Shown here piece after piece: positions 1-64,000 of a stretch of 64,000 nucleotides of DNA. The stretch is taken from NCBI GenBank assembly GCA_022264855.1, contig JABYQU010000074.1:49161-113160 (forward strand), given 5' to 3'. This stretch comes from Lenzites betulinus. Taxonomy: Eukaryota > Basidiomycota > Agaricomycetes > Polyporales > Polyporaceae. Within the stretch, counting starts at the first letter, position 1; each line of letters starts with the position of its first letter. The notes below the pieces were generated by a model. The model had not been told where the DNA came from. It saw only the letters and a list, made by a program, of their open reading frames with translations, and made no database searches. The position numbers and the translations under genes are program-made.

Positions 1-430
1 CACAGAAGATCAAGTCGCTTTTTTTGACTTCAAACACCGTTGCATACCTGTAGAAGCATATGAGGAGGGGAGAAATATATTATATGTGTCTAAGAACATA
101 TTAGGGATGCTACTGAGACGTCACAGGGGAAGGTGTATGAATGGAAGGGGGGTGGGTGCTCAGGAAGTGAGTGTATGTTGCATGGAGTTGCAGCGGTCCA
201 ATCCCTGCATGAAGTACATCACCAGAAAGAGATTTACAGCCACTTTCTGGTGATATACTTTGCATGGCAATAGCAGAAGTTATGGAGAGGTTATCAGCCA
301 GAGAGAGTGGCTGTAGATGAACACAGCACACACTCCCTGGCTGAAGTGGCGGGCTTCTTGTGCATGGAACATGCTAGAATACATTAGTACTGCATGTGTA
401 CAGAATACCAGCCCAGTGCGAAGTGAAATA
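1..430. other. non-coding flank left of the KDZ element
   Basis: No convincing gene is seen here. The short open frames are unrelated to any family I recognise and lack splice-supported extensions. The sequence is AT-richer than the genic parts of the window and leads directly into the left inverted repeat of the KDZ transposon. Confidence 0.5.
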
Positions 431-445
431 GAGGAAGAATAGCCC

Positions 446-990
446 AGATGTTCCAGGATATGCTGCTCCCGAGGAGGAGCACGCATATCGCGGGAACGCC
501 TGGGCCGATTCACGCGCGCAAGGTCTCGTTGGAACCGTGCTGAGCACACGGTTCCAGGGAGCTCTTGCGCGCGTCCGCGCGACGCGAAACGAGCGAGTTA
601 TCGCTCGTTTGGTGTCGCTTGGAGCGCCCTACTACCACCTGTATACAGTTTATTAGTACTTACCTTTTCCCTTCTAAAGCTGCGTACGATTATTCGCATT
701 GAAAACGCCTTTTGAATGAGCCCAGATACAGCCAGATAGGGTAGGTATTGAGTGAGCCATGAGCCAGAGAAGGGGAGGGGATACGCACCAAAACGAGAAA
801 TAAGCGCCCGCGCTTCGAGGCCAGGAGGAGGCACGGGAGATGAGATTAAGGAGCTAATCTAAAGAGATAAGCAAGTAATCAGTCTGATCTGGACAGACCT
901 GTTATCTCTGGGGAGATAACAGGCCTGCCCGGGGCTGCCTGCCTAATAAGGCAGGTCCCGGAGCGCTGCCCGGAGCTTCATAACACATTA
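446..990 (+). repeat. left terminal inverted repeat of KDZ element
   Basis: It matches, in inverted orientation and with moderate divergence, about 4770-5320, and in direct orientation about 6700-7230. It contains the 26-base near-perfect palindrome around CCTGTTATCTCTGGGGAGAT at roughly 899-924. Confidence 0.8.
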
Positions 991-1074
991 CGAACCCTGA
1001 CGGTTCGTAATGTAAAACGGTTACGGGAGCTAAACGGTTCGTAACACATTATAGGTACAACATATGGTGGTCAC

Positions 1075-4000
1075 TTGGAGTACTCCCAAGAAGTTCCGCC
1101 CACGAAGAGGGCACGCACCGACAATGCACCGTCTCCCAGCGAGGGAGACGGTCCCTCGCCAGCTCAAGTTCATCAAGATGGTGACACCACCTCGGCGGAC
1201 AACATGAACGCCATTCCTCTTGACGGGCACGATACAATCAAGGACCATTCAGTTCCCGATGAAGCACACACGTTCTGCGAGCAGCCTCAGGCGGAGCCAC
1301 ATACGAGCAGGACAAAGGACCTCCCTTCCAAGGTATGGCGTCTTGCAAAACAAGAGATGTGAACTCATGCAATGCCTTCAGAACTCTCCGTCAAGTTGCA
1401 TCAATGAGTTCCGCCCATATTTCTTGGACATCATGGCCGACATGCTGTGGAAGGAGTGCGATTCGACAATACCAGGCCTCTGTCCTACTCCCGGATGTGC
1501 CAACACCTCAACAACGACCTGTCGCGAATGTCCCGGCCGCCCCTCGAGCTGTTCCGCGTGTGCAGTATCCTCGCATCGACACCTCCCGTTTCACTGGCTG
1601 TCCTATTGGAACGGTCGTTTCTTCGAGCGACGCGATCTATCCGCCTTCGGCCATGTGATCAACCTAGGACACCATGGAGGTGTGTGCCCGCATCTTCCTA
1701 CAGGTCAGCGCCCGCTCGCTTTTGTCATCGTCCATACGAACGGAGTGCACCACTGCAAGCTCCATTATTGTCACTGCACGGGTCGTCGAGTCCGACTCTC
1801 GCAGCTGGTGTGCGCCGATTTGTTCCCAGCGACCTTGGAGCGCACGGAGACCGCGTTCACATGCGAGATCCTCGAGAGATTCCATCTCGATTTCGACATC
1901 AGCAAGCGCTCCGTTCAGGATTTCGTGCGCGTCCTCGAACAACTGAGTCCGCCGGACCCAAACACTCGCCGTGTCAAGGTGAGTTTCCGCATACATCCTA
2001 AACCACCAACTCAACCCGCTACCAGGATCGCTATCGAGATTTCTTCTTAGCATCCCGGATATATCGACACATCACCATGATGAAGCGCGCGGGCAAGATC
2101 CATGACATCCAGATCCCGGGACGCGATCCGAACGACATCACCACCCCGTGTTTTACCTGTCCCATCCCCGACTTCAACCTCCCGCCGGACTGGAAGGAGA
2201 TTGACGAGAATCTGAGGTGAGTGACCACGCACATGACCCGCGGTGACCTACTGCTAACCGCCAACATTGCCAGATACCTGGACCGCCTCATACTCTCAGC
2301 TGATGGTAATTACAGCTTGCAGAAGAAGACCAAACCCAGCGACACATTCGACATCGCTTTATCCTCCGGCCAAGCCTTCTTTGTCTGAGATGACATCATG
2401 CGCGAATCCCTGGAGCGGAAGTACCATTCTGGCCGGCCCGCCGAACCGACAAGCGCAGACGAAATTGTGAGTTCCTTAAACCCTATCATCATCCAAGCAT
2501 AAGTGACCCGCTTCAAATCGCAGGGAATTACGTGCACTGGTTTCAAGGTCGCGAGATCGCAACGGCCCGGTAAGTTTAAGAACGTCGATAACAGCGGTGT
2601 ACTATGCTACTCCTGCAACCACATGCTATTCCGCCCGGGCGCCACCGTGGACTTGCACACGACGGAAACGTGAGTCGTATGCCACATTGACATAATATAG
2701 TGACTCACGCCTCACCAGCTGGGTCCATGGCGACTATGGTCTCGCCGGCGCGTTACGCGGCACCGAAAGCCTGCTAGAACGCGGCTTCTCCTACGATGTC
2801 GTCTGCAGCTTCATATGCCACATCGTAGCTAGGTTCTCACAGTCTCATCCTGAGCTTGTCCCGATAGTGCAGGAGCTGAAAATGTTACTCCCGAAAATGC
2901 ACATGCACGCACATCAAGAGATGTGTCAAATCGTATACGCATTTTGCTACGCCCGTGGCTTTGGCCTAGCCCATGGCGAGGGTGTCGAGACGCCCTGGGC
3001 TGAGCTAAACATAGCTGGTTTGTCGACGCGCGAGATGACAGCGGGTGCGCGGCATGACGCGTTGAATTCGTTGTTCAACTACTGGAATTGGCGCAAGACC
3101 TATAACATGTGTACATACCGCTGAGTGGACATCATGCCACCGTTTGCACCATCCTCATGTCGTCCTCATTTCAGCACGATACCTCGCGCGCAAGCTGCAG
3201 GAAGCATACAACGCCCAGCGCAGGACCTCTCGGTACTTAGCAAGTCTCACTGGGCTCGCGGGCGCCGCCACAGTCACGCATTGGCTCACGCTGCCAGTCG
3301 ACAACGAGGCCCCCACGCCACTTACTTTCCGGGAGAAGACAAAGACGTATATGCAAAGTGTATATATGTGGGATCGAGCTGAGTGTATGTGACACGCATC
3401 TGAGCGTCAACGCGCTGACACTTTGCCTCGATACCTCCACAGTACCCAATGTGGAGAGTGCCTTGCAAGAGATTCTAGGCTCCAAGCGCAGTCAGCGCAA
3501 GAAGCACAAGCATGCGGCGGCCGCGCAACTCAGGTCCAACGCTGCGGTGTTCATCAAACAAGGACTCGACCTCGAGCAAGAACTGTGAGTGGTCGTATTC
3601 ATGCCATCTTCAGCCGCGCTTCAACGCTCCAGCAGATTGCATCTCCGTTATGTTCGAGATCGACGCGCTGCCAACCTCATCATCGTCGAGGATGGGTTTG
3701 ACTCCCAGTTATCCTGGCGTAGCTTTCACGACAAGCTGACGAAATGGCAATGCGTTCAGAGGAAGCACATGGCCTTGTGCATTGCCGAATACGAAGACTC
3801 TGAAGAGAGTACGTTATTTGACGATGAAGACGCCGAGGACCCCGAGTACGACATGTGTCCCGACGGCCTGGGTCTGCCGTCAGATTATCACCCAGATGAC
3901 TGCGGCGACTATGGGCTCCACACACTCGCAGACTACGAGCGCATCATCCGCATCGGGCTTGCGTTCGACCAGCTGGACGCCGTCCGGATAGCAATCAAGC

Positions 4001-4746
4001 ATCGTGCGGCCCACCTAACGCACAAACGGAAGAATGTCCGTGGAACCAAGGCCAACCACGTTGCGCAAGAGGAGATCAACAAAGCCGACCTAAGGGCGCG
4101 CTTACTCGCAGGCAGATACAACCACAATCTCAGGCGTATCAACGACTTGCGACCGACCAATTATGATCGCGAAAGCGATGCGACCGCGGGAGCGCGCCTG
4201 CAGCTCATAGACCTCGATCACGACCTCGCGATCGCCAACATGGCCGCTCCTCAAACACTCAATGACAGCAAGCGCAGTGGCTCATGGCTGTGGGCGGTGT
4301 ACGCTACGGCACCCAGCTCTGCCACGCGCACGTCGAAGGCTACTCAGTCCAACAGCGATACAGGCGGTGAGTAAGCTGTTCTTGTATCGTACTACTCCGT
4401 AACACCGATGTTGACAATTCATCTTGAAGTTGACGTTGTACAGTGGTTTCGCGCGAAAGCCGAGAAGGATCGCGCTGATGAAGCCGTCAACCGCCTCTGC
4501 GCAGAGTTTCGACGGACCCGCGCAGGCTATCGTGCATACGCCTCGATGTGGGAAACATCTGCGACCACGCGACACGGCGGAGAGCGGGCCTACGCCTTAA
4601 AGACGGCCACAATGTGGTCATCCATGGCCGATGAATGCGAGCGCGAGTACGATGGATCCCGCCGTCCGGACGCACCAGCCGCACCATCTGATGTAGTCCT
4701 GATACATCAGGAACCGGCTAATGGCGTGCGCCGCGATACAAAGTAA
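1075..4746 (+). pseudogene. KDZ transposase, broken by an in-frame TGA
   Basis: This is a multi-exon transposase. An N-terminal basic segment (PPTKRART) is followed by a CxC2-like cysteine cluster (CPTPGCAN, CRECPGRPSSCSAC, CPHLP, HHCKLHYCHC) at about 1470-1790. The KDZ core follows at about 2260-3110 with the family motifs AFFV, YDVVCSFICH, MHAHQEMC and AHGEGVETPW. The C-terminal helical part (about 3620-4745) ends in VQWFRAKAEKDRADEAV. Short introns with GT-AG borders separate exons, for example 1333-1381 and the one starting at about 1978. The disabling change is TGA at 2386-2388, immediately after AFFV, where the family continues with acidic residues. The start codon is unclear because the best frame opens at TTG 1075. 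It is probably an inactive copy. Confidence 0.8.
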
Positions 4747-4769
4747 ACCGGCTGGTTTCGTGATGTATC

Positions 4770-5320
4770 ACGAAACCGCCGGAACCTCCGAAAAGGGCCC
4801 CGGGACCTTCCTAATTAGGCAGGTAGCCCCGGGGAGGCCTGTTATCTCCCCAGAGATAACAGATATGTCCAGATAAGGCTGATTATGTCTTATCTCTTTA
4901 GATTGACTTCTTATCTCATCTCCCTGGCCTCAATAGCCTCGCTATCTGGGCGCTTATTTGGCGTTTTGGTGCGCACATCCTCCCCCTTCCTCCTCTGCTA
5001 GCTCATTCAGTTCTCATCTGTTGCACCTCTACTATGCCTCGTTCAAAAGGCGTTTTCAGGGCGAAAAATCGTACATAGGTTTCAAAGGGCACAGGTAAGT
5101 ACTTACATATGCAGTACAGGTACTAGTAGGGCGATCAAAGAGACATAAAACGGGCGATAACTCGCCCGTTTCGCGTCGCGCAGATGCGCAAAAGGACGCG
5201 TTAGAACCGTGCGTGTAGCGCGGTTCTGACGAGCCCTTGCGCGCGCAAAACGACCCAGGCGTTCCTGAGTTATGCGCTCTCCTCCCAGAGAGCAGCACAC
5301 CTGGAAGCACCTGGGCCATT
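4770..5320 (-). repeat. right terminal inverted repeat of KDZ element
   Basis: This is the reverse complement of the left TIR with divergence. The transposase stop codon (4744-4746) is almost directly followed by a perfect hairpin at 4754-4777 (GGTTTCGTGAT, GT loop, ATCACGAAACC), and then by the CCTGTTATCTC palindrome shared with the left end. The hairpin lies where the 3' untranslated region of the transposase mRNA must be. Confidence 0.8.
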
Positions 5321-5325
5321 TCTCC

Positions 5326-6690
5326 TTCAATACTTAACAAACCTCTCTCCAAATTTGTGTACACCTTGTACTAATGTATTGAAGTACATTCTGTGCTTTT
5401 GTAGACTATGATTTGAGCCAGGGAGGGTGTGCTGTGGCCACCCACCCAGGGCCTCCACTCCCCCTTTTCCATCCATGCATACAGCCCTGTAACTTGTTAT
5501 ACATACCCCACATGTTACTGGACACATACAATATATTTTCCCACCGCTTTACAGCCCCTAAATGCATGCAGAACTTCCTGAAGTACAAAAAAGCGACTAT
5601 GAACTCATATTCAGACTGAGACCTCAATATCTTTGTAAGCACTCATGCTATCCTGTTGGTTCTTCTTTCAATGTGTTCCTCCAGAATACCCGCATCTAAC
5701 GACGCCTTCCATATTGTAATCGGCGTCGAACTCATGCTTCTAGTCCCTTATCAGTGTGGGTATGGAATGCTTCATAGCAAATGATCCAGGCAAGCGATAA
5801 TAAAATAAACTATACCATTGTATCCACGTCAGAAATACGCACAGAACACAGCTTGGATCATAATATTCGGCGGAGAAATGAGCGAGCTACATGAGATGTG
5901 TCTGAGGTGAGTAGACTGTGTTACTGCACAGCTGTATACTGCAAGACAGTGTGACACCGGGGGCACCATGTCATAAAACCTCGTGTTAAACAGTGATCAC
6001 ACCCTGACCAATGTCCAAATGCGTTTTCAGTGGCTCAGTGTGTGCCACTTTGACTACATCATTATCACACGAGGCATTCAAAGTATGATTAGTATGTTAC
6101 ACAATTTTCCTGTTTTGTTTCAATGTTTTCAAGAAGACAGAGTCGTATAAAGGCGTGCTTTATATGGTCAAAGGATACCATATAATCATCATATAACGAG
6201 GTGTAACACAGGATGGTGCCCCCGGTGTGAGACGCGTCTCACAGCACCGGGGCACTGGTAAGCATAAAGTAGGTACACTATCAGTCTAAAACTAATATCT
6301 CATTCGTTTCTTCAGCGATTGTCATCATTCTTTTTGCATTGGAGAGCTACATACTGTAGCTACATGTCCTAGGTGTTTCTATGATGCAATCTGGATATGT
6401 AGGGCGACCACAGGGCAGGCTTTGGGGAATGAAAAATGCGAATATGGTATTCATTTTAGGTCGAGGCATCCTGGGATCTTGTATATACAGGAATGTGTGT
6501 GGAATACATATGTAGGTGTAGAGAGCGCTGGCGCAGCTGTGCAGGATGGAGAAGGAAAAGCGAAGGGAAGGAGGGGGGATATGTTCTGAAAGTGGCTTTA
6601 GGACGTCTTGAAAGCCTTCCAGTTTGGGTGTTTAACTATGCCAGTGTGTCTTGATAGTGGTAGAGCATCTGCGGATAAAATATCAGGGCT
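5326..6690. other. intergenic spacer between two inverted KDZ ends
   Basis: About 1.35 kb, AT-richer than its surroundings. No gene is recognised. It contains the small CACTA-like MITE listed separately; the rest shows no structure I could support. Confidence 0.55.
5955..6227. mobile_element. small CACTA-like MITE (about 273 bp)
   Basis: The left end CACCGGGGGCACCAT (5955-5969) is exactly repeated in inverted form at 6213-6227. Weaker similarity continues inward (ACCTCGTGTTA against ACCTCGTTATA) to give an imperfect TIR of about 38 bp. TGA directly precedes the left end and directly follows the right end, which would be a 3-bp target-site duplication. CACTA/EnSpm elements make 3-bp duplications and start with CAC, so this looks like a non-autonomous derivative. 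There is no coding capacity. It could be a chance inverted repeat, but the exact 15-bp match plus TSD argues otherwise. Confidence 0.6.
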
Positions 6691-7332
6691 GTCTGATGGG
6701 TATTGGAGGAGAAATGGCCCAGATGCTCCCAGGTGTGCTGCTGTCTGGGAGGAGAGTGCATACCTCGGGAACGCCTGGGCAGTTTCGCGCGCGCAAGGGC
6801 TCGTTAGAACCGCACTGCACGCATGATTCTAGGGAGCCCTTGTACGCATCTGCGCGACGCGAAACGGGCGAGCTATTGTCCATTTTGCGTCGCTTTGATC
6901 GCCCTGGTAGTACCTATACTGCATATGTAAGTACTTACCTGTATCCTCTGAAACCTATGTACGATTTTTCGCCTTGAAAACGTGTTTGGAACAAGCCTAC
7001 ATAGAGCCTGATTGGGTAGGAACTGAGTGAGCCAGGGGGGGAGGAAGGAGGAGGATGTGCGCACCAAAACGCCAAATAAGCGCCCAGATAGCGAGGCTAT
7101 TGAGGCCAGGGAGATGAGATAAGAAGTCAATCTAAAGAGATAAGACATAATCAGCCTTATCTGGACATATCTGTTATCTCTGGGGAGATAACAGGCCTCC
7201 CCGGGGCTACCTGCCTAATTAGGAAGGTCCCGGGGCCCTTTTCGGAGGTTCCGGCGGTTTCGTGATACATCACGAAACCAGCCGGTTTACTTTGTATCGC
7301 GGCGCACGCCATTAGCCGGTTCCTGATGTATC
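6690..7332 (-). mobile_element. truncated KDZ element: 3' CDS tail, 3' UTR and TIR only
   Basis: Read on the minus strand this is the last roughly 47 bases of the KDZ transposase CDS (encoding QEPANGVRRDTK and a stop), the same 3' UTR hairpin, and the whole right TIR. It is nearly identical to 4697-5330 near the CDS end and more diverged near the outer tip. Homology stops abruptly at 7332 inside the former coding sequence, so this is a 5'-truncated or deleted copy in opposite orientation to the element at 440-5325. Confidence 0.85.
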
Positions 7333-8699
7333 ATTCCTACAACAGCAGCTGCCAGCCGAACGTCTTGATCATACCAGGGTGAGCGTGAGGCTGAGCGAAC
7401 ATTCGACTATCTAACACAGTCACAGAGCATCCGACCGTACCTAGAGCAGCTGTGCGACGGTGACGTCGCACCGTTCGAGGAGATCCTCAAGAAGTGGCAT
7501 ATGTGAGCGAACTAGTAAGTGATGTACTGCACACCACGACAATGCCTTGATCTAATCGCGTGCTCGAAAGGCGCATGGGAGGCAACCCTATCGCGACATG
7601 GCCAGAACGGAACCCAATCAAGGTGTGTTGAGCGTGGTATGGGAGACTCGCGAGGACTGCCCTCATCACCCGCGAGTTGGCCACAGGTCGACGCTTGCCT
7701 ACAGCGAGCTACCTACTCCAAGCGTTGTCCCAGCGGAGCGACCCCTTTGATTCCTACACGGACGATGGCCCCCTCGACCGAATAGATGCACACACAGTAG
7801 TCTGGCTGCTTGATCCTGCCACGCGGTGAGTCCGCTCCGCCCACACCGGCAATCCTCTCGTGGGCCTGGGCGCGCAGTCACTCCGGCTTGGAGGGCAGGC
7901 ACGGAGGCTCGGCGCGGAGGCCAGGCGTGACAGCGGGGCGCGGTGGGCGGGCGCGGAGGTTATTGATGTGTCGCAGGAAGTACAGTTTGGACGTCTGGGA
8001 CTTGGGCGGGAACGGTGCTCACGCCAATGCCCCTCGCATCGTCCCTCTCGTGCGACGTGTTCTGTGGTACGGGGCTATTGAGCCCGTGTGATAGTTTCGA
8101 CTTCTGCGCCTAGACATTAGCGCGATGTGCGAGGGCGTAGCTCACCAGGTACTGAATGTACATTATATTAGTGGAGAAGTTTGAGGTTTAACGAAGAGTT
8201 GAACCTCGGTTTCCTGATTACGATGATCTCTGAATGCGTGGGTTTACCGTTCGTGCTAATCCGTCGATCAACCCGGGGTTTACGCGCACGGTCAACGTGG
8301 GGTCCGTAAATGCAAAAGCCAGTAAAAATTTGGGTTGAACCTTGGAATATATGTAAACAGACTCGTTGATCATGAGGCATGAAGAACAGTGCCAATTATC
8401 CGCCTTTTTAAATGATCATGTTCAACCTTCTTGGGTATCTATTAATGAGATATATTTAACAAACTAAAACAGGTCCCTGGCAGTCTGCTGGCAATGGTAC
8501 TTCACTCCGCGCGGGCAGGCGACCCTTAGCGGTGAAGTAGTAAGCGCCCTATCTCCGATCTGGACTTTAGAGCATCTACGCGTCGCGTCGCGTTCAGTCA
8601 CAGTCACTCGTGTCGCGTCGCGTCGCGTCTCTCGGCCAATCTCTAGTGGCAGCCACTTCCTAACCTCCTTTCTTAGTCGCAGCCCTATAGCAGTAATGC
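7333..8699. other. intergenic region, possible gene remnants, downstream of Gypsy pol
   Basis: A short plus-strand open stretch ending at TGA 7505 (FEEILKKWHM) may be the tail of a host gene cut by the KDZ copy, but no family is recognisable. Around 8580-8630 there are clustered GTCGC repeats (CGCGTCGCGTCGCGT twice). A purine-rich stretch on the minus strand (AGAAAGGAGG, about 8673-8682) could be the polypurine tract of the Gypsy element that ends at 8700. I found no copy here of the sequence upstream of its gag, so a 3' LTR is not demonstrated. Confidence 0.4.
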
Positions 8700-10802
8700 T
8701 TAAGTCTTGGCCTTCCTTGGCTTCTTAGGCAGTGATTGCCAATCGTTCACGCCCATCAATTGGCAGTATCCATCGAGAGCAGCAAGTTCCTTGCAGTTGT
8801 CGTATGATTCCCAGGTATGGTCACCTAGCGTCCATCGTACGTGGAATCGGCATTTATTGCCCTGCCACTCGTGGCCAATGATCTCGTCGACTAACCACTC
8901 AGTGCTATCATCCGCACCCAAGTCATAAAACGCTCGTGCTTCCCTATGCGGAAATATAGCGTCATCATTGGGCTCGTGAGGCCGAAGCAATGACACGTGA
9001 AATCGAGGATGTATCCTCCTTGCGGTCATTTCTGGCGGTAAGTCCAGCACGTAGCTGGACGTCTCGGGATATGCTTCCGTGACTCGGAATGGCCCAATGT
9101 ATTTTGGCACTAACTTCCTAGCTCTGCCCTTGGGCACCGATAGATTCTTGGTGGATAAATAGGCCTGATCGCCTACCGCATACGTTGCTCCAACAGTTCT
9201 ATGCTTGTTCGCATAGTGGGTCTGAGCTACTCGAGCCTCTATTATAGCATCGTGGGCTGCCTCAACATTCGCACGCGCCCTCGCTGCAAATTCGCGTACT
9301 CCAGCAAACGGTGAATCCGTGCTTATGCCGTTCATCGATCTAGGCAAGTAGCCATAATTGAGCTCGAACGGAGCGAACTTGGTGGTGGCACTAGATGCCG
9401 AATTCAGAGCGAATTCTACCAGAGGCAGCTTGTGATACCAGTCTAGTTGGTCGGGGGCTACACTGGATCGCAATATCTGGGTCACCGACCGAATGGTCCG
9501 TTCACTTAACCCATCCGTTTGGGGATGAAACGCGGTGGACATAAGCAATTTTGCTCCCATGAGCCGATGAAGCTCTCTCCAAAATTTGGAGGTGAATTTG
9601 CTATCCCTGTCCGAGACAATGGACTCTGGGATCCCGTGTAACCGCACAATTTCGCGGAGGTATATGACGGCTAGTTCAGCCGCAGTGTCGGTAGTCCGTA
9701 TCGGAATCAAGTGGACCATAGAGGTCAGCCTGTCTACGACTACCCAAATGTAATCGCATCCGAACGCGACCGGAAACGGCCCCACAAAATCCATTGATAT
9801 GGACTCCCAAGGCCGCCGCGGCACCGGCAGGCTGTGAAGTAGCCCTGCCGGCTTCTGGGTCGAGGCCTTCGCAGTGTGGCAGATACCACAAGTGGTACAG
9901 AATTTGTCTACGTCTCGTCTCAAGGTAGGCCACCAGAACCATCTTCGGATGTATTCTGATGTCCGTTGCGGCCCTAAATGGCCCAGCGTAGTATGCGCTC
10001 GATCCAGAAGCAATTCCGGAATCATCCGGCGGTTGAATAGTGCCCTGGGGATGCATAGCACTTCTTCATAGTCACGATTCTTCGTGTATATTAGCCCATC
10101 CTGATGTCGAAAATTTCGATGGTGGTCTGGCTGTTCCAGAATTTTCCGAAATGTGGTGTCCTGACTATATCCATGTCTGATGGACTTCATAAGTCCATCT
10201 TCCGATTCAAGGTACGGGCGTAACGGTGGCCCACTCGTAAGCGATTCAGCTAGGGTCGGATTGACATCATCGGTGCACGATTCCATCGATGCGGGCTCCG
10301 GCTGATGCAATGCATACTGAGCCGCTTCATCCTGCCGAGCTTCCACTGGCTCCTTCAATCTACGGGCGGCTTCTTCCGCAGCCATCAAGGCCATTTTCTT
10401 GGCTGTATGTCGTATAATTCGGCCAGCGCTCAACTCCAGTATTCGAGACTGAGGCAGGTCGTCTCTATCGGGATCTAGCCGTGCATCGGCATTGGCGTAT
10501 TCGTATTCCTCGAACTCATCATGGGATTCATCCATTTCATGGTATCTCGACAGGCAATCCGCGACCTTATTAAGGCGACCAGGTATATACGATATAGTAT
10601 AGTCGAATCGCGACAGGTATTCATACCATCGAATCTGCCTATTATTTGGCCGGGGCACTCCCTTGAGAAATTCTAACGCTCGATGGTCGGTTACTATACG
10701 GATTTTCCGTCCTAGCAACTTGTCTTCCCACTTCAACAGCCCTTCTAATATGGCTAGAGCTTCTTGCTCGTAAGTTCGGTACGCCCGTTGGGCACTAGTC
10801 AC
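8700..10802 (-). pseudogene. pol C-terminal part: RNase H end, integrase, chromodomain
   Basis: This 700-codon frame continues the reverse transcriptase ORF after a frame break. It opens in the RNase H/tether region (AYRTYEQEALAIL, TDHRALEFLKG), then has the integrase zinc-binding HHCC region (HTTLGHLGP ... CTTCGICH). The integrase catalytic core follows (MDFVGPF, SDRDSKFTS, HPQTDGLSERTIR) with visible D, D and E residues. Near the end a chromodomain-like segment appears (EWLVDEIIGHEWQGNKCRFH ... WTLGDHTWESYDNC), which in chromoviruses steers integration to heterochromatin. There is no internal stop, so the only visible defect is the missing continuity with the upstream ORF. The nominal first codon is GTG, not a genuine start. 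Confidence 0.85.
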
Positions 10803-12238
10803 TTCTTTGACATGAATCCGGCAGGTCTACACGTTTGCCAATCTTGGCCTTGGCCATATACAGCTCCAATTCCATATAATGAAGCGTCACAAATCAGCCA
10901 AATGGGTTCAGGCTTGTCCGGGTCGATAGGCCTTAGAATAGGCACTTTACATGCCAGCGCTTTGATTGATTCGAAACACTTGTCATGCAGAGCACGCCAT
11001 ATAAACGGCCGATCGTTATGTACCATGTCCGATAGCGGCGCGGTGTACGAGGTCACGTCAGGCATGAAATGTGCCAAATAGTTTACTAGTCCTAGAAATC
11101 GTTGGACGTCGTGATATGACCTTGGCGTCCGCCAACTACGTATACGACTCATCTTGTCGGTATCGGCATGGAGCCCTCGGTCATCAATTCGATGGCCAAG
11201 GCAATCCAAACTCTTTGAGAACAGATCGCATTTTTTGCGACTCAGGTACAGCTTCGCTTTGCGGAGCGCCTCAAACACCAGCCCCAAGTGCTCTTCATGC
11301 TCGGCCTTCGTATTGGAAAAGACGAATATATCATCTAAGTATACGTGAACAAACCGGCCTATGAACTCACGAAAAATCGTGGTCATCAGCCGTTGGAACG
11401 TCGACGGTGCATTAGTATCCCCTTGTTGCATAACTTCGCTCACAAACGTCCCAAAGGGCGTCGCAAACGCGGTTTTCCATATATCCGCCGCAATAATGCG
11501 AACCTGCTCGTAAGCATCGGATAGATCAATCTTAGAGCGGTATTTCGCTCGAGCTACATCCATACGGATCTGATCCTGATCAGGGAACGGGGTCAAATCA
11601 TGAACCGTGTTGTCATTACGCTGTCTTGCGTCGATGACTGTCCTTAACTTGCCATCCTTCTTGGCTACGCATAGTAACGGCGCCGCTTGAGGCACAGTGG
11701 CAGGCTTCCACCATCCCGCCTTAACATAACGGTTAATTTTGGCGAGAAGCTCCGTTTTTATAGACTCTGCGCATCTAGGCAAATGATACTTGTAGGTTTT
11801 TTGTTCGTCGATGAGTGGAATTTTGTGGTCCACCTCCCGGAATGGGGGCAACTCCTCTGGTGGAGGCCTCATAATATCTTCCGTGGCCTTATACCACTTG
11901 GTCCTGAGCCTGTCTAGCTCTGCATCTTCATTCTCCACCACCGTAGCCATATGGCTGCTTGGCGTCTGTAACTCTTCCCATTGCCCTACTGCAATTTGTT
12001 CCATCACTTGGCCAATTCGGCGTTGTCGTTCATCCTTGGCTCCTTTTAGCCGGTGCGTGGACGAATGCAGAGTAGGAGGCATCTCCTCATTGATTATGGG
12101 GGGCAAGCTGTCTCTTGCTCGTCCTTGGTGTCGAACTGGAATAGATACGGCTGTCTTGCCGTTCCCTCCCCTTTCCATAATCGACTCATCATATGCATGA
12201 CGCGTCTGGGAGGGCTCCACCTTCGTGGATAGCGCCAT
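10799..12238 (-). pseudogene. pol N-terminal part: reverse transcriptase (Ty3/Gypsy)
   Basis: 479 codons starting at ATG 12238. Reverse-transcriptase motifs are present: WWKPATVPQAAPLLCVAKKD, KIDLSDAYEQVR, the catalytic YLDDIFVFS, and LGHRIDDRGL. The frame then enters RNase H (LICDASLYGIGAVYGQ) and stops at PAGFMSKK. The family continues at this point into the tether/RNase H sequence found one frame over in the next ORF. The sequence therefore lacks one base near 10798-10802. ATG lies two codons after the gag UAG and in the same frame. Expression could be by read-through or re-initiation. Confidence 0.85.
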
Positions 12239-12244
12239 GCTCTC

Positions 12245-15200
12245 CTATTGGGCCGGCTTGGCCTTAACGGGAGGGCGCGTTCCACGCCTCACCTCCTTCG
12301 AGTCCTGAGCATCTATTGGCTCCTTGAATAGCGGTATAACCGTTCCTCGGACCACTATTTGGTCTTGTCCAAAATCTAGGAGCACTCCATGCTCTCGACA
12401 GAACACTGTGCCCAATATGGCATCATATCGGTCTATGTCGACCACATCGAAATAATGTTCCTTTTTGACAGGGCCGACCGCCAATATCGCCCTGGCTCCG
12501 AAATTTATTCGTGTCTTACTGCCCTTAGTGCCCAATTGAAGCCCCACAGGCTCTTTCAAATCAACCCTGCTTGCCTTGCAGATGTACGCAAATTCCAGGG
12601 TGATCGAGTCAGTGGTGCACCCAGAGTCAAACAGCACTAGTGCTTTAACGCCATTGATCCACAATTCCGCGCACAATGTGCGCTGACTGTCCGGCCGGCG
12701 TCGCGGCTGGTCTCCATCGTTCGTGGCTCGTCGTACTTTGGCATCATACAGCCAGGCATGCCGTAATCCCTTGTCTCTAGCTATAGCCATACTATTGAGC
12801 CGTTCAATGTCCTCGCCACTTGTGGCCGGCAGTGTCTCTATCCTCATCGCGCCGAATAACACCGCGCCTCCATAATTGTAATCATTCACTGGCGATATCG
12901 CCCCCTCCCCTTCACTCTCATACTGGGATCCACCGTAACCCGGCTCCGATTGTGGGTATTCATCCTCATCAGGATATGGGGCCTCATCCATAAGCCGTTC
13001 GGCTTCGTATTCGCCAGCATCGGCAGGCTCTTCCTGTAGGGTATCTACGGCCCTCGGGCCCCCTGTCTCATGATCAGACGTATCATCGACCACTCTTTGG
13101 GCGAACATTTTGGGCCCATTGGCACCGCGCTGGCCGAATTTTGGACAAGCGGGGTCCGCCGCGTAGTGACCGATCTGACCACAGGCAAAGCATTTCACTG
13201 CTGCCTTGGACGTAACCGGCTTGTCAGGTTTCGCCACAGGGTTATTAACCGCAGCGGGCGTAGCATTCGCGCCGGCAGACGGTCTAATTCCCACATTTGC
13301 TCCTCGATAACCCCGTCGTCCAAACCCCTTAGATCCGTGGTGACTGGGCCGAGCCGTAATCTTATCGACATCCTCCTTTGGCCGACTGGCCTTATTGTCC
13401 CCAGCACTTTTGCTGTTGCTTGTCGACGCAGTTCCCGAAGCACGAGACTTGCGGCGCATTGCCATAGACCGTGAATTCTGCTCCAAATCGAGCGCCGCTT
13501 GATATAGCTCGGTTAACGAGTTATACTGCACGGACAATCCGTTATATACCGTGAGGAGCTCCTCATATCGGTCAGGCAATGCGTCCATAAATCGTTGTCT
13601 TTGCTGAAACTGCGTGGGTGTCTCCCACATGTGCTCTGCGTGATACAGCAGTCGTTCATACAAGGACGCTACCCCGCCCTTATCAGCGCTGTATTGCAAA
13701 TGCTCGAATTCATGAGCAGCGACCATATGGATGTCCCGATGTATAAACCGGCGATACAAGCCGACGATGGCCTCGTCAAACCACCAATCACGTTTATCAC
13801 GTGAAGGGGATCGAATGGTATTCTGAAACCAGGTGGCTGCGTCGCCGCCCAGACAGGTGCCTAGTATTCGCACTCGATCCCCGTCCAACTCAGGACCTGT
13901 AATTCGTAACGTACTAAAGTATTCCAGTAGATTCTGGAGCCATACTATAAACCCATCCGGGTCATCCTTGCCCTCAAAAGCTTTGGGCACCGCCAATTTG
14001 GCTACTTTAAGATATGCTGGCGGCGCCGTGGTAGGTGAGTCGGCTACCGATTCTTGAATCATGTCCAATATACGTTGGACGCCTTGTATATCCCTGGGTC
14101 CGTTTCCAGGCACAAGGTAGGCCAGATCGTCCCGTCCAGCCATAGCACCTGGCGTTTGCCCCGCCGCTGAGCTCATCCGATTGTCCGGAAATCGAGAAGG
14201 AGCCATGGATCGGCGGGGCCGTAAGGGGTCCGCTCTAGCGAATACAGAAATCGAAGGCAGGGTGGTGCGCCGGAATGGCGTAGTGGAAGCGGACGATTCA
14301 TCGCGGCCTTCCGCGGCTCCCGTACGTCTACGGCGCAAATTAGCGGAGTCGAATGCCACGCTTCTTCGTGGCTCTGGAATGTCAAGCGGGCTACGAGTGG
14401 TTGTAGCCGACAATAACGGCGTGTTATTGGGCGGAGCAGGCGCACTTCTGGAGGGCCCAGACACGTCGGACCTAGTTAATCCAGCTGCGGCTAGCCGTTG
14501 GAGCCGGCCGTGTTTCAGCCTTTCATGAGGATCAACGTCCTCGTCCGACTGTCCTGCTTCCGAGGCAGCGTCCAATAATTCCCCTTCTACCTCATCCTCC
14601 TCGTCCCGATGCCATTGCCTAGGAGATCCCTGGGAAGCATCTGCCGCGGGCGTTTCAACATGCACATCAGCATATCCTTCCGGGATGTCTCCATCTTCGC
14701 CGTCTTCGGCGATTCTTCCAAGTAGGTCGGATACTTGAGCATTGAGCTCGTCTTCTGCTCGTTGCACTTCCAGGCGCAGCGTCGAAAATCTGCGTCTCGA
14801 CGCCTGTAACAATGATACCAGCTGAAGTGCTGACGACTGGCTTATAGCCATGTTTGGGCCAATTATTGGCGAGGACCGGGGACTAACCATGCCTACCGGC
14901 ATATCATCTACCATCTCGGCCTCCTTATCTAACTGACTAGGCGGTCGAGATCTCACGGATACATTGGACACTCGTGCCGAATGGTATCCTTCAGTTCGAG
15001 ATGACGGCCGTGGAGCGGCCCGGCCCTTGCCTTTGTCGGCCACGGAAGTCCTGCCCCTCGTAGTTTCCACGTGTAGGGCAGAGCTCAATCCCAGCTGACT
15101 AGCTGTTGGCACATCCTCCGGAGTAGATCCCGGCGATACCCGGGGGAATTGGTATGACTCGCGGTGATCTACGCGACTATGGGCTCTAGTCGCGGCCTGA

Positions 15201-15349
15201 GAACCTGTCTGTGTAGGCGATTCCCGCCTGGAGGCACTCGGCCTGTAAGGTCCAGCACCACTCGTGGTGACTGGACCCGATGGAGTCGTCGGGCGCGACG
15301 ATCGGGATGGCCTTCTGCTGCTGGCCGGGAAGTTCCCAGGGACTTCCAT
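12245..15349 (-). CDS. Gag with CCHC zinc knuckle and C-terminal aspartyl protease
   Basis: 1034 aa. It has a long disordered N-terminal half rich in Ser, Arg and Pro. The conserved capsid-like region (FIVWLQNLLEYFSTLRI, GDAATWFQNTIRSP, FEHLQYSADKGGVASLYERLLYHAEHM, RQRFMDALPDRYEELLTVY) follows. A single CCHC knuckle (CFACGQIGHYAADPAC) is next. A retropepsin-like domain lies near the C-terminus with active-site DSG (ALVLFDSGCTTDSIT) and the later DAILGTVFCREHGV. In full-length relatives gag binds RNA and assembles particles while the protease matures them. The ORF ends in UAG (12245-12247) in the same frame as pol. Confidence 0.85.
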   Translation of the reverse strand: MEVPGNFPASSRRPSRSSRPTTPSGPVTTSGAGPYRPSASRRESPTQTGSQAATRAHSRVDHRESYQFPRVSPGSTPEDVPTASQLGLSSALHVETTRGRTSVADKGKGRAAPRPSSRTEGYHSARVSNVSVRSRPPSQLDKEAEMVDDMPVGMVSPRSSPIIGPNMAISQSSALQLVSLLQASRRRFSTLRLEVQRAEDELNAQVSDLLGRIAEDGEDGDIPEGYADVHVETPAADASQGSPRQWHRDEEDEVEGELLDAASEAGQSDEDVDPHERLKHGRLQRLAAAGLTRSDVSGPSRSAPAPPNNTPLLSATTTRSPLDIPEPRRSVAFDSANLRRRRTGAAEGRDESSASTTPFRRTTLPSISVFARADPLRPRRSMAPSRFPDNRMSSAAGQTPGAMAGRDDLAYLVPGNGPRDIQGVQRILDMIQESVADSPTTAPPAYLKVAKLAVPKAFEGKDDPDGFIVWLQNLLEYFSTLRITGPELDGDRVRILGTCLGGDAATWFQNTIRSPSRDKRDWWFDEAIVGLYRRFIHRDIHMVAAHEFEHLQYSADKGGVASLYERLLYHAEHMWETPTQFQQRQRFMDALPDRYEELLTVYNGLSVQYNSLTELYQAALDLEQNSRSMAMRRKSRASGTASTSNSKSAGDNKASRPKEDVDKITARPSHHGSKGFGRRGYRGANVGIRPSAGANATPAAVNNPVAKPDKPVTSKAAVKCFACGQIGHYAADPACPKFGQRGANGPKMFAQRVVDDTSDHETGGPRAVDTLQEEPADAGEYEAERLMDEAPYPDEDEYPQSEPGYGGSQYESEGEGAISPVNDYNYGGAVLFGAMRIETLPATSGEDIERLNSMAIARDKGLRHAWLYDAKVRRATNDGDQPRRRPDSQRTLCAELWINGVKALVLFDSGCTTDSITLEFAYICKASRVDLKEPVGLQLGTKGSKTRINFGARAILAVGPVKKEHYFDVVDIDRYDAILGTVFCREHGVLLDFGQDQIVVRGTVIPLFKEPIDAQDSKEVRRGTRPPVKAKPAQ

Positions 15350-15690
15350 GTTCTATTAGAAATAGTCAGTAGTCACTGATGACGTGTACGTCGCCCAGTG
15401 AGGCGTAGCTGTAAAGCTTCACGGAAAGCTAAAAAAGTGTTAAGTTCACGTGGGTGCTTTTACCGTGCCCAATTCCTAACGAAGTAGCTTGGTCCGGGCC
15501 TTTATTAGGCAGCGTACTCCATGAGGATGGTGGGCGTTGGCAAAAGACTTGCCTCACCAGGCGCCCGAGTCCCGAATACTCGGACGCCGTACGCTTGTAC
15601 GTATTACATAATATAATATTATAATATGCGTGATCTTCACTAGCCTTCCGGCTACCCTTATACCGGCGCACCCTTACACCATCGGTACCA
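15350..15690 (-). promoter_or_regulatory. possible 5' LTR/leader of the Gypsy element
   Basis: Read on the minus strand, a TATA-like GGTATAAGGG occurs at about 15656-15665, and an AATAAAGG polyadenylation-like signal at about 15502-15509. Transcription would run into gag at 15349. This is the order expected of an LTR followed by a leader, but no second copy is found at the other end and no confident tRNA primer-binding site is seen. Confidence 0.35.
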
Positions 15691-15715
15691 TGCAGCAAAT
15701 CGTTCGACGACGAAC

Positions 15716-16182
15716 GTGAACTCTCTCGCTCTATGTCGAGTCTCTGGGACAGGTGCTACGTGGGTGGGTGAAATCCAGCAGATAGTGCTGTACGTCGACG
15801 AGACGTGTGGATTCCGGGACGTTTTTGCGCACATCTTGTGGCTGCAACGCTCAGCTGCCTCCTTGAGCGACACCGCCTGGTCACCATGGTATGTCTCGCA
15901 TATGATACTCGGACTCGGAGTGTACTACCAGAGGCTTTGAGCTGACATGACATGAATAGTGAACAGCACTTTTCGCTGCAGCTATGGACCGCTGACGAAC
16001 ACTTGGACCCAAAAGTCGATGCCAGCCCGAGCAGTCTCATATCCCTTGCAGATATCCTCGCACCCGTCGCCTGCCACACAATCAATATCGGCGAAGATAA
16101 GTTCTGGTTGACCATGCCTTTGACAAGAGCTGTAAGTGCACTCGAAGCTGTGATCAATAGCAAATCTGATGACTATGGATGA
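15716..16182 (+). pseudogene. 3' part of an unrecognised spliced gene, upstream part missing
   Basis: Two open stretches join cleanly across a GT-AG intron (about 15888-15959): ...GEIQQIVLYVDETCGFRDVFAHILWLQRSAASLSDTAWSPC and EQHFSLQLWTADEHLDPKVDAS...LTRAVSALEAVINSKSDDYG, ending at TGA 16182. There is no credible ATG upstream before the Gypsy leader. The simplest reading is the 3' end of a host or transposon gene whose beginning was lost or displaced by the retroelement. I recognise no domain. Confidence 0.4.
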
Positions 16183-16287
16183 GACAGCCGTTTAAGAGAA
16201 GTAATGTTTGACAGAGACGCGAACATTGTAATTTGCGTAGTATATCTATGATACATGTTGTCGACGTTCGAAACGTACCCGCACGAC

Positions 16288-18816
16288 TCACAGGACCCCG
16301 CCGTCGTCGTCATACTCGTCGTCATCGGCGTTGTCGTCAACCTCGTCCTCGTCCTCGTCAACGTCTTCTTCATCAAGCTCGTCAGGATCGTTGTCCTCCC
16401 CATCCTCGTCCGCATCATAACCGTTGTCCTGCACCTTAGCCAACCACGCGAGGTCGTCCACCGGAATCAGGGAGTCAGGTAACTCAAGGTCCAAGATCGT
16501 CCAGTTGGTAGGGCACGACGGAGCGCGAGCGAACATCCGTGCGTTCTTTTCGTTCAGCCCCACCCATTGGTCGTTGATGAATTCCTTGTAGACCGTGTGC
16601 TTCTTCAGGTTTTTCGGGGGGAAGGTCTGTGCGTTCTCCAGGGGTCCGCGGAAGCGGTGAATGCGATGACCTGCTTTCACCAAGATCGTCGACCAACCTT
16701 TCACAGCTGCCTCCACCTTCGCTTGGTAGCGAGCCCTTAAGACCCGAATTTTTTCAGCGACATCCGGTGAGACGTTTGCCTCTGATATGGCATCACCGAC
16801 GAGGCTTTTGATCTGATTTTTCAGATCTAAGACGTCCTCGTGTTCGCGCACGAAGCGCGACAACACTGCGAGGACCATATACAGCCGCGTGAGCTTCAAC
16901 ATATACGTTAGCAACCTAAGATGACACTTATTTCTTTGACAGCACGTACTTTGCGTGATCGCCACAGCGGTGTTCGGAGCTCCCATGAACCCACCCCCAC
17001 GTCCGCTTTTTTCCTATACTCATCACGGAGCTCTGATCCGGCCATGCCATCGGAGGTCGCAGCATCGGACACGCAAGGCGTGCACACCACAGACGGCAGT
17101 CCGACGGTGCGCACCTCTCCGAATATGACTTCGAATGCTTCCATGCCGATGCGCATGATGTTCGCCAGCTGTCATGCAGAAGAGCGTAAGTTGCGTGCGG
17201 ACACAAGATATACAGGTATGTACTCACACGCTGTCTCCGTGCATGGTTCTTGACCGTCTTTCTTTTCTTCACATGGCGCTCCTGGACCACCGGGCCCCCG
17301 TTGTCGATCAGATACTTGCGCTTCATGCTCTTAAAGTAACCTTTCACTGCGATTTCTATGAGTGTCGTGTTCGCAGCTAACGGTGGCGGTAGATGATGTG
17401 CCTCTGAGCTCGCAGCCAGTAAGTCTAAGCTTGTCTTTCATACATCTCACAGAAACTCACCGGCGTTCTGTTGCACTAGCGATACGGAGGATGAGACATA
17501 GTTCTTGTTGACCCCCTCGGCGTCCACACTGGCGTACCAATCCGGGTTGTGTAAAGGCGCGCCGTCATCAGCACAGCGCGCGTCTTCGCCAGGCCCTAGA
17601 GGGTCTGGCAGGGTAAAGGACTTCTTGGTTCCTGCACGCGACGGGTTCATCTCGCGCACCCCCAGTAGGATGCGCATGTCCGCATGCACCGCGTTCTGTG
17701 GGTACAAGGTCAGGTATCCACTTCTGAGCATGACTATAGAGTGCTAACCTGGAGCACCTGAGGAACTTCACTCCCGTGCGACTTCCCGTCTTTCCCAAAG
17801 ATGTCTTCCAGCTCAGATTCGATCAGAGGCCTCAGTTTCGCCTGCAAACTCTCCTCGACGGCCTCGGCCACCCATTGAATGACGTCGGCACGCAGGGACT
17901 TGAGGGACTCGTGCGTGATCGTCACAGCTTCTCATGGTACGACGATAGGGAGAGTGAGCAACATATTAGCATACTATTGGCACAATCACTGACCTTCTTC
18001 GCTAGATATTCCAGACTCTGCGGAATCTTCACAACCGGCCGTGCTGGGATCGCAGGAGGTTCCGCCCACCGGTGTGGCCTCGGATCTAGCTGGGATACAA
18101 GGGTCAGTGGACATTTATATAGCATGCAGCATGACGACTGCGAAACTTACCCGGATGCCCACTAGATACTCTGTCTTGCAGCTTCGGATCCAACCAGTCA
18201 GGTGCGAACGTCGACGGCGCTGTTGTACCGCCTTGAAGGGTTCCTGGCAGCGCGAACAACGCAGGCATAGACCCACCAGTCTGTCCCATCCCGTTTGGCG
18301 TAGGTGACTGGTGTGCTAAGGTTATACCACGACCTGCATGAACTGTCATGTAAGTGTGATACACTCGAGACGATCCACGACACTTTGGCTCACCATCAGG
18401 CGTCCCTCCCGGCGTCATACCCGACCAGTACATCATCGGCGACAGATGCTGAGCTCCCAAGTGCGGCGCGAGCCCCATCATATCCCATCCGCCATTCATC
18501 ATGGCGAGCCCACCCCCAGGAGCATGATAGCCGCCTGCGCCATACGAGTACGGTCCCATACCAACCACGCCGGAACTGTTGGGCTGAGCAGGAGTCGGAG
18601 CATCAGCTAAGTCACTTCCGTCTGATAGCAGCGCCAAACTGAATGACCCACCATGCCAGGATGACCGGCGCTGTTCAGCGTAGGCGACCCGTTGTCCTGC
18701 TGGGCACCGGGGTTTGCGACTTGGGATAAGGATGCATGCCTGACGCTTTCGGGCTGTGACGCGCCGTCATCCGCTGGTCCCTCGCGAACAGTTGGCTGAG
18801 TAGCATCTTGAGACAT
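16288..18816 (-). CDS. hypothetical multi-exon protein with acidic C-terminus
   Basis: The likely start is ATG at 18816 (MSQDATQPTVREGPADDG), about 85 bases downstream of a TATA box. The reading passes through low-complexity Gly/Pro/Met-rich sequence (18100-18640), an exon with a helical segment (SLRADVIQWVAEAVEESLQ, about 17880), an exon with KRKYLIDNGGPVVQERHVKKRK (about 17290) and a VCTPCVSD segment (about 17080). The long last exon contains EHEDVLDLKNQIKSLVGDAISEANVSPDVAEKI and PTNWTILDLELPDSLIPVDDLAW and ends in a tail of Asp/Glu. No family is recognised. Exon joins are not fully resolved, and a small frame inconsistency near 18640 may be an unrecognised intron or a mutation. The whole gene is minus strand, directly downstream of the MULE insertion. 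Confidence 0.5.
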
Positions 18817-18897
18817 CGTAGGGGAGTTGGAGGGATCTTGGCGAGGAAGGAAGTGAGTACGTGTCGCACCTTCACAGAAGGGGCTCATGCTGAAGTC

Positions 18898-18905
18898 TTT
18901 ATATC
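18898..18905 (-). promoter_or_regulatory. TATA box of the hypothetical gene
   Basis: On the minus strand the sequence ATATAAAG lies about 85 bases upstream of the proposed ATG at 18816, a usual fungal distance. The MULE insertion point is about 83 bases further upstream, so the core promoter is intact but distal elements are displaced by 4.2 kb. Confidence 0.45.
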
Positions 18906-18979
18906 GCGCAGCGACCGGGTCCCAAGTCCTTTCGGCCGACCCTACGTCCCCGACAACCGCTTGCCCTCTGCCCAACGGC

Positions 18980-18988
18980 CCTCGCGGA
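18980..18988. repeat. target-site duplication of the MULE, left copy
   Basis: CCTCGCGGA, exactly repeated at 23162-23170 directly outside the right TIR. Nine bases is the classic Mutator-family duplication length. Confidence 0.9.
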
Positions 18989-19217
18989 ACCTCACCTTAA
19001 TGGCCCAGCGGGTTTGTTCTGCATTTCGGACTCCGCTGTGGCGCGCCCCCCTTGCCGTCCCGCCGCCGTACGGGCGCTTAGTTCACCGACGGGCGCGACA
19101 GTTGACGCGAGCTCGCGCACGTCGCGACGTCGCGCACCCTCGCGCGCGCGATCGCGCGTCGCGCTCACCGTCGTGCGCGCGGGCTTGTCCGTCAGCCACC
19201 CGCCCACGTGTTTGGGT
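18989..19217 (+). repeat. MULE terminal inverted repeat, left
   Basis: Starts ACCTCACCTTAATGGCCCAG and ends GTTTGGGT. The interior is an extreme CpG stretch with nested palindromes (for example ACGTCGCGACGT). It may carry the transposase promoter and binding sites. Confidence 0.92.
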
Positions 19218-19296
19218 ATGGACCTATATGCACCCACAAGGGTCAGATCGGTGAGGGCAGGGTGTTTTCAAGGACACTATGTAAGTAACATTATCT

Positions 19297-22200
19297 TCAC
19301 ATATTGACCAGTTCATCCTCCTCCTCGCGGTACCGATAACCGTAGATAAGTGTCGGATTAGGCTCCCCGCGATGGCGTGTATTGGTAATGGGCATTGTGC
19401 GGCGGGATTCGGCTAGCTCAAGCGCACGCACCCACTCTGTCACGCCGCGCACACTTCGGATGGCCTTGCGCAGTGCTTTCCCTTCCCCTGCCTGGCGGTG
19501 CTCTTGAAATAAGGCCAATGCTCTGCGGAGGAAGCATGTTAGAGCATCAGAATTCACATCCATCACCTCCGGTGCAGGGCACCGGTCGAGTTTGCATGCC
19601 CATTTGATCATGGAATACATTGATTTAGTCGCATTTTGAATAAATCGGAGATCGGGGTTATTGTCCTGGCTGCGGAGGATATTGGTCGCGGACGTGAGAC
19701 AGCGCTCGATTTCATCCATGGAAACGGACTCGTCGTCTTCGAGCTGTTACTCAAACTTGTCAATATACTGCAAAATATTGTTAAATAATGCTTACTGCAA
19801 AGCCTGCGCCTCCACCTGCATTCACCCGGTAGAGTCCATCTGGCCCAGTTGGTGGCGGCTTCGCCGGGGAGGAGCAAATCTATAGAAAAATATGAGAATA
19901 TACAATATGCAGGGGAAGCGAAGACGTACAGAGGATGACGATTGGAAACCATCTTCATGTTCTGGAATGTGGACCGGTGATTCAGACCCGGAATGATTTG
20001 AGGGGGACGCTTGGATGCGCTGGTGCTGGGGAACTATGATAGCCGATGGCGCGCTATGGAGACGCTCGGCCCAGCCGTAATTGTCGACATGCTCGGGTGG
20101 TGGTGCAACGACGCCTTCGATGGGGACTGTATAGAAGGGGGGAATATGATAGCGAAGTATGGATGTCCACCAATTGGCCGGTGGATGTCCAACAGCTTGC
20201 ACAAGGTGTTTACACAGGAGATGGGCGTGATATTTTTGTGAGCCGCAGTCGCAGGTCCAGGTCTTGATGTCCGTCTCGTACACGCCCTTGATGGGGACCT
20301 TTTCGAGACGCTCCCACGACCGTTTCAGATCCTTCTGCAGATGGGTGAGCTTTGCTGCGCGGCCTAAGCGTGGGTTCTTGATAGCCCTCTTGAGTGTCTG
20401 CCGATACGGCGGTAATGACTTTGTGACAATAGCGTGGAGTGCAAGGTCGATCGGGGGCCGGTTGTACATATGGAGAACCAGACGCTTGAGGTTTCGCCAG
20501 AGTGCCTCAACTATCATGGTTGTCCGCTTACGGGGGATGCTAGTTGGATGGGCCGATCGCGCCCACAGCTTCCACCGCGGCCGGCTATACCAAGAGTTCC
20601 ATAAGTAAGCCCAAACCTCACAGAGGTGATTTGTCTTGCAGTGCCGATAGATCTCCTCCACGGCGTCACGGTACACATTCTCCGCTGACCGCGCTACTCC
20701 GTGGCGTTCTGGAAGCAGAGGATGTTGGCAGGCGTGCTTGGCAAACAGCCGCAGGATAGGAAGGCGGTGCGCAGGCGGGCAGAATTGGTAGTCGGGGACA
20801 GTTGCCGGGCGGCCGGTCTCAGATGGAATAGAGGGCGCCTCGAGGTCGATATTGGTCCCGTCATGCTCGATATGGTCGACCTCATATCGGTAGTCATCCT
20901 CATCAATCTCGCCCTCTGATTGGCTTTCCTCTGAGACCCAGTAGCCAGTGTCGTCCAGCTCCACACCGGCTTCGGCCTGGTCAGCCCAAAACAGCCCGCT
21001 GTCACTCCGCTCGGACTCTGTGCTGCTGTGTTCTTCGTCTTCTGTGAGGACGATGGTCGAGGGGCGCGCAGCGCAGCTTCCAGCGCGCTGGACATCAAAG
21101 CCACGTGTCTTGCCTCGAAGGGCATGTGCGATTATATTGGGTGCGAGGCGAATTCTCGGGAGTGACGCTGTGAGGACCGGTGGGCGGCCATCAACAAGGA
21201 GGCGCACACGGGGCACGGGTTTCGATGGCGGGGCAGGGGGCTGAAAATTGAGGTTAAATCACTTATTACACCAATATTGCTAATAATGTACCGGTTGTGA
21301 GTTCGCGGGCCGGTGCGCAAGGGGCACAAACCCAAGATCAATAAAATTGAACTCTTGATGAGCTACTGCTGCGTCATAGAACGCCGGGGTATCCTTTGAT
21401 TTGCAAAGGCGCTGCTTGACAGCCCGGAGACCATGCCAGAAACAGAGCTGTTGTTTGGCGTCGGGCCAAGTTGTAGCCATGGCGTTGATTTCTGACCAGT
21501 CTTTGTCTGTCAACGTAAACTCCGGGTCGACCCCGAGTGCTTTCAGGTGTGAGAGAAAACGTTCGAGAATAGCTTGCTTGGCGCCAGACGCGGCTTCTTT
21601 TGTGGTCCGAACGAATAGGAACGCGAGCGGCAGGCCGGCACCGTTCATATCTGCAACGGCTGCGAACAGTTCAAAGTTGCCGCCGTTGGTGTTCCCTAAC
21701 GTTGAAATCAGAGATAATTGATAATAGATATAGTAATAGCGAACATGTTGAGTCCATCGCCAGTTCCTGAGTGTTTCTGGCCCACGCAGCGACAAAGTCT
21801 GTATTATAGAAGCCGAGGACCTCGGTCCCTGGCTCTGCCGCGATGTCAAGCACTTCTATGTTGTGTTCTTCACCACGGGTTTCGATGAATTTGCGTGCTG
21901 ATGCGAGCGGGTTATCTGCAAGACGCCATTCCTCACGAGAAATGATGTGCCAGTAGTAGTAGATCGCGTTTGGCCCAAAAGGGATATCTGCTTCCGTGCC
22001 TTCGTCTTGCAGAATATGCTGCCAGATCTAGATCATAGATTAACTCAAGGTTCATATGACCGACTCGTTCTGTGAATATTTGTGTACCTTTCCTGGCGTC
22101 AGCCTTTGAGCATGTTCATGTATGAACGCCTTCCACTTCTCTGGCAACGCAATGTCCACATATGCTACATGCTCTGCGGAGTGCTTTACAGAGACCTCGA

Positions 22201-22847
22201 TCACGTTGGACGTCTTGCTGACAGTCAGATGCAGCCAACCGTCACATGCGAAGCGATCCATACGGCGCGTATCGCGTGCCTTTTTCGCCGTTGGTACCTT
22301 GGCTTTCTTCTCACGTCCTTCGGACTGTGCGCAACTGTATGTGAAGACTGTCTTATCAGTCCGCTTCCGCATAGAAGATGTCTCAAAGCTGTAGGACAGC
22401 CGGGATTAGTTAAGTGTATATCCTTCGATATATTGATGCTCACTTCCAATGCAGGAGCAGCGCTGCATCAAGCGCCTTCGCAAGCAAGTCTGCCTGCTTC
22501 CGCGGCACCAGCTGATCCGGCGGCAACATCTCTGTGATGTCAACACGGGCGCGGACTTCCATAGGCGAGTCCATAGCCTTCACCGCGCTGATGAAGGCTT
22601 CCCCTGAGACATTCCCCAGATCTTGCACAACTCCTCCGTCCTCCCTATCGCCGTCCGCTCCCGCGTTGTCGGCTTCTTCGGCTGCCTTCCTTTTACGGGC
22701 GGTCCTGCTGACTTTGCGCTGCTCGACACAAGGTGTGCATACGGCGCTCGGTTCCCCCTTCCTCCCTCCGGCGCTGTCCTTAATCCGAAGTGGGAAAGCC
22801 TTGATGTCCTTCTCAACATGGCAGATAGTGCAGACCTGTGAAGACAT
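19297..22847 (-). CDS. MULE transposase (DDE core, SWIM zinc finger)
   Basis: Multi-exon gene starting at ATG 22847 (MSSQVCTICHVEKDIKAF), with a CxxC...CxxC cysteine pair (VCTICHVEK ... AVCTPCVEQRK) in the N-terminal region. A FAR1/WRKY-like DNA-binding stretch with CDGWLHLTV follows at about 22240. Across an intron ending ACGTTAG at about 21696 the frame gives AMDSTWNTNGGNFELF, the canonical first catalytic Asp. The second is in TLTDKDWSEINAM (about 21500) and the Glu is in IVEALWRNLKR (about 20490). A SWIM finger (CDCGSQKYHAHLLCKHLVQAVG) lies at about 20200. The C-terminal exon (LEDDESVSMDEIERCL ... EEEDELVNM) is joined through an intron ending AACAG. The product should bind the TIRs and cut and paste the element. 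No disabling stop was seen. Confidence 0.82.
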
Positions 22848-22932
22848 AGGGCCAGTGTAGTGTGTCCCCGAGCAAAGCAAGGGAATTTAATCGCTGATTT
22901 TCATTATACACAGAGGCTAGACTAGACAAGGC

Positions 22933-23161
22933 ACCCAAACACGTGGGCGGGTGGCTGACGGACAAGCCCGCGCGCACGACGGTGAGCGCGACGCGCGATC
23001 GCGCGCGCGAGGGTGCGCGACGTCGCGACGTGCGCGAGCTCGCGTCAACTGTCGCGCCCGTCGGCGAACTAAGCGCCCGTACGGCGGCGGGACGGCAAGG
23101 GGGGCGCGCCACAGCGGAGCCCGAAATGCAGAGCAAACCTGCTGGGCCATTAAGGTGAGGT
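22933..23161 (-). repeat. MULE terminal inverted repeat, right
   Basis: Reverse complement of 18989-19217 with about four substitutions, for example GCAGG for GCGGG and TTCGCC for TTCACC. Confidence 0.92.
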
Positions 23162-23170
23162 CCTCGCGGA
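23162..23170. repeat. target-site duplication of the MULE, right copy
   Basis: CCTCGCGGA, identical to 18980-18988. Confidence 0.9.
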
Positions 23171-24009
23171 CATTCCGCGTTCATGTTCCACGTTCATGTG
23201 CCACCGTTTATGCGACGCCGCCGCAACAACCGACCCATCGACCAAGCTGTCCATCGATGGGCTTGAAGCGTCACCCTTGGCTCGAAGGACGCCCTCGCTC
23301 CGCATATCACGAAGCTGTACTTCGCGCTCAAACCGCGACCAACCACTCCCACTGTTCCCTGTGTCTTTGTAGTCCATGTCTGATTGTGTACGCGCGGTAC
23401 GCGCTTTCCCAATTGTATATATATTGCTGCGAACGCGCTATTGCGTGGACGGCAGTCCGCTCAGTAATATAAGCGCGGAAAACGCCACCAAGGCCCAGAT
23501 TGCTGCTAAAGTAAACCTGCGTGGTGCTTAAGATTTCCCCAAGATGACCCGGCGGCTGCGTCGAATAGCCCACAGGTTCAACGCCGGGAAATTGTCCATT
23601 GCGCGCGGAATAGTACGAGGGTTCACGCGAGATTCCAAGAGTATCCCCGAGGGAATTTCAAAGTGCTCCTCGCAGGTCACCCGGCGGCTACGCGACGTAC
23701 TCACCCCGGGTTATTGGGTGGCGCAACGGGACGCATTTAGGAATGACCAGCGTGGAACATCTGGCATGACGCACGCTGGTTATTCCACAAGCAATTCATG
23801 ATATCCGCTGCAATAACAGCCGCTGGCTTTTCTCCGGTTTACGCAGTGGTACTCTCATACTGAAAGCTATACAAGCAAAGTTACTTCATGAAGCGACCCG
23901 CAAAGACACTGACATGTATACTAGTCTGTAAACACGGGGAGAAATTAGCATATGGATAATGATAGACCGCCGGGCAGAACGAGATTACCCAACAGCTCCA
24001 TAACAGGCG
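23171..24009. other. intergenic region right of the MULE
   Basis: About 840 bp in which I see no supportable gene. This was the sequence upstream of the 16288-18816 gene before the MULE entered, so its distal promoter elements may lie here, 4.2 kb from where they originally acted. Confidence 0.45.
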
Positions 24010-25074
24010 TCATAACCCTGCCCACCACCCATCCCCGCCGCTATTCCGTTTAGCCCATTCCTTCAAGCGTTGCTTATGAACCTCGCGGAAAGGTATACTA
24101 TCAGGTTCCGGCAGCAGAACGGCTCGTACGCCTACGTCCGGGGCGAGGCATATCTCCTCGATCTGGCGCATCCTCTGCTGCATCGCCCTATAGGGTACCC
24201 GAGGGTTTGAGCAGCGACCAAGAACAGGCAGGTGAGTTGCTTCCATCAGGAGACGGCATACCGTCGGGTAGGTGCGAGAGCGGAGGGAAGGGAGTGATTG
24301 CGGGAGAGGCTGCGCGGGGTTCAAGGTACCTATGTCCTGTACATCGATCCTTTCTGCGATTTCCTCGACCTGCTCCTTGCAGCCCACATTCGAGACGCGC
24401 AGGTGGGTCACGCGTGGAGCGAGGATAGACCACGAACGCAGACACAGAGGGGATTTGTTCAGTCCGAGTGCGATGTGCAAGTGTGTTGCCGCGGGGAATA
24501 CAAGTGAGGCCACTGCTCCGCGGGGTAGGAAGCGAGCGGGGTTCGACACTCCCAGGAAAGCTACCTCGCGCACTAAAGGGAATTTGTATTCAAGGAAGTG
24601 GGGCTGCAGGTCGCGGCCGAGGCCGTATGGCCCTACGTGAATAACGAGGGACCATAGGTCCGGTGCGACAAGACGGATGAATTTCTGCACAGCCTCCGGC
24701 GTACTGAGTAATGGCGATTGCGAAGATCCGTTCGAGGCTTCGTGGGTGGTGGGAACGGCCGTATGTCTCGTGGATCTCTTCGGTACCGGACGGAGGCCTA
24801 AGAGTAGCGATCGATATCCCCCACACAGGAAAAGCGAGAGGTGGCGGACCCGTGGTTGGTCGCTGTCCTCCCTGTCACATTCGCGTTCGAAAAGCGCGAC
24901 AAATTGTTGGAAGGAGGCTACGTCTGCGGAGAGGTGAAGGCTGTGGAAACGTGCACGGCGTGATGCAGCACGGAACTCCTTCGACGTGAGGGAGAGGGCG
25001 TTGCCTGTGGGGCCGCCGTCGGTACAAGCAAGCTCGAAGATTCCTTGCCATGTCTCCAACGGGAGGGCGTCCAT
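24010..25074 (-). CDS. F-box domain protein
   Basis: Single-exon ORF. I choose ATG 25074 (MDALPLETWQGIFELACTDGG), because fungal F-box proteins of this family typically begin at that motif; an in-frame ATG at 25203 would add 43 unconserved residues. The F-box follows immediately (LPLETWQGIFELAC ... ALSLTSKEFRAASRRARFHSLHL), then a variable leucine-rich region without clear repeats. F-box proteins recruit substrates to SCF ubiquitin ligases through Skp1. Large expanded families of this type are usual in Agaricomycetes and mostly uncharacterised. About 350 aa. Confidence 0.75.
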   Translation of the reverse strand: MDALPLETWQGIFELACTDGGPTGNALSLTSKEFRAASRRARFHSLHLSADVASFQQFVALFERECDREDSDQPRVRHLSLFLCGGYRSLLLGLRPVPKRSTRHTAVPTTHEASNGSSQSPLLSTPEAVQKFIRLVAPDLWSLVIHVGPYGLGRDLQPHFLEYKFPLVREVAFLGVSNPARFLPRGAVASLVFPAATHLHIALGLNKSPLCLRSWSILAPRVTHLRVSNVGCKEQVEEIAERIDVQDIGTLNPAQPLPQSLPSLRSRTYPTVCRLLMEATHLPVLGRCSNPRVPYRAMQQRMRQIEEICLAPDVGVRAVLLPEPDSIPFREVHKQRLKEWAKRNSGGDGWWAGL

Positions 25075-25446
25075 GAAGTGTGCGGCGAAAGGCTGAGAAG
25101 GCGGATCCACGCGCCGTGCATGAGGCTGCAGTAGAAGACCGCTGGGCGTTATATAGCCGGCGCCTTCGGACTCCGCATCAACAAAGGCACGGCCAACATA
25201 CATATCGAGACCGGAAGTGCTTACCGGTTACCCGGCCAGATGCAAGCACCTGAACCTTGGTATACGGCACGAGGACGACATAGTCATACTCAATACGTCA
25301 AACCGACGCTATCATCATCAGCCAAACATATTACGACGCTCTAAGGTAGCATTAGAACTAAAGATGCACTGTAACAAATATAACAGGGATAAGATACACA
25401 CTTGGTTACATCAGGGGTATCTTCCATCCTACAAATACAGTTCAGT

Positions 25447-26754
25447 TCAAGTATTCACGGTTCCAATCGTCATCGCTCCGGAAACCCTCTCCATAAGTTC
25501 CCGCGCCTCGAATGCTGTCTTGAAAGAATCCGCTAGCTTTCTCGGCACGGCAAAGATGACCTGCTCGAAAGAGTTCTTGAACCGCGCCTCGTGGCGTACG
25601 TCGTTGACGGTCTCCCCGCAGACGAGCAGCTCGGCCCATGTCTCCGCGACCATCTCCACCTTGTTCTCGCACGTCCCGCAGCCAAACGCGCCGAGGACGA
25701 GGACCTTGTTCCCGCTAAGCTCGAAGGCACGCAAGGCCCGCGCCATGCGTTCTTTCATCGCGGAACGAATGCCGCCCTCAAAGATGGCCTCCTCGCCTGG
25801 TTTGATGACGTGCTTGGCTCGTACGGCGGCGGCATTGACGGGTACCGCAGACAGGACGTTCACGATGTACGGAGAAATAAACTCCCCGCCGAGATCGTCG
25901 TTCCCAGCTGGGAGGTCAAAGATAGGGGTGTGGTCGGTGAAGGTAGTGTCGTCGGCGTCGCGGCGGAACACGGCAACACCGGGGGAGTACACCATGGAGT
26001 GATCGTGAAGCCCGCTACCGTCGGCCGAACGGAAATTGCGGTGCTCTTGGTAGAAGTCCTTTGCGACCGGACTACTGAGGCTTGCGACCAACGAGCTGAG
26101 ACGCGCGATAGTCTCTTCCTGCTCATCGCCGCCGTGAAGGTAGCCGCCGCCGGGACGCTTGGGTGAGGCGAAAGAAAGGACGCCGATGTCGGTGGATTGG
26201 ACGAAGTGTTGGCCGCGATTAAGCGCAAGCTGCCTTGCGGTGCTGAGGGTCGAGTTCTGGGTGAACCGGATGAGGGCAGGGGGGTGGGGTACAGCAGGAC
26301 GATGTTCGGTCCAAGCGGCGAGCTCAAGGGAGTAGTGCGGGTAGAAGACGGTGCCTTGTCGACTAAGGAGGATGGTAGCGGATATGTCGTGGACGATGCG
26401 AATTACTGAAGAGGACGCTTGGCCTTGCGAGGGTTGAGTTACAGCGGACGGATCAAAGGGAGCGGGGCGCTCTTCAACGTACTTGCCATCCCCGAGCACG
26501 ATGCTCCTCGTCTCCTCTGCGATCTCCGCCCACCGCTCTCTCCGCGCACGACGCGCAGCCTGTGCGAGCAGCGTTGAGCTCGGGTTCTGTTGCTTTGCCT
26601 TTGCCTTGGACTTCACTCTTCTCTTCTTCATACTCTGGCGCTTGGCTTCAGCTGCCGCAACCTGTTTAGCCTTGATGTGTTCTAGGGGGGTCGATGGGGT
26701 GCTGGCGCGCCATTGACGCGGTTTGCGGCGGTTGCGAGTGCGCTGTTTCGCCAT
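25447..26754 (-). CDS. bacterial-type poly(ADP-ribose) glycohydrolase (TIGR02452-like)
   Basis: About 435 aa. The start is ATG 26754 in a good context (ACCAACATGGCG); an in-frame ATG at 26811 adds 19 residues. A very basic N-terminal segment (KQRTRNRRKPRQW ... KKRRVKSKAKAKQ) looks like a nuclear localisation signal. The catalytic macrodomain-like fold shows the microbial PARG signature PGGGYLHGGDEQEE (GGG, spacer, QEE), with NRGQHFVQSTDIGVLSFASPKRPGGG before it and VLVLGAFGCGTCEN after it. The expected activity is hydrolysis of ADP-ribose polymers or ADP-ribosyl-protein bonds. It is transcribed divergently from the PFK-2 gene. Confidence 0.85.
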   Translation of the reverse strand: MAKQRTRNRRKPRQWRASTPSTPLEHIKAKQVAAAEAKRQSMKKRRVKSKAKAKQQNPSSTLLAQAARRARRERWAEIAEETRSIVLGDGKYVEERPAPFDPSAVTQPSQGQASSSVIRIVHDISATILLSRQGTVFYPHYSLELAAWTEHRPAVPHPPALIRFTQNSTLSTARQLALNRGQHFVQSTDIGVLSFASPKRPGGGYLHGGDEQEETIARLSSLVASLSSPVAKDFYQEHRNFRSADGSGLHDHSMVYSPGVAVFRRDADDTTFTDHTPIFDLPAGNDDLGGEFISPYIVNVLSAVPVNAAAVRAKHVIKPGEEAIFEGGIRSAMKERMARALRAFELSGNKVLVLGAFGCGTCENKVEMVAETWAELLVCGETVNDVRHEARFKNSFEQVIFAVPRKLADSFKTAFEARELMERVSGAMTIGTVNT

Positions 26755-26811
26755 GTTGGTACGGGGCTGGATGTGTGTGAGGCGGATGTGGTGGTTGTGG
26801 TGGGTGTACAT

Positions 26812-26961
26812 GAAGCAGTGGCTCCAACTTCAAGGGCGCTGCTTATATAGCATTCAGGGACAGATAAGATAAGATTCTCCTATAAGTGCGGAATCAAAGC
26901 GAAGCACCTCAGCAAGCTCTCCGCCTTCCTCCGCCGCATTCACCTGGCCAACTACTAGATC
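26812..26961. promoter_or_regulatory. shared divergent promoter between PARG and PFK-2 genes
   Basis: The two start codons face away from each other across about 200 bases. A TATATA sequence (CTTATATAGC, about 26846) is palindromic enough to serve either strand. It lies about 90 bases upstream of the PARG ATG and about 115 upstream of the PFK-2 ATG. Confidence 0.45.
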
Positions 26962-28839
26962 ATGGTTGCACCTCTATACACGACAGCGTCTGGATTACTC
27001 TTCCACGCCGGTAAAATCCTAGTATGTACAGTTGGACTCCCCGCTCGCGGAAAGACGCATGTTTCGCGCGCACTCGAACGATATCTCCGATGGACGGGAG
27101 TAAAGACCACCGTCATCTCGCTCGGAGACTACAGACGAAAGGTCCTCGGCAGCGCACAGAAGCTGCCTCCAGACTACTTCACATTGGGTATGTTCGTCTG
27201 CCTTTCGCCTTTATGATCGAGCTGAAGTTGGCGCAAGGAGAGAAGAGCGAAGAGACCATCAAGCTCCGCGAGAAGGTCCTTCAAGGCTGCGAACAGCAGA
27301 TCTGGGACTTCTTCAACGCAGGCGGCCAGGTCGTCATCTACGATGCAAACAACGGTACGCGCGAGCGCCGCAACGCTGTAGCCGAGAAGTTCGATAAGGC
27401 CGGCATCCATGTTATCATGCTGGGTACGTCCTTCGTCCTTATTCCGGTTTTGGTGCTCACATTGTCAGCTAGAAAACTCATGTGACAATGAGGAGATCAT
27501 CATGGCGAACATTCGGAGCGTCAAGATCTCCTCTCCCGATGCAAGTATCCGTTGCTCAGCTTACTAGTGGCAGAGGGACTCAAGCCGTCCCCGCCAGTAC
27601 CGCAGCTGGGATCCAGAACGAGCGGTTCAGGACTACCTGAACCGTATCAAGGACCACGAGCTGCATTATGAGCCTGTGGAAGAGACAACCTGGCCATTTA
27701 TCCGCATCAAGAACGTATGTAGCGATCACTGTGACCTCTTGCTTGTGTTCAATTCTAACCGCACTCTAGGTTGGAGAGAAGATCATGGTCAACGTAAGAC
27801 AACAGCACTGACTTGGTATCATTTCGACTCAAGCATCATACAGAATGTCCACGGCTACCTGCAATCCCGGATTGTGTTCTTCCTGATGAACATCCACAAT
27901 AGGCCGCGAACGATCTACTTTGCTCGGGTATGCTTGCTCCATTAGGCTCAAAGCACAGAAGTATGCTGACTAGCAGGCTAGTCCGGACAGTCGCTCATCG
28001 AGCATTCCTACAAAGCCGACTCGGATCTCTCGCCCGCTGGGTGGGAGTATGCTGAGCGCCTCAAAGAGTTCGTTCTAGACCGGCGGGCGAAATCGCTGGA
28101 ACAGCGCGGAATCAACCCTGCTGAACGCCGTCTCGTTGTATGCACATCCTCCCTTTCCGTGCTTTTATACTCATCCACGTTTCTCTGGCATAGATTTGGT
28201 CCTCTGCCCGCCGCCGCTCGCATCACACCGCGTGGCCGTTCCTCACTAAAGGGGCGAACGACCACGCGCCGCCGCCCAAAGTGAAAGTCCTAGAGCGGCC
28301 ACAGATGTCTGAAATCAACCCGGGCGTGTGGGATGGCCTCTCGCCCGATCAGGTGCGCAAGTACTACCCTGACGAGTGGGAGCGGTTCGTGAACGACCCG
28401 TACGCATACCGCGCCCCGCGTGCGGAGAGCTACCACGACCTCTGCGGTAGGGCCTCTTTCCCCCCTCCATCTGCTCCTGCGGCTGACGTTCTCCGCACCC
28501 GCAGTCCGCCTCGAACCAACACTCATCGAACTCGAGCGCGAGCGCGAAGACCTGCTCATCATCGGGCATGCGTCCGTCATCCGCTGCATCCTCGCGTACC
28601 TCATCGGGCTGCCCGCGTCCGAGATCCCCGCGATCGAGGTCGCGCGCGGAGACCTGATTGAGGTCGTCCCGACCTCCTACGGCGTGTACTCGCAGGCGCA
28701 CCACTTCTGGGACGGTCCCGGGCGCTCGGCATCCGGCAAGGACGAGCACAACTTCTACGAGAACTATGCGGAGGACACGAGGGGGAAGAGGAGGCCGGAG
28801 GCGAAGGCCGATGGCGCGGGCGCGGTCGGACGCCGGTGA
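26962..28839 (+). CDS. 6-phosphofructo-2-kinase with degenerate fructose-2,6-bisphosphatase domain
   Basis: Nine exons with an exact reading frame: 26962-27187, 27238-27423, 27473-27540, 27598-27714, 27770-27793, 27844-27927, 27982-28137, 28194-28446, 28505-28839, giving 482 aa. The kinase half has the P-loop GLPARGKT, ISLGDYRRKVLG and VVIYDANNGTRERR. It should make fructose 2,6-bisphosphate, the activator of glycolytic phosphofructokinase. The C-terminal half is the phosphoglycerate-mutase-like bisphosphatase. Its normal RHGES reads RSGQS, so the phospho-accepting His is Ser, although the second His in IIGHAS remains. Yeast Pfk26 carries the same His-to-Ser change and is kinase only. The intron at 27541-27597 starts with GC instead of GT. 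Confidence 0.9.
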
Positions 28840-29625
28840 GTCTCGTTCTTCGCGGCGGCGGCTGGCAGGCTGCGGCGGGCGTCGTTTGCGCGCGGGGCGT
28901 GGCTGCCGGCGCACGGCGCTGCCGACGCGGATCGCGGGCCAAGCGGTTCGTTCGCCACTGGGAGAATCACGTCCTCAGCATGCATGGGGGGGGGGGGGGG
29001 TAAGGTAGGACAGTGTGCACGCATGGGGGTAAGTAGTGTGCACACTTGGTGGATATAGGTAGGGCCAGCACACATGGGGGTAAGTAGTAAGACGGTGTGC
29101 ACACATGGGGGGTACTAGTAGGACGGTGTGCACACTTGGGGGGTAAGGTAGGACGGTAGGGCGACGAGGTAGGACGGCGTGTGTACTGGGGGAGACAAGG
29201 AGGGCGACGACCATTGGATAAAGGTAGGTCGGCGACGAGCAGTCGGGCAGCACGGGAGGTTGCAGTGTGTTGTAGGACAGTACTGCAGCGTATGGGAGAG
29301 CAGGGTCCTGGATGGGCATACAGTACTTCAAATTAGTCCTCATCTCCGATGCCCTCTCCTGCCAGGGTACACAGCAAAAGTTCAATTCTCAATGCAATCG
29401 TTGTATCAATATCGCCCCTCCGTCTGTCAGTATACCACCCCTTTCTGCGGCCCCTACTACACCCAATCCAATCGAATCCATGGGTCCCCATCATTCACGC
29501 ACAGCGATCGATAGCGAGAAAGACCGAGAAATGGCACTCCCTCGCCTCTGCATGCCTAGCCTGTAGACTAATTCGTAAGTCTACAGCACCACGGCCTACG
29601 CCACCAAGCGACTTACCGCTTCAGC
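28840..29625. other. intergenic region with minisatellite
   Basis: Downstream of the PFK-2 stop. It holds a run of 15 G at 28985-28999, the minisatellite listed separately, and about 400 bp without recognisable features before the secreted-protein gene. Confidence 0.5.
28978..29200. repeat. degenerate minisatellite, unit about 25-35 bp
   Basis: Variants of the unit GGTGTGCACACATGGGGGG plus GTAAGTAG/GGTAGGACGG recur about six to seven times with changing spacer lengths, preceded by a homopolymer of 15 G. It is non-coding; long frames across it are composition artefacts. Confidence 0.7.
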
Positions 29626-30158
29626 TCAAGCAGGCGGCACGATGATCGACCGCGTGCCCGGAGTAAAGCAGAACCCATCGTCGAGGCGCGTGCCGCAGGT
29701 CGAGAGCTGGTTGCAGCTGTGGCCGCACCCGGCGCGGTCGCAGAACCCGACGTTGTGCGTCGCCGCGAGGCAGTTCGTGTTCGGGGCGTTCAGGCAGGTC
29801 GCGCCGCCGTTGTAGAACGTGCAGGCCCCGCCGCAGACGTTCTGGGTGCGCGAGGAGCAGTAGGTGACCATGGTGTTCTGCGCCGAGCGCGGCGCGAGCG
29901 GGTTGATCGGGTCCCCGATGATGGTGAGCGTGGCGTCGGTGGTGGCGAGCCAGTGCAGCATCGCGGCGTGGCTGACGAGGTAAGTCTCGCCCTCAGGAGT
30001 CGTCTACAGAGATGGTGCACCGTCAGCTCGATGGCTACTAGCAGCTTCAGGTTCGATACGGCGATATCACTCACGGGGACGGGTGTGGCGACGACGGCAG
30101 GGGATGCTACGACGGCGAGGTAGCCAGCTAGGGCAGCGAGCACGGAGGTGAACTGCAT
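29626..30158 (-). CDS. small cysteine-rich secreted protein, copy 1
   Basis: Two exons, 30158-30075 and 30003-29626 (GTGAGT...TGTAG intron), give 153 aa. The signal peptide is MQFTSVLAALAGYLAVVASP. The mature part has TTPEGETYLVSHAAMLHWLATTD, then a compact region with ten cysteines (YCSSRTQNVCGGACTF ... NVGFCDRAGCGHSCNQLSTC ... GFCFTPG), an even number consistent with five disulphides. There is no known catalytic motif. Similar small secreted proteins occur in wood-decay Agaricomycetes, function unknown to me. Its paralogue lies 6.3 kb to the right on the same strand (35935-36461) with the same intron position. Effector-like or cell-wall roles are only guesses. Confidence 0.82.
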
Positions 30159-30245
30159 GTCGGAACGGTGTGGTAGCGAGACTGCTGTGCGATAGTGCTC
30201 GACTGAACTGCCTAGATGGATCTCACCTGGCTTTATACCATGCAA

Positions 30246-31650
30246 TTTAAAGAAAGCGCGCAGTTAATTGTAGACCTCGGGGTTTGCGGCCACATGGTGT
30301 GTTGTCTCCGCTTCATGGAAGCCGGATGAAACAGAGTCCCTGTCGCACGCTCTGTCGTGCACAGCGGTTGTGTAACCCATAGACGTTGCGAGGGCATCGG
30401 AGGTTATGTCCATGCGGTGTTGCGGAAGTGCGTTTGGACACCGGGACCATCACTCGTGACACTTGAAGTTGTTTCCGAGCATGGACACAGAGGCGCCAAG
30501 GTACCCTGCTAGGGCTACCTCAGTAGTGAAAATACCCTGAAAGCGAGCTGTTTGTCCTCCTGTAGCGCCAGGTCTAGGCACTGTCAATCACAGTGTCAGC
30601 ATTCACATAGTGCTTTAGTCACCGGATCACCGAGACCATCTCGCTCGTCACAGAAAACATCCGAGTACAACCTTCAAAGTAGTGGACCGGTATGCACAGG
30701 ACGGCCTGAGCATCCAGAGTCAGTGCCAATACAATGGTCCAGCGAGAGACGAGGTTTGACAAACTTACTCGCTAGGTCTGGATTGCACCTAAGCCGCACT
30801 GGCAGTTGACGTCGGAGCCAAAAGGCTGTCCTAGGCAGCGGCGTGAACTGATAAGTGATGCGGCGGAATTATGCTTTAAAGTTGAGGCCACGATGGGGAA
30901 TCTTTGCGTCCTTTACGCCCCTCAGGTAGACAGCCGACTCCGTGTCCCGTGCCCTGCTATAACGTATCCAGGTCACCGTGTGTCTTCAAGCTGCAATGGT
31001 GAAGTGAGAACCGAATTACAAGAGCGCGCGATGTCACGGCGCGAGGACGGAATCACCGGTACAAGCGGGCAGGCTGTCATATGGCTGTAAGTCCGTATGC
31101 TCATTGACAGAGGACTTACGCCTCGTGCCATGCCAGCCACAGCACGTGTTCCGATGGGGAGCAGCTCACAAGGCGATGCGCACCTTCAACAGCGCGAGAT
31201 TCTTGCCTACGCAATTGACCTTCCAACCCAGCAGAACTTTGACAGGACATCGTCTGCTATACGACACCCTCAAGAATGCCCATAGTAGCACCATGAGCAC
31301 ATATGCGCTCCGTTCATACGGAGTCAACTAAGCCCGTAAGTACGTACCTACCAAACCTATCAGAGTCCACCGACGGGGGACTCGATCTTTCTACCGGAGT
31401 TAGGGTCGTGCGAACGCCTACGATGCGGAAGTCTGGCGCTGGCTCCGCGAAGCCCGCTTCCGCGCGGAGACGTGTACGCACGCATCGCCCGGTGCTCTGG
31501 GCCCCGTGCCGGAAGAGAGCGCGTGCGAGGGCGCGTCCGTCGTAGCACGCAAGGAGAGCGCAATACGCAGATCCGCAGTAGACTTCGCTCTAGAAAGTCT
31601 CCTCTCAGCCAGAACTCACTGTACTGCTGGAAGAGTGCTCACCTCGAGAC
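30246..31650. other. non-coding part of duplication copy A
   Basis: Diverged relative of the sequence at about 36540-37300. Open frames here are not conserved between the two copies, so I annotate no gene. Confidence 0.45.
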
Positions 31651-31995
31651 ATGACGCATTTGTATCGCCCCGGGCAGGCCAAAACACGTCTATTCGACCT
31701 ACAGATATTCCTGCTGGAAGACATGCTACCGTTCGCCACAGGCGCTGCGCGGGTGCCCCGCGACTGGGAAGTGCTGAGCCTCAACCCTTACGTCGTCTTC
31801 ACGACCGCGCTGCGTACCATTAGTGCAGCGTACCCTGCGCCTCCCGCTTGCACGCTCGTCGTCATCGAGGAGGAGTGCCTAGGCCTGCACATCCGCGCTG
31901 AGCGGAATGCCGCTGTGCCCAGGTGGACGTCTGTGCCGTTCTGGTCGCCGAAGGATTGGGAGCTGGAAGGGGCTGTGATGGACGACTTGCCGTAG
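31651..31995 (+). CDS. possible small protein, 114 aa, unrecognised
   Basis: An ATG-initiated frame (MTHLYRPGQAKTRLFDLQIF ... LNPYVVFTTALRTISAAYPAPPACTLVVIEEECLGLHI) with globular-looking composition and no low complexity. It lies in the stretch that copy B of the duplication lacks. No domain is recognised, no introns are needed, and no partner gene suggests a role. It may be a chance frame. Confidence 0.3.
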   Translation: MTHLYRPGQAKTRLFDLQIFLLEDMLPFATGAARVPRDWEVLSLNPYVVFTTALRTISAAYPAPPACTLVVIEEECLGLHIRAERNAAVPRWTSVPFWSPKDWELEGAVMDDLP

Positions 31996-34131
31996 AACGA
32001 GTGTGATAATCCTCGAGAAGAAGTATTTGCGTGCTGATCATCCAAAAGTACTGCTCGCCGAGAAGGTGAAGTCGGCCCGGGGCGATAGCAGAATATCAAG
32101 GAGCCCGTCTGCGGTGTTGGAGTCGCGGTCAAAGACTCGAATCACTCGATGGCTGGCGGCGCTTCGACTCGGCGAAGGCTTCACGAAGCGCTCGCTCGCG
32201 ATTGGCTGCACACAGCCGAGCCCAATCAGGAGCTGCGACGAGCAACCGAGCCCGGATTCTCTCTTCCTCTCCCTCACTCATGTGCAGCCCCGACGCCTAT
32301 AGTGCCTTAAAGACTTGCTTCTGGTCTCAGTGTCTTCCTTGGCTACAGGAAATCTTGTTGATGCGTGGTGGGCTCTGCCACCGGGATTAGCTATGGATTT
32401 TCTACGCCGGGAATACGCCTACAGCTAGTGGGATTTGCATGACACGACGTCGAACCTGGATCTAGCACGCACCAGTGGTATGTATGATAGCGGATCTTTG
32501 TAATTCCTCTCCGTACAGCACTCTACCCGAGCCGAGCCATACAGCATCGCTCGTGCGACGTCGCTATGTACGCATGTGGGCTCGGCGCGTGAGGTTTTGG
32601 TATAACCTCTCCCTTGCGGCTCGAGCGACACAGCTTCGCATGCAGTTCTATCGGTGTGGCACGGGCTCAAGACGGTCGGTCCTTACATCGTATTTCGTCC
32701 TTTTGCGCACTCCGCTCGTTTTCTATCGACGCTTTGGTACGTCCGGCCTTGGTCTCCAGGGCGCATTTCGAACGTTGTGCTGAAAGACCATCTCGCGTCT
32801 GGGATACCCCAGATCAACGCCCCAACAGCTGTACAGGGAGTGGACTCTATAATCAGCGACGTCCACTACCGTGCTTGTCTGTGTCTGAGGGAGCACCAAC
32901 TCGCATCCCCGCTCCCAGTCTATCCTCTCCATCATCCTCTCGGTCTTCAAACGGCATCCTCTGTATTCCGGCGCAGATTCAGACATGCTCGTTAGGATAC
33001 CGCCATCTATGGCCTCTGCGCGCTGCTGTCCAGTCTGCCTCCCCTCCGGCTGCGTCACGAACCCAGTGGGTGTCTGCCATGTGGGCTTCTGAAGTTCGCA
33101 TCATCATGCCCAACTCAAACTTCTCGGACGAAGACAAGTACCGCCCACCTGCGCCCTACGTGTGCGACTCGGGCGGCGCTCGCAGACCTTCGCAGACCTC
33201 GCCCGCGCTGTGCTCCGCTGTGCATCTGGCGTGGCGCACGGTCGCCGTCAGCATGAGGGTTGATCTCGTATTCGACGAGCTCACCTCTCCCGCTCATGTA
33301 CGCCCTAGCTTCTGTGCAGCGTGAAGGTGGTGTGGATGGGATGCGTGCCGTGGGCGGTCGACCCTGGTGCCCCTACAGGTGCAGCACATCGATAGGGAGC
33401 CTCGTATAAGCCTTTGCACACTAGTGAGAGCATGCATAACGGTATTGCAGTGCTGCGTTGGCAGGGATGGGTCGGGCAGTGGCGAGACGTTCAGGTTCCC
33501 GACATGCCGGTGGAACGAGCCGGGGTTGGCTGGGCGAGGCGGTCCTACCTCTTTGCGCGCCGTTCACGCGTTGGAGGTATCCAGATCGTGCATGCAGCAG
33601 TCATAGATTCGCGCAGTCGTGCTCGGAGAGTATGTCTGCGAAGCGTTCTCAGACGCTCTCCGGGTGTGGTGTGTTCAGGTAAGTACTACCAATGCCACTC
33701 GGAAGATGGTTGGACGCTACTTTCCGACGGCGCTATAGCGGTGAGTCTGTGGGATTGGTGTTGGATTGTCGGGCTCATACGGGTATATCTGTACGCCTCG
33801 GGAAGAGAGCTTTCGGACCCGAGACAGCTTGCAGCGCAGCACGCAGTCCTCGTTGCGCTGGCATAGGTCAGGACGAGGGGTTCAGCAGCTCGATTCAGGA
33901 CACGATACGAGTTTGACAGGATACGACGGGTGGACACGGCACAAACAGGACACGACACGAGTGACCAGACACGACATATATTACAACATCGTACCCAAGC
34001 GTACCAGCTTGCGCATTGATGTGCGGCGGACGCCAGGGTACTTGGTAAACGGCTAGAGGAGATGTCAATGAGCGCGAATCCCAGGGGCAGCACGGATCGA
34101 CGACACGGAACTTACTTAAATCTGGTCGCTC
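31996..34131. other. rest of duplication copy A and spacer
   Basis: About 2.1 kb. A short in-frame similarity with copy B (LVDAWWALPPGLAMDFLRREYAYS near 32355-32428 against LVDAWWTMPQGLAMEILRREYAYS near 37750-37818) suggests a decayed small gene. Frames on either side of it are not preserved in copy A. Near 33890-33980 there are loose GACACGA repeats. No intact gene is supported. Confidence 0.4.
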
Positions 34132-34962
34132 TCAGACCCCACCCGGGTGGAGCTCCGTGTTGCCTGCCGACATCTTGCTACGCTGCGCTTTCGAATCCGT
34201 GCCCGTCCTCGAGTACAGGTCCCGCAGCTCGCACAAGAGCTGTCTGTAGGATGTAATCGGGTTCTCTGCCGGGAGTGACACAATCTTCTTCTTCGCGCCC
34301 TCGGGGACCGTCTCCGCGTCAAACAAGACAGGCGGCATAAACGCGTCTCCCAGCGCTGCCAGCGCGCGGACAAGCGTAGCGAACGGATTCACGCGCTGCG
34401 TACGCCGCGAGTTGAACTTGAACAGGAGCTCGAAGATCGGGGGGCGCTCCCTACACTCCTTGGCAAGACGGACGTCCGCGAGTTGAACGGATCCAGATCA
34501 TCTCACCGCGACTCCTCGCTTTTGCTTCTCCGTATAGTACATAGGTAGATATCGCAGTTGCTGCGGGAATGTCGCGATCCCGTCGGGCGGAGCGTAGGCG
34601 AGATCTGTGCAGCCTATCACAAAGTGGCCGAGGAACCCTTCGCCGCTTGAGGCTGCGGCGTTGTGAGTATAGATGCAGCTGAGGCGCCCACTTAGCAGCT
34701 GTCCCACAAAATACCTTGTCAGCAAGGAGTCTACTTCGTAAATGTACTGCCGTTACTCACGTCCGCGGGCGGTACGGTGCGGGCGCGGTCGGCCACTTTC
34801 CAAGGCGTTGCTGTCAGTCTTTCTTCTCCCAGTCGACGAGTTCTTGGAGGTCCCGCAACGGAGGGCAAAAGACGATTTCCTCCCGAGATAACATCATACC
34901 GTGCGGATCACACACTGCAGGTTCTATTGTGAGTAACGTGGCGGCAGTACGGCAGTGAGTAC
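34132..34962 (-). CDS. hypothetical protein, multi-exon, unrecognised
   Basis: Minus-strand segments with protein-like composition line up in order: CDPHGMMLSREEIVFCPPLRDLQELVDWEKK (about 34920-34815), LLSGRLSCIYTHNAAASSGEGFLGHFVIGCTDLAYAPPDG (about 34695-34580), then VRLAKECRERPPIFELLFKFNSRRTQRVNPFATLVRALAALGDAFMPPVLFDAETVPEGAKKK (about 34475-34280). It ends at HPGGV and a stop at 34132. Introns of about 50-60 bases are plausible between them, but one junction near 34815 needs a frame change. It could be an intact unknown gene or a pseudogene. Confidence 0.4.
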
Positions 34963-35934
34963 GCTTACCGGGTATGATGTTATGTGGACTATCCTCCGAA
35001 AATTTACTAGAAGGAGCGAATTTGGTCGAATCAAGCCAAGCTAGCTAGATGGTGTCTGAGTGAGGTGACGGGTTCGACGTCTAGTAGAGCAGTTAATATA
35101 GCTATCTTGGCTCGACTCCTAGAAGATGGACGGATGATCTAATATTGAAGCAGCGATTATTTCGACTCGAATCCATACGACGGTGGCTCTGGCGGGTCGT
35201 CTTAGGGAACGCAAAAGGGACACAGGCCCTTATAGAGTTGTACTGAGGCCTCGTTGCCCACTGGAAGCGTAGACGAGATCCGATGCGTGCTCACTGTGGA
35301 GTATTCATGATACATCAAGGCCATCTGAGGTTGGAAAGTGGCCATAATCTGAGCCTGGGTGGCGGAGGTTGGAGTGGAGGAGGATACAAGTATGCGATAT
35401 GTACACTACACGAATGCGGCCCCACCATTTCTATCACGCGAGGCGCCAAATTCTGGCGGTAAACGTCTTGACGCCGCTGGCCTTGAGCAGTACCTAAGCA
35501 TTGTTGTCGTAGTAAGCCGAGTGGCCACACATCCTCCGTATCGTTGGCAGTAGTCGTCAGTACATCTGGCTTGGGTCTATCCATGCCTCCCCAGGGTATC
35601 CACCTTCCAGTCACACCGTGCAAATTCATCTGGGGACCGGCAATACACCGAACAAACCCTGATCATGGTATTTACTGTTACATCGGATCCCATGTCATAA
35701 CCCCTTTGTCAACGCTGCAGTGCCTGTCTCCGTCGCTGCCTGCACTGCAGACACCCATCATACACACCCAAGAAATGAGACAAATAGACCACGACCTATA
35801 TGTATATGCTTTTCCTTTCCACCACGACATCCGGATCCTGACTCGGAGGGCGGCCTCCAGCTCAACCTGCCTGAGCCAAAGATAACGGAATAAGCCCGCA
35901 GTGAGTCGCAGAGTTGCGGCGGCATGCTTACCAG
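34963..35934. other. intergenic spacer
   Basis: No gene or repeat that I can support; it separates the hypothetical gene from the second secreted-protein gene. Confidence 0.45.
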
Positions 35935-36461
35935 TCAGGCGGGCGAGACTATGATCGACCGCGTGCCCGGGGTGAAGCAGAACCCGTTGTCGAGGCGCGT
36001 GCCGCAGGTCGAGAGCTGGTTGCAGCTGCCGCCGCACCCGGCGCGGTCGCAGAACCCGACGTTGTTCGTCGCGGCGAGGCAGTTTGTGTCCGGGGCGTTC
36101 AGGCACGTCGCGCCACCGTTGTAGAACGTGCAGGCCCCGCCGCAGACGTTCTGGGTGCGCGAGGAGCAGTAGGTGACCATGGTGTTCTGCGCCGAGCGCG
36201 GCGCGAGCGGGTTGATCGGTTCCCCGATAATGGTGAGCGCGGCGTCGGTGGTGGCGAGCCAGTGCATCATCTCAGCATGGCTGACGAGGTACGATTCGCC
36301 CTCGGGAGTAGTCTGCAGAGATGGAGTACCGTCAGCGCGATGACAACTAGCAGCTAGCAGGTGGCGATGTCACTTACAGGGACCGGTGTGGCAACGACGG
36401 TGAGCGAAGCTAGGAGGGCGAGGGACCCAGCGAGGGCAACGAGCTTGGAGGTGAACTGCAT
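35935..36461 (-). CDS. small cysteine-rich secreted protein, copy 2
   Basis: Two exons, 36461-36378 and 36312-35935, separated by a GTAAGT...CTGCAG intron at the same position as in copy 1; exon lengths (84 and 378 nt) and the 153-aa product length are identical. The signal peptide is MQFTSKLVALAGSLALLASL. All ten cysteines of copy 1 are kept, and the last 111 residues differ at only about eight positions, mostly conservative. The flanking non-coding sequence of the two copies is far more diverged, which suggests purifying selection on both proteins. Function unknown. Confidence 0.82.
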
Positions 36462-38760
36462 GTTGAGGTGGTGTGATAATGAGACTGCTGGGTAGTAGTG
36501 CTCGACTGCCGGGTTTCCTCGTCAAATCCTACCTGCTTTATACTCAGACTGAAGCAAGCGCATACTTGCATGGCAGACAAAGGTTGCGGCCACACGGCGT
36601 GTCGTCTCCGCTGCATGCAAGGCGGTCTAAACTTAACAGGGTCCCCGTCGCACGCTATGTCGCGCATAGCGGTCCTATGACTGGCAGAATTGACGGGAGG
36701 ATCGTAGGTTATGTCTACGCAGAGTTGCGGAGGTTAGTTAATATGCCAGGGCCATCGTTCCTGACACAAACTGCCGCCCAGTTACCCTCTAGGTAGCGAA
36801 AATGCTAACAAGTCAGCTGTTCATTCACCTGGGGTGCTGAGCCTCGGCACTGTCAGTATCCGCATGATTATTTAGTTACCGGACAGCCAAGACCTTCTTG
36901 CTAGCTATTGAAAGTAGCTCCTGTCAAGCTCCAGTAGAAGCGGTATTCATGACAGCCTGAGTGTGTCTCGCTGCCAGTATGACTTTTCAGTCAGAGACGT
37001 CTGATGAGCCATCTAGTCACCCGCCTGGATTGCATCTAGGTATGAGTGGACGTTCGGCCGACAGACTCGAGAAGCCTGACACCTACTGGACGGCGACACG
37101 ATTCCGTAGGTTATGCGGCGCAGGCGCGGCTCGAAGTCGAGGCCCCTGTGCATGATCATCGCATCGTATATGACCATGTCAGGGGCGGCCAACTCGTCCA
37201 GAACCCTGCCGTATTGTAAACCGCGGCTATGGGAGCTTGAGAGCCGAGACTCACCAGTAAGCGCTGTGTTACAGCACGCGCGCAGGATCACTGGTACGCG
37301 TTGTTATACAGCCCTTCTACCAGCGGGCTCACGCATCGATTGGCCGGGGTGTGTTCTTGCAACACCGCGCACAGCAGGACGCGCATTTCCTGCGTTGCGA
37401 GGTTCTTGCCCATTCGGTTATCCGGGGCGACTGAGAAGTTCAAGAGTCTGCGGCCTGAGGTGTTGTCAGAGTCGCGGTCGAAGATACGCGTGCGGTGGCT
37501 GAACGCTGAGAGGCGGCGAAGGTTTCACGAAGCGCCCGCCCACGATTGGCTGCACAATACTGAACCCAATCGGGAGCTGCGACGAGTCGGAATTGCGCCT
37601 CCTTTATTTCTCTCGTCCTCTTCCTCTCCCTCTAGACCTTTCATGCTAATAGGCATACGGTGCAAAGTTTAGTATGCAGCCTGATACCGATGGTGCTTCA
37701 AAGACTTGCTCCCGGTCTCTCATGTCTTCTTTGACTGCAGGAATTCTCGTCGATGCGTGGTGGACTATGCCTCAGGGACTAGCTATGGAAATCCTACGCC
37801 GAGAATATGCCTACAGCTCGCGGAATCCGCATGATAGGACGTCGAACTCTGAAATCTCAACCTGGGTCTGTCGCACACCGGCCGTATGCACGATAGCGGA
37901 TTAAAGTTGTAAGTTCTCTTCATACAGTACCGTACCCGAGCCCGGCCGCACTACATCGTCCGTGCGACATCGCTGCGTGCACGTGTGGTTCGGCGCGCGA
38001 GGTTTTGGTATACCCTCTTCCCTTGCATCTCAAGCGACAAAGTCGCGCACGTCGCTATATCAGTGTGCCGTAGGCTCCAGACGGTCGGCCCATACGCCGT
38101 ATCTCGTTCCTTTGCGCACTCTGCCTGTTTGCTGTCGCATCGCGCCTGGCTTGACGCTCTTTGGTAAGTTATGTCAGCACTTCCCAGCCTTGTCCTTCAA
38201 GCTCAAGGCGCATTTCGAACATGATGCTGAACAGCGGATCCGTGGCCGTAATACTCCAGATCAATGCCCCGACAGCTGTACAGGGCAATGCCCTCTCTGG
38301 TTAGCGGCGTCCACTACCGTGCTTGTTCGCGTCTATAGGGACCGGCGACTCGCATCCCCGCTCCTAGTCTATCCTCTCCATCGCCCTTCCCCTCTCCAAC
38401 TGGCATCCTCTGTATCCCGTGGCGCAGAACTAGAAGTGCGCGCCAGGAACCCGTCATCCGTTCACTCTGTACTGCTGTCCAGTCTGCGTACTCTCTTTCT
38501 GCGTCTAGTATCTACAAGCCCTGAAAGTGCTGGCCGTCTGGGCTCCTTGGCACTCGCGTGCCCGTGCTCGACGCCTAGGATCACGGACGAAGACGAGTAC
38601 CGCCCACCTGTGTCCTGCGCGTGCGACTCGAGCGACACTCGTGGACCTCGCCCGTCTTGCGCTCCGCTGTGCGAGTCTGGCGTGGCGCGCAGTCGCTGCC
38701 GACATCTGGTCCATCCCGACTTCGATAGGCGACCGCGCGCCCGCTCGTGCGCTTGCCGCG
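36462..38760. other. non-coding part of duplication copy B
   Basis: It contains a frame starting at ATG 37674 (MQPDTDGASKTC ... LVDAWWTMPQGLAMEILRREYAYSSRNP, 76 aa) whose middle is conserved in copy A at protein level but is not intact there. The longer plus-strand frames at 37962-38777 are not preserved between copies and are treated as non-coding. Confidence 0.4.
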
Positions 38761-39216
38761 CTAGGTACGAGTCATGAGGCTGGACAGGCCGTTCTCTTCG
38801 TGCTGCGCAGGGAGAAGCTTATGGCCCGTCAACCATAGGATAGGCTGCGGACCAAGCGCCGTGCGCACATCAGCCTCAGTCCGCCGATACACGGTCGCGA
38901 AAAGGATGTGATGCATACGCACGTTCGTTTCGACACCATCGTGCTCGGCTACGACGCGGTGCGAGACGACGAGATCCTGCGCCCCGCACAGGAGACACCG
39001 AGATCGGTCACGGTCCTGCACTGGCAGAAGCTTGAGGGTCTGCGAAAACAGACGTTCTCGGATGAACTCGTCCTCGTATCCGGTGTGGAAGTAGAGGGTG
39101 GACGCGGTGGCCTTGTACGTGCGTAGTGCGATAGCGACGACAGGGATACGGGCAAGATTAACACGTTTGGTCACAGGGGAGCGACAATCCGCGGAGGACG
39201 AGGCCGAGTGGTACAC
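38761..39216 (-). CDS. possible hypothetical protein, 151 aa
   Basis: An open frame with globular composition (VNLARIPVVAIALRTYKATASTLYFHTGYEDEFIRERLFSQTLKLLPVQDRDRSRCLLCGAQDLVVSHRVVAEHDGV). One CxxC pair is visible (CLLC). No family is recognised. It lies just outside duplication copy B and downstream of the primase gene on the same strand. It may be one exon of a longer gene extending towards 39600. Confidence 0.35.
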   Translation of the reverse strand: MYHSASSSADCRSPVTKRVNLARIPVVAIALRTYKATASTLYFHTGYEDEFIRERLFSQTLKLLPVQDRDRSRCLLCGAQDLVVSHRVVAEHDGVETNVRMHHILFATVYRRTEADVRTALGPQPILWLTGHKLLPAQHEENGLSSLMTRT

Positions 39217-39911
39217 CGTTGAGGTCGGTACCGGGGCCTGGGCCCGGATTGGCCTTCACACGGCCGGTCAGTATGCACGCAAACCGAGACGTAATATTTA
39301 ACACGTGCGTGATGATGACGAGCTCAGGCATGGACTCACCGTCTACCGGTGCGTGGATCCTCTCTCAGCCTGCGCCCAGCCGGCGAGCGATGAGCGTCGC
39401 TTCGACAGGCCTCCAGCATCGCGCTCTCCGCTCGAGTTCAGGGCTCTGGATATCGGGATGTGATCTCCTGGGTGTCGTATATAGTTGGGCGGAGTGGGAC
39501 TTTGCATGCGTCGCCCAGTGCTCACGGGGCACCACAGGCAGGAGTTGGGGAGTCTCCGGGCCGCGTCGACGCTCGCATCCCCGCTAGCCTGAGGGAGACC
39601 TGGTCGTCGATTTCAGTTGGCAGAGACGTCTGCACGGACGGAATTGCCAAAGCGTACCTCCGCCTATAGCGAGGCAGCCGACGGCGGCGCTGCGCGCTCG
39701 GAACGATTCACTTGCATCTGCGATTGGAGTCAGTGTATGTTGGTGCATGCACCTGTGCAAACCACGATCTGCAGTCGAGCATCGTCTCCAGTAAGCCATC
39801 ACATTACAGATACACACGAATGATACACGTCAGGCAGGGCAAACCAGCAACAGAAATCCAGATATATGCGCCCTCAGGCATCATGAACCCGCACATCGCG
39901 CCGTGGGCAGA
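39217..39911. other. intergenic spacer downstream of primase
   Basis: About 700 bp with no supportable feature. Confidence 0.4.
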
Positions 39912-41458
39912 TCACCACGACAGATCTGCACAAAACGCACAGCGATCAGCATTAAGTCAATGCAGGAATGATATCGAGACTCACCCATCTTCTGCTTCCC
40001 CCTCCGCGTCTCCTCCAACAGCCCCAGCACATGCCTGTCCAGCATGTCCACATACGGCTTCAGCGACGTGCGCTCCCAGTCCGCGTGGTGCTCCGACACC
40101 TTCGCCCCCTCCCCCTCGCCCCCACCCCCGCCCTCCGCCGCCGGCGCGGGCGCCCTGTCGAGCTCGCGGAGGAGCTGCCCGACGGTCGGCACGCGCTCGG
40201 GGTCGAATTCGTCAATCGTGCGCGGGTCGACGGGCACGCACACGCGCCCCGTCTTCGGGTGCACGCAGAACGGCGCCTTGAGGAGGTGGTTGCGGTGCTT
40301 GGACACCTCCGCGTCGAGCCGCGGGTACGTGTACTGCAGGACGATGTCCTCCTTCGCGGCTGCGAGCTGTGCCTGTGTATGCGCGTACAACGGCGTGAGC
40401 AAGCTGTGGGGAGGGAGCAAGGGAGCGCGGAAGGCTCTTACGGCGGCCTTTTCTGAGATCTTGTCTTTCTTGGCGCGCTTCTCCTCGATCTCCTCCTCGA
40501 AGTCGCGCCACTTCGACTCCGAGGAGCGCGTCGGGTGAGCCGCCCAGTGCTCGCGGAGCGCCTTTACGACTTTGTCGTCAGGTATCAGGTGCAGGAGCGC
40601 TTCCCAGCCTTCTTCGGAAGAGAAGCATTTTTGGTCGGCGAGCACGAGGTCGTGGAAGACTGGCTCGAGCATCTTGTATGCCGAACTGTCCGTTCGATTA
40701 GCTCGGAGCCGCGTAACGGGGAAAGAGGCAACTCACGCGAGGGAGGGCGGGAGCGGCTTGGCGCCGATCCGCACGTTCACCTTCTTGTGCATCTCCTTAC
40801 CACCTTGAATGACCGTCAGCCAGCCGACGAGTGCGCGTCGCTGGTCGTCGGTCAGCTCGAGCGCCTCGCGGTCGCTGATCCACAAATGAATACCACGACG
40901 GCCGGAGTATACCCACAGCAGGTGCTTGTACCCGAACTGCTCGCGGAGCGCACGGTCGAGCACGCGGACGGCGGCGGATATATATCTCCAGCAGCGCTTG
41001 CAGATGTCCGCTCCGGAGCAGCAGGTGCGGATGGGGTCGTAGTCGGTCATGTCGATATCGAACACGAGCTCGCGGAGTAGTGGGGAGAAGGCGGCAGGGC
41101 GTACAGTTTTCTTGTCTCTTGGCTACAGGGGACTTGATCAGAACATGCTTCCGCCAAGTGCGCGTCAACACTGGACAGTAGATGCACACACCCTGGCACT
41201 ATACACCGGCCCTATCTCGAAACGCGTGGGGTTGAGAGAGCAGACTTGCTTCTTGAGCTCTTCCGCATTCGCAAAGGAGTTGTATCTGAGATAGACGTCG
41301 CCCTGGAGGGTGAACGCAAACTCGCGGTGTGTGAAGAGCTTTGTGGGCGCGTGTTCGTGGTTGAGCCATGTGAAGAGGGACTTGAATGGATAGAGGCGGC
41401 GGTAGAAGGCCAGCATCAAGTCAGGAGTGGTCGGTTCGGTGTTGTCGGCGACGGCCAT
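39912..41458 (-). CDS. PRI1: DNA primase small (catalytic) subunit
   Basis: Five exons. It starts MAVADNTEPTTPDLMLAFYRRLYPFKSLFTWLNH, followed by REFAFTLQGDVYLRYNSFAN and NPTRFEIGPVYSAR. Exon 2 carries the catalytic acidic motif VFDIDMTDYDPIRTCC and the zinc-binding cysteines CCSGADICKRCW, then WVYSGRRGIHLWISD. Exon 3 starts within SAYKMLEPVFHD, after an intron GTGAGT...GGACAG. A further intron (GTAAGA...ACACAG) precedes AQLAAAKEDIVLQYTYPRLD, and HLLKAPFCVHPKTGRVCVPVD is the family C-terminal motif. The last exon adds only DLSW and TGA (39912-39914). With the large subunit and polymerase alpha it makes RNA primers for DNA replication in the nucleus. Confidence 0.93.
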
Positions 41459-41798
41459 CGTGAGGGAGGAGCAGAGAGGGCGGACAGAAGGAGAAGATGG
41501 CGGAGTAGAAGAGAGAGCAGATGAGCGCCCAAGACGCGTTCACCGCGCATCCAACGCGTCCTGTCACTTGTGACCGACGCGTCGCGGCAAGCACCGAGTG
41601 AGCCAATCCCACTCATGGAACACGAGCCCGCACATCATACGTCTCGTGCTGTGTGCGGCTCAATAACCAATGCGCAAACCTATTGACCACCATGGTATGG
41701 GTGTCGGGGTAATCAGAAACGCGTACGCGCCGCCCACCTAGTCTGCCGGGGCCACACTAGACTCAGACTCGCATAGTAGACACAACGTATGGATCCCA
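41459..41798. other. short intergenic spacer, primase promoter side
   Basis: About 340 bp between the primase start and the stop codon of the F-box gene; no feature is recognised beyond what a promoter would need. Confidence 0.4.
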
Positions 41799-43386
41799 TT
41801 ATGCAGCATCATCCGACAAGAGAGCCCACAGCCTATCCCACGCAGCAACCCTTCCGCCCTGCCCACACATCCGTGCTTCGACCCGGTTGAAGCGCACAAC
41901 AGGAGGCCCTTGGAAGCATCGCTTCAGGTATACCGCCACGGCTTCCGGGTGCGTAACGAGGGAGGTGGTGAGGTCCAACGAGACCGGCCGTGCCACCCGA
42001 TTCGTAGCCACGCGCCCCGCCTCATCCTTCCAGTGCTCTCCTGACGCGTTCAGCTGGACGGCCACCTCTTCGAGATCGGGGCAGCGCTCGGCAAAGTGAC
42101 GCAGGCCGCGAAGCGTAGCCATCGAAGGAGGCGGATCCAGGCTCACGCCATTCGGCCGGAGGTGGAGCACGCGCAGGCGCGGCCATGAGGCTGCCAACTC
42201 CTCGCAAAGCGCGTCAGAGACGTCGCCCGGCGCCAGCCATGTCAGACGGACGTCGACGAGGTTCAGCGTGCGAAGCGTAGGGAAGACGCTGAGGGAGAGG
42301 GGAGTGTATGCACCGGGATCCAAGGAGTAGGCGTCGCTGGGGAAGGATAGGGAGAGAGTGCCGAGGGAGGTGCCGAACTTCCGAGCGATGTCCTCAACGA
42401 CAAGACGCTGGTAACGCTCCGGAGTGTTCCCATGCAAAGCGACGGTGCATTGCTGCACACCGCAGCGCGGCATGCATTCCAATATGTCGTGGACGAGGAG
42501 GGGTGGTCCTTCTAGGGAGAAGGACTGAAGAGCTTCAAAGCCAGAGTTGGCGGCTACTAGGTCGACGTCGCCTAGATGCGTCTCGGAGAGGTGGCAGATG
42601 TGGAGGGACCGCAACGCCGGGAGCGTAGAGAGGTCGGGTAATGTTTGACGAGAGGCGATGGTGTTCGTGCTTGCCGACAAACTCCTGAGGCTTATGAGGG
42701 AGGAAAGCATCTTGGGGAGCGAGAAAGAAGGAGGCAAGAGGGGGCCGTTGACCCACGAAATTTCCATCGTGCGTAGCAAGGCACAACGGCGATTGATGGC
42801 GCCCATCCCGTCCAGCAACGTTGCGAGAAAGTCGGCGTCCTGCGCAGGCGAGGCGTCTGAGGTAACGTCCACACGTACTTCCGTGAGAGAAGGGACGATC
42901 AAAGCAGAGAAAGGTTGTATAGCGGCCCGGGAAGGGACCACCCAACGAAGATGTCTTAGGTTCGGGATCAAGGGCGGCGCAGCGTCCGCGAGCAGAGAAG
43001 ATGGGACCGTGCCGGAGTCTACTTCGATGTCCCGGATGTAGCGCGTATAATGAATCATACGGGCCCGGCGAGTTGGGACGTCCTATAAAGGGAGTGGTCA
43101 GGGTCAGCGATGGTCGAGCAGTTCATGGAGTGAATCGTACATAGGTGTCCAAGGATTCCCACAGCGCAATGATCGGATTGATGCTGTCGAGACGTTCCCA
43201 AAGTGTTGCCAAAGTGAGAGGAGAGATGGTCTTGCAGACCAACGCCAAAGACGCAAGCGCCTGTTGCCCTTCGTCTGGATCGTCAACCAGAGGTTCCGTG
43301 AGGTGTAGCAATATATTCCTGAGTAGCTCATCGCACGCAAGCACGGCGAAGCATGCGGACGGGTGGTTGAGCTGGAGCCCACACAA
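41799..43386 (-). CDS. F-box/leucine-rich-type protein
   Basis: Two exons visible. The upstream one (about 43386-43125) contains the F-box (LACDELLRNILLHLTEPLVDDPDEGQQALASLALVCKTISPLTLATLWERLDSI). The downstream exon (about 43070-41799) has 400 residues of leucine-rich sequence (LPALRSLHICHLSETHLGDVDL, FPTLRTLNLVDVRLTWLAPGDVSDALCEELAASWPRLRVLHL), typical of Agaricomycete F-box proteins. The true N-terminus is unclear: an acceptor-like CTCCAG lies just before LNHPSACF, so an earlier exon may exist. Presumed SCF ubiquitin ligase substrate adaptor; target unknown. Confidence 0.75.
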
Positions 43387-44320
43387 TGTCAGTTACTGGA
43401 AGGTACGCATGCCCAAAGTTCACAGTGCAGTCGCACCTTAGACTCGACGCGGTATGCATCCATACCGAGAGCCTCTCCGCTGTCGTCCCTCATCGTAGGG
43501 GTCCTGGAGGACATTGGGGGAGGTCCACCGCGAGGCAAGTCGTGTCAATTCCAACGCAGATATAGTGTACAGAAAGATAATTTCACGTCGTGGAGGTGTC
43601 GTAGAGCGGCCTACCACGAAGGATAACAGAGGGACAGCCACGCCGCAGGTCACAGTGAGTAGTAGACGGAACAGGTTCGAGTGAGTGCGCGCTCGCGACT
43701 TCAACCATCCGTGGAACATTTCCTTTGTGGGCATGATGGCGCTTTGTCCTGCTTTGTCCACCTGATCATCACACGAGGGGCATTGGCCAATGTTACCCTC
43801 CGGAACGGGGTTGTGACGTGGATGGGAACTGGACTCCTGTCACGGCAGTCACTCATGTCATGTTCGGTTACCGAAACAGTCAGCGTGTTGATGTCATGTT
43901 CAGGTCGTGTTCTGGTCCTGAACTTGGCCTCCTGATTCAGGCCCAGAACCGTCTTTGAGCCACTCCCACAAAAGGATTCCTGTGACGTCCCTGTTCCTGT
44001 CATGAACTCGGCCGGAATTCATCAAAGCTGGTCAATAGCCTGTCTTCGGTCCCTAACCGCACCGGAACAGGCGACCTGATTCCTTGCCAGATACATCCCA
44101 CTAACATGGTCGGAATATGTAACATGTCCCCGGGTACCACTACGACTCCCGTCATGTCGGACCACCGCTCCGTTACCGCAACGGCGCGAGCACACCGCAA
44201 AATCTCGTGTCGCGCGGTCGCGCGCTCACGGCCCGCGTTTTGTCCGCCTCCGAGCTCTTTTTACTGAGGAGCTCGACACGGAGCTCTGTGCTTGAGCTTT
44301 GAGAATTGCGAGCGCGTGAG
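43387..44320. other. intergenic region with possible transposon flank
   Basis: A minus-strand frame at 43761-43438 has one hydrophobic segment (LFRLLLTVTCGVAVPLLSFVVG) but no other support. The sequence around 43800-44170 repeats motifs such as GGAAC(A/T)GG and TCATGTC(A/C). I annotate no gene here. Confidence 0.4.
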
Positions 44321-44329
44321 CTCCGAGTC

Positions 44330-44760
44330 GAGCATGCGAGCCAGATGAGCTCCCAGTTGCGCGCTCCCGGATGAGCTCCCAGCTGCGAGCTCCCGAGCCC
44401 GGATGAGCTCCCCGCGAGCCCCCAGCTGCGAGCTCCCGAGCCCGGATGAGCTCCCAGCTGCGAGCGCCCGAGCCCGGATGAGCTCCCCGCGAGCCCCCAG
44501 CTGCGAGCTCCCGAGCCCGGATGAGCTCCCAGCTGCGAGCGCCCGAGCCCGGATGAGCTCCGCGCGAGCTCCCAGTTGCGAGCTCCCGAGCTCGTGAGCT
44601 CCGCGCGAGCTCTCAGTTGCGAACTCCCGAGCTCGTGAGCTCCGCGCAAGCTCTCAGTTACGAGCTCCCGAGCTCGTGAACTCCGCGCGAGCTCGCAGCG
44701 AGCTCCCGAGCGCGTGAGCTCCGAGCGCGTGAGCCCCGAGCGCGTGCGCGCAGAGCACGT
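44330..44760. repeat. GAGCTC-rich minisatellite with 75-bp higher-order unit
   Basis: Two exact tandem copies of a 75-bp unit (44401-44475 and 44476-44550). Each consists of a longer and a shorter sub-unit sharing GATGAGCTCCC and AGCTGCGAG. To the right follow about four diverged units of about 40 bp built on GCTCGTGAGCTCCGCGCGAG. It is very rich in the hexamer GAGCTC. Minus-strand reading continues the transposase frame to a stop at 44860, just short of the array. Confidence 0.85.
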
Positions 44761-44859
44761 CTGAGCTCCCCACGGCCGCGAGCGAGCTCAGATGAGCTCC
44801 GCGCGAGTTCTGAGTCGAGCACAGGAGCGCGTGAGCTTTTAGTCGAGCACGCGGAGTAC

Positions 44860-47800
44860 CTACGAGCTCCCCGCGAGTGCGAGAGATCCGGAGCTCCTCC
44901 AAAGTTGCGAGCGCGAGAGGCTTGAATCGAGATCTTCTTGCGAGCACGCGGATTCAAAGCAAAGTTCAGCCATCTGAGATACATGCCGTGTTTCTACTGA
45001 AACCCCCGGATCCATTCTTAGCTCTAACGGAAAAAAGAGGTTGTCAGAGTCGTATGTCCACGAATGAGTGGACGGACGTACACGGTCCAAGGAGCGCACC
45101 ACAATGCAGCTCTGCCTAATTCCTTCTGGTATGTAGACGAAGGCAGCGAAATGAGCAATGATGTCGTCGCTGCGCACTATTACTCGTCGGGGGTGGAATC
45201 GGTTGTAGTACAGTTTTGTGTCGAGTAGAGGAAACCGCCGGTAAGGATCGCACTCCGCGTGGGCTGCCGTCAGAGGAACATACTCTTCGATGACGATGAA
45301 GGGTTGGACGACACGATGTTCTCCAGGTGCGACGCGAGCGTGTAGAAAGATTAGCGAGATCTGTCCTGCACGAATACGCGTGGGGTCGGTAGAGCAAAGG
45401 TCCTTGAAGCAAACGAAGGAGTTCCGCACATGGCTGCTGCGGCATCCGTAACTGACTCGGCCTACATCGATCTGTGTTAGCGTACGCATGTGGGGTGCGA
45501 GACGGGCACGCTGGTCGGAAAAGTCGGCGTGATAGGTCGTGAAGTCCTTGGGCCCGCATGTTACCCCGATGAGGCTCACGAAGTTGGCGTAGATATCGTT
45601 GTCCATGCGTGTGTCGCGCAGATTGGAGAAGATTTGTGCCCACTGTTCGTTGATCGCCTCTGTCGATGGCGACATCGTAGATCCGAAGATGTCGAGAACG
45701 CGAGACCCACGAGCGACGTCCTGGTAAGTTCTATCAAACGCCTCAACAACGGCGCGCATCTCCTCGGAGTCTGGCCACTCTGTTGATGACATCATCCATC
45801 GCAGTTCGGCGCCGGCGTAGAACAAGCGCATGAACGTCAGCGGGATCTCCGCTGTATGGTATATCGTTAGCATAGATGCCACACCAAGTTTAAGAAGCTC
45901 ATTACCGATGTGATTGTTTGTATTGAGGCGCTGTATCATGCCGTTGTACCGCTCGAACGGATAGCCCCACCATCCTCGTACTGGACCGAACAGAAGGAGG
46001 CAGGCGGTAAGGTGGAGGGAGAGATGGTGATTAGGAACTAGATTGTGGTCGAAGAGTTCGCGTAACGTGCGCAGATATTCAGCCATGTGATGGTCAAATA
46101 GCCTGGCGCGCTCGGGGTCCATGGATCGTCGAGTTGCGAGATCGACGGCGATGACAAGGTGGACGAAATTCTGAAGGATTTGACGGTCCCCGGCCGTCGA
46201 GGCTGAGGAAGACCACAGGCGTACAAGCGTGATCGTCATGCTGATGGTGCAAACCGTGCGCCAGTGGTCGGCCTTCAGCTTGCCATGGGCAGGGCTACCA
46301 AAGTTTGCGGGAGGCCGTTCGATCCACGACGGAAGGAAAGTTGTTGACATGTCGGCGCGCAAGGTTCCGACTACCTCAGGCGTGAGGACACGAAACTTTG
46401 ATATGTCGTGCTGGTTGCTGGCAAGATGGAAGTCACTCGTGGCTTTCGGAAGGACCGGCGGTATGACGAGTTGGTCGATTGGGTGTGTTTGAGCCTGAAA
46501 TTGAGATTGAAAGCGATTAGAACGAGAACTGCAAACGCTGCAGCCACTTACCCATTCCAAAAGAAGAGCTGCATATGCCTGTTTGGTTGCCTTCGAGGTG
46601 GGGGATATGCCGTTCGCTTGGGCGAGAGCGACGAGGTAACCCTTTCGTGGCTGCGTTACCACTGAAAGAGCGCCCTTCGCGAGTGCACCATTAGGAAGAA
46701 CTCCTTGACGAAGGGCGTCGACTAGACGGGAGAGCCATTCTGCTTGCTCCGTCGGTGTGTGCGGTGTCGTCTTGGATGATGTTGCTTTGTCCTTCACATC
46801 TATGCCCCAGACGTCCCGACAGTGGTGGCGAAGCTCTCCCAAGAAGAGATTGTGCATAGTATCGACGACTGCATAGCGAGTGGGATCCCAATAGGGTAGC
46901 CGGAGAAGCTCTGACCAGCGCAAACCATGCTCGTCAAAGATTGCGTTACGTTCGGTCTCGGTCTGAGCATCCCGCCACCTCGACGCTATTGCTAGATGTT
47001 CTTGCCAGGTGCGAGAGGGCCAGGGGCGAGATAGGTTGTTGATATCGCTCTTCTTCAGGAGACAGAACGAGCAGAAGTGCTTCGATCCATGACCAGCAAA
47101 GCCAGCTGTCTTTCTAAGCGCTGGAAGATCGCATATCAGAGGGATGATCACAGCCCGAACGAGGCGTCCGTTGGGGTGGAGCGCAGTACGGCTCATGTGT
47201 ACGCCAGAATGCCACAAGACTAAGAGTTCGTCTATGAGAGGGCGAAGGAAGTTGTTGAGCTCGTGAAGGGATGGTTCATTGGGGCCTGGTATAATTCCGA
47301 GTAGGGAGACGTATTCGGGAAGAAAACGCAGCTCGGGGGGGAGGTTGAGGCAGACGAGGTACATAGCACCCACTGAACGTGATTTCCCAGCTTGCTTGTT
47401 GCCACCGGGGTTGAACCAGTCGACGAAGAGGCCGAAGACGAGATGTACAGCGCCATTGGGCTGGATCGAGTACAGATTGCCATCAGGACCACGAAAGCGA
47501 CGTAAGGCTGGGGACTGTAGGATGTCGACACATGGGGAACCAGGGGTAGGAGTCGAGTTTGTCCAGGCGCTCTCCACGATCTGCTCCGCCGATTGACGCG
47601 TAAACAAGTTGGCGATCCAAGACAACAGGGGGCGGTAGGGAAAGGGGCATAGTGGAACAAACGTAGTCCTGGCTGTCTGCCTTTTTGACGTGGGCGCATG
47701 GACCACCTTCTGTGTCAAAGGCGCGTTACAGATCGGCTTGTCGGTTTCCTTGAACGTACAAAGTGGCGGGTAGGGTTGGTCTGGCGAGCGCGGGTCGGGG

Positions 47801-49300
47801 GGGTATGTTTGTGAACACGACGGACAGGTCGCATAGCGAATTGTTTCGGGCTCAACCTTGAGCCGGGAGAGCGCCGTCCGGATATCCCGAGGTATCGTAT
47901 CCAGCATGGACTGTTGCTCGGGGGTGAGGCTCGCGGATTGTGCACGTCGTCGACGGGCGTTACTGGACTGTCGGAGTACGGGGGAGGATGGTCGAGGGTT
48001 GGGGGAAGAGGTTGTGGAGGACTTATTGGAGGCGATGAAGGCGCCCGTGAGAACGACTCGTATCATGGCTAAAACGAGATTGGCAGAATCTGCGTTCATC
48101 CCAGAGATTGTGTGAAGTGCGCTAGTCACGAGCAGGGCTATGAGGATGCATGGCTGCAGTACGTAGCGTGAGACGAACAAATGTTCTAGTTTGGGTGAGC
48201 GAGTGGTATTGTACGGTGCATATGGTTACGTACCTGTCCGGTACACTCTGATTACGCCTGCGCCAGATTGGTCGGCAAAGCCATATAACCCGCTCAGAAG
48301 CTTATGACGCTCCCATGCAAAGTACTCCTGAGATTTCAGCGTGGCGAGCTCCTGCGTGACTTGTTCCACAAGCTTGCCGCGCCGACGATCTGCGTCCTTG
48401 TGACCAAGAAGGGGAAGTAGGCGTAAGGTGTGTCGTTTACTCTCGAGAGAGGAGCGGAGCGCCAGGAACTGTTGGTTGTCGGAGGCGGCCGTGGTGGGAA
48501 GGAGAGGGGCAGGAGCGTCATCGAGAGAAGACGGTGAGCATTGAAACACGAGTCGTGGACTCTGCGGCAAGAGACGAAGCTCGTGACAGAGAGTTGATTC
48601 TAGGAGTGAAAGCTCCGTGATGCGTTGCACAACCAAATCAACCTGGAGTGCACGTGAACATAGAGAGCGTCGCGACTGGAAGTTTCTTACCTCTTGGTCT
48701 ACAGTATTGGAGGAGCATGGCGAGTTTGCGTGCAACGGCGTGGGTGGAATCGGACCATCAGGAAACAAAGAAGGGGGAGCCGGTGACGGTGACGGTGACG
48801 GTGACGGTGACTGAAGCGACGAAAGCGGAGGAGATCGTGGCGGAGGCGAAGGCGAGGGGGGCGGAGAGGGAGGTGGAGGCAAACAAGGTGGAGGCGAGGG
48901 AGTGGGGGTAGAGCTGAGCGATTGCAGACCTCCGATGTTTGTGGTCGACTGCTGCTGTTAAGATAAAGTCAGTCTATGTGTTATCTTTGTGGAAATGTGA
49001 AGGACGTACGGCGCGCGGACGACGAACGCCAGGTGGTACACCTCGTGGCACATGCTCATCCTCGAGATCCCTCAGGCGTGTAGGTAATGTATCATCTGTG
49101 CGTTTGTCGGCGAGTGCAGCGGCGAACGTCGAGTAGTAAAGGTGATCTTCTTTATCTGCTTGCAACGCGTCGTTGGCGGCATGTTCCTTCCACCTCCTGA
49201 GATCCACCATGCGGCCCTCCTTGAGAACGCCATTGTCATCGTGAGTGAGATTCTTGCAGACTGAGCACAGGCACAGCTTGTGCTTCTTGCTTGGGGGCAT
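44860..49300 (-). CDS. Tnp2-type transposase (Plavaka/CACTA)
   Basis: At least three exons. Exon 1 (from ATG 49300, MPPSKKHKLCLCSVC) has a small CxCxxC cluster and a basic stretch, exon 2 (about 48880-48235) is Pro/Ser-rich then helical, and exon 3 (48180-44860) encodes the core. Core motifs are CPSCSQTYPP with CNAPLT, the family signature VFGLFVDWFNPGGNKQAGKSRSVGAMYLVCLNLPP, then HSGVHMSR, KHFCSFCLLKKSDI, LPYWDPTRYAVVDTMHNLFLGELRHHCRDVWGID, and the C-terminal PEGIRQSCIVVRSLDRV. Full-length core and no internal stop suggest potential activity. The microsatellite GGTGAC repeated about five times (48781-48812) encodes Ser-Pro repeats. The exact exon 2/3 junction is unresolved. Confidence 0.8.
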
Positions 49301-49507
49301 TGAGTGGCGCGGCGGGAGTGGCACAGGGGGATGGTCAGACGGAGTGGTGAAGAGACAGATACATCAACACGACTCTAGGTGGGATGGCTTTCACATACCG
49401 GTCGCGTGATATGAGCCCTTGTTCCGAGTTTGTGATGCCGGCCTGATGACATATCCGTGCGATGTACAACGTCGAACAACGTTTGCCATAATCTACATCA
49501 CATTGAC

Positions 49508-50366
49508 CTAGGTATCGAGAGCGGCCCATATGGGATATTCGTGGTTTGGAGGAGCCGACGACGTGGTGAAGACAGCGACGAGGGAGTGCAAGCAGAAGGC
49601 CAACCAAACGTAAACGTCTGCGTGAGGCATGGCCACATTTCGAGCTAGCCACGAAACGGACGTTGTCCAACAGGCTACGGTAGCTGCGCCCTGGGATGGG
49701 TCAGCGTCATTCAAAACACACACACGAGGGTTACTCACGACAGCCGCGATTCCGTATGGAAACCCCATTCGGCAGATGCGAGCGTGGCCCGCGGACTCTG
49801 TCCAAGCCAAGCGTCTCAGCAAGAAACGTGCAAATGATGCACTGCTGTCGTACCTGAGACGTCTGCAGCAAGCTCGGGCTGTCGCATCGCCTGTACTGCC
49901 TCCAAAACTTCGAGAGCACGGCTCAAACGCCGCAGGTGGGCGCAGAGTTCTTGAGTGGTGGTGCGTAATTCGAGGAGGTCGTGCTCGTACCGTTCGATTT
50001 TGCAGCGATCCGTGGCACGTTGAGCTTTGAGCACCGTGATCTCCAGTTGTAGCGTCAATACACGAGAACGCAGTCCTTCTAGATACTCTTTGGACATTGC
50101 CGGGGGACCCTTCATTCGCTGATATGAGTAAGTAGATGGGGTGTATATGGCGATACACGTACCAAATTTCTGAGATAAGTAGTGCCCGTCTCGCCCCCAT
50201 GGTCATACAACTCCAGCGACACGCCCTCTGAGCTTTGAGCTACCTCATCTTTAGTGTAGTGGTTATCGTCGAGAGCGCTCTCCTTCTGCCAATCGTGAGT
50301 GGGGGCTGTTGTCGCGCGCTGACTTGCCGAGGTCGTGAGAGGTTGTTCGATGTCAGACGATGCCAT
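49508..50366 (-). CDS. hypothetical coiled-coil protein, multi-exon
   Basis: It starts MASSDIEQPLTTSASQRATTAPTHDWQKESALDD (ATG 50366). Exon 2 (about 50115-49860) is a strong heptad-type helix (YLEGLRSRVLTLQLEITVLKAQRATDRCKIERYEHDLLELRTTTQELCAHLRRLSRALEVLEAV), ending at AG|GTACGA. Further exons probably run via AGHARICRMGFPYGIAAV and a GTGAGT...CCCAG intron to a stop at about 49508. No domain beyond the coiled coil is recognised. It sits between the Plavaka transposase (same strand) and the large retroelement, so it may be host or transposon-associated. Confidence 0.5.
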
Positions 50367-50596
50367 CGCAGTCAGACGCGGTCAACGGGGAGGTTGTGGA
50401 CAGGAGGGAGGGAGTGAACAAGGTGTGGTCAAACGCGCCCATTATACCTGATTCAGCTATCAAGCGGACGCAGGACAAAGAAGCAAAAGACCTCGAGGCT
50501 TGGGCGCAGCGCATCTTAGATCTCAGATCTCAGATTTGACATCACTGGCTTCGATGAATGTGTGGCTGTGCACAGGCAAGGATCGCCCGGGAACGC
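50367..50596. other. spacer between coiled-coil gene and retroelement
   Basis: Presumed promoter side of the coiled-coil gene. It ends with ACGC (50593-50596), the left copy of the target-site duplication of the 12.6-kb retroelement. Confidence 0.5.
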
Positions 50597-51232
50597 TGAT
50601 GCACTGAGACCTGCTATAACAGCAGGGATAGAGGGCGCGGCCGAGAGCCTAGGGGGCGAGGCCGGACGTAGTGCGGGGAGGGAAGGATAATGCCTGCGAG
50701 TAAGGGCCGGTTTCCCTTCACTGGGCTTCCACGAAGCGTCGCCGGTCGCGGTCGTCCCGCTATCGCAGAGGGAAGGTGGGTACGCGGTCCGTCGGTTCTA
50801 TCGCAACCGGTCGCAGTGCCAGCGAACTGGTAAGGAGGCGTGGACGAGGCAGTCGCGGTGGTCAGGGGAAGCCGCGATCGCAGTCGCAAGTTCGCGTCGC
50901 AGCTCGCGGTCGCAGTTCGCAGTTCGCGGTCGCAGTCGCAGTCGCAGTCGGTACCAGGGCCGTTCTATGAGGTCTGAGGGGTGGGGATGGCTTCCGTTCT
51001 GAAAACTACGGAGCACGGAATATATACATGGACGATACCGGGTCGCTCTCCCAAAGTCCGAGATCAGCCGGTCGCACGGCCAGACTCCTCCTGCTGCGGC
51101 TACGGTCCTCAGGCGCCCGCGACTCAGCCGGGCGTGCGACGGCTCGCGACGGCTTGCGACGGCTGCGCCGAAGCCTGCTACGCCCGTACCTAACTGTACC
51201 GCTCCGGCCTCAGCGGGCCGCGGGTCGCATCA
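50597..51232 (-). repeat. 3' LTR of the large retroelement
   Basis: 636 bp, TGATGC...GCATCA. It contains an array of TCGCA repeats (about 50870-50950), a stem-loop CCTGCT-ATAAC-AGCAGG near its left end, and a TATATA (about 51018-51030) suitable as the minus-strand promoter about 200 bp inside U3. Confidence 0.93.
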
Positions 51233-51243
51233 TCTCCCCCTCA
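51233..51243 (-). promoter_or_regulatory. 3' polypurine tract
   Basis: On the minus strand TGAGGGGGAGA directly abuts the LTR start TGATGC. A purine tract at exactly this place primes plus-strand DNA synthesis in LTR elements and fixes the element's orientation as minus. Confidence 0.85.
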
Positions 51244-51373
51244 CTGAGATCCCGACCGCCCTCGGTCGGCCATCGATGCGATCGCGCGATAGACCCTGCG
51301 ATAAAGGTCACCATCTGCCCACGGAGGCCCACCTATCCTTTTCGCTCTCTCTCCTATGCGCGGTATCGCCACC

Positions 51374-52035
51374 ATGGATAACTTGGTCGAAATCGAGGCC
51401 GCATCGGCTCGCCTGCGACAGACTACTATCTCCCTGGCCCGTGCACAGGTCGAAGAGCAGGCGGCCATTATGGAGGAGATGGTCGAGACCGGCTATAGCG
51501 TCGCAGATTGGGAGGACGCCATCGACCGCTTCCTGTACCGCACGGTACGTCCTATCGGCCAGTCTCCTGCTCTGCGAGCGATGCGATACTGAGCTTGCCT
51601 TCCTAGGAGTCGTACTTCTTGATTTCCCTCGGCGATACCGTGATGACGCCCCTCCTTACTCGCGCCCGAGTGGCCTTGCGCGCCCTGGAACGACACAGCG
51701 AGTACCGCGGCGCGGTCGCAGATTTCGACCGACGACTCTTTACCATGTCGCGCGACCTGGAAGGTGTCTTCTTAGCTGCCGCCCGCCAGCGCCTGGTCCT
51801 TCTACGCTCTCGCTCCTCTGCGATCCACAACGTTCTTGCGATCACGGGCGCCGACCGGTCCGTGGACATGGCCCAGTCGCAGGATATCGCGGGCGCGATC
51901 GCCCGTCTTCAGCGCGACGTCGCGGCCGCCCAAGACGCCTATCGTGGTGGAGAGCGCACGGTACTGGTCGACCGCCCTGAGGAGGCTGGGTGGGTCGCAG
52001 CCATGGAGGAGGTTGCGACTAATCGTTCGGGTTAG
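51374..52035 (+). CDS. retroelement accessory protein A, antisense to pol, 199 aa
   Basis: Two exons, 51374-51544 and 51607-52035, with intron GTACGT...CCTAG. I chose ATG 51374 because it has a perfect GCCACCATGG context; an in-frame ATG lies at 51356. The product is predicted to be almost entirely helical (VEIEAASARLRQTTISLARAQVEEQAAIMEEMVETG; LLTRARVALRALERHSEYRGAVADFDRRLFTMSRDLEG; ARLQRDVAAAQDAYRGGE), with no cysteines, signal peptide or known catalytic motif. It begins about 140 bp inside the left LTR and runs towards pol on the opposite strand. Transcription may start from antisense activity of the LTR. No family is recognised. Confidence 0.72.
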
Positions 52036-52215
52036 GAAGGAGGGAAGACACCTGAAGGCAGGAGACGAATTGCGATGCGTGTAGTCTAGCCCATCGATGG
52101 ATTAGATGTCTTGCGATCGGTTCCCGATTGCGACCTCGTGTGGCCCGCTCCTTCCTATAAGTCTGCGACCTGCGATGCGACCAGCCTGGTATCGCACGCC
52201 CCAGTACTCCGCGCC
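52036..52215 (+). promoter_or_regulatory. inter-accessory region with TATA box for accessory gene B
   Basis: CTATAAG at 52155-52161 lies about 55 bases before the ATG of gene B. TGCGA/TCGCA motifs are especially dense here (six in 52081-52200), so this is a good candidate for a motif-bearing regulatory region. Confidence 0.45.
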
Positions 52216-52819
52216 ATGGATCCCCTTCCTGATCTTGTCCGCGCTATAGACTCTCTCTGCGGCGAACTTGTCGACCCCGCCCTCTACCAGTTAGAGTCGC
52301 AGGTTGCGACCATCGAGGGCGCCCTTTCTTCCGTGGACCCGCCTGATATCCGCCACTGGCACGTCCTTGCGACGCGTGTCCTGGTCGCCATAGTGCGTAT
52401 GCTAGCTGCTTCCCAGCGCAGTCATTGACCCGTAGTCGCAGGAAGCCTGTATTGCGATGGGCTGCGACCAAGCTCTTGTGGATGCCGCGACCGCCCGCGC
52501 CCTCTCGGTCCTGCGATCGCAGACTGCGTACCCCGACCTCGGCCCCTGGTTCCTGCGAGAGAGACTTCGGTACACAGCCGCTCAAGAATGCCTTACTCTC
52601 GAAGTGACTCGCGCCCAGCTACGTTTATTGGTGTCGCGGGCCGACGCGGCTCGCGGAGTGGCCAGTCGCGCGGGCGGGGCCGGGCATACATTGTCTTCTG
52701 CTCTCTCCAGCATCCGAGGGGCTTCGGCGCGCGCCTTGCGGGGAACTGAGCACGCGCTTACCGAATTAGGGGAGATGGAGGGCGTCGGCCTCGGTGCCGC
52801 GGGGGCGGGACTGGACTAG
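52216..52819 (+). CDS. retroelement accessory protein B, antisense to pol, 184 aa
   Basis: Two exons, 52216-52392 and 52442-52819, with intron GTGCGT...GTCGCAG. It begins MDPLPDLVRAIDSLCGELVDPALYQLESQVATIEGALSS and is helical with Ala-, Arg- and Leu-rich heptads (DAATARALSVLRSQTAYPD; TLEVTRAQLRLLVSRADAARGVASRAG), ending in Gly/Ala-rich sequence. No known domain. It has the same strand, exon number and general helical character as protein A, so they may be distant paralogues or partners, but I could not align them convincingly. Confidence 0.7.
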
Positions 52820-53252
52820 TCAGGGGAGGCGGGCCGCCCGAAACGGAGGAGTAGGGAAGCCCGGCGCGGCCGCCGTTTGGCGTCTATGGTGTATTTCTGG
52901 CGCGCCAATCCTAGCTCTGGCATTTGCGACCCGTTGCGATCGGGGTACGATCTGGTGGGAACGTGTCGCGCGCTCCGCTGCGCTCTGAATGTACCCGCGT
53001 AGCGCCTGTTCGACTGGGTCGCGGCGCGTCAGCGCTAAGTCTCCGTGCGCTGGAAATTTTGCTTCCGCGATGCTTCGGCGCTTGACGTGCCGCGTGCTTG
53101 CGACTGTTAGCGCTTCCCGACCCTGCGCTGCTGCCGTCCGCGGGAGGGGTACTGCGACGGCTAAGTACCCGTCGCATCTGTCGCGGGACTTCGTGCTTTC
53201 TCCCTCCCTTTCCTCCTCTCCTCCTTCTCTTCTGCTTCTCTCTGCTCTCCCC
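52820..53252. other. spacer between accessory genes B and C
   Basis: 430 bp, presumably the promoter and 5' UTR of gene C. A pyrimidine-rich stretch (53201-53252, TCTCCCTCCCTTTCC type) precedes the ATG, as is common upstream of fungal start sites. Confidence 0.4.
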
Positions 53253-55422
53253 ATGGCTGGCTCGTCCACCTCCGCGTCCCGTAAAGGCAAGAACCGCGCC
53301 GACCCCGCACTCATGCGCGCTGACACGATTACGAACCTGGAGGACCTCTTCAGGGCGGCCCCCGACGGCGTGGCCACTGCGGCCGACTATGCGGACTTTG
53401 CGACGTCCGCACTGGTTTGGATGGTATGCCCCCCCCCTTTCTGCGACTGCGACCAAGTTCCCCTGACCTCCTTCCTAGCGGCGCTTGGAGCGCTACGGGG
53501 GTGACGCCGAGCTGATCGCCGTATGGGGCGATCGCCTGTTCGAGGCCGTCGACGCGGGGCTCGACGGATACATGGGTGAGGACAGTCCGTCCGAGGACCC
53601 CATGTATGTTGCCGCCCGCGAGCGAGCCGGCGCTGCTTTGGTCGCGCGACGCGCCGCAGAGGCCGAGGCCCGCGAGGCCGAGGAACAACGGGAGGTCGCG
53701 GCTCGCCGCAAGATTTGGGCCGACGCACGTGCCGCCGCCGCCGACTCCGACGAGGAGGACATCCCTCTCGCCGTCGCAGCCCCAGCCGCCGCCGCAGCCC
53801 CAAGGACCCGCGCCATGATGCGCGCCTCCAATGCCCCTCCACTCGCGACCAGGCCCCCAGCTGCGACCAAAGTGGCGCCCGCGACCAAAGCAGCACCTGC
53901 GACGAAGACTGCGCCTGCGACCAAGGCGACACCTGCGACGAAGGCAGCGCCAGCGACCAAAGCGGCCGTCACCTTGAAGGTCACCCCGGTCGCGAAGTCC
54001 GTGCCCCTGCCCGCTCCGGTGACGCCCACGAAGCCCGAGGTCGCAGCTGCGACCTCGTCCACGACTTCGCCCGCTTCCCCGGCTGGCCCGTCGCGCAAAC
54101 GCGCCCGCGACGACGAGGACCTCGTCCTGGTCACGAAGCGACCACGGACGACTGAGGGCTTCGAGCCCGCGACCTATCCGCCGGGCGCGCGCGTGCCCTC
54201 TGGCAAGGAGGCGGTAAGTTCCCGTCCCTCATCCATCTGCGATCGCGCTAACCCCCTTTCTCCACAGTGCGTGCAGTGCCAGACACTTGTGCGCCCCCGA
54301 TGCGTCCTGCGTCGCGGGGTGCGCAAGTGCGACCGCTGCGTGTACTCCCAAAAGGGGTGCTACGCGCCGGGGCACATCGACTACGGGGAGTGGTACGACA
54401 GCAACGGGTTCGACCGCGGTATGTCGCAAGCTGCCCGGCCTTCGAGTTTCTTGCGATACTGACTTCTTTGCTTTGATCTAGCGAACTCGCCTGTCGGACA
54501 CATCTGGCGCGCGGTCCTCACCGCGAAAGGTCGTCCCTCCGACGTTCCCGAATGCTGCCGGCTGCCTGAGGGTGTCACGGAGGAAGAGGCGACCGCACAG
54601 GAGCTCAACGCCCTCCTGGCCGCCGCTGCTGCGGAGCGCGCGACGGCCGCCCCTGCGATCGCGCCCGCACCTGCGACCACCGCGACGCCTGCGACCACCG
54701 CGACGCCTGCGACCGCCGCAGCTCCTGCGACCGCCGCAGCTCCTGCGACCGTCGCGACGCCTGCACCCAAGGCCACGACCGCGACCTTCCTCCTTCGGCC
54801 TTTCCCTCCGCGCGTCGCCACGCCTCCGCCCGCCCCTCGTGCCCCGACACCTCCGTCTGCGATCGCGCCTGCCCGCGAAGAGGACATCACGCTGGCCCCC
54901 TCAAGCGCCGCACAAGACGCGGAGCGCCTCCCGTCGGTTTTGGTGAGCCAACTCTTCCCTCCGGTAGAGTACACCCGACTGATCGTGACCTACCCCGGCC
55001 AGGAGGACCTTCTTCGCATCCAGGCCCGGCCGACGCGCACTTATGGGGCCTCGCGTACCATCGCGGGCGGGCCGAGCCCTTCGACTTCCCGGTCGCGCGC
55101 CCCGGACTCCGCCGCCACCCACTCTGCGATCGCACCGGTCGCGGGCCCTTCCCGTCTCGCGCCCCGCGCTCGCCCGGCTGCGACGCAGACCGCCTCTCTC
55201 CTGCCGGCTGAGCCACCGCGCGACGAGGAGGGGGACGACTTGGAAAACGTCCCCGGGATGACTGAAGACCGCCGTCTTCTCATCCTCGCCTATCGCCAGG
55301 AGCGCGCCTTCCTACGGGCCCGCATATCTGCGCTGACCCATCAGGTCGCCGACTTGCAGGAGCGCGAGAGGCTATTGCTCGGCCTTGAGTGGAGCGCGGC
55401 GGACTTGGAGCCGGAGGACTAG
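53253..55422 (+). CDS. retroelement accessory protein C with six-cysteine zinc-cluster-like motif, 665 aa
   Basis: Four exons, 53253-53423, 53479-54213, 54268-54418 and 54482-55422, sum to 1998 nt in frame. Introns are GTATGC...CCTAG, GTAAGT...CCACAG and GTATGT...ATCTAG. The order is a helical N-terminus (about 1-130), acidic DSDEEDIPL, a run of about six Pro-Ala-Thr-Lys-Ala repeats, basic SRKRARDDEDLVLVTKRPR (likely nuclear signal), then cysteines spaced C-x2-C-x7-C-x8-C-x2-C-x6-C at the exon 3 start. This resembles but does not exactly match the fungal Zn2Cys6 DNA-binding cluster. Further low-complexity Ala/Pro/Thr sequence follows, then a C-terminal coiled coil (RRLLILAYRQERAFLRARISALTHQVADLQERERLLLGLE). 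It is most simply read as a DNA-binding, dimerising nuclear protein; this is inference. Confidence 0.78.
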
Positions 55423-55812
55423 ATTTGCGATCGCGGCCCTTAGGTAGTTTTCTTGGGACTCTTATGTACCTAGTCGCGCGCCGCCAATATCGCAGGTAGG
55501 GGAGTACCTCGGACTTGTATATACCGTCTTGTCCATACCCTTGCGCTGCCGTCGCATGCGACCGTGGTCTCCATCGCGGGGGTAGGCACGCAGAACTTGT
55601 GGGTCGTCTGCCTTCTTGATGTACTTGTAGCACGCGATCTCGAGCTGTCGCAGTGGTCGTCGCAGGTGGGCCATAATACACGTCACTTCTCCCTTGTCCG
55701 TTCTCGTCCTGAAAGAGTGTGAATGGAGAGGTCGCAAGTGCGACCGCTCTGAGAAACATAAATAGGGGTATAGAGTCGCCCTTGCGACGGTGGTACGCTT
55801 GCGACCGCGACC
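55423..55812. other. convergent spacer between accessory gene C and pol
   Basis: 390 bp between two stop codons that face each other; it must hold the 3' ends of both transcription units. No separate gene is seen. Confidence 0.5.
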
Positions 55813-58800
55813 TCAGTCTGATTCGTCGCCTTCGCTGCCCCCTGGCCCTGCGAATACTGGCGGCTCGTCTAAGACTTCTGGTTCCGGGTCTTCTATACCG
55901 TCGTCCTCGGATGCGACTAGCTCGTGTAGCCTTTTTCCTGAGATGTCTGCGAACCCTTCAGGGAGGGGTATAGCCTTGCGGGCTAGGTACGGGATGACTC
56001 GGAAGGCTGCGACCGGTCGGTGTAGCACTGAGCCGTCCAGTTCGCAGAGCACGTATGCGCCTCCGCGATTGCGGGACACTACCACTAACGGACCTGTGTA
56101 CCGCGGTCGCATCTTGCGATTCAGTGATTTCTCGATCTGCGTGTGCCGCATGAGGACCAGGGCCCCGGGCTTGAAGTCGAAGTCGCGTATGGTCGCAGCG
56201 TGATCGCGCTCGAACTTCTGGGCGGCCTCCACTCTCGCTCGGTAGACCCTTGAGTGTAGTGTAGCTAGCTGCCCTTGCCGCTTTTGGAGTTCGATCGCAC
56301 GTCGCGCGATGAGGTCTTCGGTTGACAGGAGTTTTTCTGGCGCGGGCATGAGGTAGGTCGCCTCTGCGATATCCATAGGGAGGATGGGGTGGCACCCTGT
56401 GACCGCGAAGTAGGGCGAACAGCCCATACGTTTGCGGACCGTGATGCGATCCGCCCAGAATACGTAGGGTGCGACCTGCGACCACCTGGCCTGGTCGCCG
56501 TCCGCTGCCTTGAATAGCAGCTGTCGCAGGTCGAAGTGCGATCTCTCGACGATCCCGTTGGCCTTGGAGTTGTACGCGCTGATACGGATATGGGGAAGGC
56601 CATATTTGCGCTGTAGTCTTCCGGCCGCACTGACGAAGGCCGACCCATTGTCGGTCACGATCTCCGAGGGTGCGCCCCATCGGCAGTACAAGTCTTGGAG
56701 GAGGAAGTCGGTGATGACCTTGTCCGTTTCTACCCGTAGCATGCGCCATTCCGTCCATGCCGATACGGAGCATCGCGCTGCGACGATGTTGCGGAACCCG
56801 CCGGACGCCGGCATCTTCATGGTGTCCACGTACCATCGTACAAAGAGCGCGCCTGGTCGCGCGACTGTGGGTGGGATCAGGATCTTGCGATGCGATCGCA
56901 CCTGACACAGGTGGCACGTCTTGATGTACCAGGACACGTCCTCTCGTAGGGAGGGCCACCAAAAGCGTTCTGCGACCATCTGGAGCGTCGCGTAGTTGCC
57001 TCGGTGTCCTAGCTCGTCGTGCGCTTTCCGTAGTATGCTGAAGCGTCGCTCGGGTCGCACTACTATCTTGTGTGCGCCTTGAGCGTCCTTCTTCCACAAC
57101 CGTTGGTCGTCGCAGAAGAATCCTTGTGCGTACTTGATCAGGGACGCGTACTGGCTATCCGTGAGGCCCAGTGGTCGCTGGAGCGTTCGAAGCCAGTCCG
57201 CAACTAGTTGCAGCCGCGCGTCGGCTTTGGTCGAGTGCTCGTTAGACGGTAGCTCGGTCTCTTGGTCTGTCGCGGCTGCCTCTGCTTCTGTGTCGCTGCT
57301 CGCGCGATCCTCCCCCTCACTGAAATTTCGACCGTCCTCGGTCGCTTCGGATAACTCCAACATTGCGATCGCAGGCGTCTTGCGTCGCAGACGCGATGGG
57401 GGAGCTAGGATGTGATGCATGAAGCCGTGGACCTTGTCTATCCAGTCCTCGAATTCGTCTGGGTCTTCCGCAGGGTCATCATCGGGTTGTGGGTTGCGAC
57501 GCGACAGGCCGTCTGGGCCATGCGACGTGCCCGGCACATGTACCAGGTGGAAGTGGAAGGTGAGGATACCCAAGATCCAGCGGTTGATGCTTGCGCTGGG
57601 CGCGAGGTCAGGATTCTGTAGCATTCCGCGGATATATCGCGCGTCGACCTCGACTATGAGGTTGCGAACTCCTACTAGGTAGATCTTGGTCGCCTGTAGT
57701 GCGCGGAACAGACCATAGAGCTCTAGTTTCGGTTGCGAGAAGCGCGCTTCACGCTCGTTGAGGGTGATGGACCCGAAGCGGCTATAATAGCGCTTGCGAA
57801 GGTCGTCTGGGTCGCATTGGCAGAGGTGGTAGCCTACTGCGATGTAGGATGTGTCGACTGCGAGTACCACTGGCGCTCCATTGTCGTAGTCGATCGCCCG
57901 TAGCGCGGGGGAGGCCAGGAGCGCCTCTCGCAAATCGTCCATTGCTGCGATCTGCGCTTCTCCGAATTCGAATGGAGCGTCTTTCCTTGTGAGTGCGACC
58001 AGCGCGTGCGCCCGTCGCGCGAAGTTGCGTATGAAGATCCTTGCGACGCCTACGGTCCCCAAGAAGGCGCGTACCTCCGAGAGGTCCTTGCATGTGCGCC
58101 ACTTCTTGATTGCTGCGACGCGCGATTCGTCTGGCTTGCGACCTTCGGGGGTGCACCGATGCCCTACCACCAGTATCTCGCGGGCGCAGAGGATTGACTT
58201 CTTCCCAGAGAACGTCCCGCCTGCGTACTTCATGCGCTGGACGATGCGATTGTTGTTCTGGAAGTGTTCCCAAACAAAACGACGGATCCCTGGGTTCTCT
58301 GGGATGGTCTCGTAGGTCCCTCCCTCGTCGCGATAGTCTGACGCCGGCCCTTTACAGGGTACATCGTCGATGTAGGGGACCGTGATCTCAGGTATTTCCG
58401 GTCGCAGGATGTAGGTGACGTCGTCGTGGAAAATTGGTACGGAATTCGACCATCCCATAGGGAGGGTACAGTGTCGCAGCGCCCCGTAGGGCGTCTGGAA
58501 GGTTGTGAGGTCGCGCGATGACTCTGCGATCAACCTCTCGTCGTACCCTACGTAGAGATCGAAGATCGCGCCGCATGCGCGACCTCCGAACTGTTCGGCT
58601 AGGTAGTCGGGCGTAGGTGTTACTCCAGAGTGTTGGATGGTAACCTTGTTGAGTGGCTCTAGACTGTGTACAATTCGCAGCGACTTCGCGTCCTTTTTGA
58701 GGACGCAGAACCATCGCGACCGATAGGAGGAGTTGGATGGCTCGTAGACGCCGGCTGCGATCTTCTTCTTGAGCATGTCGCAGACCTCGCGGTAGAGGCC

Positions 58801-59237
58801 TGGGGGTATAGGGATATTGCGCTCCACCCAGGGTGTGTGTGGTAGCACGGGAAACTCGACGGGGGGAAGAATTCTGGTTTGAAGCAGCCGCGCTCTGTGT
58901 CGTCCCACGCGAACGCCTCGTTGTGTTGTCGCATGAAGTCGTGTAGCAGTTTGCGCTCTTCTGCCCATAGGAAGTCGCCTCCATGCGCCTCGTCCATGGC
59001 TTGCTTGCGCTCCTCGGTGTAGCGCCCAGTCGGTACGAACGGGGGCGGTCGCGGATTCAGTCTAGGCATCCCCGCTAAAGGGTCGCCAGTGATGTTGCGC
59101 TCTATGCGGAACTGGCCCGGTACGGTGCCTAGCACCGGTCGCACCTTCTGCGCCACGGGCTTGTACTTCTTTTTGGACTGTATGAAGATCCCGGCTGGGG
59201 ATGCCTGCGTCGCGGTTTGCGACCGAGGTGCGACCAC
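55813..59237 (-). pseudogene. pol: reverse transcriptase, RNase H, integrase (frame-broken)
   Basis: The long frame 58968-55813 (1051 codons) carries RT (VEFPVLPHTPWVERNIPIPPGLYREVCDMLKKKIAAGVYEPSNSSYRSRWFCVLKKD; FDLYVGYDERLIA; TPYGALRHCTLPMGWSN; VPYIDDVPCKG at the YxDD box), RNase H (LAVDTSYIAVGYHLCQ) and the integrase zinc region (HDELGHRGNYATLQ ... CHLCQVRSH). The integrase core follows (RWYVDTMKMP, TDNGSAFVS, NGIVERSHFDLRQLL). There is no chromodomain. The preceding frame 59237-58660 holds KYKPVAQKVRPVLGTVPGQFRIERNITGDPL. The shift between them falls at a run of six C (minus strand, about 58861-58866), where seven would restore continuity. The RT box reads YIDD. Mid-pol, 57311-57344 doubles as a polypurine-tract copy. 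Confidence 0.85.
57311..57344 (-). promoter_or_regulatory. candidate central polypurine tract
   Basis: 30 of 34 bases are identical to the 3' PPT region 51235-51268, and the four differences are all transitions. The purine core (minus strand TCAGTGAGGGGGA) is unchanged. It lies between RNase H and integrase coding sequences, about 6.7 kb from one end and 5.8 kb from the other. Confidence 0.65.
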
Positions 59238-59615
59238 AAGGAACCGGCGTCGGTTTTGTACGCGAATGCGAACGGCCTTTGCTGGCGCCCAGAGGCTAGG
59301 GGGGTATCGGGGACCGCAGGTTGCGCCGCGGTCGCAGAGGCTTTGCCTGGCCCGCGGGCGGTCGCAGGCTGGGCCCTCAGGGGAGTCGCAGGAGAGAAGA
59401 AAGACGAGAAATCACGGGTCGCGGACGGGATACTGGGTTCGCTTTGTGGTTCTTTTGATAATAAGTGGGCTTCCATAAGGCCCGCGAGACGGTCGCACGC
59501 AGATAGGTAGATAGCAGGGATAGAGAGAGGAACGTCCGGTAACTGGGTATATGCGCAGATCTGCGGTATGCCGAACTCTTCGGTAATGACCACCGCGATC
59601 GCATCGCCGTCGCAA

Positions 59616-60235
59616 CTAGTCAGATCCTCTAGTCGCGGGCTTGGGGGCTGGTTGGGCCCGAAAGCGAGCGCGACCGCGGGTTACGGTCGGGATAGTCGCG
59701 ATCTGTCCTGTGTTCGGACACTTGATCGTGATCGTCTGGTCCTCGTTCTCGAAGTTCTTGACGACGCTCTTGGTAAGGACGTCGAACGGTCGCCCTAGTA
59801 GGAGGTCGTAGGCCGCGTTCCGTATCACATGTACTTGGAGGTACAGTACGATCTCTGCGACCGCGAAGGGGACGTTCCGCACAAGCCCCAGTGACTGGTC
59901 AACCTCTCCGTTCGCAGACTGCATATTGAGGCGAATGGTAGGGTCGTACGAGAGTCCTAGCGCGTGGCAGACGTGCTCGGACATCGCAATGATCATACAT
60001 CCCGGGTCGACGATAGCCTCGACATACTCTTTCGAGTCTACCAGCCCCACGATGGAGCGCAGGGCGTGCGACTCCTTTGCGACCGTAAGGGAAGCCTTGT
60101 CCGGCCCCGGCGCCGTCTCGCGCAGGTATACTTCGTAAGGGTCCGGCAGTATGAAGCCTCCAGGTTCGAGCGGGTCGCCGCTGCATGATAGCTGCGTCGC
60201 GAACTCGTCGATGACTTCGTCTACGTCTGCAATGC
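59616..60235 (-). pseudogene. retropepsin-like protease region of the large element
   Basis: The frame runs IADVDEVIDEFATQLSCSGDPLEPGGFILPDPYEVYLRETAPGPDKASLTVAKESHALRSIVGLVDSKEYVEAIVDPGCMIIAMSE and on to AAYDLLLGRPFDVLTKSVVKNFENEDQTITI. The DPG in EAIVDPGCM stands where aspartyl proteases have D-S/T-G; in many Agaricomycete Gypsy elements this is DPG or DSG, so it is not necessarily defective. The conserved pre-protease sequence (TKIAEEIFARTMKTPVITLSTEELLSVAPEISARF) lies upstream in a different frame, joined by a -1 shift near 60235. Confidence 0.75.
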
Positions 60236-60860
60236 GACCGTACGAGTCGCAGGGGGAACTCTCTTTGGCGTGACCGCCTCCCGGAAACGCGCGCTGATCT
60301 CGGGCGCGACCGATAGCAGCTCCTCGGTGGACAGGGTGATGACCGGTGTTTTCATCGTGCGTGCAAAGATTTCCTCTGCGATCTTGGTCTGATGTACTGG
60401 GATCTGGTTCCTGTACGCGGGCTCTCCTGGCTTCGGTTTCGGCGGGGGTGCCCCGAAGTTGCGTGTGGTCGGTGGCGCGTAAGTCGCATCGCGCGACTTT
60501 GCGAACGGGTGCTCGGGTACCCCTCCAGTGTTCGTGGCCTGCCTCGCGGAGGCGTGCGACGTTATGGGCTGAGCGCTCTCGCGCTCTTGCGACCTGTCGC
60601 GACTGGGCGCCGTCCTAAACGTAGTGTCCTGTGTCATTCCGCCGCGTCCCGGCTGGCTCGCTGGATAGCTCGACAGTCCCGTGTTTGCGTCGCGCGACAT
60701 TGCGACCGACGTTCGCGAACTTGGGCCGTTGCTCGGTGGTGGTACGCGCGGGCTCGTCTGAACAGGAGGGGGGGTAGCGGTCGCGGATCGCGCGATCCGC
60801 TTGGGGGCGGAGTCCCCGGTCGTGGCCGTTGGGTAGGTCGCCGATAGGAAGGTACCTCTA
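60221..60860 (-). pseudogene. linker between gag and protease (pre-protease domain)
   Basis: A separate minus-strand frame encoding a Ser/Pro/Thr-rich linker followed by YRNQIPVHQTKIAEEIFARTMKTPVITLSTEELLSVAPEISARFREAV, which in related elements directly precedes the protease. It is offset by -1 from gag (transition near 60850) and by -1 from the protease. These shifts may be one-base deletions or, for the first, programmed frameshifting; no obvious slippery heptamer was seen at the transition. Confidence 0.65.
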
Positions 60861-62487
60861 CTCCGTCGAAGCGTTCTTTGGTCCGTCGCAGGGCGTAAAG
60901 CTCGTACTCCAGCTGTGCGATCCGGTCCTCCGTCGCAAGCGCAAAGCCACTCGCCGTGTACGGGTCCTCTGCGATCTCGAACACCATCTGCGACGCCGGC
61001 CGCGACGCGAGCTGATTGGGATTGCGACGATGCCACTCGTAGACTCGATCGCGCATAGTGAGGCCATTGAAGCCATGCATGAACCTGGGCACATACATCC
61101 CGTTGGGTAGACAGACCCGTCCTTCGTGGTTCCGGATACACCGCCCTGCGTCGACATCTTCCTGGACAAAGGGGCAATTCCGTAGCATGCAGCCGGCGTT
61201 CCCGCAATAGTGGCAGAAGCCGTCGTTCTGGTCCTGCGTCGCGTAGCTTCCCGATAAGCGATTCTGTTGCGACTGTGTGGCGGGACCAGGGGCGTTTCCT
61301 CGCTCGTTCACGGACTGTGCGAGCAATCGCAACAGAGGGGCGAGGTCTTCCACCTTTACTGACGGGTTCGCGACATTTGCGGTCGCGTTGGCGCTAGATG
61401 GGAGGGGGGCGGTCGCGAGCGTTCCGTGGAGGACAAACTTCGCGGCCTCGTACACTTTGTTTAGCTCGTAAGGGTCGTCCGGATAGTGGTCCGGGTCTTT
61501 GAGCTGCAGCCTCTGCGACACTTGGTCCCATAGGGGAGCGCGGATTCCTTTGACGAAGAGACGCGACTGCTCGGACGTCGACAGTCGCGCTTGCGATATG
61601 AGGTAGGTGGTCATCGCGAAGAAGTCGCGATAGTAGCTGGATAGCTCGGTGATGCTAGTGATTGCGACGGCCGCTCGTCTTGCGACGAGTGCCTCGACAT
61701 CTGCGACCGAATATTTGCGCGACTCTTCCGCGCCAGGGTATAGGTCTGTAACCGCTTTGACGAACTCGCGATACGCGACTCCAGCTCCATAGGCCGGGAG
61801 GCTCTCGCAGAGCTCGGATACGTCGATCGGTAGGTACCGCACTACCCACTGCTTGCGCTGTCGGTCCTCCTCTACTCCGCTGCGCTCGAAGAGCGCTTCG
61901 ATATCTTGAAAGAAGCGTCGCAGCGTACGCGGCTGTTCCGGAGTGAAGGTGGGCGCGGTCGAGTGACCTCGCGCTGGCATGGCCGGTCGCAACTGCGGCG
62001 CTGGTGGTGGCGCTTCCTGTGGTTCTGGCATAACGTCCACGAATGGGTTCTCGAAGAGGTCCTCTAAGGGGGACAGGGGGGAATGAAAGGCTGGCGCTTG
62101 GTACTCAGTCGGTTCGCGGCCTTCCGAGTCGCGTGGTGTGGGACTAGCGGGTGAGAGGCTGGTCGGGGAGAGGTTTGCGATGGCTAGGGCCGCGTCGCGG
62201 AACCAGTCGCAGGCTGCGGGGTCGCGTCGCAGAAGTTCGCAGCCGCGGTCGAGGAGAACAAAGACCGGTTCTATGATCGCAGAGAGCCTCTCGTCGTCTA
62301 GGTGGTGGCTGAACTGGGTGATGAGCAGCTTGAATCTTGCGACGAGTAGCTCGGAACCGAGATCGGGGTCCTTGGTCGCTGCTCTTGTCTTGCGCTTCGG
62401 CGCCTGTTGTGTGCGTTGTCCCGGCTCAATGGCTGCTGCGACGACTGCCGTTTGGCCCGGGGAAGGAGGAATGCGGACTACTGCTTG
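60634..62487 (-). CDS. Gag with one zinc knuckle, start codon unclear
   Basis: The frame is open from 62487, just after TAG 62490-62488, to 60634. The capsid-like region shows RRFFQDIEALFERSGVEEDRQRKQWVVRYLPID, FVKAVTDLYPGAEESRKYSVADVEALV and SEQSRLFVKGIRAPLWDQVSQRL. The knuckle is CHYCGNAGCMLRNCP (about 61215-61170). Residues upstream of 62040 look genuinely coding (LVARFKLLITQFSHHLDDERLSAIIEPVFVLLDRGCELLRRDP), but no in-frame ATG occurs before about 62031. The real start may have been lost, be non-AUG, or lie in an unrecognised upstream exon. The C-terminal end beyond about 60850 is probably out of frame. Confidence 0.72.
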   Translation of the reverse strand, partial: QAVVRIPPSPGQTAVVAAAIEPGQRTQQAPKRKTRAATKDPDLGSELLVARFKLLITQFSHHLDDERLSAIIEPVFVLLDRGCELLRRDPAACDWFRDAALAIANLSPTSLSPASPTPRDSEGREPTEYQAPAFHSPLSPLEDLFENPFVDVMPEPQEAPPPAPQLRPAMPARGHSTAPTFTPEQPRTLRRFFQDIEALFERSGVEEDRQRKQWVVRYLPIDVSELCESLPAYGAGVAYREFVKAVTDLYPGAEESRKYSVADVEALVARRAAVAITSITELSSYYRDFFAMTTYLISQARLSTSEQSRLFVKGIRAPLWDQVSQRLQLKDPDHYPDDPYELNKVYEAAKFVLHGTLATAPLPSSANATANVANPSVKVEDLAPLLRLLAQSVNERGNAPGPATQSQQNRLSGSYATQDQNDGFCHYCGNAGCMLRNCPFVQEDVDAGRCIRNHEGRVCLPNGMYVPRFMHGFNGLTMRDRVYEWHRRNPNQLASRPASQMVFEIAEDPYTASGFALATEDRIAQLEYELYALRRTKERFDGVEVPSYRRPTQRPRPGTPPPSGSRDPRPLPPLLFRRARAYHHRATAQVRERRSQCRATQTRDCRAIQRASRDAAE

Positions 62488-62495
62488 CTATATCC

Positions 62496-62513
62496 CCCTC
62501 GCGGTGGGCTCCA
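62496..62513 (-). promoter_or_regulatory. tRNA primer-binding site
   Basis: Three bases after the 5' LTR ends (minus strand GCATCA, TTT) comes TGGAGCCCACCGCGAGGG, which begins with TGG as required to pair with a tRNA 3' CCA end. The primer tRNA would end GGTGGGCTCCA; I did not assign its identity. Confidence 0.7.
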
Positions 62514-62516
62514 AAA

Positions 62517-63151
62517 TGATGCACTGAACCTGCTATAACAGCAGGGATAGAGGGCGCGGCCGAGAGCCTAGGGGCGAGGCCGGACGTAGTGCGGGGAGGG
62601 AAGGATAATGCCTGCGAGTAAGGGCCGGTTTCCCTTCACTGGGCTTCCACGAAGCGTCGCCGGTCGCGGTCGTCCCGCTATCGCAGAGGGAAGGTGGGTA
62701 CGCGGTCCGTCGGTTCTATCGCAACCGGTCGCAGTGCCAGCGAACTGGTAAGGAGGCGTGGACGAGGCAGTCGCGGTGGTCAGGGGAAGCCGCGATCGCA
62801 GTCGCAAGTTCGCGTCGCAGCTCGCGGTCGCAGTTCGCAGTTCGCGGTCGCAGTCGCAGTCGCAGTCGGTACCAGGGCCGTTCTATGAGATCTGAGGGGT
62901 GGGGATGGCTTCCGTTCTGAAAACTACGGAGCACGGAATATATACATGGACGATACCGGGTCGCTCTCCCAAAGTCCGAGATCAGCCGGTCGCACGGCCA
63001 GACTCCTCCTGCTGCGGACTACGGTCCTCAGGCGCCCGCGACTCAGCCGGGCGTGCGACGGCTCGCGACGGCTTGCGACGGCTGCGCCGAAGCCTGCTAC
63101 GCCCGTACCTAACTGTACCGCTCCGGCCTCAGCGGGCCGCGGGTCGCATCA
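62517..63151 (-). repeat. 5' LTR of the large retroelement
   Basis: 635 bp. It differs from the 3' LTR by about four changes (for example ACTGAACCT for ACTGAGACCT, one G fewer in a run of five, TGAGATCTG for TGAGGTCTG, GCGGACTACG for GCGGCTACG). The high identity implies a recent insertion. Confidence 0.93.
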
Positions 63152-63209
63152 ACGCGTTGCCAGCTCATCCTCCTCCCACCATGATCCTGGTCGTGTTTCG
63201 ACGCATCGT

Positions 63210-64000
63210 ATGAGCCACTTCGTGGTCTTCAAGACGCTGTATCTCTTTCTAGGCACCACAAACACGCTGAACAATCCCACCTGGTACGCTGCACAGCTTT
63301 CTCGAGCTCTAGAAGACTCAATCCAAGACCTCCCGACCGCATGCCCTCCACGTGTCCACGTTCTTCCAAGGTGCGCTGATTATCTGTGAGCTAACAAACA
63401 CGGGCTGATGAGTTACATGCGGTTCCAGCACAGTTTTCGAGCCTCGCTATGGAGCATGCAGGACGACGGGCCGACACCCCGATCTTGCTCGCATCGCCCT
63501 CACGTCTCGCACAAACGAATCCCCGCACCGTCTTCATGCTGGTAAAGTCCATGTATTCTTTGTCACGGTCGTTGTGCTGATGCAGGGCTCATCGTATATG
63601 AAGGTCCAGCAGAGCACCACCACGCCCCCGAAGGCCCCTTCAAGCAACGGCGACCTTCAATTCCACGATTGCATTCTCCATCTTCCCCCGTTCACCGATG
63701 GAACTCGGCGCCCATATCCACCTACGACCCGACACCGCCTACGTCCAGTTCGACCTCGATGACGAGCCGATGCCGCTGTCTCCCTCGTCGTCTACGGCCC
63801 ACTTATGCCCTGACTGTAAGTCGCCTCTACTGCCCTCGCTTGGCGTGCATGACTAATGTTTGATTTCCTTCAGATTTTTTCCCCACGGACGATGTGGACA
63901 GCGTCACGCAGAAACGAGTCGACGCGTGGCTCCGCATCCTCTATGGGCCCTTCATTACGCAATGCGAAGGGTCCCGCGAACAACTAGCAACATCCTCGAC
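63210..64000 (+). CDS. incomplete unrecognised gene at the right edge
   Basis: Plus-strand coding-like stretches: MSHFVVFKTLYLFLGTTNTLNNPTWYAAQLSRALEDSIQDLP (from 63210) ending at a donor-like AAG|GTGCGC (about 63371); SPMELGAHIHLRPDTAYVQFDLDDEPMPLSPSSSTAHLCPD ending at T|GTAAGT (63815); then, after CTTCAG, YFFPTDDVDSVTQKRVDAWLRILYGPFITQCEGSREQLATSS running off the window. Not all joins can be resolved and the product is not recognised. The retroelement lies just upstream (LTR end 63151), so its insertion may have displaced this gene's promoter. Confidence 0.45.

Follow-up and report, generated by a model that had tools for sequence, protein, structure and literature searches.

VANDAL elements are MULE DNA transposons of Arabidopsis, and VANC is an anti-silencing factor for one of them, VANDAL21 (PMC5735166, PMC10398659). 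In the sections of these papers that deal with it, VANC appears as an element-encoded, fast-evolving protein with conserved parts and variable, repeat-bearing parts, and the elements carry short family-specific words at high density that differ between related families. The element described here resembles them in these respects: it encodes a comparable protein, its words are dense and family-specific, and its relatives have diverged from it in both word and protein. In our proposal, as for VANC, host methylation would be the thing opposed. The present element differs from VANDAL in being a fungal LTR retrotransposon rather than a DNA transposon, and its gene 3, unlike VANC (DUF1985/DUF287), yielded no Pfam family. 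In addition, whereas the VANC words are described as mainly non-coding and arranged in tandem arrays, the word here contains a CpG and fills coding and non-coding DNA.

In position, the antisense genes of this element resemble HBZ of the retrovirus HTLV-1, a regulator gene that likewise lies in antisense close to the 3′ LTR, but HBZ is a retroviral bZIP protein. HTLV antisense genes are mentioned in PMC11963269, which together with PMC7264820 covers Retand, Grande and RIRE2, plant Ty3/Gypsy elements with antisense ORFs; a regulatory role has been suggested for the Retand antisense proteins (PMC11963269). We found no mention of word saturation in the passages on these elements in the two papers. 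Unlike the Retand lineage, our element has three antisense genes with five introns, and TRP28 (PF04195) was absent from the parts scanned (gene 1, gene 3 and the second part of gene 2). A fungal case is brtn, an antisense additional gene in Boty-type LTR elements of Botrytis cinerea (Zhao et al. 2011, via PMC7264820 and PMC8365987). Compared by description only, brtn shares the setting of a fungal LTR element and differs in that one gene is named and the host is an ascomycete. A previous sequence-only reading of this DNA knew of no described fungal element with three spliced antisense genes; that statement needs correcting to the extent that an element with one antisense gene had already been described.

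The element and its antisense genes

The window is the whole analyzed stretch, 64,000 nt of a Lenzites betulinus contig (JABYQU010000074.1). A Ty3/Gypsy element occupies positions 50597–63151 on the minus strand, with a 4-bp target-site duplication, ACGC, on both sides (50593–50596 on the left, 63152–63155 on the right). Its two LTRs, the 3′ LTR (50597–51232, minus strand; 636 bp, TGATGC...GCATCA) and the 5′ LTR (62517–63151, minus strand; 635 bp), are nearly identical and have TG..CA ends. A polypurine tract (51233–51256, minus strand; GTGAGGGGGAGA in the minus-strand reading) adjoins the 3′ LTR, and a primer-binding-site region (62491–62516, minus strand; TTTGGAGCCCACC...) lies downstream of the 5′ LTR, both identified from the sequence. 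The coding regions, all on the minus strand, are gag (60634–62040), with zinc-knuckle-like cysteines recognized by eye and no Pfam match, an aspartyl protease (59616–60050), and pol (55813–58968), with reverse transcriptase (RT), RNase H and integrase (H2C2, rve). The order is that of Ty3/Gypsy elements, with the protease upstream, followed by RT_RNaseH, H2C2 and rve; the rve match is under the cut-off (28.5 vs 32.6 bits), and PF00078 was not called in the window copy, in which the RT is recognized from its YIDD box by eye. The 5′ part of the window pol has a frame disruption, and other copies align only from about residue 31; one other copy has an open pol frame of 1289 aa with no internal stop. 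A protein-database search with pol gave 2062 relatives among 7988 scored candidates (at least 120 listed), and none was confirmed in scans of viral contigs and genome contigs. The LTR ends, the ACGC on both sides and the strand of gag, protease and pol bear out the borders and minus-strand orientation given in the sequence-only reading, and its three antisense genes with five introns are reproduced exactly as predicted models.

These three genes lie on the plus strand between pol and the 3′ LTR, and their models encode 199, 184 and 665 aa, each with one terminal stop; the predicted introns (62, 49, 55, 54 and 63 nt) are all GT..AG. Gene 1 (51374–52035; exons 51374–51544 and 51607–52035) begins with GCCACCATGG, and its second exon is mostly helical in an AlphaFold model (pLDDT 66). 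Gene 2 (52216–52819; exons 52216–52392 and 52442–52819) has the weakest single intron, with a length of 49 nt and TTGAC in place of CTGAC as the branch sequence; at the same site, a member of a related family (L037) has a candidate intron of the form GTGCGTG..CTGAC..CCGCAG. Gene 3 (53253–55422; exons 53253–53423, 53479–54213, 54268–54418 and 54482–55422) encodes a basic stretch, a six-cysteine exon, Pro/Ala repeats and a C-terminal heptad-like helix, all but the cysteines assigned by eye. Within it are two arrays of 18-nt tandem repeats (53821–53994 and 54631–54786, plus strand) whose unit contains TGCGACC. Neither gene 3 nor the second part of gene 2 matched any family in the Pfam scan, DUF1985 and DUF287 included, and gene 1 gave only a sub-threshold Coat_F match; a protein-database search with gene 1 and with residues 290–400 of gene 3 gave nothing at E≤0.001.

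Twenty matches were grouped into 14 further copies carrying parts of the antisense block; copy C60, whose right flank is identical to that of the window over the 849 bp that remain before its contig ends, was kept out of the independent count. Among copies, dN/dS is mostly 0.04–0.24 for genes 1 and 3 and points to weaker constraint on gene 2. For the window copy against C72 the values are 0.06 (gene 1) and 0.14 (gene 3), and gene 3 gives 0.13 over 663 codons against C87p. Exon indels are multiples of three, barring frame-breaking changes in several decayed copies, while those in gene 3 introns are 8, 3, 2 and 1 nt. Since other copies carry the antisense genes under purifying selection, the sequence comparison confirms them as real genes rather than accidental frames; the copy check that had been proposed thus found the genes elsewhere, with frames conserved in sequence and broken in several copies. 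Gene 3 occurs as two old alleles (A and B) on near-identical backbones. Related families, with pol sequences 66–76% identical, also carry homologs of these antisense genes, in which candidate introns occur at matching positions, and because such introns persist across families, the data fit survival of introns through the RNA stage by antisense placement.

Family words and the six-cysteine exon

The element contains 194 TGCGA/TCGCA words (consensus YTGCGAYC) in both orientations over its whole length (50597–63151), a density of 15.5/kb; elsewhere in the window the density is 2.8/kb. The LTRs, the introns and the coding sequence of both strands all contain these words, which are densest in the LTR (25/kb, measured in the 3′ LTR) and in spacers and introns (26–39/kb). 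Simulations of order 1, 2 and 3 (100 each) gave means of 37, 54 and 113 words; together with the low density in the rest of the window and in other families, this rejects general host composition as the source. The words also exceed codon expectation: the observed counts against synonymous shuffles are 47 vs 13.7 in pol, 18 vs 6.4 in gag, 8 vs 2.4 in gene 1 and 20 vs 6.9 in gene 3, and 0 of 500 shuffles reached the observed count for any of the four, so that a side effect of amino-acid sequence is likewise rejected. TGCGAC occurs at 12.6 times its host frequency, whereas its single-base neighbors TGTGAC and TGCAAC occur at 0.2 times. On the genomic-RNA strand the orientation is mixed (83 TGCGA, 111 TCGCA), which rejects an RNA signal. 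Among the distances between words, two values alone stand out, 18 and 36 nt, corresponding to the period of the coding repeats. Between gene 3 alleles the words turn over at constant density (27 in the window copy, 26 in C12, 15 shared); word subtypes show no clear difference between alleles A and B, except for slightly fewer TGCGAC in B.

Among 20 LTR copies, CpG inside words changes about three times less often than outside (19 of 317 comparisons vs 240 of 1302; per site p=0.005), and in the reverse comparison 0 of 342 had decayed inside words vs 36 of 1064 outside. Words in copy C98 are retained at 0.64, less than the 0.70 of other CG 5-mers. The lower rate of change fits protection from methylation, but also selection on the sites. 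DNA-methylase matches are present in the host genome.

The proposed DNA-binding domain of gene 3 is a lone exon (54268–54418, plus strand) with six cysteines, CX2CX7CX8CX2CX6C ... DYGEWYDSNGF. The cysteines are invariant in all seven aligned members, with a loop of 6 to 11 residues after the second; a decayed copy, C51a, is frame-broken at this exon and stands outside the alignment. Compared with four allele-B copies, the exon in the window has a dN of 0.026 and a dS of 0.44–0.69. Canonical Zn2Cys6 (Gal4-type, PF00172) spacing is CX2CX6CX8CX2CX6C. The cysteine exon is near-canonical, and the version in two related elements, L038 and L039, matches exactly. There are also differences: the PF00172 (Zn_clus) gathering score was not reached (E=1 at best, in two of the seven members), none of the 29 Zn_clus matches in the genome is an exon of the element, the window's own type and that of L037 have a longer first loop, and the cysteines of the element exon are followed by an invariant Y..WY...G segment. 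AlphaFold modeled the exon with pLDDT 51, and a PDB profile search gave no credible relative, with one match at E=0.19. The exon, its Zn2Cys6-like spacing, the two gene 3 alleles and the dispersed words are absent from the sequence-only reading.

Three families correspond to three words and three cysteine-exon types, one each. TGCGAY reaches 13/kb in the window's own family and at most 2.2/kb in others; CGCGCGC reaches 11–30/kb in the L038/L039 type and at most 3.1/kb in others; CGCGGAA/TCCGCGA/CGCGAA reach 7–8.4/kb in the L037 type and at most 3.6/kb in others. A distant Ty3 stretch (L040) has none of these words, and no gene 3 was found there. Being three families in one genome, these are three independent word/protein pairs only. 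Of five further copies picked by cysteine type, L068, L071 and L072 (the last two with an identical cysteine peptide) carry the word that belongs to that type; L069 and L070 are CpG-decayed and lack it. Two more (L043 and L044) are interrupted by other insertions and of limited use. Word specificity between families is not absolute, because some pol sequences exceed the shuffles for another family's word: L037 and L041 for TGCGAC/T (8 and 9 vs 3.6 and 3.7), and L038 for CGCGAA (10 vs 3.8).

Proposed role of gene 3 and its alternatives

The dispersed family words and the six-cysteine exon point to sequence-specific self-recognition, to which the earlier suggestion that the genes "regulate, silence-proof or mobilise" the element can be narrowed. 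In the scheme we propose, this Ty3/Gypsy lineage of a basidiomycete carries, in the stretch that separates pol from the 3′ LTR, an antisense accessory module that would be transcribed from its own promoter or the 3′ LTR, so that its introns would lie outside genomic-RNA splicing. The product of gene 3 would be a nuclear protein that binds DNA and, through its six-cysteine exon, recognizes a short word containing a CpG, genes 1 and 2 probably being its partners. The element would have filled itself with this word (LTRs, introns, spacers and synonymous positions), and dense binding along it would most likely hold off host silencing (CpG methylation, chromatin) and keep the family transcribed; sister families would have diverged in exon and word, each mainly serving itself. 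Expression and splicing of the antisense genes, binding of the word and anti-silencing are all steps that we infer from sequence. That gene 3 encodes a self-recognizing protein which, by analogy with VANC, maintains the activity of its own family is a proposition that we judge evenly balanced. The fuller account is more tentative, and we put it slightly below that balance: a fungal Ty3/Gypsy lineage would have independently evolved VANC-like self-recognition, in which a spliced, rapidly diversifying antisense six-cysteine protein (with two more antisense genes) reads a family CpG word in all parts of the element, synonymous codons included, against host silencing, with families split by joint change of protein and word and alleles exchanged between near-identical elements.

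Gene 3 might instead be a transcriptional regulator, either an activator or an HBZ-type copy-number repressor, with the words as massively multiplied operator sites. The same sequence evidence serves this reading, the words are densest in the LTR, spacers and introns, and regulation is the published guess for the Retand antisense proteins; yet what a regulator needs is sites at a promoter, and the 194 found here extend over 12.5 kb and into the codons of gag and pol; the reduced CpG change in words fits methylation protection, though also site selection. We consider this reading unlikely, although more likely than those that follow.

It is improbable, in our estimate, that the words serve some other step on double-stranded DNA or RNA (packaging, integration, recombination control, Gag-bound signals), the antisense genes being unrelated. 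The words do occur in every part of the element, their reader could be Gag or integrase, and gene 3 is linked to them by sequence pairing; three elements (L045, L046 and L047) retain the word CGCGC, although the stretches analyzed for them showed no cysteine exon. The mixed orientation argues against an RNA signal, however, and between families that differ in word it is the cysteine exon that has diverged (36–41% identical to that of the window), whereas pol remains 66–76% identical.

Slightly less probable still is that the words are a functionless by-product of mutation, left by slippage or by a host process such as methylation-linked decay or biased gene conversion. Each of the three words includes a CpG, the CpG-decayed L069 and L070 lack words, and slippage yields 18-nt repeats that bear the word, but a single host has three words in homologous genes, the single-base neighbors are depleted while TGCGAC is enriched, word sites differ in part between gene 3 alleles at equal density, and CpG inside words changes less than other CpG. 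Finally, chance open reading in GC-rich DNA, or capture of functionless sequence, has a negligible probability: chance frames do become longer at high GC, frames of 193–292 codons are present on the minus strand of the block as well, and several copies are frame-broken, but accidental frames are contradicted across copies by dN/dS well under 1, a third-position excess and exon indels mostly in frame, as well as by the homologous genes and candidate introns of other families.

If the proposed self-recognition by gene 3 is correct, sequence-specific anti-silencing by transposons would not be peculiar to plant DNA transposons, and would have arisen convergently in fungal LTR retrotransposons. The three natural protein/word pairs in one genome would then offer a direct test of protein–DNA co-evolution.

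Structure of the element and its antisense genes

The Ty3/Gypsy element (50597-63151) carries gag-pol on the minus strand, with gag at 60634-62040, the aspartyl protease at 59616-60050 and pol at 55813-58968. Its LTRs (636 and 635 bp, TGATGC...GCATCA) are nearly identical to each other, and the target-site duplication ACGC lies on either side. The pol frame of this copy is disrupted in its 5' part; one other copy has an open pol frame of 1289 aa with no internal stop, and the protein-database matches listed include a pol relative in Mycena chlorophos (64% identity); such relatives point to a basidiomycete host. A TATATA box at 51021-51026, inside the 3' LTR and ∼350 bp before gene 1, is possibly usable by both strands, a candidate antisense promoter. 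Elsewhere in the window, region 44200-48180 contains a minus-strand frame of 1106 aa (44860-48180) that by eye resembles a DNA-transposon transposase, and an adjoining array of 31 GAGCTC within kilobase 44-45 kb resembles subterminal repeats.

The sequence-only reading had proposed three spliced plus-strand genes of 199, 184 and 665 aa, and these models were obtained again exactly. The further copies that it suggested looking for do exist: the 4.2-kb antisense block is matched 20 times in the same genome (37.4 Mb, 108 contigs, with the window in contig C81). These matches group into 15 copies, including that of the window and designated here by their contigs. The copy on C60 may be the same insertion as the window copy, because the right flank, 849 bp to the contig end, is identical in C81 and C60. 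The left flanks have no similarity; the identity may be an assembly or haplotype matter, and the two copies are perhaps not independent.

Judged from substitution rates, genes 1 and 3 are under strong purifying selection, with dN/dS mostly 0.04-0.24 in the pairs tested. For the window copy, gene 1 gives dN 0.009 and dS 0.144 against C72, and 0.016 and 0.169 against C37; gene 3 gives 0.024 and 0.170 against C72, and 0.033 and 0.264 against C87p (663 codons). The ratio is 0.34 for gene 1 of C12/C51b, whose sequences are nearly identical. For gene 2, most pairs with the window copy fall at 0.10-0.35, except for one at 0.69 (three substitutions apart) and two that are undefined (dS 0), so the case for selection is weaker there. 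Gene 1 of C31 has an internal stop, C51a has many one-base deletions, and C98, C12, C20, C37, C51b, C61 and C87p each have at least one frame-breaking indel. With frame-breaking changes set aside, exon indels measure 3, 6, 12, 18, 21, 24, 27 or 108 nt; gene 3 introns differ among copies by 8, 3, 2 or 1 nt.

Alleles and cysteine exon of gene 3

By sequence comparison, gene 3 (53253-55422) exists as two anciently diverged alleles that sit on otherwise near-identical elements, a pattern of exchange as a cassette. Genes 1 and 2 of C20 and C26 match the window copy at 98-100% identity, but gene 3 identity is 67% in exon 1, 75% in exon 2, 89% in the cysteine exon and 71-77% in the introns. The first part of the gene differs between alleles A and B with dS ∼1 and dN ∼0.22. 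Because the backbones are nearly identical, the alleles must have passed from one element to another, with template switching as the presumed route. Allele A is found in the window copy, C60, C72, C98, C37, C87p and C31 (partial coverage), and allele B in C12, C20, C26, C51a, C51b and C61, the last assigned from exon 1 only; C18 and C20b do not extend over gene 3.

Exon 3 codes for C-X2-C-X7-C-X8-C-X2-C-X6-C and then DYGEWYDSNGF. None of the six cysteines varies across the seven sequences compared, which come from three families, and neither does Y..WY...G. This exon stands alone, with an intron immediately upstream in the window copy (GTAAGT..CCACAG). We traced part of the more divergent pol matches into their surroundings, and in the fetched stretches L037, L041, L038, L039 and L044 a cysteine exon lies antisense to pol; those of other families are 36-41% identical to the window's. 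In L037, a single candidate intron directly precedes it (GTAAGTC..CTAAC..TCGCAG). Gene 1 homologues occur in L037 (30% identity) and L039 (16%), both having a candidate intron in the equivalent position, and L037 also has a gene 2 homologue. Gene 1 is present in L045, L046 and L047, and the cysteine exon was not found within these fetched stretches. L039 (1378-6856) is a non-autonomous, LTR-bounded copy with accessory genes, which has kept the antisense genes and a short pol end and lost the remaining gag-pol; the first 300 nt of its repeats are identical.

The cysteine spacing of the L038/L039 type (X2, X6, X8, X2, X6) is the canonical Zn2Cys6 form. Pfam did not confirm this domain (E=1 in two of the seven sequences), a PDB search with the exon gave no support for the fold, and an AlphaFold model (pLDDT 51) does not confirm it, so we treat the exon as zinc-cluster-like only by hypothesis.

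Family-specific words

The element is dense in a short dispersed motif, or word, TGCGA/TCGCA (consensus YTGCGAYC), at 15.5/kb against 2.8/kb in the rest of the window. Densities are 25/kb in the LTR, 15 in pol, 14 in the antisense block and 13 in gag; intron sequence from genes 1 and 3, with 7 words over 234 nt, has 30/kb, and the spacers have 39/kb (gene 1-gene 2) and 26/kb (gene 3-pol). Relative to host level, TGCGAC stands at 12.6x and TGCGAT at 8.2x, and TGTGAC and TGCAAC at 0.2x. For each of pol, gag, gene 1 and gene 3, none of 500 synonymous-codon shuffles within the gene, which hold protein and codon usage but not cross-codon dinucleotides, reached the observed count. Within gene 3, 18-nt coding repeats (53821-53994 and 54631-54786), whose unit contains TGCGACC, are a means of multiplying words.

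The sister families have words of their own, CGCGCGC in the L038/L039 type (11-30/kb) and CGCGGAA/TCCGCGA/CGCGAA in the L037 type (7-8.4/kb), each at 3.6/kb or less in other families. In homologous pol, L038 has 102 occurrences of its own word against 47.0 in the shuffle, and CGCGAA occurs 14 times against 6.6 (L037) and 5.7 (L041). Specificity is not strict, however: against the pol shuffles, L037 and L041 show a mild excess of TGCGAC/T, as L038 does of CGCGAA. None of the words occurs in L040, a stretch of a Ty3 family with pol ∼41% identical in which no gene 3 was found, and they are near host level in L043 (pol ∼50% identical, no cysteine exon found). Where residues are the same in different families, the word itself is usually not conserved; its retention is similar to or lower than that of other windows, so the words have been rewritten since the families split.

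Five further copies picked by cysteine type served as a prediction test, and three fit: L071 and L072 (CGCGC type, identical cysteine peptide) have CGCGC at 31 and 42/kb, and L068 (L037 type) has CGCGGA at 7.2/kb. Copies within a type are related, so that independent word/type pairs number three. The expected word is absent from L069 and L070 (L037 type); both look old, are poor in CpG words and are read here as CpG-decayed. Several L069 arginine codons have become W, Q or H, as CpG decay would give, which suggests methylation-linked mutation in the host.

CpG inside words also changes less often than other CpG. Between the window LTR and 20 LTR copies, 19 of 317 comparisons show a change at word CpG (17 of them to TG/CA/TA), against 240 of 1302 for CpG outside words (160 to TG/CA/TA); in the reverse direction, the window has TG/CA/TA at 0/342 word CpG of the copies versus 36/1064 others. 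Because the copies share ancestry, a per-site comparison was added (16 word vs 66 non-word CpG sites; Mann-Whitney p=0.005). In the gene 3 region, the window copy and C12 have 27 and 26 words, of which 15 coincide. Word retention is 0.50-0.62 in four B copies, against 0.35-0.41 for other CG 5-mers, and 0.83 against 0.76 in C72, but the opposite holds for C98 (0.64, below 0.70). The lower rate of change fits either selection for the words or their protection from methylation.

A candidate recogniser

The element would need one recogniser separating its own DNA from host DNA. The gene 3 protein is the best candidate: it is nuclear-looking (a basic stretch is seen by eye), it includes an exon that may bind DNA, and families with different words also differ in this protein. 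Words packed densely along the entire element would suit a covering or anti-silencing protein, and would exceed the need of a promoter regulator. The host genome has DNA-methylase matches.

Among the titles and abstract openings listed from the open-licence literature, with most subscription papers outside its scope, none describes a fungal LTR element that has multiple spliced antisense genes or family-specific dispersed words. The words "antisense" and "intron" do not occur in 'LTR Retrotransposons in Fungi' (PMC3248453), and brtn of Boty is already on record as an antisense gene from a fungus (cited in PMC7264820; PMC8365987). As described in PMC5735166, VANC21 acts on VANDAL21 through a short motif present at high density, and related VANC proteins have different motifs, their variable regions bearing repeats. 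We propose that the gene 3 system would act as VANC21 does on VANDAL21; most likely, gene 3 would be expressed, and its protein would bind the words and counteract silencing of the element.
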